DNA from: Psococerastis gibbosa
Lineage: Eukaryota > Arthropoda > Insecta > Psocodea > Psocidae
DNA length: 64,000 bases
Assembly: GCA_963971405.1 (NCBI GenBank)
Contig: OZ020485.1
Coordinates: 2,356,001 to 2,420,000 of the forward strand
Direction of reading: 5' to 3'
The notes under the pieces were generated by a model that saw nothing but the letters and a program-made list of their open reading frames with translations, ran no database searches and was not told where the DNA came from. Shown here piece by piece: positions 1 to 64,000 of this stretch (position 1 is the stretch's first letter; each line of letters starts with the position of its first letter). The translations under genes were made by a program, and so were the position numbers.

Positions 1-146
1 TTGAACAATGTTGATATTGTTTTATTATTTTAGACATGTCATGCAGGTAGGCTCGGCGCAGTAGGTCGAGGCCGCGTAAGTGGACATGGACTTTTACGAA
101 AGGTGAAAGTCTCTACAGACCCTACGTTTGCGTTTCAAATCTGTCT

Positions 147-625
147 TTGCTTTCCTATACTTATTAATTCGTTAATGTAAGGAAAGCTTTGAGATGGCCA
201 ATATTTTCGATCTCGAAATTTCAATCGATTTACACGTTTTGTGGTCCCAGGAACCCCAAAATGTTTTTACTAAATGTCTGTCGGTCTGTTCGTCATTTTT
301 GGGTGAGCTACTCGGTGGATTTGGATTAATTAATTAATTAATAAGGACGTTTTGTTCTATTACTAAGCCAACCTAGCGGAGTTAGGGCTATAAAGCCCTC
401 TCTTACACTCAACTAGGAAGGCCCGGGACCGCCTGCTTTACATGCCCATGGATGATGTATAGGTTCACAAAAGTCATATCTCGAGACCACTTCTTTTATT
501 TTGGGCTAACTCAATTTTGGGGGGTTTTAAAATAGACTGAAGATGAGTTAATGTTTTATCCTCCAAAAACTTCTAAAAGTGTTCGGCCCCAACGATTTTT
601 TAAAATTCAATTTATACAACTAGGG
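147..625 (+). mobile_element. Family A repeat, partial copy interrupted by SINE-1
   Basis: It starts with TTGCTTTCC and continues with AAGGAAAGCTTTG, the 'cgatttacacgttttg' block, 'cccaggaacc' and a short GTCT microsatellite, and 'ctactcggtgg'. After a SINE-1 insertion it resumes at 'ataggttcacaaaa', 'gggctaactcaatttt'. The right end is lost. Confidence 0.7.
341..450 (-). mobile_element. SINE-1 fragment (body, no tRNA head)
   Basis: Contains AAGCCAACCTAGCGGAGTTA, GGGCTATAAAGCCCTCTCTT, ACACTCAACTAGGAAGGCCC and the 'tttacatgcc' end. The same body is found at 40640-40760, 41050-41160, 42178-42365, 59040-59345 and 59930-60120. It lies within a family A copy, so it inserted later. Confidence 0.75.
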
Positions 626-829
626 CCTATAGCCTGTAGTCGTTGGCCTGACGTCCAAGTATTATTACTTTAGATTTAGTGTTAATGATGTCCTCATAAT
701 GTAGGCCTACAGTGTACATAAGTACATTGTGCCCAGGCCTACATTTAATTTATTGAGGAACATTTCTTCTACTTTGAATGATAACATCATACTCTGGGAT
801 CAATATTCCATGAGAAAGTTGACTTAGTG

Positions 830-1175
830 CGAAAACCGGATTGTGGGGGTTCCATTTGCACGTGCATTAGAGGGAGGTCCACCCCTGACGGCCTGACCCC
901 GGCCCTGCACGTGCACAGGTGTTTGTACCTGTACTCAGTATTGGCTGTGCGCATGCCCGGTACTCAGGGAGGTATGCGGACCGCGCGCCATCCGGCATCC
1001 GCCATTCAGCCATTGCAGTCTGTGAAAGTGCTTGGTGTAGAGTGGGTCATTCCGATTGATATTTGTTTCGTAGCCTACCGTACCTTATTGTGCCTATATT
1101 CGTCTGTACTGTGCCATATTTGGATTATTAACTCACCCCAACGCATGGATTTATAATAGTTTTTACCGGTAAGTT
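830..1175 (+). other. CpG-rich block ending in a splice-donor-like site
   Basis: This stretch is far richer in G, C and CpG than its surroundings. It holds an E-box-like CACGTG, CGCATGC and GCGCGC motifs, and ends near ACCG|GTAAGTTAAG at about 1167. That is how a promoter with a non-coding first exon would look, and the LPMO exon at 27273 does need an upstream non-coding exon. There is no direct evidence linking them; a long open frame here starts at GTG and matches nothing I know. Confidence 0.25.
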
Positions 1176-1835
1176 AAGTTAACTTTCCTGAAAATAGAGT
1201 TCTCCAGCTGGGGTCCATAATATGGTGTCAACTGTCCAGGTTGGGTTAATCAATTAATGCTTTGCGACTTTGCGTAGAAGATGAGGACTTGCATGAGGCT
1301 ATACCTAGACCTAACGTTGTGGGGTCAAGGTTACATTAAGCCGTACAATAGGTCGCATGAAAATACGTCCCATTGGCAAGAAAATTTTTATTTTAAGCAC
1401 GGAGAAGTTTTATATGTATATACATACCTACCTTAAGCCTGCCAGATTTATTTTTAAATAAACCGGGAGGTTTCAGTTTGGCACATGCAGTATACCTATA
1501 TAGGCCTAGGCCTACTGTATTTTTCATTTTTTCGACTAGGCCTAGTAGAAGAAGTAGCTTCAAAAATTTCTCTATAAACTGGCTAGGCTTCAATGGCGAA
1601 TTTCAATGCTCTTCTCCCCAAAAATTAGGCTACTTTATTTATTTTTGCTGATAACTGTTAACTTAAAATGTTAATACTAACACCAGTGGAGGATTTCCCC
1701 TTCGGGTAATAGTTTAATGTGGCTATAGCTCTCAGCCGTGTACATAAATAGAGGGTTTTCACTAGGAAACCCGTCCCTATGCACGTACGCAGCTTTTAAA
1801 CATTCACATTTTACAGGCGGTCAACACAATGCCAC
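1176..1835. other. Unassigned AT-rich sequence
   Basis: No gene, RNA or clear repeat boundary is seen. It contains several TAGGCCTA octamers, including a tandem pair at about 1500-1512. Confidence 0.4.
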
Positions 1836-2412
1836 ACAAGGTTGTCTCCCCCGGTAGAAAATTTTGGAAAAATTGGCTTCAATTAATGGGGTTTTACGCA
1901 TTTAGATAGCAGTAACGTTCAGGTTTTACAGGCAAAAAATACAATTGGACACAAGGGGGGCCCGGGGGTCTCCCCCGGTTGATATATATATTTTTTTTTA
2001 AAATAGGTCTGAAATAGTGGGGTTTTACGCATATTGATAGCAGTAACGTTCAGATTTTACAGGAGAAAAACATTGGCGTAAATTCCAAAAATTTCTGGGG
2101 GGGGGGGCTTTTAGGACCCCAAGACTTTGATCCCCCGGAGACAAAAAATTGGTAAGTAGGCCCAAATTAGTGAGGTTTTACGCATATTATACCCTGGAGA
2201 AAGGGGGGGGGGCGGTGGTTCTCCACAGGAGAAAAAAATTGATAAATAGCCCAAATTAGTGAGGTTTTACGCATTTTGCAAGCAGTAGAACTAGTTGAGA
2301 TTTTACCGACGAAAAAACTTACCACTGAGGGGGGCCCGGGAAGAAAAAGTTTGAAAAAATAGGTCTGAAATATTGGGGCTTTAAGCATTTTGAGTAATAA
2401 TATATTTAGTAG
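1836..2412 (+). mobile_element. Family B (hAT-like MITE) modules
   Basis: A run of internal modules about 150 bp long. Each has a GGGGGCCCGGGGGTCTCCCC-type palindrome, a 'gaaaaatagg(t/g)ctgaaata' stretch, GTGGGGTTTTACGCAT, and 'tagcagtaacgttcag' with 'ttttacagg'. A second element end, CATTGGCGTAAATTCC followed by a poly-G tract, starts near 2071. The right end is cut by the foldback at 2416. Confidence 0.7.
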
Positions 2413-2415
2413 GAA

Positions 2416-3445
2416 GAAGCAAGATCGACCTTCACCGATCTGGTTATTGGATGAAAATGGTTTTATAAGCAATTTAGTAGGCTAAAGATCATAAAAATAA
2501 TGGGTTGCCTGGAAAAATCCTGGCCATTAATTCAAAATTCAAAAATCACTTTTTTGTCGAATTTTCACCGATGTGTTTATCGAAATTTTTTTACACTAGC
2601 CATAAGTACTAAGTCTATATGAAAACGTAGGGTTGCCTATATTTTTCTTGTCCATGCATAGAGTTGCCAAGGTTTAAACAGGTTCTAAAAATATAGGTAT
2701 CTTCACCTACTTGTTTAATGGATGAATTAAACATAGAAATAAGCGCCGTTTTATTGCGAATACGATGATGTAGGGGCGCCTGCAAAAATCCTGGCCAGAA
2801 TGAGGGTTGCCGTCTGCCGGTTGCCGGATTTTAAAAAATGAATTGTGAGATTCGAGAATAGGTCTCGTGCGATAGACCAAGACACAGTTTTCTAGCTGCT
2901 GGAAGTAATAAATAAATATCACTTCCAGGAATTCAGCCACCAGCAGCTAGAAAACTGTGTCTTCGTCTATCACACGCGACATATTCTCGGATCTCTTTGT
3001 CATACGGTCACCTTCGCATTATAATTTTATTTTTTTAAATTCGGCAACCCTCAATTTTGGCCAGGATTTTTGCAGGCAACCCTACATCATCGTATTCGCA
3101 ATAAAACGGCGCTTATTTCTATGTTTAATTCATTCATTAAACAAGTAGGTGAAGATATTTTTAGTACCTGTTTAAACCTTGGCAACCCTATGTATGGCCA
3201 AGAAAAATGTAGGCAACCCTACATTTTCATACTCTATAGATTTAGTACTTATGGCTAGTGTAAATTTTTTTCGATAAACACATCGGCGAAAATTCGACAA
3301 AAAAGTGATTTTTGAATTTTGAATTAATGGTAGCCGGGCAGGATTTTTCCAGGCAACCCATTATTTTTATGATCTTTAGCCTACTAAATTGCTTATAAAA
3401 CCATTTTCATCCAATAACCAGATCGGTGAAGGTCGATCTTACTTC
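2416..3445. repeat. Large foldback: about 500-bp arms, near-perfect inverted repeat
   Basis: The left arm begins GAAGCAAGATCGACCTTCAC and the right arm ends with its complement (GAAGTAAGATCGACC on the other strand). Matching landmarks run all the way in: 'ggttttataagcaatttagt', 'aaaaatcacttttttgtcga', 'cgatgtgtttatcga', 'cgaatacgatgatgtagg', and at the centre the CAGTTTTCTAGCTGCTGG pair near 2885 and 2940. The centre is a loop of a few dozen bases. GGTTGCC recurs several times in each arm. The open frames on both strands here are mirror images of one another and are not genes. This is a foldback-type element or a recent inverted duplication. Confidence 0.85.
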
Positions 3446-3454
3446 GGATATTAG

Positions 3455-4030
3455 GCAGGCATGAATTATCTGATTATTTCGAATTCTTCAAAAAAATAAA
3501 TTTTTGTGCGAAACCAAATCTTTGTTTGGTTTAGTTGGGACCTACCTCAAGTACGAAATAAGCATCGATTGAAAGGTTCCGCACATAAATTATATTTTAG
3601 TCTTTTTTCATGAAATTTGAGTACCATATTTTTTTTTATTTTTGTCCCTAGATCCAAACTGTCAATGGGCAAGCGACCTATTGGATGTTGTACGTTAGTA
3701 ATATACATTGGTAGGCCTATGCGAATTAAAAAAAAATAGAAGTAATTTTCGTTTTTTTAGAAGGTAGAACCCCCCAAAAATTGAGTCAGCCAAAAAAAAA
3801 ATCTTTTATGATGGTATGATTTTTGTGACCCAACGTGCCAATTTTCATTCAAATCCACCGAGTAGTTTGCCCACAACTTGACGAACAGACGAATTGGCCG
3901 ACAGATAGACAGACTTTTCGTAAAAAACACTATTTAAGTTCCTAGGACCTCCAAATGTGTAAATCGACTGAAATCCCGAAATAGAAAATTTCGACCATCA
4001 CAAAGCTTTCCTTTTGCTACGTACAAATGG
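3455..4030 (-). mobile_element. Family A repeat, reverse partial copy
   Basis: Family landmarks appear in reverse order: 'aaccaaatc', 'catcgattgaaaggt', 'gggcaagcgacc', 'aattgagt.agcc', 'aatccaccgagtagtttgcc', a CAGA microsatellite, 'tcgtaaaaaacact', 'ttcctaggacct' and the CACAAAGCTTTCCTT end. Confidence 0.7.
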
Positions 4031-4400
4031 GAATGCGAAAAGATTAAATTTTCTTGAAAAATTACTAAAAAAATAATTATTCCGTGGAACCTTTCTATCG
4101 ATGCTATCTAACTTCAGGTCTGTTTTTGGTGTTATATAGAGTAAAGTAGAGTTCCCATATAAAGTTTTGGTTTTTATTAAAAAACATGCTTTGTGAAGAA
4201 ATGATGGATATTGCATGTACATAGCGCAGCATAATATTGGCCTTGGTTATGCAATCGTCCCATCGGTCAATTCAGTGCTTTGTGATAGGGAAACTTGAGG
4301 CATCCGAAATTTAACAATTATTTACTAAGGAACTATTTACAGTACCTATCCTACTTGATATGCGGGTTATTTGATTAGAAGTAGCGTAACTTGACCATTA
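4031..4400 (+). mobile_element. Family A2 subfamily, right half
   Basis: Forward right half with 'tgcaatcgtcccatcggtca', 'attcagtgctttg.gatagggaaact' and 'atttactaaggaacta'. The same variant right half occurs at 23765-24150 and 36000-36385, defining a subfamily distinct from A1 copies. Confidence 0.6.
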
Positions 4401-4444
4401 CCATTGTGGGTGACTGGAGTGTAGACCTTGAAAATTAGGTTCTA

Positions 4445-5200
4445 TTATTTGCGAGTCCCGCCTGCCTGTAACAGGGCTTGAGCAGGGGTGCATGGTGATA
4501 GCCTATGTTGCATGCTTTCATCTTTTATACCTGGTAGGCAATTTCCGATATCCTCCTTTCGATCCTTGAAGATGCGGTACAGCTGTTCAAAAGGCATGTT
4601 TATGCGGTACCTATCTAAATTGAAGTTTCCGAAATAAAATAAGAAATGTGGTTCCAAAAGTAAATTTCAACTCGTTTTTACCTCGAGATTCCGGATACGA
4701 GTACATAGTAGCAACCCTCGTATGCATTGGACAAAGTGGTGTATTTATCGTAAGAAGCTAGCCTTCAACTACATAATTATATTACAGGAGGGTTCTATCT
4801 CAGCGTTGTGGCCTCGGTTTTGGTACAATTTAGTGACTAATAGATGTCACTAATAGATGGATAGGTTATTAGGGCCAGGCTGGGTCGTAATGACCGGGTT
4901 TCGCCAATAACAGTGAGGGAAAGGTTAGCAACGCATCATCGTACCTGCACCCACAATTCAAATTATCCGACCACTCAAAATATAAACTATTTTCAACTAT
5001 ATACTGTATACTATTTCTATGTATTGTATAGTATATTGTTCTTGATAGTCCATCCTTCCCTGGGAACTAAGCCCATCCCCAGAAACTAGTAAAGCTCAAA
5101 CAAGTGGTTATGGCGTGGACTAAAGATAAAGGTTATGGACTTGTACCAATTAGGTGCCACCAGCACGAGCCTGCGAACCTGCCATCAATGCCATCACTAA
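4445..5200. other. Unassigned intergenic sequence
   Basis: No gene or repeat boundary is recognised. Short open frames lack family resemblance and codon-like composition. Confidence 0.4.
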
Positions 5201-5206
5201 TACAGT

Positions 5207-6053
5207 GTAAAGAACCGGTCCGAGTTTACTCGAACATGCTTTCCAATTTATAAAAATTAGTAAATAGAGAAAATGAGTAATTGCATGGTGAATAATTTTC
5301 CTATGGTTAAATTTCCGATATCTCGGGGGGGGGGGGGGGGGTCCACCTGACGTCACTGGTGGTGAGGTAAATTCTAGATAGGTCACACCAACACATTACC
5401 ACAGAGTAATACTGGCAGGGCACGCAATGCATTTGAGCGTGAATTTTCAATCATTTTTTCAAAAAAACATTTTTTACAAAACCAAATACATTTTTTGGAA
5501 AGCAGCCTATCCGGTTTTGTTACTCAATTTAACACCTAAAACATACCTGAAGGTAGAAATCATCGATAGAAAGGTGTCGCAGAAAAATTATTTTTTAGTT
5601 ATTTTTCCTTAAAATTTAGTAATTTTTATTTTTTCCCCCCCAGAAGGAAACTATCAAGGGGCAAGCGACCCCCCGCATTTTATCAGCATTAACAACAACT
5701 ACAATATACAGTATGTGAATTTAAAAGAAATCGTTGGAGCCGTTTTTGGGAAATAATTTTTTTAGACGTTTTTTTTTAAAATAAAAACCCCCCAAATTGA
5801 GTTAGCCCAAAATAAAAAAAAATGGTCTCGAGGTATGATTTTTGTAAACCTACATGCCGAATTTCATCAAAATCGTCCAAGTAGTTTGCCCGGAAATCGA
5901 CGAACAGACAGACAGACAGACAGACATTTCGTAAAAACCACTTTTTTGGGTTCCTGGGACCTTAAAACTTGTAAATCCGTTGAAATCTCGGAATCTAAAA
6001 TTTCGACCGTCACAAAGCTTTCCTTATACTACGTATAAATTGGAAAGCAACAA
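5207..6053 (-). mobile_element. Family A1 repeat, full-length reverse copy
   Basis: Starts AGAACCGGTCCGAGTTTACT and runs to the end AAGCTTTCCTTATACTACGT, 'ataaattggaaagcaa'. A poly-G tract (5327-5341) sits next to 'tccacctgacgtcac'. The CAGA microsatellite is at about 5906-5926. GCTTTCCAATTTAT occurs near both ends in inverted orientation. No target-site duplication is evident. Confidence 0.8.
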
Positions 6054-6985
6054 GTGATCGCCTCTAGCTATCAACTTCTTGCAAATCCCCGAGAAGACGT
6101 TGACCACTCACTGTACATTTATACTAGATCTGGCGAATTATACATTACTCACAACCCCCTCTGTCATACGCCTCTGCGCTGCTTGAAATTGCTCGTTAGC
6201 GTAATTTCAGCTCCTTAATTGACGTGGTATAATCTAGATAGCTAGATTTAGAAACAATTTCCTCCCTGTCGATTTTTATTGGTATAAGGTTCTTAAATTA
6301 TTTGAAAGGGATGGACACTTACAGTACATATTTTGAGCTACAATAACCGTATCATTGATTTACATAATTATTAAACATTTACATTGAAATGTCGGCAAGT
6401 GTCAGCTACGATGTTTTTTGGACGCTTTGATTGAGGAGGTCTAACAAAGTTGAAAGTTGGAGAGGCTGCGGCCACCCACTCGATGTACGCCTATGAGTTG
6501 CCAGTGGGGATATTTCAAAATGGTCACTTTTCAGAGTATTCACCTTCAATTAGCCTAATGCAGTTGAAGTGGTGCAGGTTAAAATAATACGCACTACTGT
6601 ACATACAGCAGACGAAACGCGATACAACATACGTCACGTAGGCTATGTCACGTTACTTTCTTGAAAATTATAGGTTTTCCGCGTGATTACCAAAACGAAG
6701 ACTTGTTATGTTGGCAGAAATAGCTGTTGTTACTTTGTGTGGATGAATAGTTAAAGTTAGCAGGTGCTTGTCATGGCCGATGATTGTTTGTAGACTGCGG
6801 TGTGTGTGTGTGACCGCAAGCATTATACGTGCAACTTTTTATTGCTTTCCAATTTATACAGGCGTCGATCTAGAATGGGACCAAGGAGGCGGCTAAGATT
6901 AAATACGAATAAAAAAGATGAATTGCAAAAAATTGCCATTATATTCAGAGGTGGTCCCAGACCTCTTAAAAGGGGGAGGCACTTG

Positions 6986-7267
6986 TCAGTGGCGTAACGA
7001 TAGGTTTTCGAGGGGGTGGTGTATAATTTGGGGTCTCCCCCGGGTGAAAGTTTTTGAAAAATAGGGCTGAAATATTGGGGTTTTACGCATTTTCAGAGCA
7101 ATAAGGGTCCTATATTATAGGTAATTAATACAATTGAGCACAAGGGGGCCCCGGGGGTCTCCCCTGAGAGAAAATGTGTGAAAAATAGGACTGAAATAGT
7201 GGAGTTTTACGCATTTTGAGGAACGTAATGGGGGGGGGGGGGCTATAGCTCCCGTAGATCCGCGCCT
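6986..7267 (+). mobile_element. hAT-like MITE, family B relative
   Basis: Begins CAGTGGCGTAACGATAGG, a typical hAT-like terminal sequence, and contains family B modules (CTCCCCCGGGTGAAAG, GGGGTTTTACGCATTTT) and a G12 tract. The right end reads CGGATCTACGGGAGC-complement ending GCGCCTG. The flanks do not give a matching 8-bp duplication, so the ends may belong to two elements. Confidence 0.5.
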
Positions 7268-7290
7268 GAATTTATATGTTAGTGTATATA

Positions 7291-7432
7291 AGGAAAGCTT
7301 TGTGATGATCCAAGATTCAGATTTCGAGATTTCAACGGAATTCCACGTTTTGAGTTCACAGGCGAATTAAAAAATTGAATTATTTTATCTTGTAAATGAC
7401 CTGTATGTTTGTTGATCGGTCTCTCTGTGCAT
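7291..7432 (+). mobile_element. Family A fragment (left end)
   Basis: 'tataaggaaagctttgtgat', 'gatttcgagatttcaacgga' and 'ccacgttttgag' match the family A left end. Confidence 0.6.
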
Positions 7433-7439
7433 GGGTTTG

Positions 7440-9740
7440 CTAATTTTGAAGCTGGTCATTTGACGGTAACATAATAATTATGCCATAATCGTGAGGCAAA
7501 GACCCTTATTTGCAGACGCTTGCAAGAAGGCTGATCATCAGCCCTGGTGATGTTTCCGTCTTTCTTTTTGGCTGATCCGCGGCGCGAGATTAATATAGTG
7601 TATTGTTGTAGCATAAGGATTTCATGCCGACCACATGAAACTGAAGCAATCGGTATCAGACGTGTTTTTGGTCGTAACCTACGCCGTACATTACGGTGTT
7701 TTGGGTACGTTAAAGTGGATGCATATCTGCTGTGTGCAGTTTGAGGTTGGGAAATTGTCGGTTGGGTGCATAACAGTGCGGGAGCCAGGAAAGTCTGGGC
7801 CAATCGGAGCAAGACTGACAGCTTGCATCATAACTACATGGGTGGATCCCTCACACATAACAATGTAACCACTTCTCTCCTACAGTATAACCATGTGAGG
7901 TTGTAAACACAATAATTTCCATTGGATTGCCCACCCTTTGGGATTGGGTATATGTAAAATGTGGCAGTGACGGGTGGGCCCAACACAACGAATCCTAGAG
8001 TTGTACATAATAAGCACGAGGGCGGGGTGAAAAGTTTCTTAAGTAGACAAGAAATAATCTTGGGATGGCAACCAACCCTTGTTATTTTTCGACATCGTCT
8101 TCTTTCTTCTTAGCCAATATACTTGAGCCAGCGTTTGCTGCCGCTATTTTAACCCGTCGAAATTTGTTATCAAAGCTAGACAGGCCTCCATTGCCGAGAT
8201 TACTTCTTATCGTTTGAGCCAAATTTCTGGTCAGTGAATGTTTTTTCTAAATTCTCGCACAAAACATAGTCTGGAACTCTGGAAGTGCCAAATCTAGGAA
8301 AAAGGACAGTTGTAGCAGAAATTCATAGCGTATCTTTCCCAATTTTGACATAGAGAGTGATTTGGAAATGGGCCGTTTTCTTTAAAAAAAAAAAAAAAAT
8401 GGGCCAGGTTTTTTGTTAATTCTTCACTGCAGTGATCGAATCACGCAGTAAGTCAGCATAATACGTAGTATACCATGTGACAATTTTGACAATTAACAAG
8501 TAGCCTAATGAATTTGAATTACCCTTGAGAACCCCCCAAAAAATGTGGCCATCCCCTTTTCGCCAATGAGCTGGTCACGCTCTTCCGTGGTCTTTTGTTT
8601 CTGATGTGGTCGTGGAACCATCTTTAGTCCAGTCACCAAACCGTGGATGTGGATGTGGTCCCACGATTGCGTCTTTTTTCTTCATTGAAATTCTTCATTC
8701 CTAATTCTTCATGCAGGCTGAAATCCAATTTGAATTTCAAACCGCTTCTGCTGTTTCCTTGTAATTCAATCGATGGTCAGCCAATACAAGGTCTTTTCCA
8801 TAATTTCGGTACCTACGGTAGTTGTAGTAGATACATGACTCATCGTTAGTATTTCTTTGATCCTCGGCCCCATTTAACTCGCTCACCCAAAATATGTTAA
8901 ATTCTAGCCAATCCCACATCACCACAAGTCTTAAAGTCTGTTGGCAGTCACAACGATGACATCCACGTCCACTGTATATTGTAACGCATAGCAACTAACG
9001 CTAGGAAAGAGCAACAGCTGGGCTTATTAACCCAGCAGGTCTTCATGTTATGTCCGTATGTTAGCGGGTTACAAGATATGATAGAGAAGGTAGTGCAGGT
9101 TTGGTGGGGGCAAGGTCGAGCCGTGGAGACCTGCCAATACACTACACAGGCACGACCTTCGACCCACCTCATACAGACAGGAGCAGGATATAAAGCTACA
9201 AGGTGCAGAAGGCAGCAACTGATCATATTTACAATTATATGGATTATCAAACTTCGTTGGAGGCTCTACGATGCATTATAGAATTTGTACAAAAAAAAAA
9301 AACGCATAATTTAGGAGGGATCCCGAAGCCTGTTGCAATAGTCATGTATAGAGAAGAATGTGCAAGTTTTTGGGAGGCTTCCGGCTGGCCCTGATTGTGG
9401 TGGCACACCTGTGCACTCGTCCAGCCATCCAGCCAAAGTAATCCGACATGATATGACCTAGAATGTAGAGCAGGTCCATACCGCCAAGCTATCTTTACGT
9501 AACCGGCCCGATCACCTCCACATTTGTATATATTGTGTTTATAAAGCCAGTGTGACGCAGGTGCTGAATATTGGGGTGTTGTGTAATTTCTCCGACCTAG
9601 GACCTTTACTAGATAGTCGATAGTCGATGTAGCTATGCCAATCGATTGCATGCCATTCAATGTTGTAGGTAGGAGCTGTTAGTCTATAATCATCAATGCC
9701 AAGTTTCTTTATCAGGCGTACCGCAGGCTATCCAACCTTT
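7440..9740. other. Unassigned sequence with open frames of unknown meaning
   Basis: Several frames of 60-137 codons are open, often on both strands of the same interval (7456-7868, 8737-9281, 9247-9660). None has a recognisable domain, a convincing start or splice context, and the overlap of open frames on both strands argues for chance. Two poly-A runs (about 8384 and 9291) may mark old retroposon tails. Confidence 0.35.
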
Positions 9741-9894
9741 CTTTCTATTTTAAGAACATCTGGACTGACCCTATCAGTTTTGTTTTGAACAAATTCAAAT
9801 TTATCCGTTCGTAGAGCCATTGCGTATGGGCCACAGCTATTAAACTTGTTTTGTAAAAACTAACTGACACTGAGGACCTCATGGTAAAAATTAA

Positions 9895-10170
9895 AATTCT
9901 TAGTAAGTAAGTATATAATTGAACAATCAATAAAAATCAAAGCATAAATCCCCAGCACTAAGTACAAAAATGACTTGTCACGCTGGGATCAAAAGTTGAG
10001 CACAATACATATATTATTTTAACTTACAGTCCAAAAAGAATAAGTACAGTTTTACGTTATAATTATAAAATACACGACCGGTTTCGGCTCACACCATTGT
10101 CAAGTGCAGGAAAATAAATTTTTACCATGAGTGACAGTAAGTTTTACAAATTGAAAACTATCATGTATCT
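9895..10170 (+). repeat. Dispersed repeat with a degenerate ribozyme-like motif
   Basis: 'gcataaatccccagcactaa' to 'acttgtcacgctgggatca' (9935-9992) recurs inverted at about 25950-26030. 'atgagtgacagtaagtttta' (10128-10150) recurs near 53518. Between them ACGACCGGTTTCGGCTCACA is followed by 'ccattgtcaag'; its complement has the GCCGAAACCGGTCG pattern seen at ends of Penelope-like and other retroelements that carry hammerhead-type ribozymes. The core is degenerate. Confidence 0.4.
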
Positions 10171-10445
10171 GACAGGTCGAACGTGCTCCTCAACTGTGGC
10201 CAATAGGTGTTAGTCACGGCCACATACAGGTACTATACATATCAAAATGAAGACGAACATATCATCTACTTTGCGACATCTCCACAATCGATATTTCACA
10301 AGAATTGTTATTTTGCAGAAAGCTCTTAACCCTGAAAGGCTGCTCATAGTTTTAGTTTTGTAGTCGTAGGCTACTCGTTCAGTCCCTGGATCTGACGTTT
10401 TGTAAATAGTAGGCTGCGGGTGCGGGTGCCTGCTTGTCTTTAGAC

Positions 10446-11181
10446 CATTGGCGTAAATAGGAGGGTCCTGGCCCCCCCCCCAGGTCCACCCGTAGCCCCC
10501 CCCCCCCAGGATTTTTGGTGACAAAGACGTTTTGGAGGCTAAAGGCATAGTATCCACAATAATGAAAGGGAAACTAATTCTTAGTATGCTTATTTTACAT
10601 GAAAAAAATCAACATATTGACCAAGTACTTTCACAAAAAATTTATTATTCAAAATGCTTAAAACCCCAATACTTCAGAGCTATTTTTTTCCAAATTTTTC
10701 TCCGGGGGAGACCCCCGGGCCCCCCTCAATGGTAGGTTTATTAGTCGTTATAATAACTCAATTGTACCTCTTGCAAACATTGGCGTAAATAGGGGGTCCT
10801 GCCCCCCCCCCCCAGGATTTCTGGTGACAAAGACGTTTTGGAGGCGAAAGGCGTAGTATCCACAAAAACGAAAGGGAAATTAATTCTTGGCATGCTTATT
10901 TCACTTGAAAGACATCATGAAAAAAATCAACATATTGACCAAGTACTACTACAATTACTCGAAATGCCGGGCCCCCCTTTCTTCAGGATAAAATATTTGT
11001 AAAACCACACTTGCCCTTACAATTATCAGTTTTTTTTGGGGGGGGGGGCTCCCCTCCCTTTCTCCAGGGTATAACGAGCGTAAAACCTCAATAATTTGGG
11101 CCAATTTATCGATGCCAAGGTTTCAAGGTCTTGGGGTCCTAAAGCCCCCCCCCCCAGCAATTTTGGGAATTTACGCCAATG
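10446..11181 (+). mobile_element. hAT-like MITE (family B) with 8-bp target duplication
   Basis: Starts CATTGGCGTAAATAGG and ends with the inverted ATTTACGCCAATG, a 13-bp terminal inverted repeat. It is flanked by a perfect 8-bp duplication CTTTAGAC at 10438-10445 and 11182-11189. A second internal terminus (CATTGGCGTAAATAGGGGGT at about 10785) makes this a composite or dimeric element. Poly-C tracts follow the termini. It has no coding capacity, so it would depend on a hAT transposase elsewhere. Confidence 0.9.
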
Positions 11182-11189
11182 CTTTAGAC

Positions 11190-13150
11190 CCGGGGAATAC
11201 CATTGGAGTTGGACTAAACATGTCGTTATGCGTTGCTGGGGACAGACGGATGGACCGATTATGATGAATTAATATTGTGCTTCGAGTATTGATAGTGTAT
11301 TATAGTGGAAAGGAGAGGAAGAGGTAGCCCGCACGGCACTTTCTCCGAAACGTAGGAAAGTTGATCTGGCCAAACAGCAAACATCACACGTCCATAATTA
11401 TATTACCATATTATACAGTACGTACTCTGCATATTAACACTGAAATGTGTACAGTTTTAGGTGCAGACCTATACATGCGAGGATGAAGTGTATTTTGTAC
11501 AGGTGCACACATATTGTAATGCCAAAATAAACACGTAAACACGCCAAGTTGCCAGGAATCCCGTAAAAAGTTTAGCCATTTAAATTAGTCAGATAGTTCA
11601 CAAGCTTTTTGCCTACTAACACAAATTATGCCAAGTTCATTATTACACTACAAACATGTTGCTTAACGTGGCCAGTTCCTTTTCTTGCTCAGGCTATTAA
11701 GTGGTGTTAATGCATTTCGACGAGTTTTTTTTGTTTGCACAATTCATCAACAGAACAATATGTAAGTTAAAAATTAAATTGTACTAAAAATTATTTTACT
11801 ATAGGTAAAATGCGAACAGTAACGCTGGCCTAAGCTTTGCATTAATTGTTGGTATAGCCTATAATAAACAGCTTGGTTCGATTTCCTATCTTACACCTCT
11901 ATTAGTCAAAAGAACTGCTATACTATTTTAAATTTAAACTCATGATTGCTGGGAACTTGGCCTTTTTCACACCAAGTGTCTTTGTTGGGTTCTCATTGTT
12001 TTTTGCAGTATGCACAGGTAAATTTTTAAAAAATAATTTTTGAAATGTTGAAATTTACACGGAATTTTCACGGAAGGAAAAAGCCTAAAAATAAAACCAA
12101 TTTCACCACCACAACAACTAAACCGAACTGTAAACTCGAAATTTTAACGTAATTGCCAAAATAGCTTGTAATTCATAAAGAAAAGACTTGTAAACGAAAA
12201 TTACACTCTATTGACTTGGCTCTTTTCTCGGCAATGGCACAAAAACTATATCTGGGCTACTGGATGTGTTGGAAACACAAGCACTACCATACATTTTTAC
12301 TTAAGCACCTTCAATCACCTTTAAGAAACTATCACAAGTGATCATTTGCTCAAAATTCTGCCGTAATGGCCAATTTTCCGAAGTAGCCCTAATTGGTTAT
12401 GACCTCATATTTTACTTTATGCTGACACGTGGCCGGGTGTTTGTTTTGCCCAACTTGAGGCTTCTGACAACAAATAAAATGGCTACAGTTAAATATTAAA
12501 ATATTTACCCCATTTGCCTCACCCTACATCTTGCAGATGCGTCTTGACGGAGATGAAAGCATCATTTTACACATGCCATTTTTAGTTTTTTAAAAAAGCG
12601 TAGATACTTAGTGCAGAGTGAGTGGGGTAAATGAGTTTATATTTTGAATTAAAAGAGTTGTATTCGCCTCAAATTGGTCTAAAAACATGATGCTGCTATC
12701 TCTCAGGACCTACCATTGCTTGCTGCCCATATCCGACCAACTGCCCGGATAAATTTGTCTGTTGCGACGTTTAACACCATCCCATAGTATGGGCATACCG
12801 TCTGCATAGAATATCGGTAGGTGGTCACCAGCTTAGTCCCTAAGCTAAGTATGGTAGCAACTGTGTCCATTCTATATACAAGGTTTGGTTGCAACAATAA
12901 ATCTCTTCTCTTTAAGCCTCCACAATTTTAACAATAAAGTTTTTTGTTTGACTTGTTTACATTATTATTATGGTAAATAGGACTAACCGGAATGATTGTT
13001 TAGTAAATATCTGCGGTGCGGTCAAGTGCAGCATTGGTTGAGAATTGTAGTGCTCAAAGCAACACAATTATCAATGGCTGATGTCATAATCAATCTTTTT
13101 AATAACGTCATCATCGTTTTCAAACAGTCTGCCATGGAATCCACCAACAT
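11190..13150. other. Unassigned AT-rich sequence
   Basis: About 2 kb in which I see no gene, RNA gene or repeat boundary. Confidence 0.4.
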
Positions 13151-13154
13151 TAGT

Positions 13155-13300
13155 CTACGCTTTAAATATTAGATTTCGAGATTTCATCCCAGGACCCCCA
13201 AAAAATGTTTTTTACGAAATCTCTGTCAGTGGATCCGATGGTCCGTCATTCAGCGTTGCTCACGGATGTTTTCCAAACTATTGGTTTTTGTTAAAATTTC
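13155..13300 (+). mobile_element. Family A fragment
   Basis: 'gatttcgagatttcat', 'cccaggacccccaaaaaatg', 'ttttttacgaaatctctgtc' and a degraded 'ggtccgtcatt' block match the left third of family A. Confidence 0.55.
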
Positions 13301-13802
13301 CAGGGTTGTTGTTATAAGGAAATTTCATCTTCACCTCTTCAACCTATTGGGACAGCGACCAATGTTTGACTTCCGGAAAATTTCTTCATAATTTCTCATT
13401 TCATGTCCCCCTCGGGTAAAATATTTTGCCTTAATTTGTTTTACGCAAATCCAAAAAAGAAGAAAAGAGAGAAGAAATATTGTCAGATTCCGTGAATATG
13501 ATAATGATATTGCTAAATAGAAAATTGTATGTAAATTTCACATCAATTAACGGATCAAGAAGTTTAATGACAAGTCCCGTTATAGTCAGTACAGCGACAT
13601 TCCCACAGTTTTCGACGAGCAGACACTAATTATCATGGCCGTTACACTATATTGTACATCACTGCACATGGCAACCGTAACCTTTACAGTCCCCAACTCC
13701 CATGCACTCCGAACCCACAAAAAATACCCAAAGAAACTGCCAGAGACTTGGTGCAACCGCAACTCGTCACTCAACGTTTTGTTCATTGTTCATTTGTCAC
13801 TA

Positions 13803-14653
13803 TTTTCTTTTTTTGCTTTCCTATTTATACGTAGTATAAGGAAAGCTTTGTGATGGTCGAAGTTTTCGATTCCGAGATTTCAATGGATTTACACGTGTTG
13901 AGGTCCCAGGAACCCAAAAAAGTGGTTTTTACGAATTGTCTGTCTGTCGTTCTGTCTGTCTGTAAGTCAAGATGTATGTCTGTTCATCGATTTTCGGGCG
14001 AACTACTCGGTCGATTGTAATGAAATTTGGCATGTTGGTTCACAAAAATCATACAGGACCATTTATTTTTATTTTGGGATAACTCAATTTGGGGGGGTTT
14101 TATTTTCAAAAAACTCCAAAAAACGTCTAAAAAAATTATTTCTCAAAAACGGCTCCAACGATTTCTTTTAAATCCACACATATTACAATCGTTATTAATG
14201 TTGTGGGTCGCTTGCCCCTTGATAGTTTGCTTCTAGGGGTAAAAAAATAAATAACTAAATTTTAATGAAAAATTTCTAAAAAACAATTTTTCTGCGAAAC
14301 CTTTCTATTGATGATTTCTACCTTCAGGCACGTTTTATGTGTTAAATTGAGTAACGAATCCGGACAGGTTGCTTTCCCAACAAATTATTTTTTGAAAAAA
14401 TGATAGAAAATTCGCGCTCAAATGCATTACGTGCCCTGCCATTATTGCTGTGTGGTAATTAATGACTATTGTGTTGTTCTGACCTATCTAGAATTTGTCT
14501 CACTTTCAGTGACGTCAGGGGGACAACCCCCCCCGAGATATCGATTTAACCACTGGAAAATTATTTACCATGAAATTACTCATATATTCTCTGTCTACTA
14601 ATGTTGATAAATTGGAAAGCATGTTCGAGTAAACTCGGACCGGTTCTTTTATG
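13803..14653 (+). mobile_element. Family A1 repeat, full-length forward copy
   Basis: Runs from TTGCTTTCCTATTTATACGT to 'ggaaagcatgttcgagtaaa', CTCGGACCGGTTCTTT. The GTCT microsatellite is at about 13939-13975 and the C-tract after 'gtgacgtcaggggga' at about 14528. The right end folds as GTTCGAG-TAAA-CTCGGAC. Confidence 0.8.
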
Positions 14654-14659
14654 TTGGAA

Positions 14660-15985
14660 CCGTATAATGTGGAAACGTTTCCTTTGCCGTTTCCTCCTGC
14701 GTTTCACCCAAAGATATGAAATAGAATAGATGAGGCCGATAGCGGTGAAACGTAAGGTGAAATGTGGGGAAATGTGAAAGGTTGGGAAGGATATGTGACT
14801 GAGTTTTTCGGGAGCTTTAAGAAAGTAAATTGCGGCAAAAGAAGAACGCATCTACAGTACAGCAGGCGGGTTAGCCAACAGAACCGGTGCAGTATGTTTC
14901 TGCGTACTCACAATCTAAATAGCTTTATTATGACGAAAACCGCAAAGTTATGTCTCTGTCACCACTTTTTGCCGCTTAATTGATTACTCTGTGGAGGCCC
15001 ATCATACCTGCCTGCTATCGACAATACTTACGTCTTACCTTATGGTTTGGCGCCTTCTATTCTATTTTATTATCGTTGACGAATTAGTGAATTACAATGA
15101 CCCACTAATAATTTATTCACAGGATGGCATATTTCACGAAAATATTAATTAATGGTAGGCTAATATGTACAATATGTATGGCGGAAAATTTTGCGGATTT
15201 TGATATGAGTACCTTTCTTAACTGTGCTAGTGTAACGACCCATGCTAGGCTCAGTATAATAAGTGAAAATGTAGGTAATGTAGGCGTCATTTCTTAATTT
15301 ATGACATCGGGTAGGGAGCTTTACGGTTAATATTACTAGTATATATTTATTAAAACACGGTTGCTGTTAACGATGTATTAAGGTGTCGACAACTGGTTGG
15401 AGTGCAGTGTTTTATGGACCGTCAACAAGTCTCAGGATGGGCAGGTTGTCCTTGCATTAAATTAGCACTACCACTAAAACATAGAGGTGTAGCTTAAGGT
15501 CGTGCCCTTCCAATGTCACTTGTTTCTCACTCAATTGCAGCCAGATGGGTTTTAATGATGGCTGGCGATCGGTGTGGATAGCAGCCAACTTCGTCAGCAG
15601 GCTGTATAGGTACCAACTTGGCCTCTGAGGCTATGCAACATTTCCTCAATACCAATTTATACTCAAGACACGAACATGCTGCCATGTAAAATATTTGGTG
15701 TGCCGTACAATAGGCTGTGTGCAAAACGCAGCTCTATAGCTACGATTACTATTGTGCACCGCATGTTATAAGTTCCTGCTAATACGATATTACAGTAATA
15801 TGCTTACATAAACGTCACGGGATAAGTAATTGTGGGCCCGGTTTGCAGCAGTAACTTTATATTTGTATATGCAACGGTAACTGGTCTCTGATACCTAGCC
15901 TGGTAGAGTACGAGGGACAAAGTAACAAATTCTTGGAGTTGAAAATGAAATTGTAAAGCACTTTGGATTCTAAAATATTTTAATT
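14660..15985. other. Unassigned sequence
   Basis: Short open frames (for example 14762-14983 and 15527-15724) lack any recognisable domain or splice-site support. No repeat boundary is seen. Confidence 0.35.
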
Positions 15986-16019
15986 TAATTTAAAACCCCA
16001 GGAATAAATTAATTTCGTA

Positions 16020-16220
16020 TAGTCCACGCAAAATGAGAAAAGTATGGACATGGAATGTTTTGACCCTGTGCAACACTGTAAAAATATTCTTTGCACAATT
16101 TTTGTTATGCCTTGCATCCAATGCAACAAGGTAATATAAAATGGTGCAAGGAATATTTTTACAGTGTTGGACAGGATCAAAACATTCCATGTCCATACTT
16201 TTCTCATTTTGCGTGGACTA
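16020..16220. mobile_element. 201-bp hairpin MITE
   Basis: An almost perfect inverted repeat with arms of about 85 bp. Left: TAGTCCACGCAAAATGAGAA, 'agtatggacatggaatgttt'. Right: the complement ending TTTTGCGTGGACTA. The central loop is about 30 bases. A transcript would form one long hairpin. Superfamily is not settled because the target duplication is at most a TA dinucleotide. Confidence 0.8.
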
Positions 16221-16224
16221 CACG

Positions 16225-17085
16225 TCGTGCTGGGGCTAGTTGTAGGCTGGAGCAATTCAAATCGCAATAGTTTCATATCATTTTTTAAGTTTTTAAAGTG
16301 AGAATTAATGGCACTTTCCGGGCATTTTACGCAAATTTCGCCTTATGTTAGTATACATTTGTAGAATCAGAAGTAGCCTACGTTCACAAAACCCGATTCA
16401 TAGTTTGCCTGCCGCCACTCCCCCCGGACGGCTTGGAGTTTAAATTTTATTTTATAAAAATATTGCCATTACTACAAGCATTTCTACGGGCCCGCGGGCC
16501 CCTGGGGGGCTTCAAATTATTCCATGGGAGGAACATTTTGAATTAAAAACGTAGTGGGTGTCTGCCTAGCCTAGTTTGCAATATTTTAGTTTCGACAGAG
16601 TTGTGTACAACATAAACAACATGACAGTGTATCAGCTGATTCAAGATGGAAACAGGGCGGCCAACCTGTTACAATATATCTAACAAGATAAATTAATATC
16701 GGTCCACCCATTACTCAACTTTTATGACCCTTTTATAATTACAAGGTACCAGCTTACTCCTTACTAATCCGAAGTCTCTCAACCTGCAACTGCAACAAAT
16801 GTAATGCCTTATTGCCTACATCACGCACTCCTGCCCATTGCCAGCAGGTCCGAAAAAGTGTTAGTGTGTTAGCATGTTCTGAAAGGCTCTTGGCGATCCC
16901 CGCTGCATACGATCCATGAGGGAGTTAGCATGGTTGAGATTGGAGAGACACAATTATTTTATTTCATTAATGTATCGCAATAAACACAGTGTTTAATTTA
17001 AATTCATAACTATGGCCATTCTCTTTACGTGTGGTGCTGCTGCTGACTTACTGCTGTACAGTTGCAACAGCCTGGCAGCAAGAGT
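16225..17085. other. Unassigned sequence left of the LINE block
   Basis: No gene seen. A GC palindrome (GGGCCCGCGGGCCCC) stands out near 16489. Confidence 0.35.
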
Positions 17086-17089
17086 TCCC

Positions 17090-17205
17090 CCTGCTTCCAG
17101 CATTCCAGCGAATTTCCGATGGCTTTTCTGAATTGGTTCGTTCAAATCGTACGTTTGCGACACTATTGACACAGCCGTACACAGTCGCGATATCAATAAG
17201 GGTCT
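17090..17205 (+). repeat. Diverged unit of the 132-bp tandem repeat, left of the LINE
   Basis: This stretch contains 'cattccagcg', a Ser/Phe-type middle part and then 'tgcgacactattgacacagc' followed by CGTA. It matches, in the same order, the units at 20737-20975 on the other side of the LINE. The LINE therefore appears to sit inside a pre-existing tandem block. Confidence 0.55.
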
Positions 17206-17261
17206 TACGTTCTATCACCAAAATATGAAATACGCAAAAAATACGAAAGAACAGCTTGAGC

Positions 17262-20200
17262 ACGAACTTCTCTAAGCGAAGTCGCCCTATTTGATCACGA
17301 AATTAATTATTACAATTTAACAGGGCATTCTCTTTGTGATCATTTTAACAGGGATACATCCTACAACCGAGGCGGTGGCGTTGCTATTTATGTTACTTTT
17401 GAATTATGTAAGTTTGTTAAACAATTAAAATTAAGTAAACACTCTATAACAACCTTAGTTGAGATATCTGCTAGTGTGATTAATCTTCATGATACTAAAT
17501 GTGCAATTATTTGCATTTATAGACCTCCACAAAATATAAACGAAGATTTCGAGGTATTTTTTGACTGCTTGGCAGCCATATTAAATGACATAGAAAAAGA
17601 GCACCCTTCTGCCAATATAGTGATTATGGGTGATATTAACATATAATATGTCAAATTAGCCCAAGTAAACAATTAAATTAATTGAATAATATGATGGCAA
17701 ATTATAAATTAATCTCTGTGCTATCTCTTCCAACCAGGGTCACGGCGAAAACGTCAAGATCAATAGATGCTATACTAACCACATTTCCTGCCTCAGTCTG
17801 TTGTACAGAAATACACAAAACTACATTTTCTGATCATTACGGCACATCAGTTACCGTCCAATGCCTCCTTCAATCTCAAACAAAGAAAACATATCAGCTG
17901 AATCGTCAGGTCAATCCGAACAATAAGACCCTCTTCGTGCAATTCTTAAATAACGCGGACTGGACTAAAATATATGATAGCAACTGTCCCAATGAGTGCT
18001 ATGGAATAATGTGGGATATTATAGTTGGATCATACGCCACTGCCTTCCCTTTTGACTTAAATTTGGATAAATCATGGCAATCGCCCAAAATTCAATTCAA
18101 TGATTCACTGTTTGAAATGAAGGTTAAAGTCTCCGATTGAAATGAAAAATATAAGTTGTCTGGTACCTTATCTGACTAGGAAAATTTCAGCATATCCAAT
18201 GAAAGGCATAAAAAACACCTCAGCGACGCAAAAGGCAACAGTTTCAAAGGTTACATTTAAAACTCCAGCAATCGACCTAAAGCCTGCTGGGAACTCATGA
18301 AATCTGAAATGGAGGCGGTTAGATCTCAAAAAGAATCAATCATACTTAATAAAGAAAGTGATGCCAAGAAAATTGCGGCTCACTTTAACTTTCATTTTAT
18401 TACTAGGCCTCACAATATAATTAAAAAAACGTTAGATACGTGTGTCAATGAACCTCCGTTAACACCCAATAACAGAGTTAGCTGCTCGTTTTTTCTCAGG
18501 CCCGTCTCTGCGGGAGATGTTCGTAAAGTTAAAGCTGGACTTAAGCCATCCGGTGCCACCGGTCCTGATTACGTTAGTAACAACCTATTAAAGGAAAATA
18601 TAGAAGCGCTGTCCGTACCAATCACACACTTAGTTAATGTAACATTTGCCACTGAATGCTTCCCAGATGGTCTTAAAATATCCAAAATAGTTCCTCTTCA
18701 CAAGAAGGGCGATAAAACTGATGTTGATAGGTATCGGCCTTTAGCCTTAATTTCTGCCATCTCCAAAGTAGTCGAAAAATTGTTTCTTGATCAATTTGAA
18801 GTATTCCTCTCTGCGAACAACGTTATAGCGAGTAAGCAATATGGATTTCAAAAAAATAAGAGTACGGTGTCAGCCATAATAGATTGCATAGATCATATCC
18901 TTCACTCACACAATCAACAGTTATCCATTCTTGGCGCTTTCCTCGACCTGTCTGCAGCTTTCGATTGTGTTAACATACAACTATTGCTTGATAAACTATA
19001 CTGCATCGGTGCAAGGGGACTCCCGCATAACTTACTGAAATCCTATCTCACTGGTCGTACCCAATTTGTAGAAACCTATGGCAGTCTAACTAAACATATT
19101 ATTAACCATGCAGTTGGGGGACACATATTAACAAACAGCCGACTCCTAAAGGGGCTATCAACGCTATTTTTCACTCGGAATCAACTGCAACAATAGCCGG
19201 TGTCCCCCAGGGCTCTGTTTTAGGCCCAATTTTGTACCTCATTCATGTCAATGATATGTTTAATTTAATTTCACAAACATCTTCCATCTCCCGATCTCCG
19301 ACAACTTCTTCATTGGCTACAGCTCCAGTTACTACTCCAGACATTTTAAAAGAAATGTTTATGTATGCTGATGACACCACCATGATTATATTAGCTCCCA
19401 CCATAGATGATGCTGTTACACAATCTACCTACACCTTGAACAATGTCAAACACCTGTTCGCTAGGCATGGCTTACTACTCAACGATGGAAAAACCAATTT
19501 TATCACATTCTTATCTAGACAACCTGAACCAATAAAAATCCCATCATGTAACAACTCTATAAAAACCAGCCCATCCACTAAATTCTTAGGCTTAACACTG
19601 GATAAAAAGCTCACCTGGTCTGAACAGACATTGTTACTCACACGCAAACTGAATTCCAGCTGTTATTTAATAAGGAAATTGGCAAACATGGGCAACCAAG
19701 ATCTGGCGCTACTTGCTTACCATTCCACCCTTGCGAGTCACTTAGCCTACGGTATAGAAATCTGGGGAGGTTGCAACCAAACTCTCTTTGACACTTTATT
19801 AAAACTTCAGAAAAAGGTAATTAGATGTATCCTTAAATTATCGATAACTACAACATGCAGAGATGGTTTTAAGCGACTCAGAATTATGACATTCCCCTCA
19901 TTATATGTATACAAATTGCTTCTGTTTGCTAAGCGAAAAGTATCTGTGGGTGAATATGTTCCATCTTATATAAAGCACCGTTACCCTACAAGGAGCGGAC
20001 ACTTAATCTCCACTGAACTGGCTACTAGGAGGAAAGTGGAACTGACCCCGACTAATAAGAGCAAGTCCTTTTGGAATGTGTTACCCCAGTCCTTTAAAGA
20101 ACAGCCCTACAGGAAATTCAAATCCACCCTTAAAGTGTTTCTCATACAAAATGTTTTTTACACAACGGACGAAGTAACGGCAGCTATCTCAAGCATCATT

Positions 20201-20373
20201 TTAAAATAGAATTTAGAAAGCCTTTAAAAAGAATTGTGAAAGAATTGTAACTGAATTGTTAATGTAACTGTAACTGTAACTGTAATTAGTGTAATTTGTA
20301 ACGCGATCTCTTATATTCTGTTAATGGGATGACCTAGGTCTCTCATTTAATTTATATAATGAAAATAAAGGTG

Positions 20374-20409
<36 letters not shown>
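17262..20409 (+). mobile_element. 5'-truncated, degenerate non-LTR retrotransposon (LINE, Jockey/CR1 group)
   Basis: Reading begins inside the apurinic-endonuclease domain (LSE..LF, then RGGGVAIYV, IYRPP and VIMGDIN) at about 17262-17643. A stop at 17644-17646 and a frame change follow. The end of the endonuclease region (SDHYG) is in 17682-18140. The reverse transcriptase starts at 18297 (VPLHKKGD, YRPLALIS, FLDLSAAFDCVN), shifts frame near 19100-19230 (GVPQGSVLGP), and continues at 19232-20209 with the catalytic YADDTT box and the C-terminal FWNVLPQSFK segment. There is a short 3' UTR and an (ATT)n tail at about 20379-20408. Multiple stops and shifts make it inactive. The 5' end of ORF2 and all of ORF1 are missing, as expected for 5' truncation. 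Assignment below the Jockey/CR1 group level is not possible by eye. Confidence 0.9.
18297..20209 (+). pseudogene. LINE reverse transcriptase, two frames joined by a frameshift
   Basis: The upstream open segment (18297-19196) has the N-terminal fingers and palm motifs, including the first catalytic Asp region (FLDLSAAFD). The downstream segment (19232-20209) has the YADD box (second and third catalytic Asp) and the C-terminal region. The conserved GVPQGSVLGP block is split out of frame between them. A short stretch at about 19100-19190 reads like inserted or scrambled sequence. The enzyme is therefore a relic. Confidence 0.85.
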
Positions 20410-20411
<2 letters not shown>

Positions 20412-23080
20412 GAAAAAATTTAAACAGATGGGTGAGTTAAAAGCGGGTATAAAAAGATGGCTGGTCAGTGGGAGTTAATAATAATAATAAAAACTGACAT
20501 TAAAATAACTAGTTAAAATAAAATAAAAATAAAATAAACATTATAAGTAAATAACAAAAATAAATTATTAAGCCTTGTTTAGCAGCACTGTATGAGTCTT
20601 TTGTCCCAAATAAGCGCTAGCTTGGGGATACGGGATGGTATTATTATGTATTGTATTTTTGTAATATATGCTCCTTGTCCAGGGAATACTGGACAAGGAA
20701 AAGAAAAAAAAAAAAAAAAATTATTATGTCCACAGAAAGGGTGACCTTGTCACACTAACGTCCACGCATTCCATCAGTGCACTTGTTTCTGACGGGTTCT
20801 CTGGCTCAGTGCTGTGATATTGTACGGTTGCGACACTGCTGACACAGCCGTATAGTCAAGACAAGGGTGGTCTTGTCGCACCTGTGTCCACGCATTCCAG
20901 CGCACTTTCTTCGGACAGTTTCTCTGGAGTGCTGGAGATACCTGTTAGTGTACGGTTGCGACACTGTTGCTTCCTCCATGCCACGGTTTACGCAACGCGG
21001 CCTCAGGCCGATTCATCTCGAACCAGGACCAGGTTGTGTCGCGGGCTGCACCTCGTCCTCACCGTCCATTACAGTACAATATTGCTTATTATACCGCAAG
21101 AGAGTTGTAACAGGTAATAGCTGATGCTGTACAAATCTGTATTATGCACAAAATCAAATTATAGTGGAAATATCGATCGTAAAGCAGAGGGTACAAAGAG
21201 AACAGATTTAGAGAAAATTTCCTCTGCATTTGGACATGCAGGATGGGCTACGTAAGGACTGGAAAACACTGACAATTTGCGGACTAGCACCCCCCGCCCC
21301 CCCCCCCCCCCAGCAGTCCGATTGGCTGCGACCAGGGAACAGTAAGCTATGTTTGAAACAGGACACAGGACCTGGCCCACCGCTCACCCAGCCTAAATTA
21401 AGTAGAGGAAAACGCTGACCACAACCGGCCCAACAGAGCAGCAGGTAAGAGAGTGTCCTCTACCAAGCCTCAAGACATGAGACTTGCAGTTTCTCACAAG
21501 ATGGTCGCTTACATACTAAACTAAGCGGCAATTAATTGGATTTGGGAGGGATGACTTGCTGAGTATTAGTGTGTTGATATTTCACGGTATAACCTGCCTT
21601 TAAAATGGCAAGTGTGCAAAACACGAAATTTAGTGCAGTGAGTCGGTTTGGGGATGTGTCGAAACAGATGCTGCAACCTAATACTCGTACCCCAGTTAAT
21701 TCAGAATTCGTAAATAAGTACATAATAATAAGTAAGCATGGAAATGTCCCCAAAAGGAGGCACTTGCAACTGGAAGGTGATGGCGTAGTGGCAGTGTATT
21801 GCCTACTTAATGAGCTAAATACAGTGTGTCGTGGTATGACTTTCACCGGCCTATTGGAGGACAGGCCTTATTGGCAACACACAGGAAATCACCACCCAAT
21901 TACCCTTCCGATGATCCGTTTCATTTACCAATGCAACCATTGCATTGGTTTGGAAATCACTTGTCGGTCTAGTTTTGCCCCCTTCCCCCTTCTTTGAACA
22001 GTCATAAGTTATCACTTCAGAAGTCTGTAATAGCGACTGGACAAGTATGTGAGTTTAGTATTAGTGAGAACGACGAGTTATAGCACGACGTTAACTTACA
22101 GGAGCTGTTCCTTACAGAGAGGTGCTGTGCTGTTTCCACAGCTGTCCATTGCCTTGAGTAGGGCATTGCCGCATTGGCTAACTTGTTTGGGAGTGTTAAA
22201 GGTTCCTTTACATGAGGTATGGTACTGGTTATTTTGATTTAATCATGGAAATAGCCTTTGAGTACCGTACTTCTCAGTAGCAGACAATACATATTTAAAA
22301 AAAAAAAAAAAAACTTAGAAATTGGGTAGGCCTAATATCCATGTAAATATTCCAGCATTGAAATAATGAGCTAACGGTAAAATTCCATTATAAAAAGTTT
22401 AGTAGGCCTAGTGTTCTCAGTAGGTATGACCCCCTTGCTTAGTTTATGCGGCAGCCGTCTAGACGGACAGACACTCAGGCTGACGGGTTTTATGAATAAA
22501 TGCAGATAGAGATGTAGGATTTCGTACTAAAATGGATTTTATTAATCGGTACTTCGGTAATTCCATTTACAAACAGGCGGATATTATAGATACAATACTC
22601 GTGAAATTCCAACACGATGGTAACTTGGCATTGGCCGCTATGGTACAGGTACCGGTCACCAGGCAGCCCTCCAGCCTTACTTTGGCAATCGTCCACGGAA
22701 TGCGGTGACACGCAGCAGTCAGCCCCCGGGGCCTGGCCATGGTCAAGACGGCATTCCGCTGCAAAATGGTGCTTATTAGCCGAGTAAATAAGGTAATGGC
22801 CAAATTAGGCTGTGAAAACGTGTCATACATGGAAATATACACGAGCATAGGCGCAACGTTGCCATTGGATCTCTACTCAATGAAAGGACCGGTACGAGTG
22901 GACCCGTACAAGCTTTCCTATGTAGACTATGAATTACTCGTAGGTATCATAATAGTTGAATGGTAAATAATTGTCCCTAGATCAAATAGATTTTCCCTAT
23001 CCTAAATGATTAGATTGATCGATTGCTTAGTATAGAACACTACAATAATAGGCCTACTTCAACATAACCAATTATGTTTT
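20410..23080. other. Unassigned sequence (except the tandem units at 20737-20975)
   Basis: Poly-A runs at about 20703 and 22296 and a poly-C tract at 21296-21312 are present. An open frame from ATG 21605 to 21997 (130 codons) is overlapped by an equally open frame on the other strand and resembles nothing I know. A small family A2 end, GGACCGGTACGAGTGGACCC with 'aagctttccta', occurs near 22886. Confidence 0.35.
20737..20975 (+). repeat. Two tandem units of about 132 bp
   Basis: Unit 1 runs from about 20737 and unit 2 from about 20869. Shared landmarks are CTTGTC(G/A)CAC, GTCCACGCATTCCA, TTCTCTGG, and TACGGTTGCGACACTG. In unit 1 the last landmark continues into CTGACACAGCCGTA, making an imperfect hairpin (TACGGTTG with CAGCCGTA). 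Function is not evident. Confidence 0.65.
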
Positions 23081-23084
23081 TATT

Positions 23085-24150
23085 GTCAAAATTTCCGATT
23101 TCGAGATTTCAATGGATTTACACGTTTTAAAGTTGTTTTTACGGTCTGCCTATCTGTTCGTCGATTTTTGGACAAACTACTCGGTGGATGAAATTTAACA
23201 TGTAGGTTCACAAAAATCATAACTCATGTCTATTTTTATTTTGGGGAGTTTTACTCTCCAAAACTAAAAATTTCTCAAAACGGCTTCAACGATTTTCTGG
23301 AAATTCAGATGCTGTATATATTGTGTGTAAACAAAGTCCAATAGGTCTTCTCTATTACAGGAAGTTAGCTACAAATTTTAATGGGGAAGTACATGCCATT
23401 CAACTGGCTCTGAGAAAAATACCAGAAATGCGATGGGAAACTAGAAAAGACGTCGTTTTTCACTCTAAGGCTGCAATCTCGTCAATTGCTAGCTACGAGC
23501 ACAGCGAGGATTTGGATATTCTGCAATGCAGGAAAATCATAAGCAATCTCATATGTGCTGGCTGTACCATGGTATTACAATGGATCCCTGCCCATGCTGA
23601 TGTCCATGGCAATGAGGAAGCGGATAGGCTCGCCAGAGAAGAAGACGTTATGGAGTAATCTAACAAACACATGACTTTAAATGACTGCAAGAGGCATACC
23701 AAAGAATTATACCAAGTGTCACTTGACAGTTTGGTAAACAGATAAAAAATACTCAATTTTCATTAAAATGACTAAATTATATAATTTTTCTGTGGAACCT
23801 TTCTAACTTGAGGTATGTTTTACGGTTTTAGGTGTTAAAAGGAGTAACGAAACCGAACAGGTTGCTGTCCCTAGTAATGTTTTGGTATTTAGTAAAAAAA
23901 TTTTTTTTGAAAAAATTATCCTCCAATAGTAGCGGAGCATACTTTGCCACTAGTGTAGTAGTACTGTGTTGCATTATATTGGTCGGATGCCCATTCTTGC
24001 AATCTTCTTATTGATCAATTCAGTGCGTTGGGATAGGGAAACTCGAGGCCTTGGAATTTGACCGTAGGACAATTATTTACTAAGGAACTATTACGGTACG
24101 AATTGATAAATAGGAAAGCATGACTGGGTTCACGTTCCGGTTCTTTATTG
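23085..24150 (+). mobile_element. Family A2 repeat with an internal LINE fragment
   Basis: The left part has 'atttcaatggatttacacgt', 'tcgatttttggacaaactac' and 'tcacaaaaatcataact'. The right part has 'aacctttctaacttgaggta', 'attcagtgcgttgggatagg' and ends 'ggaaagcatgactgggttca', CCGGTTCTTT. The family is interrupted at about 23340 and resumes at about 23720 by a reverse-transcriptase-derived segment. Confidence 0.75.
23323..23658 (+). pseudogene. RNase H domain fragment of a LINE
   Basis: The translated stretch has, in order, NFNGEVHAIQLAL (the Glu helix), VVFHSKAAISSI (where the catalytic Asp of the DS-K/Q-AAI motif is replaced by His), and LQWIPAHADVHGNEEADRLA (the C-terminal His/Asp block). 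This is an RNase H of the kind attached to some non-LTR retrotransposons. Only about 110 residues survive, without the first Asp strand, inside a family A2 repeat. Confidence 0.8.
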
Positions 24151-24184
24151 TTTTTGTTTCTTGATGCACCAACTAATGTATATA

Positions 24185-24372
24185 AAACTTTTTTATTTTT
24201 ATTTTTAAAAAGGTTAATTGCGTACAAACAATTCAATGAATGTATCCGATTAACCTCTTCAATCGCCTCACTAAGTAACCTTATAGGTACTTGTGTCGAG
24301 TTACGACACGTCTCCGATCGACGGTGTGTAGAGACTCGCCCAAGTACAAGCATGCTACCACCTGGCCACCGA
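24185..24372 (-). mobile_element. SINE-2, tRNA-derived, reverse orientation
   Basis: On the - strand it reads TGGCCAGGTGGTAGCATGCT (an A-box-like start), a B-box-like GGGCGAGTCTC, a body with GTCGTAACTCGACACAAGTA, and an A-rich tail (T-rich on the + strand at about 24188-24208). A second copy is at 41665-41850. Confidence 0.7.
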
Positions 24373-24419
24373 AGTCGCTTTACATTACATTTGCCTCCTA
24401 TTGATGAGTTTCGCATAAT

Positions 24420-25940
24420 TTGTTGGTTGTTGAATTTTGGGCAAGGTTAGGGCTATAGGTCATCACGTGTTGGCCAACCTGCGCGCAGCACCTCAAAGGT
24501 CTCCCATTCATGTAATATCAAGCAATCTCGCGAAATTATCCAACATACCTTATGCATACCTACTTTCAGTTGAACTATAGTAGGTACATAGTTCTAGTTG
24601 TTGGCATGTACGTTAAAGGCTGCTGTATTTTTGATTTTGATTTTGGCATATATATCGTACCACACCAAGTAAAAAGCCATTGACTCTAATGCAGTCTTGT
24701 TGTTCAGTTACAATCTATCGATTGGTTTGCAGCGAATGGTTTTAATACAGTACTGTCCGATGTCAAGTCAAGTTTTCATAAGCTATACAGTATGTTTCCA
24801 ATGTTGACTAATATGTTTACATGGCAATAGTCATAACATTCATTGTGACGCAAGAGTTGAGAATTTGTCTCTGCATGTACTAAAGTAGTATCGAAAAATA
24901 CATGGAGTGACCTTTCCTTCAGGCTACTCTACAATCCTATTAGGTCCACTGTCGCTCATCCAGCTGACTGGCTATAAGCAAACTTAAGTACCGAATTCCA
25001 GCAATGTGGAACCTGAAAGTACTGGATGTGCAGATGGCCTATGAGCCAGCTCACGCTGCCCCAAAGATCATCACGGAGGTGGCCTTGCCGGGCCCAGAGG
25101 TCTGCAGGTACGCTGTACCTAGGGACATTCCTGCGACCCCGGAACAACGCGTCTTACGTCATTTATTACAGTCAGATGGAGATGATACTGCAGATAGTCT
25201 GCAATATTCCATCTGGTACCCTCGACCGTCACTGGACCCATTTCATATCACCAGAAAGTGTAATATCAAAACATTAAGTATTATACCTACTCTGTACTCT
25301 ACATCATAATTATTATAATCAAATCAAATGTCGGTGGTTTGTTTTTAATTTTATATGGCTTCATGGATTTCCACATTCCTTAATTTGCCGTATTTTAAGA
25401 ACCACACGTTTTCACCGTATCATAAGTATGACTGTACCCCTGTAAGCTGGCAAGCTAGGTACTGCCTTCACCACGTGATTGAAGAACCGGCTCCCTTGCT
25501 GCCGAAGAAGAATATTATTAATTGACGTGTGATACGCCTATATAATTAACATGGTGCGGTGCTGTACAAGGCACTTTCCCCGGCCTGGGTATGTGGCACA
25601 CTATGACTGTTAAGGCGGTCAATCCTTCCACAATTAATGACTTTTTTGTTTTACTCTATGTCATTGCTCATTTTAACTTTATTGATTAAGAACACGCATT
25701 CCAAACAATAGCACACTAAAAATTAAAATGGCACGTCTTGAAACGAGAAACAATTTTAATTAATTTCATGAAAAAGAATGAATTTTTTCTTAATTTAAAT
25801 CTTAAAATTACTTTCTTTTAAAAATAAAGCTGAGGGCTTAAAAATATATATAAATACAGACTACAATTTTAATTGCATTTTTTATTCTACTATATTTTAT
25901 ACTTTTTGGAAAGTTTATTCGTTAAAAAAAATTATGTATT
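24420..25940. other. Unassigned sequence
   Basis: A modestly GC-rich interval at about 24990-25260 is open on both strands, but no domain or splice structure is recognisable. Confidence 0.35.
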
Positions 25941-25944
25941 GTAC

Positions 25945-26060
25945 TTGACTGTATTGATCCCAGCGTGACAAGTCATTTTTGTACTTAGTGCTGGGGATTT
26001 ATGCTTTGATTTTTATTGATTGTTCAATTATATATATACTTACTTTTACTTTAATAAGAA
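25945..26060 (-). repeat. Inverted copy of the 9.9-kb repeat
   Basis: TGATCCCAGCGTGACAAGTC, 'atttttgtacttagtgctgg' and 'gattgttcaattata' are the reverse complement of 9917-9995. The two copies lie about 16 kb apart. Confidence 0.65.
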
Positions 26061-26177
26061 TAGGAAAAATTGAAAAAAAACAACAGTGTCAATTAATGAA
26101 GACAAACGAAACATACGAAATGTATGATATCTCGTCAAAAATGATTTATGAAAAATGGACAAAACAGTAGTGGAATA

Positions 26178-26335
26178 GCCGCCTGTGGACCTACTGTGCG
26201 AATAGTATTACTTTTATCTCGAGGCTAAAAATGTAAACAAAAAAATTTTGAAAAGGACTTTTCATTATAAAATGTCCTTATTTACATTTTTAATCTCAGG
26301 TTGAGATTAAAATTATTGGACATAGTAGACCTGCA
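26178..26335. repeat. Imperfect inverted repeat (MITE-like)
   Basis: The left arm CTGTGGACCTACTGTGCGAA with 'aaaatgtaaac' pairs imperfectly with the right arm, whose complement reads 'ctgcaggtctactatgtcca' with 'aaaatgtaaat'. Arms are about 75 bp with several mismatches. Confidence 0.45.
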
Positions 26336-26339
26336 GATG

Positions 26340-27240
26340 TGTGATAGTCTACTGTAGGAATTAGGACGGTAATGACTGTGTTACGACTAGCGGCCGGTTT
26401 GGTAATGTCCCGTGCAAAACAATGCACAGCTAAACTAGATAATGGCTCTGATAAGCTACTTCCAACAATTGCAAAACATAGTAGTCAAATTGTTTTAGTA
26501 CTGGAATATATTACAGTATCTCTGAATACTCTCAAAACAACTCCTATACTTCTGTTGGTCAGTATTTGATCGTGGGTAAAGTGAATACCCCTAATATTGG
26601 GCTATATGGGCTTACGCTCATCGCTGTCAGAAATTTATTTATTTTCTCTTAAATGTAGTTGTCAATTGTCTGGTCAATACACAATTATTATTATCATTAT
26701 ATATATGATTAGAATCAACAAAAAATAAGACACTGCGGGACTCAAGCCCTCTCCATCTATCCCTTTCTAGCGGTGACTTTCCTAGATTGTCAATTGTCGG
26801 ATGTTATGTTCCGAGGAGCCAAACTAAGTCAACTTAGTGTTAAAAATACCTATGCATATGTTGGGTACCCATTCAGACTAATTACCGGCACATGTGCAGA
26901 CGAAAGCCACATGTAGCCTACATTATGAGGCTGTGCGGTCACTGTTTGCGGCTTTCCTTGTTTGTCAATTCATTAGACCGACATTTTAATGAGACTCAGT
27001 GCTGCCCGCTTACTAACCAATTGACTTAACGTTTAAATACGGACACGGCATGTTTAATATCCGTTAAAAAAGTTTACATACGGGCCACGTTATAGGATAT
27101 TCTACCGTGATTTAATGTTTTTTTTTTTTAAATGTTATCTGATGGTGCATTAAAACGCCCCAAATCCCAATCACTCAATCAACTCTTTTAAACATGTTTT
27201 TATTCCCCTTGCTCTCATTCTAACTTGCATTTTCTTTGTT
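26340..27240. other. Region upstream of LPMO exon 1
   Basis: No further exon is seen. The pyrimidine-rich stretch before 27244 belongs to the acceptor of the LPMO exon, so this region is probably an intron in the 5' UTR. A short AT microsatellite lies near 26690. Confidence 0.35.
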
Positions 27241-27272
27241 ACAGTGATATGTGCAGTGTAAAGTGAGTGCCA

Positions 27273-27423
27273 ATGGCCCGGTCCGTGGCCCTGCCTCTGG
27301 CCCTGCTGCTGCTGTGCAGCTCGGCCCTGGCCCACGTGGCCTTGACGTACCCCCCTGCGCGGCGCTATGACCTAGATTACCTGGACAACTCGCGGACCAA
27401 GGGCCCATGTGGCATGCCCAAAG
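27273..27423 (+). CDS. LPMO-like secreted protein, first coding exon
   Basis: First coding exon of a copper-dependent lytic polysaccharide monooxygenase-like protein (chitin-binding type-4 / AA15-like); such enzymes cleave crystalline polysaccharides such as chitin or cellulose outside the cell. Residues 1-20 form a textbook signal peptide with a Leu-rich core ending SSALA. The mature chain would begin with His21 (HVALTYPPARRYDLDYLD), which is the family's hallmark because the N-terminal His binds copper. A conserved GPCGMPK motif ends the exon. The ATG at 27273 is preferred; an in-frame GTG two codons upstream is not a start. A 3' splice site (ttgttacag) ends at 27244, so the exon starts at 27245 with 28 bases of 5' UTR and at least one non-coding exon should lie upstream. 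The donor AAAG|GTAATA follows 27423 and leaves phase 1. The exon is strikingly GC-rich against an AT-rich background. The exact LPMO subfamily is my inference. Confidence 0.87.
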
Positions 27424-27582
27424 GTAATAATATATTTGTCAATTTCTGAAATATAGTATAGTATGATGCACCTGTCTGTCTAGCCTTAGACGCAGAATAA
27501 ATTACTGCTTTCAAATTCTGGAAAAATTGTGATAGTCTGCTCGGTTTGGCCAACTGTAGACGAAACTGTGAAGAAGATAAAT

Positions 27583-28188
27583 CATTGGCGTAAATTCCCA
27601 AAATTTCTGGGGGGGGGGGGGGCTTTGATCCCACGGAGAAAAAAATCGATAAATGTGTGATAAATTAGTGAGGTTTTACGCATATTCTACTCTGGAGAAA
27701 GGGGGGCCCGGGGTTCTCCCCCGGAGAAAAAAAAATTGATGAATCGGCCCAAATTAGGGAGGTTTTACGCAATACATTGTAGTATTATATGGTATATATA
27801 ACACTGACATCAAATTAACTTTGGTTGAAGAGGTTACCTCCTCGTTATAAACAAAATTAGAGGATATGGAAAAAAGCACAGGACCCCCTATTTATTTACA
27901 CCAATATTTGCAAGCAATACAATTATTGAGATATTATAACGACGAATAAACCTTCCATTGAGGGGGGCCCGGGGGTCTCCCCCGGAGAAAAATTTGAAAA
28001 AAATAGCTCTGAAGTATTGGGTTTTTAAATGTAAAATTAGCATACTACGAATTAATTTCCCTTTCATTATTGTGTATACTATGTCTTTAGCCTCCATAAC
28101 GTCTTTGTCACCAGAAATCCTGGGGGGGGGCTACGGGTGGACCTGGGGGGTAGCCCCCCCCCCCACGACTCCCCTATTTACGCCAATG
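27583..28188 (+). mobile_element. hAT-like MITE (family B) with perfect 8-bp target duplication
   Basis: Begins CATTGGCGTAAATTCCC and ends ATTTACGCCAATG (13-bp inverted repeat). It is flanked by AGATAAAT at 27575-27582 and 28189-28196. G-tracts sit next to each terminus. The internal junction near 27903 ('tttacaccaa' then 'tatttgcaagc') matches the internal junction of the 10446 copy, so both derive from one composite ancestor. It carries a truncated SINE-3 at 27768-27872. It lies about 160 bp inside the LPMO intron. Confidence 0.92.
27768..27872 (-). mobile_element. SINE-3 3' part inside the hAT-like element
   Basis: The reverse complement reads 'ccatatcctctaatttt', 'ataacgaggaggtaacctct' and 'tcaaccaaagttaatttgat', matching 31551-31640 downstream of the tRNA-like head. 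It was presumably inserted into the MITE. Confidence 0.75.
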
Positions 28189-28439
28189 AGATAAATTATA
28201 GTTTTCCAAACGTTGCAAGCTGCCAGAAATTGTAGGTAAATTGTACAGTACAAGAACAGTATTTATTATTAGTGAGAGGCGCTTGCAGTGTGGTCCATTG
28301 AACGTTGCCCTGCCAACGACCCCATCGGCATCCGGAGATTATTGGTATTGTTTCCCAATGATTTTATAGCTGTTGGCAAACTGGTTCACACCGACTAAAA
28401 ATGCCATCGGGGAAGCTGAATGAATGAATGAGCGTGTAT

Positions 28440-28768
28440 TGAACAAATAAAAAAACCATTTATACACAATAATTGTAAGGCCCCACTAGTAGACTATACC
28501 TTACAATTTTCTCTGCCCTAAAACAAAAGAATAAAAAATAAATAAAAAATACAAACTATTAAGCTAAACTTGCATATTAATATCAAATCTGTCATAAACA
28601 CATAACAGATTATTCCTGATAAGGATTCCACCTCTTCCCGTCTCATCAGCCGTTCCCGGACGAATTTGGAAAATGTATTTATTGCCAGAGACCCAGGACA
28701 AATATCAAGTACGTTAAATAATTTTGGTGCTATATATTGGTAGGATTTGGTAAAAGTTGGTATGTATC
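28440..28768 (-). pseudogene. LINE reverse transcriptase C-terminal fragment plus 3' end
   Basis: On the - strand from 28768 it reads TFTKSYQYIAPKLFNVL, then FSKFVRERLMRREEVES, the C-terminal tail pattern of non-LTR reverse transcriptases (APKLFNxL...F.KF.R..L). The same fragment occurs on the + strand at 54430-54600. A hAT-like element at 28777 separates it from sequence that may be its upstream part. Confidence 0.65.
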
Positions 28769-28776
28769 CTCTAGGT

Positions 28777-29047
28777 CAGCGTTTCTCAACCTTTTTTATC
28801 TCACGGCACACTAACTGACAATCAAATTTACTTACGGCACACTATGTTATTATCATTTCATTACATTCAGTTAGGCAAAACTAGAAAATAGTTATACATG
28901 GTATGTTTACTAGGTTGAACAAATAAAAAACTCCTTGTTCGTGGCAAAACAAATATTAAGATTTAAAAACGCATTTTACCGGTCGTAACTGATGTCACAA
29001 AATGTTCGTCTTTTTTTGCGGCACATAACACCGGTTGAGAAGCGCTG
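28777..29047 (+). mobile_element. hAT MITE, CAGCGTTTCTCAACC type
   Basis: The left end CAGCGTTTCTCAACCTTTTT and right end GGTTGAGAAGCGCTG form a 15-bp terminal inverted repeat with one mismatch. CGGCACAC follows near the left end and GCGGCACA precedes the right end. The flanking duplications are CTCTAGGT (28769-28776) and CTCTAGCT (29048-29055), 7 of 8 identical. This end sequence is well known from animal hAT elements. Confidence 0.92.
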
Positions 29048-29059
29048 CTCTAGCTACTT

Positions 29060-30630
29060 CAAAGTGTTCAATTATTCTAGTATTTGCTGGTCTGGGTCTC
29101 TGTACCATGTCGCCGCTGATGGAGTAAAAAATTCGCAAGGTCTTGTATAAGAACAAGTGCCCAGCGGGAATAAGTGGAGAGGCGCAAGCTCAGACATGCT
29201 TACCATTGAGGTTGTAACAGCAGGTGTCAGTCTCGTCGAAAGCAATAAGGACAGCAATTCTGTAGTTCATTATTGTAACAGGTTTTATTGCAATGTTTTT
29301 TATCTATACGGGGCCCATAGTTGGCTGTCTGATTTAACTAACTAACTTATTATAATAATTACAATATTTAAACGTAGGTTTAGGTACCTAAATACTCACG
29401 TACAATAAGTTATTGTAGTATTGAGTTTACAATAGCTGGTTGTACCGTTGCACTGGTGCTTTCTCCAAAACGACTTTTCCAATGCTATGGTATTTATTGC
29501 CAAAACTTGACCACAGGGTGCTTTGTTGGTCGTTTAAGGCGGTGCTCACAATGGTCATCCAGTGTGTTTGTTCCGGCCTGGTTCCTCCCGAGAAAGTATC
29601 GCGGCAGTCAGGCAAACAGCTCGCCATCGGCAGTGGCACTGGACAACAACGGTCAAAAGGCCCCGCCAAATTTAAATCGAGTGGAACTGTGCATTGCTTT
29701 CTTCGGTTTGTGTTGACGAGCGCACCATACAGATGTGATACACGCATAGTCGAGCTTGCCATTGTGTACATAACCATTTTTCCGTTTACCATCGTCATAG
29801 GTAGGTAATGCTTAGTTGAATTTCTGTAAATGAGGTATAAAACTAGTCACACCCAACCGCGGCTCGAACCTGGTTTACCCGGGCGAGCGTTTGGTACTGG
29901 CACATGGGATCGGCGATCTGCCCACTAGGTGTACATTGACTGCATTTATTTTTTATTTATTTAGATTGAAAATTTATAAATGAACATAACTCTCGTCTAG
30001 TTAATAAACAGTACCTTAGTGATTGGAAAGTTATTCGGTTATAGCAAGGTAACACACTAATAACACGGCTTTATTATGGGTATACCGGCCTACTACTGCA
30101 TGTGTGCTGGTGAAGCTTGAAGGCTTCTACGTCCACTCTATTGCAATAGACTGGATTGATGGATCGGATTGGTGTAGTGTGTGAGCCCCTTTAGAACAAC
30201 TCATGGTGCGTGGAAAGTTAATCGATTAGCAAGCAAGGTCGTAGAGGTACCTAGGTACTGCTTACTGTGTGTGTGGTGAAACCTGTGTGCGGTCAGACGC
30301 ATCGTCTTGGAAAATGCACACTACCCGGCAGCCATTCTTAATTTAACAGAGCAAAAAATAATAAGGCAAATACAGCAGCTATATACAGGTTCTCTTTATT
30401 CCGTAATATGCACAGTTGTAATTCCTGTACAGACCGACTGTGAACATTCGGCTGTGTGCAGCCTGCAGCCTGCTTGATTGCAAATAATATCGTGAATGCT
30501 GCGGACTGCGGCTGGTACCCAAGTTGTGGGGAAAACATACCCTCGAATTTTTTTTTTTTTACTTTTTTGTGTATTTATACGCAATAAATTAAAGAATTAG
30601 TATATTCAAGTTGTGTAAGACGATTTCACA
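29060..30630. other. Unassigned sequence
   Basis: The interval 29427-29808 is open for more than 120 codons on both strands and ends at a donor-like ATAG|GTAGGT on the + strand. There is no ATG at the start of the + frame and no recognisable domain. A poly-T run is at about 30548. Confidence 0.35.
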
Positions 30631-30633
30631 CAT

Positions 30634-30940
30634 TTAAAATGGGTTAGTTGGACTTACGTTGCCTGCTGTGTAAACAGTCATTAAAGACAGGGGCCTCACA
30701 GTCATCCAACAATTAGGGTTGAGCCCATTGTCAGGGGAAGAGCAATAAGTTAATCGTCCAGAAACTATCAGTCCTTGTCAGAACTTAGCCTGGTGATGGA
30801 AGCAGCAACCACACCACTCCCGAAACGTCACCATTTCCCCTGACAATTGCTCCGCCTTAATCGTTCGATGACTGTGAGGCCCTGCCTCTAATGACTATTC
30901 AAACCGTAGGCAATGTAAGTTCAACTAACCCTTTGTTAAA
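30634..30940. mobile_element. Element with about 105-bp terminal inverted repeats
   Basis: The left arm TTTAAAATGGGTTAGTTGGA and the right arm (complement TTTAACAAAGGGTTAGTTGA) continue through 'gtcatta.ag.caggg', GCCTCACAGTCATC and 'ttgtcaggggaa'. The centre contains CCTGGTGATGGAAG followed by CTCCCGAAACGTCACC, which resembles a hammerhead-ribozyme core with A6 replaced by G. Confidence 0.7.
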
Positions 30941-30944
30941 TTTT

Positions 30945-31440
30945 TGGCGTTGTAATGATTTCATGAACATTACTGTGGACTAAAATTTCTCGCAATTCCT
31001 GGCCACACCGAAAATTAAAAATACCCTAAGATACGTAGGCCTATTATTAATTAAATAGTCCACGACGATTGCAACTTAATATATATATTGAATGTTAAAT
31101 ACTTGCGTGGTAAATCACTTCAAAAATATAAACTGCCTAATGCAGGGCCAGGGGTGATCCAGGGATGGCTAATAACTACGTTTCACATCACAACAAACTA
31201 TAGGCTAACATACCAATCACTAATCAATAAAATAATTAAATATATATTTATGTTAAATTAAACAATCAAGTAATCAATAAGTCCCAGTACCTAACAAACA
31301 AGAATTGTATTGGATAAAGCATTCATTGCCTTTATGCAATAAAGTAAGCTCACGTTCTCATGTTCGGTTAGATAGTTGTGTAGTTGTGCTAGCCTGTCTA
31401 GCAACACGAATCATGTCAATTAGAGCATTAGTAGAGGATT
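30945..31440. other. Unassigned AT-rich sequence
   Basis: No gene or repeat boundary is recognised. Confidence 0.35.
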
Positions 31441-31461
31441 TGGCGATTACTGAACTTGTCG

Positions 31462-31534
31462 GGGCTTGTGGTGCAGCGGTTAAGACGACGCCCCAGTTAG
31501 GCGTAGATCGTGGGTTCGAATCCCGCCAAGCCCG
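31462..31534 (+). tRNA. tRNA-like head of SINE-3 (tRNA pseudogene)
   Basis: The acceptor stem GGGCTTG / CAAGCCC is perfect, the anticodon stem ACGCC / GGCGT is perfect with loop CCAGTTA, and the T arm is GTGGG-TTCGAAT-CCCGC. The A box (TGGTGCAGCGG) and B box (GGTTCGAATCC) are intact, and T6 follows immediately, as a Pol III terminator would. The D arm does not pair properly and position 33 is C rather than T, so this is a SINE promoter head rather than a working tRNA. If read literally the anticodon is AGT (Thr). Confidence 0.7.
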
Positions 31535-31645
31535 GTTTTTTCCATATCCTCTAATTTCGTTTATAACGAGGAGGTTACCTCTTCAACCAAAGTTAATTTG
31601 ATGTCAGTGTTATATATACCATATAATACTACAATGTATTAAACT
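31535..31645 (+). mobile_element. SINE-3 body downstream of the tRNA-like head
   Basis: 'ccatatcctctaatttcgtt', 'ataacgaggaggttacctct' and 'tatataccatataatactac' are shared with 27768-27872. The start of the body is also recognisable, inverted, near 48255-48300. Confidence 0.7.
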
Positions 31646-31649
31646 GTAC

Positions 31650-32715
31650 CTATACAGGATTCCTCTAAGACAGGGCTAAACCATTTCGGGTCTAGAATCT
31701 TGGTCGACCTTGGCCCAAAAAAGAAGGCCCGACCACCTCATTGATGAGATATAAATGTAATACATACGAACGTACGTACACAACACCCAGTTCTTTGCGA
31801 CCTCTAAATGTAAACAAACGAGGTGGCAAGTACGCATCGCGGGGACCTTCAGAAAGAGAGAGAATGGCGGTTAGCCAATGGAACAGTCTGCATGACACAT
31901 TATGAGGATGACTCGATTATTTCACGTGTCACTTTATTATATACAGGCTAATAGTATGCACACAGACCCATTGGTATCACAGCAGATCAACTGGGCGACG
32001 GCCGACAGAGCCTAGGCTACAGCTAGGCAGGGCAATGTGCCACAACCCGATTGGAAATTACAACGGTAGGCAACGGATTCACAGCTCCGAGATTAGCCTA
32101 CGCCGTACAGTGTGCTGTAGCCTGTAGTAGGGAATTCGGGCTGAAATGATAGACTAAGCTTGTAAAAAATTATTATTTCTACAGTCCTAATTGAAGGATT
32201 CCCCCGACCAGCGTTCCACATCAGCCGAAAGAAAAGAAAAGCTACAAAGACATACTAATAAATTGGCAATTTCATGAGTAATATTGCATCCATAAATTTT
32301 GTGATACCAAAATCTTTGTCTGGACAAAATTTCAGCTTAATCGTTGTAGTGGTAGACAAATTGTTATTCCAAGCGTTCCCTGTGTGGCAGAAGGTATGTG
32401 AGTATGAGAAGCGCTGCTCCTGCTGTTAGCATCAATAAAGAGGATGTGAAGAAACAGGCTATAGTCAGGTAAGACTAAGTACATACACGGACAACATTGA
32501 GGAAGCAGTGAAATTGCCATTTGCAAAATCACGAACCAATGCAATGCAATAGGATCCCATTAAATAGTAAATAATATCGACATTCCGCAGGATGGTTGTA
32601 CGTGCACGATTGACGATTGTCTACGTGCTCCTCCGCGTACTGCTACCAACGTCCACAGGCTCAGCAAATACTATAAAATGTCACACAAATACAGTCGATA
32701 ATCCTCAAAGCGAAA
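31650..32715. other. Unassigned sequence
   Basis: No gene, RNA or repeat boundary is recognised. Confidence 0.35.
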
Positions 32716-32724
32716 ATCGGAAGA

Positions 32725-32865
32725 AAAAGTATCGGTACGAATGAACCCGTTCTTGCTTTCTTTCCAGCAGTTATCGTTATAATAACCGATTTACCGACAG
32801 GCAGATATTTCGTAAAAAAACACTATTTTCGGTTCCTAGGACCTCAAAACGTGAAATCACAATCC
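32725..32865 (-). mobile_element. Family A2 fragment
   Basis: 'tatcggtacgaatgaacccg', 'ttgctttctttcc' is an A2 right end in reverse. After a gap come 'cagatatttcgtaaaaaaac' and 'ggttcctaggacctcaaaac'. Confidence 0.55.
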
Positions 32866-33725
32866 GATAAGGAGGACTGGTAGAAGGATTCTCTTGCTCT
32901 GCTCTATTTGTGATGTTATGGTCAGCAACAGCCGTGACACTAATTAAGTCCGTTTCTCTTATAACTGCAATTTAGACCTTTGCTGCCGGGGACATTATCT
33001 TTGACAACACCGAAGTGGACTGCAAATGTCGTAGGAGCTTCAGCATAGAAAAATTTGGAGATACGGCCCATTTGAACCTTGGTCTTGCGTGCGTGCCTGC
33101 ATGGGTCTAGGGCAGTGGCCGCATGCAGTTTGGGGAGACAATGCCTTGTGGAGTGATTCACAAGACAAGTGCGGTCGCAGTCGGTGCGGAAGTCCGAACA
33201 ATGGACGTCTCAGTGGGCGGATGGAATGCAAATGGCCTCTAGGAGACCGGCTTGGCTGAGGCCGGCCACTTACCGGTACTTGCACCTAATTTGTACATGA
33301 TATTCTGATAACACATACCTACTGATATGTACAGTATGCCACTGCAGACAGCCAGGGGGGCATTACTAGATCTTAATCATCAATTGGATTTTGATGTTTA
33401 AAAAGGGGGTCACATGACAGTAGAACGTGACGTCATGTGCCCAGAATAGAGAACAATATAGGAGAATTACTCTATTATTAGTATAAGTTTGTAGCAAAAT
33501 CAAAACTTTACTGCCGTTAAAATGCGTAAAATCCCACTCTCTCGCCTACATTTTTCAAACATGTCCCCCATAGGACAGACCCCAGGACCCCCTCTTTGGG
33601 GGCAGTGTGACAATTTCCATAAAATGTAAACCGTCGTAATTGTGACATGATTTAGTTGTTGTTATTTAGGACTACCTACATAGTATCCGCACCAAAGTCC
33701 GCCACTGGACTCTTATCTGTACTTG
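32866..33725. other. Unassigned sequence with a GC-rich patch and a family B module
   Basis: 33040-33290 is GC-rich and open on both strands with no recognised domain. 33510-33600 is a reverse family B module ('aaaatgcgtaaaatcccact', 'gaccccaggaccccct'). Confidence 0.4.
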
Positions 33726-33729
33726 TTGT

Positions 33730-34535
33730 TTTCCAATTTATACGTAGGAAAGCTTTGTGATGGTCGAAATGTTCGATTCCGAGATTTCAACGGATTTACA
33801 CGTTTTGAGGTCCCAGGAACCAAAAAAAGGGGTTTTTACGAAATGTCTGTCTGTCGCTCTGTCTGTTCATCGTTTTCCGGGGAAACAACTCGGTCGATTT
33901 GTTTGACATTTGGTATGTAGGTTCACAAAAATTATACCTCGGGACAATTTTTTTTTATTTGGAGCTAGCTCAATTTGGGGGGGGGGGGTTTATTCTCAAA
34001 AAACTCCAAAAAAATTATTTCTCAAAAACGGCTCCAACGATTTCTTTTAAATTCACATATATTGTAGTCGTCATTAATGTATACAAATTGCAGGGGGTCG
34101 CTTGCCCCTTGATAGTTTGGTTCTGGGGGAAAGAAATAAAAATTACTAAATTTTAAGGAAAATTTACTAGAAAGTAGATATTCTGCAAAACCTTCCTATC
34201 AATGATTTCTACCTTCAGGAATGTTTTAGGTGTTAAATTGAGTGTCGAAACCGGACAGGTGTCTATTTTCTATAAACTATTTGGTTTTGTGCAATTTTTT
34301 TTTTTTTAATGATTGAAAATTCTCACTGAAATGCATTGTGTTGTGTTGGTCTGACCTATTCAGAATTAACCTCACATCCAGTGACGTCAGGTGGACAACC
34401 CCCCCCCCCCCCCCCGAGATATCCGAAATTTAACCATAGGAAAATTTTTAATTTTTACTAGGAAATTACTCATCTTCTCCATGTACTAATTGATAAATTG
34501 GAAAGCATGTTCGAGTAAACTCGGACCGGTTCGTT
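33730..34535 (+). mobile_element. Family A1 repeat, full-length forward copy
   Basis: Runs from TTTTCCAATTTATACGTAGG to 'ggaaagcatgttcgagtaaa', CTCGGACCGGTTC. The GTCT microsatellite is at about 33846-33865 and a C18 tract at about 34399-34415. The layout is the same as the 13803 copy. Confidence 0.8.
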
Positions 34536-34735
34536 AATAAGCCATACTGTCGCTTGTTTCATTGCATTAATGGTAAGCGTGTCTCAGCTTGTCCATTATC
34601 GCTAGTTGCCGGTATAGGTTGACATCATAGAGGACGTATAGCGTTTGCCATTGGTCCAAAATTCGTACGGAAACAAGACAAATAATGTCCATGAGGTTTT
34701 TGGAATTGGACAAGGTATAAGTATATATAAGTATA

Positions 34736-34760
34736 TCTATATATATATATATATATATAA
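34736..34760. repeat. (TA)n microsatellite
   Basis: Uninterrupted TA dinucleotides visible in the sequence. Confidence 0.9.
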
Positions 34761-34944
34761 ATGTTCTGTCCGTTTGTGTACGCTTCAAAAACTGAAAAAG
34801 TTCTGCACCGATCGAAATTTTAGGATGATATATAATCCGCATCAAGGATTGTTTTTATCTAAGTTTTGCACATCAGTCACATATCCGCGACCGCGAAAAA
34901 AAAAGCGAGGAAAATACTCTCTGACAACCGCAATAGTAATGATG

Positions 34945-35045
34945 CAGTCAAATGGGAGCCCCGAAGGGGCGAGGTGCGTAATGCCGAAAGCGAGGCCCCG
35001 AAAGGGCGAGCTGCCGGGGTGGAGGCAGCAGCCTGAGCCTGCTGC
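34945..35045 (+). other. GC-rich cluster of GAAA/GAA-loop hairpins
   Basis: Three consecutive motifs, GCCCCGAAGGGGCGAGG, TGCCGAAAGCGAGG and GCCCCGAAAGGGCGAGC, each combine a short GC stem, a GAA/GAAA loop and a trailing CGAG. They are followed by GGCAGCAGCCTGAGCCTGCT. Composition differs sharply from the surrounding DNA. Function is unknown. Confidence 0.5.
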
Positions 35046-35639
35046 GGGAACCGCTTGTAATACATAAAATTACATATATAAGCTATAAGTAGCCACCGGT
35101 CCATAAAAAATCTTTCAAAAATTAAAAGTCCGGCACTGTTTACATTGACATTTGATGCGCCAATGCTCTAACATACGAGTAATATGATAACTTGTACCCC
35201 CTTATCCTGGCTGCGGCGGCCTAGACCTGCACATTGAGGTAAGTAACTTTTAATCGCATAACATTGCCATCTCTTCATTTCAAGTGTCTGTCCTCTATCA
35301 CAGCAACTCTATTCGAATACCTGTTGTGCCTATTTAGAGGGCGAGAAGAAATAGGTTGTCATCAAGGCAGCAGATCTTTGTTTGGGCGTCGTTTCTTCTG
35401 CTTTAAAAGGCTATGAATGAATGAGCGAGGTGAAAGGGATGCTGGCTCAAGGCACAGCAGGTTCTCTATTTGTACCTGCGTACCTGTACTCCATTGTCTG
35501 CGCCTTTACCAATTTCTCCATGCTTTCTGCCCATTCGTGACTATAGCTTAGTTGTAGATGAAGAAAGAATTAAACCATTGATAAATTCCATTTAGCTGAA
35601 AAGTAATATAGTAAGCATAGTACATTTGGTTTGCCGAGT

Positions 35640-36385
35640 TATTGCTTTCCTATTTATATGTTAGTATATAGCTTTTCTATTTATACGTGAGTACGTATGT
35701 GACCTACGAAATTTATGATTTCGAGATTTCAGTGAGGACCCAGGAACCCTAAAAATTGCTTTTTAATAAATGTCGGTGGGTCCGTTCGTCGATTAATGGG
35801 TTTTGATGAAATTTGGCTTGTAGGTTTGCAAAAATCATTTCTCGGGACTTACCACCCAAAAACTTCTTAAAAACGACTTAAAATTGTTCTCAACTCAAAA
35901 ACGGCTCGAACGATTTTTCCCTTAAAGTCACAATATATTATAGTTGTTGTTAATGTAAACAAATCCCAATAGCTCCTTGATAGTTAAGCTCAAAAAAATA
36001 AAAATAACTCAATTCTCGTGAAAAATGACTAAAAATAATTTATTATATTTATCGATGGTTTCTAACTTGAGGTATAAAATAAAGAACAAAACAGAACAGC
36101 TTGTTTCACATGCCAAGTTTTGGTTTTGAATGTATTCCGGATAATTCATTCCCCAATACATTGCATACTCTGCCATTATTACTGTGTTGATAGTAATAGT
36201 AATAGAGTATGCAATCGTCCCATCAGTGCTTTGGGTTAGGGAAAGTAAAGGCAACAGAAATTTAGCAATGTAGAATTATTCATCATGGAACTACTCATAC
36301 CTATATGATCTGTCTGGGTACCTATACTAATAATATGTAAATAGGAAAGCATATAGGGGATCCACTCGTACCGGTTCTTTTTTTT
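35640..36385 (+). mobile_element. Family A2 repeat, near full-length forward copy
   Basis: The left end TTGCTTTCCTATTTATATGT is partly duplicated; the body has 'cgatttttcccttaaagtca' and 'tatgcaatcgtcccatcagt'. It ends 'aggaaagcatataggggatc', CACTCGTACCGGTTCTTT. A2 copies lack the A1 poly-C tract and replace the GTTCGAG hairpin. Confidence 0.7.
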
Positions 36386-36389
36386 ATAG

Positions 36390-37100
36390 CCAAAGGCGTA
36401 TGTAGTTTATTTTGTAAATTGTAATGTGTATAATTTCATTGAGTATCACCTGAACAACAATTGAGGCCAACATCATATAGAGCTGGAGAAATATCGATCT
36501 AAAGAGGCCCGTGCGCTCGAGTTAAGCTGAATGCGCACGCCAAATGCAGTGCCTCAACATTTGGGTCTGTGCGGTCGGTATCCTCCAAGTGAATTTGCTT
36601 GCTCAAAAATACTGAGGCCAAATTCTGTCGCTTAATGACTACCTTAATAATGGTAACGTAATAATATACGGTACTATTTTACGAATTGAATAATTTTATT
36701 TGGCTTCTAATATCATTATTTACTTTTAAAATGGTTTTAGTTGAACTAGTGAAAAAAAATTAGAAGGGATAAATGCACAGTGGTTGGGTGTTTGCTTAGT
36801 ATCTGCGACTTCAAACAGGATTAAAGCTAACACAAAAATCCGGAAGATGTTGTTCATAATTGCCGCATTACTGGCAGTTCTGGTAGGTACACGCATACCT
36901 AATAATTATAAATTCATATGATGGGCCTATGCTACCTATATCACACGCAACTGCATACAGACACAGTAAAGGAGCGAGTGAACGGCTCAAAAATACTGGG
37001 CTTGCATACCTTCCTAATGTTCTAAAAAGAAGGCAATGTGAAAGAAATGCGGAACAAATGCCTCAGGGTACGTCTCCTGTCTGCAAGTCTGCGGAAGTGT
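36390..37100. other. 3' flank of the nested gene
   Basis: Presumed 3' UTR and downstream region of the - strand gene; AATAAA on the - strand lies at 36700-36695. Nothing else is recognised. Confidence 0.4.
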
Positions 37101-37105
37101 AGAGC

Positions 37106-40100
37106 TCACATGTAGCCCGAACTTGCCTCTGACACCCAGGGTTCATGCTCCGCAGGAATACTTCCATCTGCTCCTCGGTATTTCCCATTGGATTTACTCC
37201 TAAAAGATAAATTACTTAAGATGCAACAATATCATCTGACAATAAATCAGAATTCATAATTGACCAAAATTTTTGAGAGTTAGATGGCGATGTCATTCGG
37301 TTCTCTTTGGCAATAACGTATAATCGGCATGTTATGTTGGCATGTTGGGATTACGTCATATATCCAAATCACATCACTCTGACTGCTGAAACGGGAATCT
37401 CCAATCTGCAATTATAATATTTTTTATTTAAAATTTCCTTAGGTACATACGGACGATTTGGCACGCGCAAGTTGCGGACGTTTTTTTTTACCAATGTAGC
37501 AAATCAACTCTAGAAAATATCTTAATCTGGCGTGAAGCCGACGGCATGCTTCCTCCCCTCGACAGTCGACACGCCCAGAATACGCGTCAACTGCAAAATA
37601 TCATCCGAAGTTCATTGTGGTTTTCAAACTACCGGTACCCATTTGCATCAAAGACAAAAAAACGTCAGCAACCCGCACGTGCCGATTCGCCGTAATTTGA
37701 AGAATCCCTAAATAGTTGTAATTATAATTGAAAACTTACCTTTTTCGATCACTCGCTAAGCTAGCAGACTTTGTCAATTTCTTTCCTATCTTCGTTAAGG
37801 GGCGAGGGCTTGATGTACCAATCTCTTTAAGATCAGAGCCACTGAGATTTTCAACTACCACATCAATATACTGCCGCCCACAATCATCATCTGAATGTTG
37901 TTCAGTTCTTCTACTCCACTTTCGCAGCAAGTTAGGATTGAAATATTTTCTGAAATCGACGGAATGTTTTCTCAAAAAAAAATATACGATAAGGCATATT
38001 ATTATTATTCCAAGAAGAATTATCGCTGCAGTAGTCATGAAGATGTTTTTATGGAGAATAATGAAGTCTTCAATTCTCGTGATTATGGAGCGGGACTCAT
38101 CTACAGCATGATGATGGTGTCTTGCTTGCGATTCAATTTTTTGCTGAGCAGCCACAATATCTTCAATATTGGGCATATCTTTTACTTCTTCATAATTGTC
38201 TGACTCCAATTGGGGTATTGTAAATTTTTCCAAAAAGTTGTAATATTTGTCATCTTCATTGGTAGCTCTCTCCTTCTCCCGAACACGAGCGTAATCATAA
38301 TATTTGCCTTCCTTCTCGGTTGCCTTATCTTTTTCTCTTGCATATTTGTCCTTTATTACCCTTTTTGGCTTCACATATGGTTTTTTACGCGTTTTTCTAA
38401 AGCCTTCAATCAATTCAGCCAATTCATCTAGATCTTCATCAACATCACTAAAAACAATGTCTTCATTAAAGCTTCGAAGACTTTTTAACTTACATTCTTT
38501 ACCTTTGCAAGGTTGTTCTACATTTCGTTTATGCTTACGCGAACGACGATTTGATTTTGATATCTCATTAAACCTTGGGTAGTTTTTTAGTCTTTCAACT
38601 TCCTTTTCAAATAATTCGATTCTTTTAAGGTCATTTTTGGATGACTTCTTAAAATTTTCTGACACTCCTCTCCAAATCTCTTCTTTTATAGCTTCCCCAC
38701 TTTGGGTGGCCAGATCTTCATGAAAAACGTCATGTAATTCGTCATGTAAGTCATCAAGTCTGTCATCCTGTTCGTCTTCATGTTCAAATTTTTCGTGAAT
38801 GTCTTCCTCTTCATTTGCCAATTCAGCGTTAACTTCATCTTCTTCCATATGCTGAGTTATTTCACCGTGAATACCCCCAGGTTCTAATTTTTTATGGTAT
38901 TTCTCATCCAACTCTTCCTTTGATGCTTCTTGTAAATCTTCACGTATATTGTCATTTATCTCTTCACGGAGCTTTTCATCCAAATCGTTCATATACTTCT
39001 CTTCTTCACGAAGTTTTTGATTAAATTCTTCTGATGGAACAGTGAGCTCTATAGCACCATTATCAAAATTTTCATCAGTCTTTTTCAAAGACTTTTTGTT
39101 CCAGTTTCCGTTATGAGCTTTTGATCCTAGCCGCAATCTTTCCTCCTCCGCAGCTGCTGCTTCTAATCTCTCCAGGCTTTCCTCGTGTGCGTCCAGCTCA
39201 ATGTTGTCATGAATAGCTTTATGAATACTCAATGCAGCATTCGAAGAAAGAATTAAGTTGAGAACCTTTGGTTGAATTACCATTGACTCTTCTCTTTCAG
39301 GATTTAATTGAGATTGTTCAGTTAGTGTATCGTGATAGAGAACCTCTTCCTTTTCTCCGCTAAAGCCTAGTTTTTTGCTCAACCAGCTAAATAATCTTCC
39401 AAATGTAGATTTAGATTTATTTTCTTCCACATCATCTTTTTCATGCTCTTCACTTTTATTGTTGCAATACTTCATAATTGCCGAATGGACAGGTTTACGG
39501 CCTACGTTCAAGAAGTATTGAAAAATTGATTCTAATCTTTTCTCGTGATGAATGTATAGTCTACAAATGGCTGGTATTCTTTTATTGAAGAATTTTTTCA
39601 CTGGATGCCAAAATCTGGGTGGGTGTTCAGCAATTTCTTCAGTTACTTCAGTATATTCATAATGTGGATGAGGCCTATGGTTATGTTGGTGATGGAGATG
39701 ACGGCGGCGTGTGGGTTCAACACTTAATAACTTCCCTGACTCTTCTGGCTGGTCTTCGTGAGCCTCGGAGTCAGAATCGTCTGCGACAGATTTTGATGCC
39801 ATATGGTCCAAATCCTCATGAATAATATTTTCATTTACTTTTTGACTATAATCCCTACCAGGTCGGACATCGCCTTCACGATCGGAAACCATCTCCCACT
39901 TAGACCTCCTTAAAACTCTGCTGTCTTCAATCTGGTTTTTACGCTCATTCAAATATAATATTGTGCTATCGTCTCCTAAATAATCTTCTGCTGCCTTTTC
40001 ATTATTCAGTGTAAAACTTATTTCATTTTTTAGTGGCATGCTTCTTCTTTCTGATCCGGCTGAGTGTCCACTATCAGTATCAGCATTAATTGTTGGGCTA

Positions 40101-41325
40101 CCGTTTCCAGACGTAACTGCGGTTCTTTTTACATCCCTATTTTCCTCATTTTGTTCTTCTTCTCCTCTACAACTTGTTGGCCAATGTCTGGTATTCCTCA
40201 GTGGTTGCCCTATTTCGCGAAAAAATTCTTTATTTCCAGACTGACCTCCCTGGGTTTGAAGCTTAGTTAGATTTTTTCTTCTCTTTTGCTTATTAATTTG
40301 ATTAGCTGCTCGAGAATTGCTAACACATTCAATTATCTGCAAGAAACATGTACTTAAAATACATTTGACACTTCAGTGTTAAGGAAGAAACAGAACAATG
40401 TGGAGCGTTCAAATACCCAATGTAAAACGAATAATTGCAATAGGCTATAAGGCATTACGGTATTTGGAAATCTCTGCTGCTCTGTAAAGTCTTATGAGGA
40501 ATTTCAAGACCGTGTAGCAAATAAATATTTTATCGCTCTTAATTATTTTATTTAATATTATAATAAATATTCTATTTTATTAATTTTATTTGAGGAACTT
40601 GACCGGGATATTTTTAGGATAAATTCGAGTCCTACACTTCCTAAATTTTCTGGCCATGCTTCGGAGGGCATGTAAACCAGGCGGTCCCGGTCCTTCCTAG
40701 TTGAGTGTAAGAGAGGGCTTTATTGCCCTAACTCCGCTAGGTTGGCTTAGTAATAGATCAAGAAAGTCCTTATTTATTTATTTACCATTTGAGACTATAG
40801 TCATATATTGTACTAGTAATTATCAGTAGAGTATGACTAAAGTACTAAAGTAACAAGCGCAATTTCTTTTTTGATCACATACAGGCTGCTGAAACCGAGC
40901 GATAATTACATGTATACATGGGTACATGTACGTAGATGTAGCCTCCTTAATTTACAGTACATTACTGTACAGTCTGCCTTGTCCAGATTTTTTCTGATTC
41001 CCTATTTTTAGATATGAATAAATAAATAAATAAATCTTGACTTTTTGTTGTTCTATTACTAAGCCAACCTAGCGGAGTTAGGGCTATAAAGCCCTCTCTT
41101 ACACTCAACTAGGATGACCCGGGAGCGCCTGCTTCACATGCCCTCCGAAGGAGTGTTTAAACTAAAGTAAAGTAAGTAGGAATGCTGCTTGCAAATTCAC
41201 TCTCGAGTTAAGCCTGATACATACAGTACATTACAATATACACATACAGTACAGACTACAGCCAGTACAGGAAGTAAACGTACCATTATAAAAACTGCGA
41301 GAATTATAAGGGCACTTCTCCGCAT
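37106..41325 (-). CDS. Uncharacterised single-pass membrane protein, three exons, 910 aa
   Basis: Exons on the - strand are 41325-41284 (42 nt), 40336-37740 (2597 nt) and 37199-37106 (94 nt), 2733 nt in total including TGA. The start ATG at 41325 follows an in-frame TGA 12 codons upstream. Exon 1 encodes MRRSALIILAVFIM and ends in phase 0 at GTACGT. Exon 2 follows tttcttgcag, opens in phase 0 and ends in phase 2 at GTAAGT. Exon 3 follows ttatcttttag and completes an Arg codon. Residues 1 to about 24 look like a signal peptide. A His-rich patch lies at 224-239, a compact hydrophobic/aromatic segment at 253-305, very Glu/Asp/Lys-rich helical sequence at about 397-572, a basic cluster RRSRKHKR at 611-618 (possible convertase site), CKGKEC at 624-629 and HHHH at 754-757. 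A transmembrane helix spans about 781-801, then a 109-residue cytosolic tail ends SSGYM. No family is recognised. The gene lies antisense inside the LPMO intron. TTTATT at 36695-36700 is a candidate poly(A) signal. Confidence 0.85.
37200..37739 (-). other. Intron 2 of the nested membrane-protein gene
   Basis: Bounded by GTAAGT (37739 downward) and a pyrimidine-rich ttatcttttag acceptor ending at 37200. Apart from splice signals I see no repeat or RNA feature in its roughly 540 bases. A different frame of exon 3 is also open for about 45 codons, but only the phase set by the upstream exon joins the two. Confidence 0.6.
40640..40760 (+). mobile_element. SINE-1 fragment in intron 1 of the nested gene
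   Basis: 'ggccatgcttcggagggcat', 'cttcctagttgagtgtaaga', CTAACTCCGCTAGGTTGGCT. Body only, no tRNA head. Confidence 0.75.
41040..41165 (-). mobile_element. SINE-1 fragment, opposite orientation, same intron
   Basis: AAGCCAACCTAGCGGAGTTA, 'aagccctctcttacactcaa', 'cttcacatgccctccgaag'. It forms an inverted pair with the copy at 40640-40760. Confidence 0.75.
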
Positions 41326-41664
41326 TACCAAAGTATCTACAGTGTGAAATGCAGTGGTTCAATTATAAAAATAAAATAAACTTTAAAAACAGAAAAATAA
41401 TAATAAATAAGCGGTAGAAAATCATAAATACAAGGCGACCACTTGAATAATAAAGCGACAGAATGTAAACTAAGTACCGTACCTACTTACTGGTTGATAA
41501 TTTTTATGAATTCGCATAAGCTGATGTTGAAGTCTCCATGGGAATTTGGATGTGTCAAAAATTATATCTGGGTCCCAGATCCCATAGTATCACACAATAT
41601 CGTTGCTAGGCTGTCCTTTGTTTCAGTTTCAGTCAGGTTTCAGGCCTTGAATTCCCATTACTTT

Positions 41665-41850
41665 TTTTTGTTTTAATTATTTTTAAAAGAGATTATTCGC
41701 ATGCAAACAATTCAATGATTGTATTCGAATAACCTCTTCAGTCGCCTCTGTATAGGTAGTTCCTGTGATGAGTTACGACAGGTCGCCGACCGCATGTTGT
41801 GTAGAGACTAGCCCGAGTATGAACAAGCTACCACTATGCCATCCAACACC
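41665..41850 (-). mobile_element. SINE-2, second copy
   Basis: 'tttttaaaagagattattcg', 'aacaattcaatgattgtatt', 'aataacctcttcagtcgcct', 'gagttacgacaggtcgccga' match 24205-24340 in order. Confidence 0.7.
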
Positions 41851-42177
41851 TTTAGTACAATCCATTAATTTAATAATACAATTTTGTTAGTTAAGAACTC
41901 TATTAAACTATGCAATATAAAAGTGTATTTCCGGCTGGGTGGTTGTAGTGTAGACTACTACTGTAGTACATCCCGGCGCTGGGCCGGTCCATGTCAGCAC
42001 CAGGCAGTGTTGTACAGCAGACCACACCAAACTTCATCAGGGGTTGTAGAGGTCGATGTAGCCTGGGGGGGGGGGGGGGGCCTTTGCATTCCCACCTAGC
42101 TACCAACTCAATGCTATCTATAGACATTAGACATTCATATAAATAATGATAATACAGTAATTAATATTTGTGACATT

Positions 42178-42365
42178 CAGGACATGCAGAGCAGTGGTAC
42201 TGACTCCGACTTTCACCCGATAGGTTGTTGGTTGGAGTCCCACACTTGCTACGTTTTTTGGCAATACTTTGGAGGGCATGTAAAGTAGGTGGTCCCGGGC
42301 TTTCCTAGTTGAGAGTAAGAGAGGGCTTTAGAGCCCTAACTCCGCTAGGTTGGCTTGGTAATATA
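42178..42365 (+). mobile_element. SINE-1 with tRNA-derived head
   Basis: The head ACATGCAGAGCAGTGGTACT contains an A-box-like stretch, and GTTGGTTGGAGTCCCACAC is the B-box region (canonical GGTTCGAGTCC with one change). The body follows: 'ggagggcatgtaaagtaggt', 'gagggctttagagccctaac', CTCCGCTAGGTTGGCTTGGT. This is the most complete SINE-1 head in the window. Confidence 0.75.
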
Positions 42366-42589
42366 AGAGAAAGTCAATATTTATTTATTGACAAGCACTT
42401 TGAGAAAGGTAGAAAGAAAATTGTCTTTATATTGTGGGCTCTCTTACAATCAATGGGAACGTCAACCTGGAAAAAAATAGTCAACATACTTTACAATATA
42501 CTGTGTATGACCAAAAATGTACAACATAGAACTATAAAGTATTAAGCAGTTAAAAATATACATGTGTCTCATGAGAGGCTGAGGGGCGC

Positions 42590-43013
42590 CCCTTCCATAA
42601 TGCAAATACATAAAGCCCCGCGCTTTTATAGAAACTCACTATTTTACGCCTATTAATTTAAGAAAAAAAAAAAATCCCCCTTGGAAGACCCCCGGGCCCC
42701 CATCTTTGCAGCTGCGTTATTCGCCTGTAAAATCTAAACGTTATTGCTATCGAAATGCGTAAAACCCCACTATTTCAGTCCTTTTCAAAACATTTTCCCG
42801 GGGAAGACCCCCTGTTCCCCTTACTGTCTCCCGAACCCTTGGGCGCCGGTGCAAAGGACACCAAGCTCATATTTTTAATTGCGTACGTCCTTGAGAAGGC
42901 TTTGCCATTTCCCTACATTTCTATAAAACGGGGGGGGGGGGGCAGATGATTCATATGATTACCATGATAACGCCCCCCCCCTATATACCGGTTACGCCAC
43001 TGCTGTGTGGTAT
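42590..43013 (-). mobile_element. hAT-like MITE, family B
   Basis: Contains two reverse family B modules (GCGTAAAACCCCACTATTTC, 'ccggggaagaccccc') and a G13 tract at about 42930. It ends CCGGTTACGCCACTG, a hAT-like terminus. The left terminus and target duplication are not clear. Confidence 0.6.
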
Positions 43014-43264
43014 AGCCGGTACAGGTATAGTTAGTACAGTATAAAGACTGTGTGTACGAGCGAGCCATAACGTTATCCGGTAGCGGTGTGTATTTTCTTA
43101 TGGGCGATGAACCATCACTCTGATTTGCATAACGTTAGGCGGTAATTCCGTGACCGTACAACGTCGCTATAGGGATCCCATATTGGACAGTTCATAGCCA
43201 TATGCAGCTGCGACTTCGTTCGATGAATGGACATTGAGTTTTAGACTGGTGTTTGGGAAAACTA

Positions 43265-43480
43265 AAAGAGCCGGTCCGAGTTTACTCGAACATGCTTTTC
43301 TATTTGATCAATTAGTAGATAGATAATATGAGTAATTTCATGCTAAATAATTTTCCTATAGTTAAATTTTGGATCCCTCGATGTCCCCATGACCGTAGCC
43401 AGATTGGGGGGGGGGGGGGGGGTTCATCTGACATCCCTGAATGTGAGGTAACTTCATAATATTTTAAAATCCTTAAAACT
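43265..43480 (-). mobile_element. Family A1 right-end fragment
   Basis: AGAGCCGGTCCGAGTTTACT, 'cgaacatgcttttctatttg' and 'catgctaaataattttccta', then a MITE-like CCGTAGCCAGATTGGGGGG that replaces the usual poly-C position. Confidence 0.65.
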
Positions 43481-43499
43481 CGCTCCATTGTATATAGTG

Positions 43500-44085
43500 T
43501 ACGCTGCAAACATTGGGGGGGGGGGGGGGATGGGCCCGGATCAGTTCAGGATCTTGGATTTTTATTACTGGGGCGCCAATAAGGTGCATAAATGAAATGG
43601 CCTTTCTCTGTCAAGTAGTGGTAAAGAATTGGGGCAGCACTACTGGCAGGGGGGGGGGGGCTAGAGTCCATGCCGTAGCCGGAATTTTTTTTTGGGGGGT
43701 CTGGTTTTCATGCAACATCAATACATAAATTTTGCCCAATTACGATGGGCTTTCGAAGGGGGCAGTGTTTCATTTGGCACTTCCCCACCCGCGATTTTTT
43801 AAAATATTACAAAAATATAGAAAAGCCGTTCTTATGGACTAATTAGGGGCATGATTTTAATTTCCCTTGCCCAGGCCGAAGGGGGGCCCGGCGGTTTCCC
43901 CCGGGGAAAGTTTCTTAAAATATAGGCCTGAAATGGTTTACCGGCAAAAAAATGATTTTGGAGACGATAACTTTATTAACATGGAAACAGGTGTCCATTT
44001 CGGGGGGGGGGGGGGGGGGGGTCCAGACCCAGCTGCGGAAAAAAAAGTTTTTCCTACCAGTATTTTAAATGTTTACTTGTAGCTG
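43500..44085 (+). mobile_element. Family B-related poly-G modules
   Basis: G-tracts at about 43515, 43652 and 44001 sit in modules shared with 60290-61005: 'gatgggctttcgaaggggg', 'aggggggcccggcggtttcc', 'ataggcctgaaatggtt' and 'gacgataactttattaacat'. The two loci look like copies of one composite element. Confidence 0.6.
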
Positions 44086-44099
44086 CAATTGTAGGTATC

Positions 44100-44785
44100 T
44101 CCCATCTTTACGGAGCATATCCTATCAACAACGAATATTTTTCTGTTCACGCATTAGACTTTCGAATTTAACAGGATAAATCACGCATGAATGCCCTATT
44201 TTAATATTTAATATTTCTTTACAGTGCTGGTGGATAAATAGGCTAAAGTACAAAATCTGCAAATGCTAAGTTATGCAACTGTGTTGTATATAGTCCAGAT
44301 CCGGAAATTCGTGCCTTTCCCAATGGATTTGACTTGATAATTCACCCTTGACCCTAGATACCTAGTCCCAATGTACCTACATAAAGGCGAAGTTATCTTT
44401 TAAAAATCAAGATTTACGGTACCTATTATTTTTCGCCTATTTATTCAAATTCTCCCTCCCTGGGGGATATCCTCTGGCTCCCCTGCTTGCAGTTACATAT
44501 ACTTACATAATAATTATATTAATAACTTTCTTCTATAATCTAAAGTTTTTTTTCGGTGTCAAAAATTGATAACAATGATTATGTTCACGCAAGAGGCTTT
44601 CAAAATGAATTTGATAGACAACGCATGGATGCCCTATTTTATTATTTAATATTTTTTTAACATTGTTATTTGCTGGTGGATGAAATTAACTGGCTAAAAT
44701 TATAAAAACTGCAAGTGTTTAGTTATGCAATCGTGTTGTATACAGTCCAGATGTGAAGATTCATGTTATATCATTATCATAAATT
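44100..44785 (+). repeat. Diverged direct duplication, two units of about 430-450 bp
   Basis: Unit 1 (about 44140-44300) and unit 2 (about 44580-44760) share 'tgttcacgca', 'gaatgccctatttta/ggatgccctatttta', 'gctggtggat', 'ttagttatgcaa.tgtgttgtata' and 'agtccagat'. The spacing is about 440 bp. Confidence 0.6.
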
Positions 44786-44789
44786 AAAT

Positions 44790-45880
44790 AATTATATCCT
44801 CCATCATGCACAACTGCATGAGATCATCGACAGGTCACTTTATCAGGGAGAACGAGTTCTAATTGAAAATAATCAAGTCAATTTAATTGTTATGCAACTT
44901 GACAAGGGTAACCAATAAACTCAAAGAAATCCAGCAAATTTGGAGCAGCCTATAACTCAAAAAAGAAAACCGCTTTGGGTATTTCGTTGACCCTTGAAAA
45001 CAATTTCATGACAACTTTTCACAAAATAAATTTCAGAAATGTGGTTTGAATATCGTAAGCCGCTAATAGATACCCCGTTAATGCCGCGTATATAGTCTAC
45101 GATATAATATAATTATTAACAATATAATTCATTTTCCAAAAGCATCATATACTTTATTTTACTTTTTAGTGATATTTGTAGCCTACCTAATTTTAAATTA
45201 AATATAGAATTTTTTACATTAATTTAATATTTATTATTATTATTTTAAATTGTTGCGCAAAAAATCAATGAAGTCATCATATTAAATTGCGGCGACCCCC
45301 CCCCCCCCACCCCACCCTGCCCCAAATAAAAATTCGGCTGAGCCCGTCCATACAGTCCAACCGACGGTTCACTGCGGTTTCAAGCCAATCAGATGGCCGT
45401 GATTTCGCGCCAATTCTATTGCATTGAACCGACGAAAACACGCCATTATAGTAAACCTAATATATTAATTATCAATTAATTAAGTCGGTTTGCAAACTTT
45501 TTACTTAACTAGGAGGCTTCGTATGTCGCATACTTCCACCTTGAACCCAAAACAAAGCAATAATAGCGATTAATATTGAAGAAAACTGGAATTTAAAAAT
45601 TACCGGATAACGTTATGGCAGGCTGGTGCTACGCGTGTCCGCCTAGCGTTATGGCCCGCCCGTATAGGTGTATACTGTATGTGTAGGTGCATTAATGTAT
45701 TGTAGGCTGTGTATGACACACACCGACACAATAGGTCATGAGATCCAAGGTCAGCCAGCCTTCTTTCTGATTCATCCACAATTGCATAGGCGACACATAT
45801 CCTACCTAATAATACTGATGTAGTCATATACAATATACGCTCGCTACCTTCTGGTAAAGTGGAAAAACGCAGTTAAAATG
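44790..45880. other. Unassigned AT-rich sequence
   Basis: A poly-C tract is near 45297. No gene is recognised. Confidence 0.35.
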
Positions 45881-45884
45881 TAGA

Positions 45885-46135
45885 GAACCGGTCCGAGTTT
45901 ACTCGAACATGCTTTCCAATTTATCAATTAGTACATGGAGAAGATGAGTAATTTCATAGTAAAAATTTTTCCTATGGTTAAATTTCGGATATCTCGGGGG
46001 GGGGGGGGGGGGGGAGGGCGTTGTCCACCTGACGTCACTGGATGTGAGGTTAATTCTGAACAGGTTAGACCAACACAACACAATGCATTTCAGTGAGAAT
46101 TTTCTATCATTAAAAAAAAAAAAAAATTCCAGCCC
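45885..46135 (-). mobile_element. Family A1 right-end fragment
   Basis: AGAACCGGTCCGAGTTTACT to 'cagtgagaattttctatcat' with the G-tract before GTCCACCTGACGTCACTGGA. It breaks off at a poly-A run, followed directly by another family A copy in the same orientation. Confidence 0.75.
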
Positions 46136-46151
46136 ATAATAGCCCATAATA

Positions 46152-47218
46152 AAAAGAACCGGTCCGAGTTTATTCGAACATGGAGCTTTCCAATTTATCA
46201 ATTAGTAGATAGAGAAAATGAGTAATTTCATGGTAAATAATTTTCCTATGGTTAAATTTCCTATATCTCGGGGGGGGGGGGGGGGTTGTCCACCTGAAGT
46301 CACTCGTCACTGGTGGTGAGGTAAATTCTAGATAGGTCAAACCAACACATTACCACACAGCAATACTGGCAGGGCACGCAATCCATTAGCGTGAATTTTC
46401 TATCATTTTTTCAAAAAAACATTTTTTTGTACAAAAACAAATACTTTTTTGGGAAAGCAACCTGTCCTGTTTCGTTACTCAATTTAACACCTGAAGGTAG
46501 AAATCATCGATAGAAAGGTATCGCAGAAAAATTATTTTTTAGTTATTTTTCCTCAAAATTTAGTAATTTTTATTTTTTTTCCCCCCAGAAGGAAACTATC
46601 AAGGGGCAAGCGACCCCCCGCATTTTATCAATATTAACAACAACTACAATATATGTGGATTTAAAAGAAATCGTTGGAGCCGTTTTTGGGAAATAATTTT
46701 TTTAGACGTTTTTTTGAAGTTTTTTGAAAAAATGGTCCCGAGGTATGATTTTTGTGAACCTACATGCCAAATTGCCGGCCGCCATACCAAGTTGAATCCA
46801 GCGGACCAGAGCAGGTTCAAAGCTGCAGATAAATTGGTCGTGTGCACAGTTCCGGTAGGGAAACATGGTAGGTCTTGTCCTGGTCACCTCCGAACTAATC
46901 GTGTGACTTCACTGTGTTTCCCAAGTGGTTCGGAATCCACTATAATCAGGAGGTCCACTGGAGTCCTATGGGCCCTCACCGTGGCCTGGGACTGTGTCAA
47001 ACCATACTACTACTACATGCCAAATTCCACCCAGATCCACCATGTAGTTTGCCCAGAAATCGACGAACAGACAGACAGACAGACAGACAGACATTTCGTA
47101 AAAACCACTTTTTTGGGTTCCTGGGACCTTAAAACGTGTAAATCCATTGATATCTCGGAATCGAAAATTTTGACCGTCACAAAGCTATCCTTATACTACG
47201 TATAAATTGGAAAGCAAA
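46152..47218 (-). mobile_element. Family A1 repeat, full-length reverse copy with an insertion
   Basis: AGAACCGGTCCGAGTTTATT to 'cttatactacgtataaattg', GAAAGCAA. It is interrupted between 46774 and 47012 by unrelated sequence flanked by a 14-bp duplication. The CAGA microsatellite is at about 47064-47092. Confidence 0.8.
46774..47012 (+). mobile_element. 239-bp insertion with 14-bp target duplication
   Basis: CTACATGCCAAATT occurs at 46760-46773 and again at 47013-47026, exactly bracketing this segment. Other family A copies are continuous here. The segment starts GCCGGCCGCCATACC and ends in a (TAC/ACT) short-repeat tail. The duplication length and tail fit target-primed (LINE-driven) insertion. 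The inserted sequence itself is not recognised. Confidence 0.75.
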
Positions 47219-47224
47219 AATAGA

Positions 47225-48210
47225 ATTAACTATACGTTACTGTAACTAAGTAGAATAGAATGACGCCCGGTTGTGGGGGAGGAACGGCATGGTACACGGT
47301 AAGGTACAGCCGATATAATCTCCCTGACAGCTATTCTTTGAGTGAGTCTTTCACGATAAAAGTAAGCAGTCCCTTTGTTGACAAGAATTGTTTGGTTTCG
47401 CCACACAGGTACGGTACTTTCCTCAGGTTTGGTACCTGTTGGTGTGCTCAGAGTGCGTTGCCCCTACTTTCACATGGGATTTTGGGCGTGTCAGGTTATT
47501 AAATGTCTACGGTGTATGATTAGACCGACATGCGGTCTGGGCTGTACACGTCCGCTCCCCTAACTATCCGGGAAAAAATTAACTGAAAGTAACTCAATAC
47601 CCTGTTGTTGCTTACTTTTTTTTTAATTTTTTAGTGTTTTTTATGAAAGGGAATACCGTATCGCCGCGGCTCAGCCTACTTGGTGAAGTTGGTAGGGGAC
47701 TGGTCTTTGAAACGGAATGTGTTTGCCGTTTGTTGTTACAGTGGAGAAGGGTTGTTCTGTTGATTGGACCATATTGTAATTACTTGGAGACATGTGCAAT
47801 TGTGTAATGTAACTTCCGCCCTTCTCGGTATTGCAGTGCATACATATATTTTGATATTATTCCCATACCATAAACAAGATGAAGGAAAACAGGAAAAAAT
47901 GAGCGAAATGAAACAAGGCAACCATATTTCTAACGTCTTTCGAGCAATTCTTGATATTTCCAACCCATACCTCGTACACGCTGTGTGTCATCTTCAGGGA
48001 ATCACCTGATAATGCATGGGAATAGATATGTAGGCTATAGGGCGTATGTGTGTTTCTATGCTTCATAGAAATTCAACATAATACTTACTGCCATGATATC
48101 AACACTTTTCTGCATATATTATGTTGTAGAGAAAATTATAGCAGTAATATTTTCCACGTTCACTTTGTAATACTTCGCCATAGTAAATGAAGTAAAATAA
48201 CCTTAGTTTC
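47225..48210. other. Unassigned sequence
   Basis: Short open frames only; no repeat boundary or gene is recognised. Confidence 0.35.
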
Positions 48211-48224
48211 ACTAAAATATATTA

Positions 48225-48305
48225 CAAGCGCCCGGTTTCAAGTGGCAATCTCTTCGTTATGCCCGAAATTAGAGGATTTCCAAAAAAAAGCACTTAGCGG
48301 GTTCT
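48225..48305 (-). mobile_element. SINE-3-like fragment
   Basis: The reverse complement contains 'aaatcctctaatttcgggca', 'taacgaagag', matching the start of the SINE-3 body, preceded by a T-run as at 31536. Confidence 0.5.
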
Positions 48306-48315
48306 GCGCCTGTCC

Positions 48316-49508
48316 GGGGCTGCCAGATCCAGCGAAGTTCAAAACCGGATAAATCTCATTTTACCTGTCAATTTTTTTTCGAAAACACCAATTTCAACTA
48401 GTATCAATTTTTTCTGAAACTGCAGTTTTATCAAGTTAATTTTTTTAAATTAAGTGGTTAATGAAAAATGAAAAAACAAAAATTCTATTTTGCGGTATTA
48501 ATTATAACTAAATATTATATATTATACACTATAATTATTATTATGATATTAGCAGTAAATTAAAGAACCGGTCCGAGTTTAATCGAAAATTCCAATTGAT
48601 CAATTAGTAGTTAGAGATAATGAGTTACGTCATAGTAAATAATTTCCCTGTGTTTAAATTTCAAACCCCATCGGGGGGGGGGGGGGGGGGTCCATCTGAC
48701 ATCTACGGAGGTGAGGTAACCTCTAGTCTATATGTATATACTGTATATATATATATATATAAATCCTTAAAACTTCATTCTATCTAGTGTAGTGCATGCA
48801 TTGGAGCGAGAATTTTCTATTTATTTGTTCAAAAAATAATTTTTTTACACAAAACCAAATACTTTTTTGGGAAAGCAACCTGTTCGGTTTTGTAACTCTA
48901 TTTAACACCTAAAACATATCTGAAGGCAGAAATCATCGATAAAAAGTCTCCGTAGAAATTTTTTTTTTTAGTCATTTTTCATGAAAATTGACTTATTTTT
49001 ATTTTGGTTTACCCCCAAAAGAAAACTATCAAGGGGCAAGGGACCCGCGGCATTTCGTTAACATTAATAACGACTACTATATACTGTATGTGAATTTAAA
49101 AGAAATCGTTGGAGCTGTTTTTGAGAAATAATTTTTTTGACGTTTTTTTATTTTATTTTCATGAGATTAAAACCCCCCCAAATTTAAGTTACTCCAAAAT
49201 AAAAATTAATGTTTCCGAGGTATGATTTTTGTAAACGTACACGCCAAATTTCATCAAAATCGACCGAGTAGTTTGCCGGGAAATCGATGAACAGACAGAC
49301 ATTTCGTAAAAACCATATTTTTGGGTTCCTGGGACTTCAAAACGTGTAAATCTGTTGAAATCTCGGAATCGAAAATTTTGACCATCACAAAGCTTTCCTT
49401 ATACTACTACGTATAAATTGGAAAGCAATAAATAGTAGTAAACTTTCAGCCGGAGAAACCATTAAAAAACCGGACTGTCCGGGCGAAAACCGGACATCTG
49501 GCTGCCGT
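48316..49508. mobile_element. Outer element split by a family A copy
   Basis: The left edge GGGGCTGCCAGATCC and right edge GGACATCTGGCTGCCGTG are inverted; 'aaaccggataaat' and 'aaaccggacat' lie just inside. A complete family A1 copy (48564-49427) sits between them. No clear target duplication was found. Confidence 0.5.
48564..49427 (-). mobile_element. Family A1 repeat, full-length reverse copy
   Basis: AGAACCGGTCCGAGTTTAAT to 'ctacgtataaattggaaagc'. It carries a G-tract at 48673-48690, an internal TA microsatellite near 48745, and only two CAGA units, showing length variation of the microsatellite between copies. Confidence 0.8.
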
Positions 49509-49509
49509 G

Positions 49510-50030
49510 CCTATGTGGTGGCCGTCACAACTCCACCACCACATCCAGTTGCATATATTTGGTAATTTGAAGGACCTCCATAACTATAGTGTTACGGCCA
49601 CGCACAATACTACTACAGTACTAATGTCGAAGAACATGAGCTGTTCTGTCAACTATGCCGCTCCGCCATCCGACAGTGTTTGTGGAAGCTGCAACTTTAT
49701 GGCGTTTAAACCTTGTATCTCTGTGACGAGGAGGGGCTGATTGACAGGTCTGGGGGAGGACATGAGCCTACGAGCCATTGTCTGTCACAGCCAACCGAAC
49801 TTTATTTCGCAACCCGCCTCTCGACTGTGTTGGGCTCAGATGTCATCCGTATCAACTCGCGGGTGGGTGCTACAATGGTACAATGGCAAAGGGTTGCATA
49901 GAAGGGTAGATTAGTTTAGATTAGTAATGGGGCGATGCTGCTACTTGAGCTTGGCTCACTTTGACCTTAAAGATCTAGAAAAGAAAGAAAAGAAAGCTTA
50001 GTTTGGGAGGGAAGTGGAGTAATACCTATG
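49510..50030. other. Unassigned sequence
   Basis: No gene or repeat boundary is recognised. Confidence 0.35.
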
Positions 50031-50043
50031 TTATGGTACTAGC

Positions 50044-50112
50044 CAGGGGCGTAAAGTACATATGGTATACTTAGTTTTGCCCCCGCCATCATTCTAAAAC
50101 TTTACGCCTCTG
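50044..50112 (+). mobile_element. 69-bp miniature hAT element
   Basis: The left end CAGGGGCGTAAAGT and right end ACTTTACGCCTCTG (one mismatch) enclose only about 40 bp. Flanking duplications are GTACTAGC (50036-50043) and CTACTAGC (50113-50120). Confidence 0.85.
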
Positions 50113-50119
50113 CTACTAG

Positions 50120-51760
50120 CAGTCTACTCGTGATATTGATGCCTCATTGTTTGACCTCATCATGTGTAACGTCTGTATGTTAAGTAGAAGCAAACGAAAG
50201 CTATACTATATGTATAATATCATAAATATATAATATCAACATTGCTGAATTGTCTTTTTTAGGTTATTAAATAGAACTTACTAACTAGTGCCATACTGTA
50301 CAGGTATAACAGCTTATTTATAAAAATTAGAAAAATGAGCTGGCAGTTTCGCCCCGTTTTATATACTGCATACGCAGGGTTATACCAGTCGTCCTCCTTT
50401 TTGCCAATCTGTCCTCCAAATCCAAGAAAATGTCCCCCTATCGCGGCATCACGTCAAGTACAACTTTAAGAATTTAAATTGTGTTTTTTTTATAAATAGA
50501 GCATATCTAAAAAAAACGGTGTTGCTCAAAGAAATTGATTCTAAAGCAAAATACGAGTAATAATTCAGTCACTTGTTTCAGTTCCATATTCAATGAACAG
50601 ACAATTTTTTGGAAATGTCCTCCTTTTTCAATCGAAATATCTTCTATTCCGAAAATATGATCATACGGCTAGTGATTTTACATTTTGTCCGAAAAGTCAC
50701 CAAGAACGCAGTTTAATAAGACGCGTGGAATTTACAGCAACAACCGAATTATTCAGTTTAGAGAGCTGGCTCAGAGCCCAGCAGAATTTTCGACATTCAA
50801 TCCAAGAATTGGCCGATGTGACTTCGTTGCTACCTGTACATCTATTATGGCAATGTTGTACGCAGCAGGGCTAGCACGTTTCATTTTCCACTGTAGTTTT
50901 CACTTTTTGATGGCTGTGTGTAATTGTGCGGTTGCAGCAACTGCTCACTGATCGATTAGGTATGTCTGCGGCCATTTGCCATTGGGAGAGCCAGGCTTGT
51001 GCCTTTCTGTTCCTGTTTCGCTTAATACTACAATGCCAGATACTTTTCCGATATTTAATGTGCCCCTTGTTTACGTTTACTGTTAGTAGGCTACGTTAAA
51101 TAAAACGCATAGCCGATTGCCGTACGCTACAAATATTTCGAAAATATTTGTAGCGTACCTTAGATGGAATGGAGTTGTAAATATATTGAGGTTACCTCAG
51201 AAAATTTCTACGGTCTTCTTTGAGACTGTATTGTCAGGATTGATGCCTTCAAACTTTCGGACACAATATTTCAAAAACGTCTTTTCAACTTTTTCAAAAT
51301 GAAAAATTGTATTTCTGTGAAATCGGTTCCACATAATACTGCAGTTTTTTTTTCACCAAATATTATGATACTAGGTACTACACAATATACACAATAATTG
51401 CAGTATTTCCACTGTCATAAATTATTGTACTTGTATGTGTAGTTGGCATCATTATATTTATTTATTTATTTATAATAATGTATAGTATGCAATACATTGA
51501 GTCCATATCTAATTTTTTGAAGTGAAACTTCTTTATCGATGTAAGGAGAAAAAATCTGTATGTAATGTTTTTCGTTTAAGCGCTTTTCGGTTATGCGTTA
51601 CGCGTTACTCGCCATCCTCTTTTTTTTTTTTTTTTTTTTATATAAGTTGGGGTACAGGTGTTACCTGTGTGCACTTAAGCCTATTGGCCTATTGTGCCCC
51701 CTACAACAAAGTATCTACATCACTTCTACATCACTTTCTCGAGGCCTATCTCCCTCACGA
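50120..51760. other. Unassigned sequence
   Basis: Poly-T runs at about 51620 may be a reversed retroposon tail. 50385-50450 repeats a 'tgtcctcc' motif also seen near 50615. No gene is recognised. Confidence 0.35.
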
Positions 51761-51779
51761 GAGCCAGGATCTTGAGGGG

Positions 51780-52300
51780 ATTCAGAAGTGGTAGGTCTTT
51801 TACATGTAACTGCAAGCTTTCCGAGCATGCTGCTCTTCTTCGTGCGATTGCATCGCATCGCATCGCAGGTCCTCCGCACCTTCATTGCAGAATCTGCAAG
51901 ACTATAGTTGTCTCCCTAAGAGACTCCAGATATTTAACCCCAGGACCAAAGACGCCAAGGCCTGTTCTTGGTTTGGTACTTCCTAGCCTAGAGCCATCAG
52001 TATACCACTTGATTGTGTGACTATTGAGAATTCCTGCTGATTCGCAGCATTCTTTCATTGTCCCTAATATAGTTTCGAATTCCCTCCTAAAACAGTATTT
52101 TGGATGGATTCTATCGCTTGGCATATCCAGGCAGTGGTCAGACGTAGTCAGAGAGGCTGAGTCTCTCTTAATTGCCCTTCCACTCCTAGTAATGCCATTT
52201 CTGCAGAAGTTTCCACTGCAACATGGAGGGGTGGGAAGTCCAGTACTATCTCCATTGCTGCAGTGGGACAGGATTACATAGCCCCTGTAAAGCATCATGT
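51780..52300 (-). pseudogene. LINE fragment: end of reverse transcriptase and start of RNase H
   Basis: On the - strand one frame (52298-51882) ends with IKWYTDGSRLGSTKPRTGLG followed by VFGPG, the first strand of an RNase H with its catalytic Asp (YTDGS). Upstream residues match the connection region of Jockey/R1-type elements. The frame is lost near 51885 and degenerate coding continues to about 51780. Confidence 0.75.
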
Positions 52301-52899
52301 TAGAGAATACGGGCTTCTGAATGTAGCCATACTTTGGATTATTCAGAGAAAAATTCTCATGTGGTTTGATTTTGCCATGTCCATGAAGCCATGACCAATG
52401 ATATGGTTACAGCAGGAAAAGACAGGCAGGCGCCATCCTCTTGGATGACGCTCATTTTTGGGCAGACATGTAAAAAGCCTTTAATCTTTTTAATCTTTAG
52501 ACTAATTCCAACAATAAGACAATTACAGTTTGTGACAATTTATATACCGCAGGGCACTAGCCCGTGTGCGGCTTAACGTTGGTTACCTATCTACCTATAT
52601 AATTCAAATACTATTTTATTTATACTATAAACTAAATACTTATAGGCTATAAGCTAAATACTTATCTACTATAAACTAAATGCTAATTATAATATTATAC
52701 TATTGTCATGTTTTATTTGTGAGACAATCCAATTGCATTTTCCTTTTGAAGAGATAGACGTTATTTATGTTTTTTATATCCAAGGGCAGTTTGTTGTAAT
52801 ACGTTAAGCCTGTCAATTGTGCTTGTCTTTGTGTAAGTTTTGTCCGTGTCCGTTGTAATGTATCTAGTGTTATGTTGATTAGGGCTCTATATTAAACAG

Positions 52900-53155
52900 G
52901 TATTGTCATCCGCCATGTTGTATCCATTATAAGTCTTGTGTATAAGCCAAGCATTGGGTGTTTATCTATATATTTTTTGAAATTTGTCGTTGTTTATTTA
53001 TTTTTATTTAAAAAACGTGCTACCAAGTAGGGAAGTGTATAATAAAAAATTACTAAAACGTGTATTAGTTTTTTTTCAATTTTTTTCAATTTTTTACTTT
53101 TCTTACTATGCTTACCATATAGGAATAAGGGATAGAACATGGCGGATGACAATAC
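52900..53155. repeat. Inverted pair of about 25 bp
   Basis: GGTATTGTCATCCGCCATGT at about 52899 and its complement ACATGGCGGATGACAATACC near 53137 flank about 215 bp within the broken LINE. Confidence 0.7.
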
Positions 53156-53253
53156 CCGGGTATATAGTGCCTTAATGTTGATGAGTGGTTTCTGGGATGT
53201 GTGTTTTGTTTTTTGTATTTGCATTATAGACTTACGAACAGTTGTTTTAGATG

Positions 53254-53320
53254 TAACAGCAAAGGCTTTCACGGCCGGAGTCGAATGCCCGGATTCTACT
53301 GGTTCTTCATTCAGTTGTTT
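53254..53320 (+). repeat. Partial copy of the 112-bp insertion family
   Basis: ATGTAACAGCAAAGGCTTTC, ACGGCCGGAGTCGAATG and 'ctactggttcttcattca' match 59068-59175, with the middle part deleted. Confidence 0.7.
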
Positions 53321-53499
53321 TAGAGTTTGTACACCTGCTTGTTTGAATAGTTCTCTAGATGGGATTGTGTTGGGTTTTCTATACATAATTTTCATTTTTT
53401 TTTCTGAATTATACTTAATTTATCTATGGTGTTTTGATAAGCCCCTCCCCATGCTAGATTTTTATTTTTTTAAATTTAATTTTATTACGTAAAGCAATA

Positions 53500-53790
53500 C
53501 AAAATTATTTTTAACAATGAGTGACAGCAAGTTTTACAAAGTTACTAAGACTATTATGTTTATAAAGAAGTTTCACTTCTTACGTGTGTATACTGATATA
53601 TACACGCACGCAATTTTTTTTCTTCATTTTCTTTCTTTGAAATGTTTTAAAATCATTTTTCATGAGAACCGAGCCTTTTTTATTTGTTTACGCCCTGAGC
53701 CAAACTATCAAGGGGGGGGGGGGGGGGTGACCCAGTGGGTTATTTATGATTACATAAATAAGTACTACATGGCTAAGGCTATTCCATTTG
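53500..53790. mobile_element. Fragments of the 10.1-kb repeat and family A
   Basis: 'aacaatgagtgacagcaagt' matches 10128. 'tttttcatgagaa' and 'aactatcaagggggggg' resemble the centre of family A. Confidence 0.45.
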
Positions 53791-53799
53791 TTAAGAAAT

Positions 53800-54420
53800 C
53801 ATTACTTTAGTCTCTGTTTCTGTTGGTATCAAATAACAGTCTCGCTGCCTCTGTATTTACTGTCGCATGGTGATATACTGTATGCACTGTATTTATATGT
53901 ACTTGCTGACAATTACTGCACATTACCTTTGTGGGTTGTGGCCAGTTGCACGACTTGGACAACTATTTTAACTGGTGAATTAAGTAAGTTGATCAACTGC
54001 CGGCACATAATTTTTTATGTGTGTCTGTTCCCAGTGCCTCGTTACGCCATAGGTTACACCACGCATAAATACTATTGTCCATTCTTCCCAGGCACATCAT
54101 ACCTGTGTACCTCACACTTGCCCCAATTGGCCAACACTTGCCGCAATCAATCCGACAATTCGATTATCGTTCGATAGTCACCTATCCTATTTAAATTACG
54201 CGTTAATCAAGGCTTGCGCAATAATATTTTCAGTTAGTAAAGGAATTGCGGCTGCAGCTGTGGCGAAACAAGAAGGAAAAGATTGGGGCAAGGGGGGGGG
54301 GGTGGTGGTGGTGGTGCTCCTCCCTGGACGAAGAAAATGCCTGCGGAGACATCGAAAACTATCGGACTATTTCCGTTTTATTCCATAAACCATTGTACTA
54401 CACCATTGTATAGTGGGAGG
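53800..54420. other. Unassigned sequence
   Basis: An open frame (53788-54177) has no recognised domain. A G-rich/GGT microsatellite lies at about 54292-54315. Confidence 0.35.
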
Positions 54421-54429
54421 CCTACCAAG

Positions 54430-54610
54430 GACCTAGAGCAGGTATAAAAATTACAAAATCTTACCAATATAGAGCCCTAAAATTATTTAACTTACCGTAC
54501 CAGATGTTTACCCTGTGTCTTTGTCAATACATGAATTATCAAAATTCATCCGGGAATGGCTGATGAGATGGAAAGAGGTGGAATTATTTATTTGAATTTG
54601 CCAGATTAGA
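54430..54610 (+). pseudogene. LINE reverse transcriptase C-terminal fragment
   Basis: Reads KNYKILPI, SPKII, then SLSIHELSKFIREWLMRWKE with internal stops. It is homologous to the fragment at 28615-28768 and marks a second copy of the same LINE family, in the opposite orientation. Confidence 0.6.
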
Positions 54611-54614
54611 TTGT

Positions 54615-55195
54615 TCGTTTTGTTAGATTTGTTATTGGTAGGTACCTAGGTATTTAATTTTAGTTGTAATATTGTAGTTGTAGCCTATGTTTATTTTTAA
54701 TTTTTTAAATTCTATTTTATTTTAGGGCAAGGAAATTTGTTATAGGTCATGTGATTTTACAATTTTTGTGTATTTGTTTCATGGTTTAATACAAGTTTAC
54801 TTACTTACCGCATGGCAGTACCTATAGGCCAAATGTTAGGTTGTGATGAATCGCCGGGCCGGAGAAATGTGCAATAATGAGTTGACTAAATACGTTAGGC
54901 CCAGCCACTCGAGGCCTACCTCACTTAGGTACCACTCTCTCTTCCTCAGTTGTGTGCCTGTTAGCATCCTATTACACATACTGTACTTTAGTACGTTATT
55001 AATGAATCTGTTTGATTAGATTTACTTGTTTGACTGTTTGCCGCGGCTACTTAGGACCTAAGTTTCTCTATCACTGCATGACCTACTCGTACGCTCGGTT
55101 ATAGCTGTAGGCCTATCAATTATTGTACTCCTTTTCAATGAGATGGAAAATCGTGATCGTACATCGTACGTGTCGCTGGATGCATTCGGGGCCCA
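54615..55195. other. Unassigned sequence
   Basis: No gene or repeat boundary is recognised; one TAGGCCTA octamer. Confidence 0.35.
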
Positions 55196-55207
55196 CATGC
55201 CTTCACT

Positions 55208-55347
55208 CAAGGCCGTAGCCAGAAATAATTTACGGGAGGGGTCCATCTGACGTGAAACCTCAATATATTTAAAACTGCATTGTATCTAGTGTACGCTGCA
55301 AGTATTTCGGGTTCTGACCCCCTGGTCCCCCTCTGGCTACGGCCTTG
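55208..55347. mobile_element. 140-bp hAT-like MITE
   Basis: A perfect 16-bp terminal inverted repeat CAAGGCCGTAGCCAGA / TCTGGCTACGGCCTTG. The flanking octamers CCTTCACT and GCTCCACT agree at 6 of 8 positions. The interior has 'gaggggtccatctgacg' and 'accccctggtccccc', relating it to families A and B. A degenerate copy of the terminus is at 43386. Confidence 0.8.
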
Positions 55348-55349
55348 GC

Positions 55350-56555
55350 TCCACTTCTGAATTGCTTCCAATAACTCTGAGCATTTACTGCCTGACGAAC
55401 TCTTCTCAGTCATTGACCAAACTTCACTGTTTATGCAACAATTTTTGTCAGCGATGAGCTGGTGGGATTAATTACTTACGGGGATAGGAAAACAATTTGA
55501 TAATTCAATCAATTTCGAATTGGTACCTACAGACTGCAGCGTAATTGAGTAATTGTGAGGCAAACTGCGTTGTACGTGAGGCAACTAGGTCGGCCGCACG
55601 ACATTCCTCCGCGTGACTACTCGTTATACTGCCGCCAAAACGAACTACAATACAGCCACTAATTTGTGTATTCAGTCGGGGCTGAAACTGTTTCCAGTAT
55701 ATGACAATCAAAGTAAACTTATAAACCTACTGTAGCAGGACGTGGCACCACAGCATCATACTGTTGGACTGCCACACATGTTTCTTGACCACTAATGCCT
55801 GTTCTATTAGGGATATTGCGGTCAGCGACTTGCCTGGCCGCCGCATTTTTATCCTACTTGTCAAGGTATGGTATACCCATTGAGGTTGGGTGGTCCCAGA
55901 CGAATTTGGCTGCTGAATGACTTTCTGCAAAAATGAGCTGCACCTTCTTGTACAACGTACTGTGTGATTACTATTCCACGAGTTTACTAATACCTGAAGG
56001 GCTCACTTGAACCACCAATGCTGAAACTGCATACTAAACATGTAAGCTAAAAAAGAAAATTACTTCACTTTTTGTGCAGTCACCTTCCTCCTGACGGAAA
56101 TGCGATATCATCTTTAAAGAAATAAAAATAAAACATAACTGATTTATGCAAAAACACGGAGGTGTTTAAAAGCCCACAAGCTGCATTAAAGTAAAGGGGT
56201 GTATACCTGATTGACGACCTCAACAGCACGTACCTGATTTTCAAGGTCACGCCAGCAGTGAATTATTTCAACTTGACTATGACAGCTCATTGTTGTGTTA
56301 TGGCCGGAATTTTGATGAGCCATCTCTGCGAATGACAGATGACTTACCGCCCAATTATAGGCCACAACGTTCATGAGCATCTTCTCATGCTATTTAGCTA
56401 TTTCTACCCCTCCCATAAAATACGAGCCATGCCTCGACAATTACTGACGGATGGGGCCTGAGGACTGCTCAAAAATCCTCTCTCTTGACCACTGCTCCAT
56501 GCATATTTACGCGTGCGGGGCTCCTTGAACCATACATCTTACGATCCAGAGGAAA
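55350..56555. other. Unassigned sequence
   Basis: No gene or repeat boundary is recognised. Confidence 0.35.
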
Positions 56556-56561
56556 AAACCT

Positions 56562-56835
56562 CAAAGGTGCATAGGAGCTGCAGCTCCTATGGACAGGTGC
56601 ATAGGAGCTAACTTTTGGTTCATAGGAGCTGCAGCTCCTATGGACAGGTGCATAGGAGCTAACTTTTGGTTCATTGGAGCTGCAGCTCCCATGGACATTT
56701 AGGCACGCCCCACCTTTTGATGCATAGGAGCTGCGCAAGTTCATAGGAGCTGCCCTGTGGTGCAAAGGAGCTACCCTGTGATGCATAGGAGCCGCAGATC
56801 CTATGGACAGCCACTTTTTTGGTTCATAGGAGCTG
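56562..56835 (-). repeat. 51-bp palindromic tandem repeat (CATAGGAGCT module)
   Basis: Units start at 56570, 56621 and 56672 and decay to about 56835. Each unit has CATAGGAGCT, its complement in a 22-bp perfect palindrome centred on GCTGCAGC, then GGACAGGTG, a second CATAGGAGCT and AACTTTTGGTT. Because 51 is divisible by three, the - strand stays open and reads a 17-residue repeat (CSSYEPKVSSYAPVHRS). That open frame is probably a by-product. Confidence 0.85.
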
Positions 56836-57621
56836 AAGTTATTGAAACAGGCACCTTTTATTATTTTGCTGCAATTATGAAAGCCTTTTGCTGTAGTTTA
56901 CAGCAGTTCCCGCTTTTTTTTTTAAATGGTGAATGCACTGTACTTTGACATCAATTGATTTGCAGATATGATCCGTCTCATTGTATTTTACTACTAAATC
57001 AATTTATAGATTTTTCCTCAAGACCGTTAATTTTCAAACATGCAGCAACGGATCCACCAGAGTCCACTCATCCCTGAAATGGGTACCGTTCCCTTATCAG
57101 AAGGGAAAAACGCTGATGTCGGGCATGTTGCGGACCGTAATAGACCTAGTAGTGCGTGGATCATGGGGTCTAGACATGCCACGGCGCGGCTTTTTTAAGT
57201 ATTTTTATTCTCTTCACGGCCCGGTCGCATTTAACTGAACAACTTCTACCGATAATGTGCTAAATTGAATATTTTACATGCTGAATCAACACTTAATACT
57301 CTTACTAATTACTTTGACGTAAAACTCTTCATGGTTGTCATGACAAATGAGGAACTCAAAGCTACTGTACGACCCCAGCCATGACAGGCTTACTGGGTCA
57401 ACTGGGTTGCAGCCCCTCACATGAAATGGAAAATTAAACACCAACTAAAAATAGTAGCCTACCGGCACTAAAACAGTCAAATAATTGTCAAAAATTAAGA
57501 AATTGCAGCTCCCTTGATTACACACTCCATAATATTGTTTCATTAAATATACGCATAAGAAAAATTGGAACGTGATGTGATTACAAACATTTTCAACAAT
57601 ACTTCATTACTACTGTTATTA

Positions 57622-58690
57622 GTCGGAAAAGTGGCCCAAAAATTGCCCAAAACTAAAATTTTTGGTTTTCTCTAACTTCACCCCTAATTGCACAATCAAA
57701 AACTTTCTTCAATATATGCTCCAGAGAGCAGTGTTTGGTCGGAAAAGTGGCCAAGGGCCGAGAAATTGCCCAAAACTAAAAGTTTTTGATTTCTCTTTCT
57801 TCACCCCTAATTACACAATTCGAAAACCTTCTTCAATATATGCTTCAGGGAGCAGTGTTTGGTCGGAAAAGTGGCAAAGGGCCGAAAAATTGCCCAAAAC
57901 TAAAATTTTTGGTTTTCTCTAACTTCACCCCTAATTACACAATTCGAAAACTTTCTTCAGTATATGCTTCAGGGAGCAGTGTTTGGTCGGAAAAGTAGCC
58001 AAGGGCCGAGAATTTGCCCAAAACGAAATTTTTTTGATTTCTCTTTCTTCACCCCTAATTACATAATTAGAAAAATTTCTTCAATATATGCTTCAGGGAG
58101 CAGTGTTTGGTCGGAAAAGTGGCCAAGGGCCGAGAAATTGCCCAAAACTAAAATTTTTGGTTTTCTCTAACTTCACCCCTAATTACACAATTCGAAAACT
58201 TTCTTCAATATATGCTTCAGGGAGCAGTGTTTGTTGGGAAAAGTGACCAAGATTAGAGAAATTGCCCAAAACGAAAATTTTTTGATTTCTTTTTCTTCAC
58301 CCCTAATTACACAATTCGAAAACTTTCTTCAATATATGTTTCAGGGAGCAGTGTTTGGTGGGAAAAGTAGCCAAGGGTCGAGAAATTGCCCAAAACTAAA
58401 ATTTTTGGTTTAATTCCTCTAACTTCACCCCTAATTACAAAAGTCGAAAACTTTCTTCAATATATGCTTCTTGGAGCAGTGTTTGTTCGGAAAAGTGACC
58501 AAGATTAGAGAAATTGCCCAAAACTAAAATTTTTGGATTTCTCTAACTTCGCCCCTAATTACGCAATTCGAAAAATTCCTTCAATTTATTCTTCGGAGAG
58601 CAGTCGGAAATGTGACTAAGAGCCAAGAAATTGCCCATAAGGATGCTTTTAGTTTTCTTTTCCCCCTAATCGCCTCGTTCCAAGTAAGTT
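57622..58690 (+). repeat. 124-bp satellite array with alternating unit types
   Basis: About nine units begin GTCGGAAAAGTGGCC at 57622, 57738, 57862, 57986, 58110, 58233, 58358, 58485 and 58603. Odd units (a) read 'ctaaaatttttggttttctc'; even units (b) read 'tttttgatttctctttcttc'. The order is a-b-a-b-a-b-a-a-like-degenerate, so the true period is about 248 bp. Shared parts are 'acttcacccctaattacaca' and 'cttcaatatatgcttcaggg'. Confidence 0.92.
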
Positions 58691-58699
58691 ATGTTTTGT

Positions 58700-59035
58700 A
58701 CTAGGGTGAACCCCAATTCCATAGTATCCAAAGTATGCTAAACAGTACTAATGTATTTTCTGACACCGTTTCCATCATTCATTCTAATGCGTATGTAATG
58801 TTATGACATAGTTGCATAACTTTAATCATGAAACAGCTAAAAAAATGGATATTTTCGGTAAAATTTGATTTTTTCACATAAAATGGGCTTTGGGGATGCC
58901 CGATTTGCGCTTCACGCATGCCCATTTTGAGCGGGAACCACTCATTCATGGTACGATACATTGTATCATTATTCCTATTAATCTAATCTTACTTTCAAAT
59001 GATGGAGTGGGGGCGCAAGCTTTTTTATTGACTTT
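58700..59035. other. Unassigned sequence
   Basis: No gene or repeat boundary is recognised. Confidence 0.35.
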
Positions 59036-59039
59036 TTTG

Positions 59040-59345
59040 TTCTATTAGTAAGCCAACCTAGCGGACAATGTAACAGCAAAGGCTTTCACGGCCGGAGTCG
59101 AATGAGAAACTAGTAGAATCCGGGTTGATGGGCCGTGGTCGAAATGAAAGCGAACTTCCACTGGTTCTTCATTCAAACTAGCGGAGTTAGGGCTATACAG
59201 CCCTCTCTTACACTCAACTAGGAAGACTCGGGACCACCTGCTTTACATGCCCTCCGAAGTATGGCCTGAACATGTAGCAAGTGTGGGACTCAAACCAACA
59301 ACCTTTCGGGTGGAGTCTGTACCACTACCCTACTCTACATGCCCT
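59040..59345 (-). mobile_element. SINE-1 with tRNA head, split by a 112-bp insertion
   Basis: The reverse complement has the head GGGCATGTAGAGTAGGGTAG, TGGTAC (A-box region) and GTTGGTTTGAGTCCCACAC (B-box region), then the SINE-1 body. The body is interrupted at 59066-59177. Confidence 0.8.
59066..59177 (+). mobile_element. 112-bp insertion with 8-bp target duplication
   Basis: CTAGCGGA is at 59058-59065 and 59178-59185, exactly where uninterrupted SINE-1 copies have it once. The insert runs CAATGTAACAGCAAAGGCTT, CACGGCCGGAGTCGAATG to ACTGGTTCTTCATTCAAA. CACGGCC and GGCCGTG inside it can pair. A shortened copy is at 53254. Confidence 0.8.
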
Positions 59346-59399
59346 GACTTCGCATCAGCTTCACATGCCAATTACAATTTATTACACATGGCTACATGC

Positions 59400-59500
59400 C
59401 ACCTGGGGATTTCTTGTGTGAAAAATAGGAAAGACATAGTGAGGGGTTTAAAACGCATTTTGATAGCAATAGCGTTTTGAATTTACAGGCGAGCCCGAGT
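59400..59500 (+). mobile_element. Family B module
   Basis: 'aaaaataggaaagacatagt', GAGGGGTTTAAAACGCATTT, 'gatagcaatagcgttttgaa' match the internal family B module. Confidence 0.6.
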
Positions 59501-59929
59501 TGGGCCAGCTATGACTAATTATTTACCTACATAACAATGTTAAATTCAATAATATTGGCAAAGGAAATACAGGCAAAACTGTTGCAACAAATAGGCCTAA
59601 TAGTGAAGTGTGAACTAAAACCATGATGAGTAGGCCTACTGCCCTTATCAGTTCCAAAATCTGCGTTGGTAGCCATTTGTCTGCCTGCTTTGTAGGTGGG
59701 CACGCAGCTCCTATGAATCATGCCTAACTGCTGCTGATGTAAATATGTTCATGATTCTGAATTCAGCAATTATATTGCCAACTAGAAACTTTTGCTTATC
59801 TAACATAGCCTATGAAGGTATTTAAATTGAAAAAAATGCACTTACAAAATACATAGTCTATCGGTCTATAAAATAAAAATATGCGAAAATTGAAATAAAA
59901 AAGAAATAATTACTTTTATTCTATTGCAG

Positions 59930-60120
59930 TATTATGTCAACCTAGTGGAGTTATAGAACTATAAAACCTTCTCTCACACTCAACTAGGAAAGCCCGGGCC
60001 TGCCTGCTTTACAAGCCCTCCGAAGCATGGCCAAAAAATGCATCATGTGTGGGACTCGAACTAACAACCTTGCGGCTGAAAGTCCGAGTTCGCATCACTA
60101 ATCTACATGTCCTGACAAAA
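59930..60120 (-). mobile_element. SINE-1 with tRNA head
   Basis: The reverse complement reads CAGGACATGTAGATTAGTGA, 'gttgttagttcgagtcccac' (near-canonical B box GTTCGAGTCC), and the standard body ending in CTCCACTAGGTTGACATAAT. Confidence 0.75.
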
Positions 60121-60289
60121 ATGGCTCTGAAATATTGAGACAAGAATTAGGCTCACATTAACAATAACCGTTAGATGTTATATGCTTGGATGTCAATCGG
60201 CATAGGTAAAGGAAGAAATTTGAAGCCTGAAAAATATAAATAAATAAATAAGGGTGTAAATTTGAACGAAACCATGATGTTTAGGGGCC

Positions 60290-61005
60290 GCTGTTCAGAA
60301 TTTTTTTTTTTTTTTTTGGTCCAATTTTCATGGCACATCAATACATAAAGTTTGCCCGCTTGCGATAGGTTTTCGAATGGGGTGGTGTTCCCCCCCCCCC
60401 ACCGTATTTTCGTAAAACAGTAGAAAAGAGGAAAGCCGTTCTCATGGGCTTACGCATCTCCTAATTACAGGCATGATCTTAATTTTCCCACCCACGGGTC
60501 GGGAGGCCAAAGGGGGGCCCGGAGGTCTCCCCCGGAACGGTTTTTGAAACAAAATAGGCCTGAAATTGTGGAGTTTTCACATTTTGGTGTATATACGTCT
60601 TGAAACGTATTCTAATAATGTTTAGGTTTTCAGCCGAAGAATAGCAGACCAACTACGAGAAAGGGGGCAGGCGCGTCTCCCCCGGGGAATTATTTAGAAA
60701 AAGAATAGGCTCAAAATAGTGGAATTTACGCACTTACGCAACTTGATAGCAGTTATGTGTTTATATTTTACATGTGAAGAATATTACAGCTTACAAGGGG
60801 GGCCCGAGGCCCGAGGTCTACCCCGGGGAATGTTTTTTAAAAGATAGGCCTGAAATAGTTTGTCGGCAAAAAGTTTTTGATTTTGCAGACGATAACTTTA
60901 TTAACAAATTGGAAACGGGAATTTTTTTAAAAGAAATATCTGAACAATTTTCTGTTTTGGTAAATTTTGGGTGGGGGGGGGGGGCGGACCCACTGTTGGT
61001 GTTGA
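60290..61005 (+). mobile_element. Family B composite copy
   Basis: Four or so modules with poly-T, poly-C and poly-G tracts: 'cgataggttttcgaatgggg', 'aaggggggcccggaggtctc', 'gataggcctgaaatagttt', 'gacgataactttattaacaa', then a G-tract at about 60973. It parallels 43690-44050. Confidence 0.65.
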
Positions 61006-61009
61006 ATCA

Positions 61010-61372
61010 CTGACCTGCTTGAACCAGAAATTGAAAAAAAATGTTCGAATAATGTAATTAAAGCCAAAGGTATCTCGTTCTTGGCAACTTTTCCGACCGG
61101 TAAGAGCGATATCGATTCTGATATTTAATTATTTAATTTGTCCGATTGTGCATTTAGGGGTGAAATTAGTGAACACCACAAATATCTTGAAATTTGGAAA
61201 TTGATACGCTCTTGGCATCTTTTTCCGTCCAATAACAGTATTTTGAACCAGAAATTTAAGAAAATGTTCGAATAGTGTAATTTGGAGCGAAGTTTGTGAA
61301 AACCAAAAAATCTTAATTTTGGGTAATCTCTTTGTTCTTGGCCACTTTTCCGACCAATAGCTGCATTCTGAC
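61010..61372 (-). repeat. Inverted, degenerate units of the 124-bp satellite
   Basis: About three diverged units in the opposite orientation: complements of 'ttggtcggaaaagtggccaa', 'cttcgctccaaattacacta' and 'tttcacccctaaatgcacaa' are visible. Much more diverged than the 57.6-kb array. Confidence 0.75.
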
Positions 61373-61514
61373 GGTAGTCTTGATTGCGTGCAATTATTTG
61401 ATTATACCCATGTACACCATTTCTATTTTTTTAAAAACAGCGCTAAAATTGAATTTGCTCTATTGTGGCCAGCAATACAGCCAATTTGCTATTAGCAATT
61501 GAAGCACACTGTCT

Positions 61515-61745
61515 GGTTCACAGGAGCCAGGCCGGCCACGGCGGTGCATAGGAGCTAACCTATGGATGTACTGCCGCACTCTAAGATGACAAAATTCATT
61601 AAAATCTAGTAGGAAATGGTTCATAAATGGTTCATTAAAATAGTGCTTAGCTTATCTAGGAGCCGCGGCTGCCATGCAAATTCTGAAATATCTTAAGAAG
61701 GTATAGGGAAACCAATGCTTAGCGCGGTGCAAGGGAGCTAGGTAG
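61515..61745. repeat. Scattered CATAGGAGCT-type motifs
   Basis: 'cacaggagccaggccggcca', GTGCATAGGAGCTAACCTAT, 'ctaggagccgcggctgccat' and 'aagggagctag' are relatives of the 51-bp module at 56562-56835. They lie outside the inverted satellite, as the module does on the left side. Confidence 0.55.
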
Positions 61746-61749
61746 ACGA

Positions 61750-62390
61750 ACAACATGTCTTGCAGCCGAGTTCAATCAAGTCTGCTTTTAGCACCTATGT
61801 CACAATTTAGTAGAAAAAGTTTGAAAGCTTTCTTACATATAACGCTACCCAGGAATAGGTTGCATTGTTATGTTATTAATTTACTGTGTCTGACTTTGAA
61901 AGCTTGCAGGCAATGTAGCCTGTTTCCTTTCTAGTATCGTCTCGACTCAATACGAGATGGACTAATCCGCCAGTACACGTTCCTATCAGCCTACCCGAAA
62001 GACTCCCCTTCAGGAGAGTTATATTTAATTTAACATTCGTACTTAGCCTATAGACAGCAATGAAGAGTTCCCATTTTTATATAGTACTTTGAAGCTTTTA
62101 CAGGAGACAATCTTCATTTGTTATTTTAGGTTTAGGCAGCGAACAGATGCATTGAGTTAAGCAGTGTGTTATTAACAGTGCGTACTTATGTTGTAGGTGT
62201 CCAGTTGGACTCTTAGTAATGGAAAGTGGCTGTCACTATCTCGGATGAGCCTGTGATTACAAATACCTCTTCTACGTCTGCTAGATTTAATATAATAATG
62301 GGCATTTATCAGAGGCTTTTTTGACTATCTAACCGGGCACTAGACCTATTAGATGAGTTATGAAGACACTGACCGCTAGTTTTTGTTTTA
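61750..62390. other. End of the LPMO intron
   Basis: No repeat or gene is recognised before the acceptor of LPMO exon 2. Confidence 0.4.
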
Positions 62391-62396
62391 TTTCAG

Positions 62397-62467
62397 GAAA
62401 TATCCGAACAACACTGTTGGCTGGCTCAAGTTTCAATATCTCGTGGCATCTTGCGTATCCACACAGG
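62397..62467 (+). CDS. LPMO-like protein, second coding exon
   Basis: A 71-bp exon bounded by an acceptor (ttttatttcag, ending 62396) and a strong donor (AGG|GTAAGT, intron from 62468). The donor after 27423 leaves one base of a Gly codon, and this exon supplies the other two, giving G51 followed by 23 codons. The exon reads NIRTTLL, AGSSFN and then ISWHLAYPHR. The WHLAYPHR block is what LPMO-like chitin-binding type-4 proteins have after the GPCGMPKG motif, and it holds the candidate second copper-ligand histidine (His68 or His73). The exon ends in phase 0, and the family normally continues with a Gly-rich strand. I see no convincing next exon before the window ends. The joining of the two exons rests on matching phase and family order, not on transcript data. 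Confidence 0.85.
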
Positions 62468-64000
62468 GTAAGTTAGTTCAAAATCTAATTATTAGCAATA
62501 TTTAAATCAGGGTTAGGCAAGAGCATGACTTCCCTTTTCAAATCAACAGTGACAGCAGTTTCCAAAGTAATTGCCATGATGATCGCCAATCTTCGATAGA
62601 AGAGCCATTGTAAAGAATAAAATGTCAGCAGGTTGTACCCCTACTGCCTTTTCGGCACAAAAAAGCCAACCTGGGTGTTTTAGAGCAAATTAATTAGTTA
62701 TTCATTTTACAATGATATGAAAATGGCCTTATGAACAATGTATAAAAAATATATAAGCTTTCGTGGTAAAGTTTCGTTCTTGCATATGAAATATTGTTGC
62801 TTTAGACTTCAATAGGAAAAAAAAAGGAAGTAACTAATTTAGTCCAGAATACCTAAGTCTACTTTCTTTGCAAAGTATTTGGAAATCTGTGCCTTAAATT
62901 GGTAAAGAAAGAAATTGTCTTTATTTTCCATATGGGCGAATTTTGAGCCTTTCGGCCCACTCTTACAATTAACCCAAAAAACCCATGTAGCTTGGAATGG
63001 AGGTTTCCTGAAACACTGTTCTCTTATCTTTCGTTTCGGGTATGGCACTGCGGCGCGCTTTCCTATAAGACTCTGCCGTAGGATCAGAAGTAGGCTAGGT
63101 ATTTGTGTAGTATTGGGCACTGCTTTCACTGTTTTTAGCTTAGACACAATTGAGTGCGGCCAGACCACCGCGGATCAATTACAAATGTTTCAGGTCCCGT
63201 TCCTCTGTGGTTTGCGCGTTTTTACTGCCGAAATTGGCCGCAGGGCAAAAGTGTTAAGTGCCCCATAGGCCTGTAATAAGAGCATTTTGTTTTTTAGCTA
63301 TTTCCCCGGATTAACTGAAATCTCACCAATAGCAAAACTGTACAGTTTAACTTCTACTGTAACATACAATTAAGGAATGATTATTGATGATTGTATTACC
63401 TTACCTATAGAGATGCATCTTTGAAATCGGGATTGTCATCATCATTTTGTGTGACCTGTGGACAAGCTAACCGATGGATTTCGATTAAAATCGGCATGTA
63501 GGTTTGCAAAAAGCATGTCTCGGGACCATTCTTTTTCGTTTCGGCTGGTTCAATTTTTTTTGGTAGGGGGGGGGGGTGTTAAACCCCCAAATCTGCAAGA
63601 AAACAAATGAAGAAATTGACTTCTAAAAAACGACTCGAGCAATTTTTTAAATTTACATTATAGGCTATTGTAATATTATTATTGTGTATATTAGGTGGCT
63701 TTCTCCTCGATAGTTTAATTCAGGTGATAAAAAAGAAAATAGGCAGATCAATCTTTTATTTCCATGTGCTTACAACCGCCTTCTTGAACCTGACACTTGA
63801 AGCGTGCAGTATATTATACACACTGTATGGAAAGGGGTGGGGTGTATGACAGCTTCCCGGATAAAATATGTGTTTTTTTTTTAAATCGCCTTAGCGCCTT
63901 CAAATGATTAGTGAAGTTCCAGTTGTAATGTGTGGTCAGAAGCATACATCTTTTTTCGTTGGCACCGGTACGTAGTTTCAGCTGCCAGCCCAACTGAAAG
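62468..64000. other. LPMO intron downstream of exon 2, with a family A fragment
   Basis: 62905-62970 ('aaagaaattgtctttatttt', 'cccactcttacaatta') resembles 42405-42450 and is a dispersed repeat. 63470-63720 is a forward family A fragment ('gatggatttcgattaaaatc', 'ggcatgtaggtttgcaaaaa', 'ctcctcgatagttta'). Frames open on both strands at 62839-63268 have no family resemblance. No third LPMO exon is seen. Confidence 0.45.

Follow-up and report, generated by a model that had tools for sequence, protein, structure and literature searches.

A real-looking gene for a predicted type I membrane protein, nested antisense between two exons of a probable BIM1-like gene of Psococerastis gibbosa

Introduction

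Does the minus strand between two widely spaced exons of a gene of the psocid Psococerastis gibbosa hold a protein-coding gene of its own, and, if so, what sort of protein would that gene make? The question was raised by positions 37106-41325 of a 64,000-nucleotide stretch of the genome of this insect (assembly GCA_963971405.1, contig OZ020485.1), hereafter the window, to which all coordinates refer. An earlier note, made from the letters of the sequence, had placed there a 910-residue membrane protein of no recognisable family, encoded antisense within an intron of an LPMO gene.

A long open frame and its splicing

Exon 2 (37740-40336, minus strand; 2597 nt) encodes the end of the signal peptide, the entire ectodomain, the transmembrane helix and most of the tail, and it was read through 865 codons free of stops, in agreement with the earlier statement that one 2.6-kb exon supplies almost the whole of the 910-residue product. 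The longest frame in 300 dinucleotide-preserving shuffles of its 2597 bases reached 150 codons (mean 79), and the longest in 300 mononucleotide shuffles 153 codons, while the GC fractions at codon positions 1, 2 and 3 were 0.50, 0.33 and 0.30. The excess of 865 codons over a shuffle maximum of 150, this codon-position bias and the coherent topology of the product described below all speak against an open frame that is decaying or due to chance and yields no product, a reading that we regard as very unlikely.

The coding part of exon 1 (41284-41325, minus strand; 14 codons, phase 0) provides the ATG and the signal-peptide core MRRSALIILAVFIM, and is separated from exon 2 by intron 1 (40337-41283; 947 bp). 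Intron 2 (37200-37739; 540 bp) leads to exon 3 (37106-37199), which provides the last 31 residues, the first of their codons being split, and the TGA stop. The claimed three-exon, in-phase structure was confirmed, since both joins (41284/40336 and 37740/37199) kept the phase and yielded a spliced coding length of 2733 nt, corresponding to 910 amino acids plus the stop; the in-frame stop said to precede the ATG was also present, with 11 codons between them. Splice sites were scored with a matrix of generic metazoan frequencies. The acceptor of exon 2 (TTTCTTGCAG) ranked at the 98th percentile among 3,526 minus-strand AG sites, and its donor (AAG/GTAAGT) was strong, with a score of 12.1, whereas the donor of exon 1 (ATG/GTACGT) was mediocre (7.7).

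As a control for exon 1, all stop-free, phase-0 ATG-to-donor stretches of 8 to 40 codons with a donor score of at least that of exon 1 were collected from both strands of the window, and each of the 27 resulting candidates was fused to the actual beginning of exon 2. Exon 1 gave the highest hydrophobic core of the 27 (3.70; runners-up 3.45 and 2.30), supporting, together with the hydropathy profile, the N-terminal signal peptide of a type I protein that had been claimed. The runner-up with 3.45 is an ATG exon at 36847 on the plus strand, reading MLFIIAALLAVL and followed by a GT donor; it lies just beyond the 3' end of the nested gene, on the opposite strand, and may be due to chance. Taken as a whole, the locus is a real-looking protein-coding gene with a well-supported 5' end.

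The tail exon is the weakest part of the model. The strength of the exon 2 donor makes splicing at that site likely, and the join to exon 3 keeps the phase, as the earlier note had proposed for a tail ending SSGYM, but the modest acceptor of exon 3 (score 2.3, 95th percentile of the same 3,526 AG sites) was outscored by six others (2.4 to 4.5), two of which reach a stop after one residue, in a scan of the 2 kb that follow exon 2. The SSGYM ending is therefore plausible, not established. It is somewhat unlikely, though a good deal less so than a chance frame, that the gene is real and its model wrong at one end, either with a different tail exon or with intron 2 retained, in which case the tail would end in SDRKR: the six better acceptors favor such an error, as does the stop that is met at once when the exon 2 donor is read through, while the percentile of the chosen acceptor and an AATAAA poly(A)-signal candidate (36695-36700, minus strand), 406 nt beyond the end of the stop codon of exon 3, argue for the model as drawn. 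An error of this kind is compatible with either of the main roles considered in the Discussion, so that its likelihood is not to be added to theirs.

Topology and composition of the product

Hydropathy above 1.2 (19-residue window) was confined to residues 1-26 and about 769-810, supporting the single transmembrane helix claimed earlier. This helix (37964-38038, minus strand; residues about 781-805) reached a hydropathy of 3.2, was helical in an otherwise poor structural model, and is followed by FLRKHSVDFRKYFNPNLLRKWSRR, with basic residues on its C-terminal side, as in a single-pass type I protein. By the positive-inside rule these residues place the tail in the cytosol, in agreement with the signal peptide. 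Cleavage of the latter was placed by eye after SNSRA (A24).

Residues 25-780 were 38% charged, with a net charge of -37, 37 His and only five Cys; residues 421-610 alone had a net charge of -29, and the acidic stretch DDLHDELHDVFHEDL has His residues spaced four apart. The His-rich patch that had been described was found at residues 227-239 (HLHHQHNHRPHPH; 39662-39700, minus strand), within a window of 8 His in 30 residues, a density matched by 8 of 2000 shuffles and hence only moderately unusual. Two similar, overlapping KEKE-like units (residues 673-696 and 692-715) scored 46, against a best score of 44 in 10 shuffles. Segment 251-350 was net basic and 34% hydrophobic, more so than the adjacent soluble parts, and carried two of the five Cys of the ectodomain, along with several stretches in which the hydrophobic moment was high. 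N-glycosylation sequons were located at residues 36, 307 and 320 in the ectodomain and at residue 844 in the tail, which also has a YxxPhi-type site (YIDV) and basophilic Ser/Thr sites.

The basic, cleavage-like cluster of the earlier note was present as RRSRKHKR (38525-38548, minus strand; residues 611-618), a possible proprotein-convertase site, but the strict furin pattern R-X-K/R-R was absent from the entire protein; RKHKR might suit a convertase other than furin. Single-sequence AlphaFold2 predictions had a mean pLDDT of 44.8 for 878 residues, with the transmembrane helix and a helix near residues 450-480 as the best blocks, and of 45.8 for 182 residues around the Cys pair of segment 251-350.

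Searches for relatives

The absence of a recognisable family was borne out by the profile searches. No Pfam family scored above its curated cut-off with the full 910 residues or with the open frame (best E 0.16, RSN1_TM, around the transmembrane helix), no NCBIfam family was found with the open frame (best E 0.031, at 12.9 bits versus 516.6 needed), and the best PDB sequence match (E 0.0011) was not credible. Three segments run separately through Pfam yielded no credible relative, and the 182-residue piece likewise gave no credible Pfam or PDB match. Two other hits, RNA polymerase beta in the PDB (E 0.25 and 0.048) and DUF6680 in Pfam (E 0.041, under its cut-off and the best for the 182-residue piece), were attributed to chance, given the helical, charged character of the sequence.

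The viral_contigs collection was scanned three times and genome_contigs once, each scan being seeded by six exact eight-residue words and thus suited to close relatives only; word matches occurred in 2, 5, 27 and 22 stretches, none of which was confirmed. A tblastn search against phages returned a single row with an E value of 2. The GTDB, viral and phage collections comprise viruses, bacteria and archaea; eukaryotic genomes are outside their scope, so these results are silent on insects. Nothing on the gene was found in the literature on nested genes with LPMO, BIM1-like proteins, HRC, nesting in Drosophila and taxonomically restricted genes.

The host gene

The first coding exon of the host gene (27273-27423, plus strand) encodes a signal peptide followed by HVALTYPPARRYDLD and ends at a GT donor. 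The next exon identified (62397-62467, plus strand; NIRTTLLAGSSFNISWHLAYPHR) was located by a motif taken to be that of an insect family. The two exons are 34,973 bp apart and join in frame, in line with that presumed family, and the product is the start of a secreted protein whose likely mature N terminus, judged by eye, is His. The interval was taken as one host intron, in which a further host exon may lie; Pfam searches of three plus-strand frames of 27001-36992 and 41401-61392 (a few joint bases omitted) retrieved no family up to E 0.5. The window's sole Rfam match, to a tRNA model (31462-31534, plus strand; 46.2 bits), also falls in this interval and may be a gene or repeat-derived.

The nested gene lies wholly between the two host exons and on the opposite strand, so the antisense nesting stood, but the identification of the host as an LPMO gene was too strong. 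The joined host exons (74 residues) matched a single Pfam family, PF20238 (BIM1-like_dom), with E 0.0084 and 17 bits against a curated cut-off of 27, the query being a 74-residue fragment, and a PDB sequence search with 54 host residues gave no matches. Because the PF20238 match is below the cut-off, LPMO-like is the fair term, and the host is probably a BIM1-like insect gene. Its product shares a likely mature N-terminal His and this weak match with the X325/BIM1 copper proteins (PMC7924993), but it differs from them in that the match of the 74 residues falls short of the curated threshold. Intronic genes make up about 6% of Drosophila melanogaster genes according to PMC3786989, so that nesting alone is ordinary, and the host and the nested gene need not share a function.

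Repeats around the nested gene

An ungapped search for repeats of at least 30 nt between 33 and 47 kb detected one direct pair with a copy on each side of the gene, and several inverted pairs. Inside intron 1, the arms 40659-40765 and 41044-41150 are inverted and 92% complementary, and a third copy is located upstream of the gene (42232-42366); the three read as a foldback or short interspersed repeat. Inverted repeats at 33908-34535 and 45885-46772 flank the nested gene about 11-13 kb apart, are up to 99% complementary (over 83 nt) and adjoin G/C runs; they resemble inverted copies from a single repeat family. Elsewhere in the window, two overlapping plus-strand frames at 18261-20209 matched reverse transcriptase (PF00078; E 3.5e-13 and 7.9e-11), one over the first half of the model and the other over the second, and by its look this is a frameshifted LINE-type element. 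A tandem array with a 124-bp unit (7.8 copies, 87% matches) was present at 57633-58604.

Discussion

An envelope gene is outlined by a signal peptide, a basic cluster, a C-terminal transmembrane helix and one large exon, and the nested gene fits this outline, stands in repeat-rich surroundings and is bracketed by the direct pair (48 nt, 79% identical, at 33496 and 42729), all of which would suit an envelope-like gene of a retroelement or of a viral integration. LTRs, however, would be far longer than this pair, and the ungapped search of the 33-47 kb region found no direct pair exceeding it in length; the protein has few Cys and no hydrophobic stretch between the basic cluster and the transmembrane helix; Pfam envelope families were absent, and the three scans of viral_contigs, within their reach of close relatives, gave no relative. 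The earlier note had taken a clear match of the 2.6-kb exon to a transposon protein as counting against its own reading; the open frame had no credible Pfam match. With nothing LTR-like and no family match, an envelope origin is unlikely, in our estimate highly so. Even less probable is that the segment before the membrane is a BAR-like domain and hence cytosolic, as might be supposed from phmmer matches to the endophilin-A1 BAR domain (E 0.0011 with residues about 642-773 alone, 0.0064 with the full protein). The same segment matched no Pfam family, BAR included, up to E 10, and a reversed control of the segment hit an unrelated chain at E 0.023, some twenty times weaker but close to that range, while the signal peptide and the positive-inside rule place it outside; on these grounds the endophilin match was set aside.

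The most likely product is a type I membrane protein of an ordinary kind, as yet uncharacterised. Its signal peptide would be removed after A24, and it would enter the secretory pathway as a type I single-pass membrane protein. Roughly 756 residues, acidic, 38% charged and for the most part helical or disordered, would face the lumen or the outside, and a tail of some 105 residues, basic beside the membrane, would lie in the cytosol. Such a protein may act as a membrane-tethered scaffold, its acidic and His clusters binding cations (Ca2+, Zn2+ or Cu2+) or basic partners, and a cut at the RKHKR cluster, if it occurs, would free the N-terminal ~594 residues. This role, suggested by the net charge of -37, the 37 His, the acidic stretch with spaced His and the KEKE-like units, is put forward tentatively, at somewhat less than an even chance. 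The argument for cation binding is one of composition, and the reading as a whole is tempered by several results: the His cluster is no more than moderately unusual, one of the 10 shuffles nears the repeat score, both structure predictions are poor, the exon 1 donor is mediocre beside that of exon 2, and the net basic, more hydrophobic segment 251-350 is not explained by a plain cation buffer. In the histidine-rich calcium-binding protein of the sarcoplasmic reticulum (HRC) and the triadin/junctin group, acidic, His- or KEKE-rich lumenal stretches are thought to bind cations and partners; HRC has no transmembrane helix, and the cytosolic part of triadin is N-terminal. The nested protein, compared with them at the level of a Pfam scan, shares such lumenal stretches; its own plan combines a signal peptide with a cytosolic tail at the C terminus.

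The protein may instead be a type I adhesion, signalling or matrix-anchoring receptor, in which the Cys-bearing basic segment 251-350 would be the part that binds, the acidic stretches would serve as spacers and the tail would signal inside the cell, a possibility to which we give a little less credence than to the scaffold. The hydrophobicity, Cys pair and high-moment stretches of the segment are consistent with such a receptor, as are the YIDV site, the basophilic sites and the SSGYM ending of the tail, whereas the poor model of the 182-residue piece and its lack of credible matches count against it. A precedent is 2mit of Drosophila (PMC3786989), which lies in an intron of timeless2 in opposite orientation, as the nested gene does in its host, and encodes a putative transmembrane receptor with disordered regions, to which the nested protein can be likened. 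The same source describes 2mit as carrying leucine-rich repeats, in contrast to the nested protein, in which no Pfam domain was found, and as seemingly without functional relation to timeless2.

As it stands, the locus adds a further gene to those of uncharacterised membrane proteins. Should the three-exon model hold, annotation limited to the large exon would miss the signal peptide, and a membrane protein of the secretory pathway would be taken for a cytosolic protein. Should orthologues share the host intron, the host and the nested gene would become testable for shared metal regulation.
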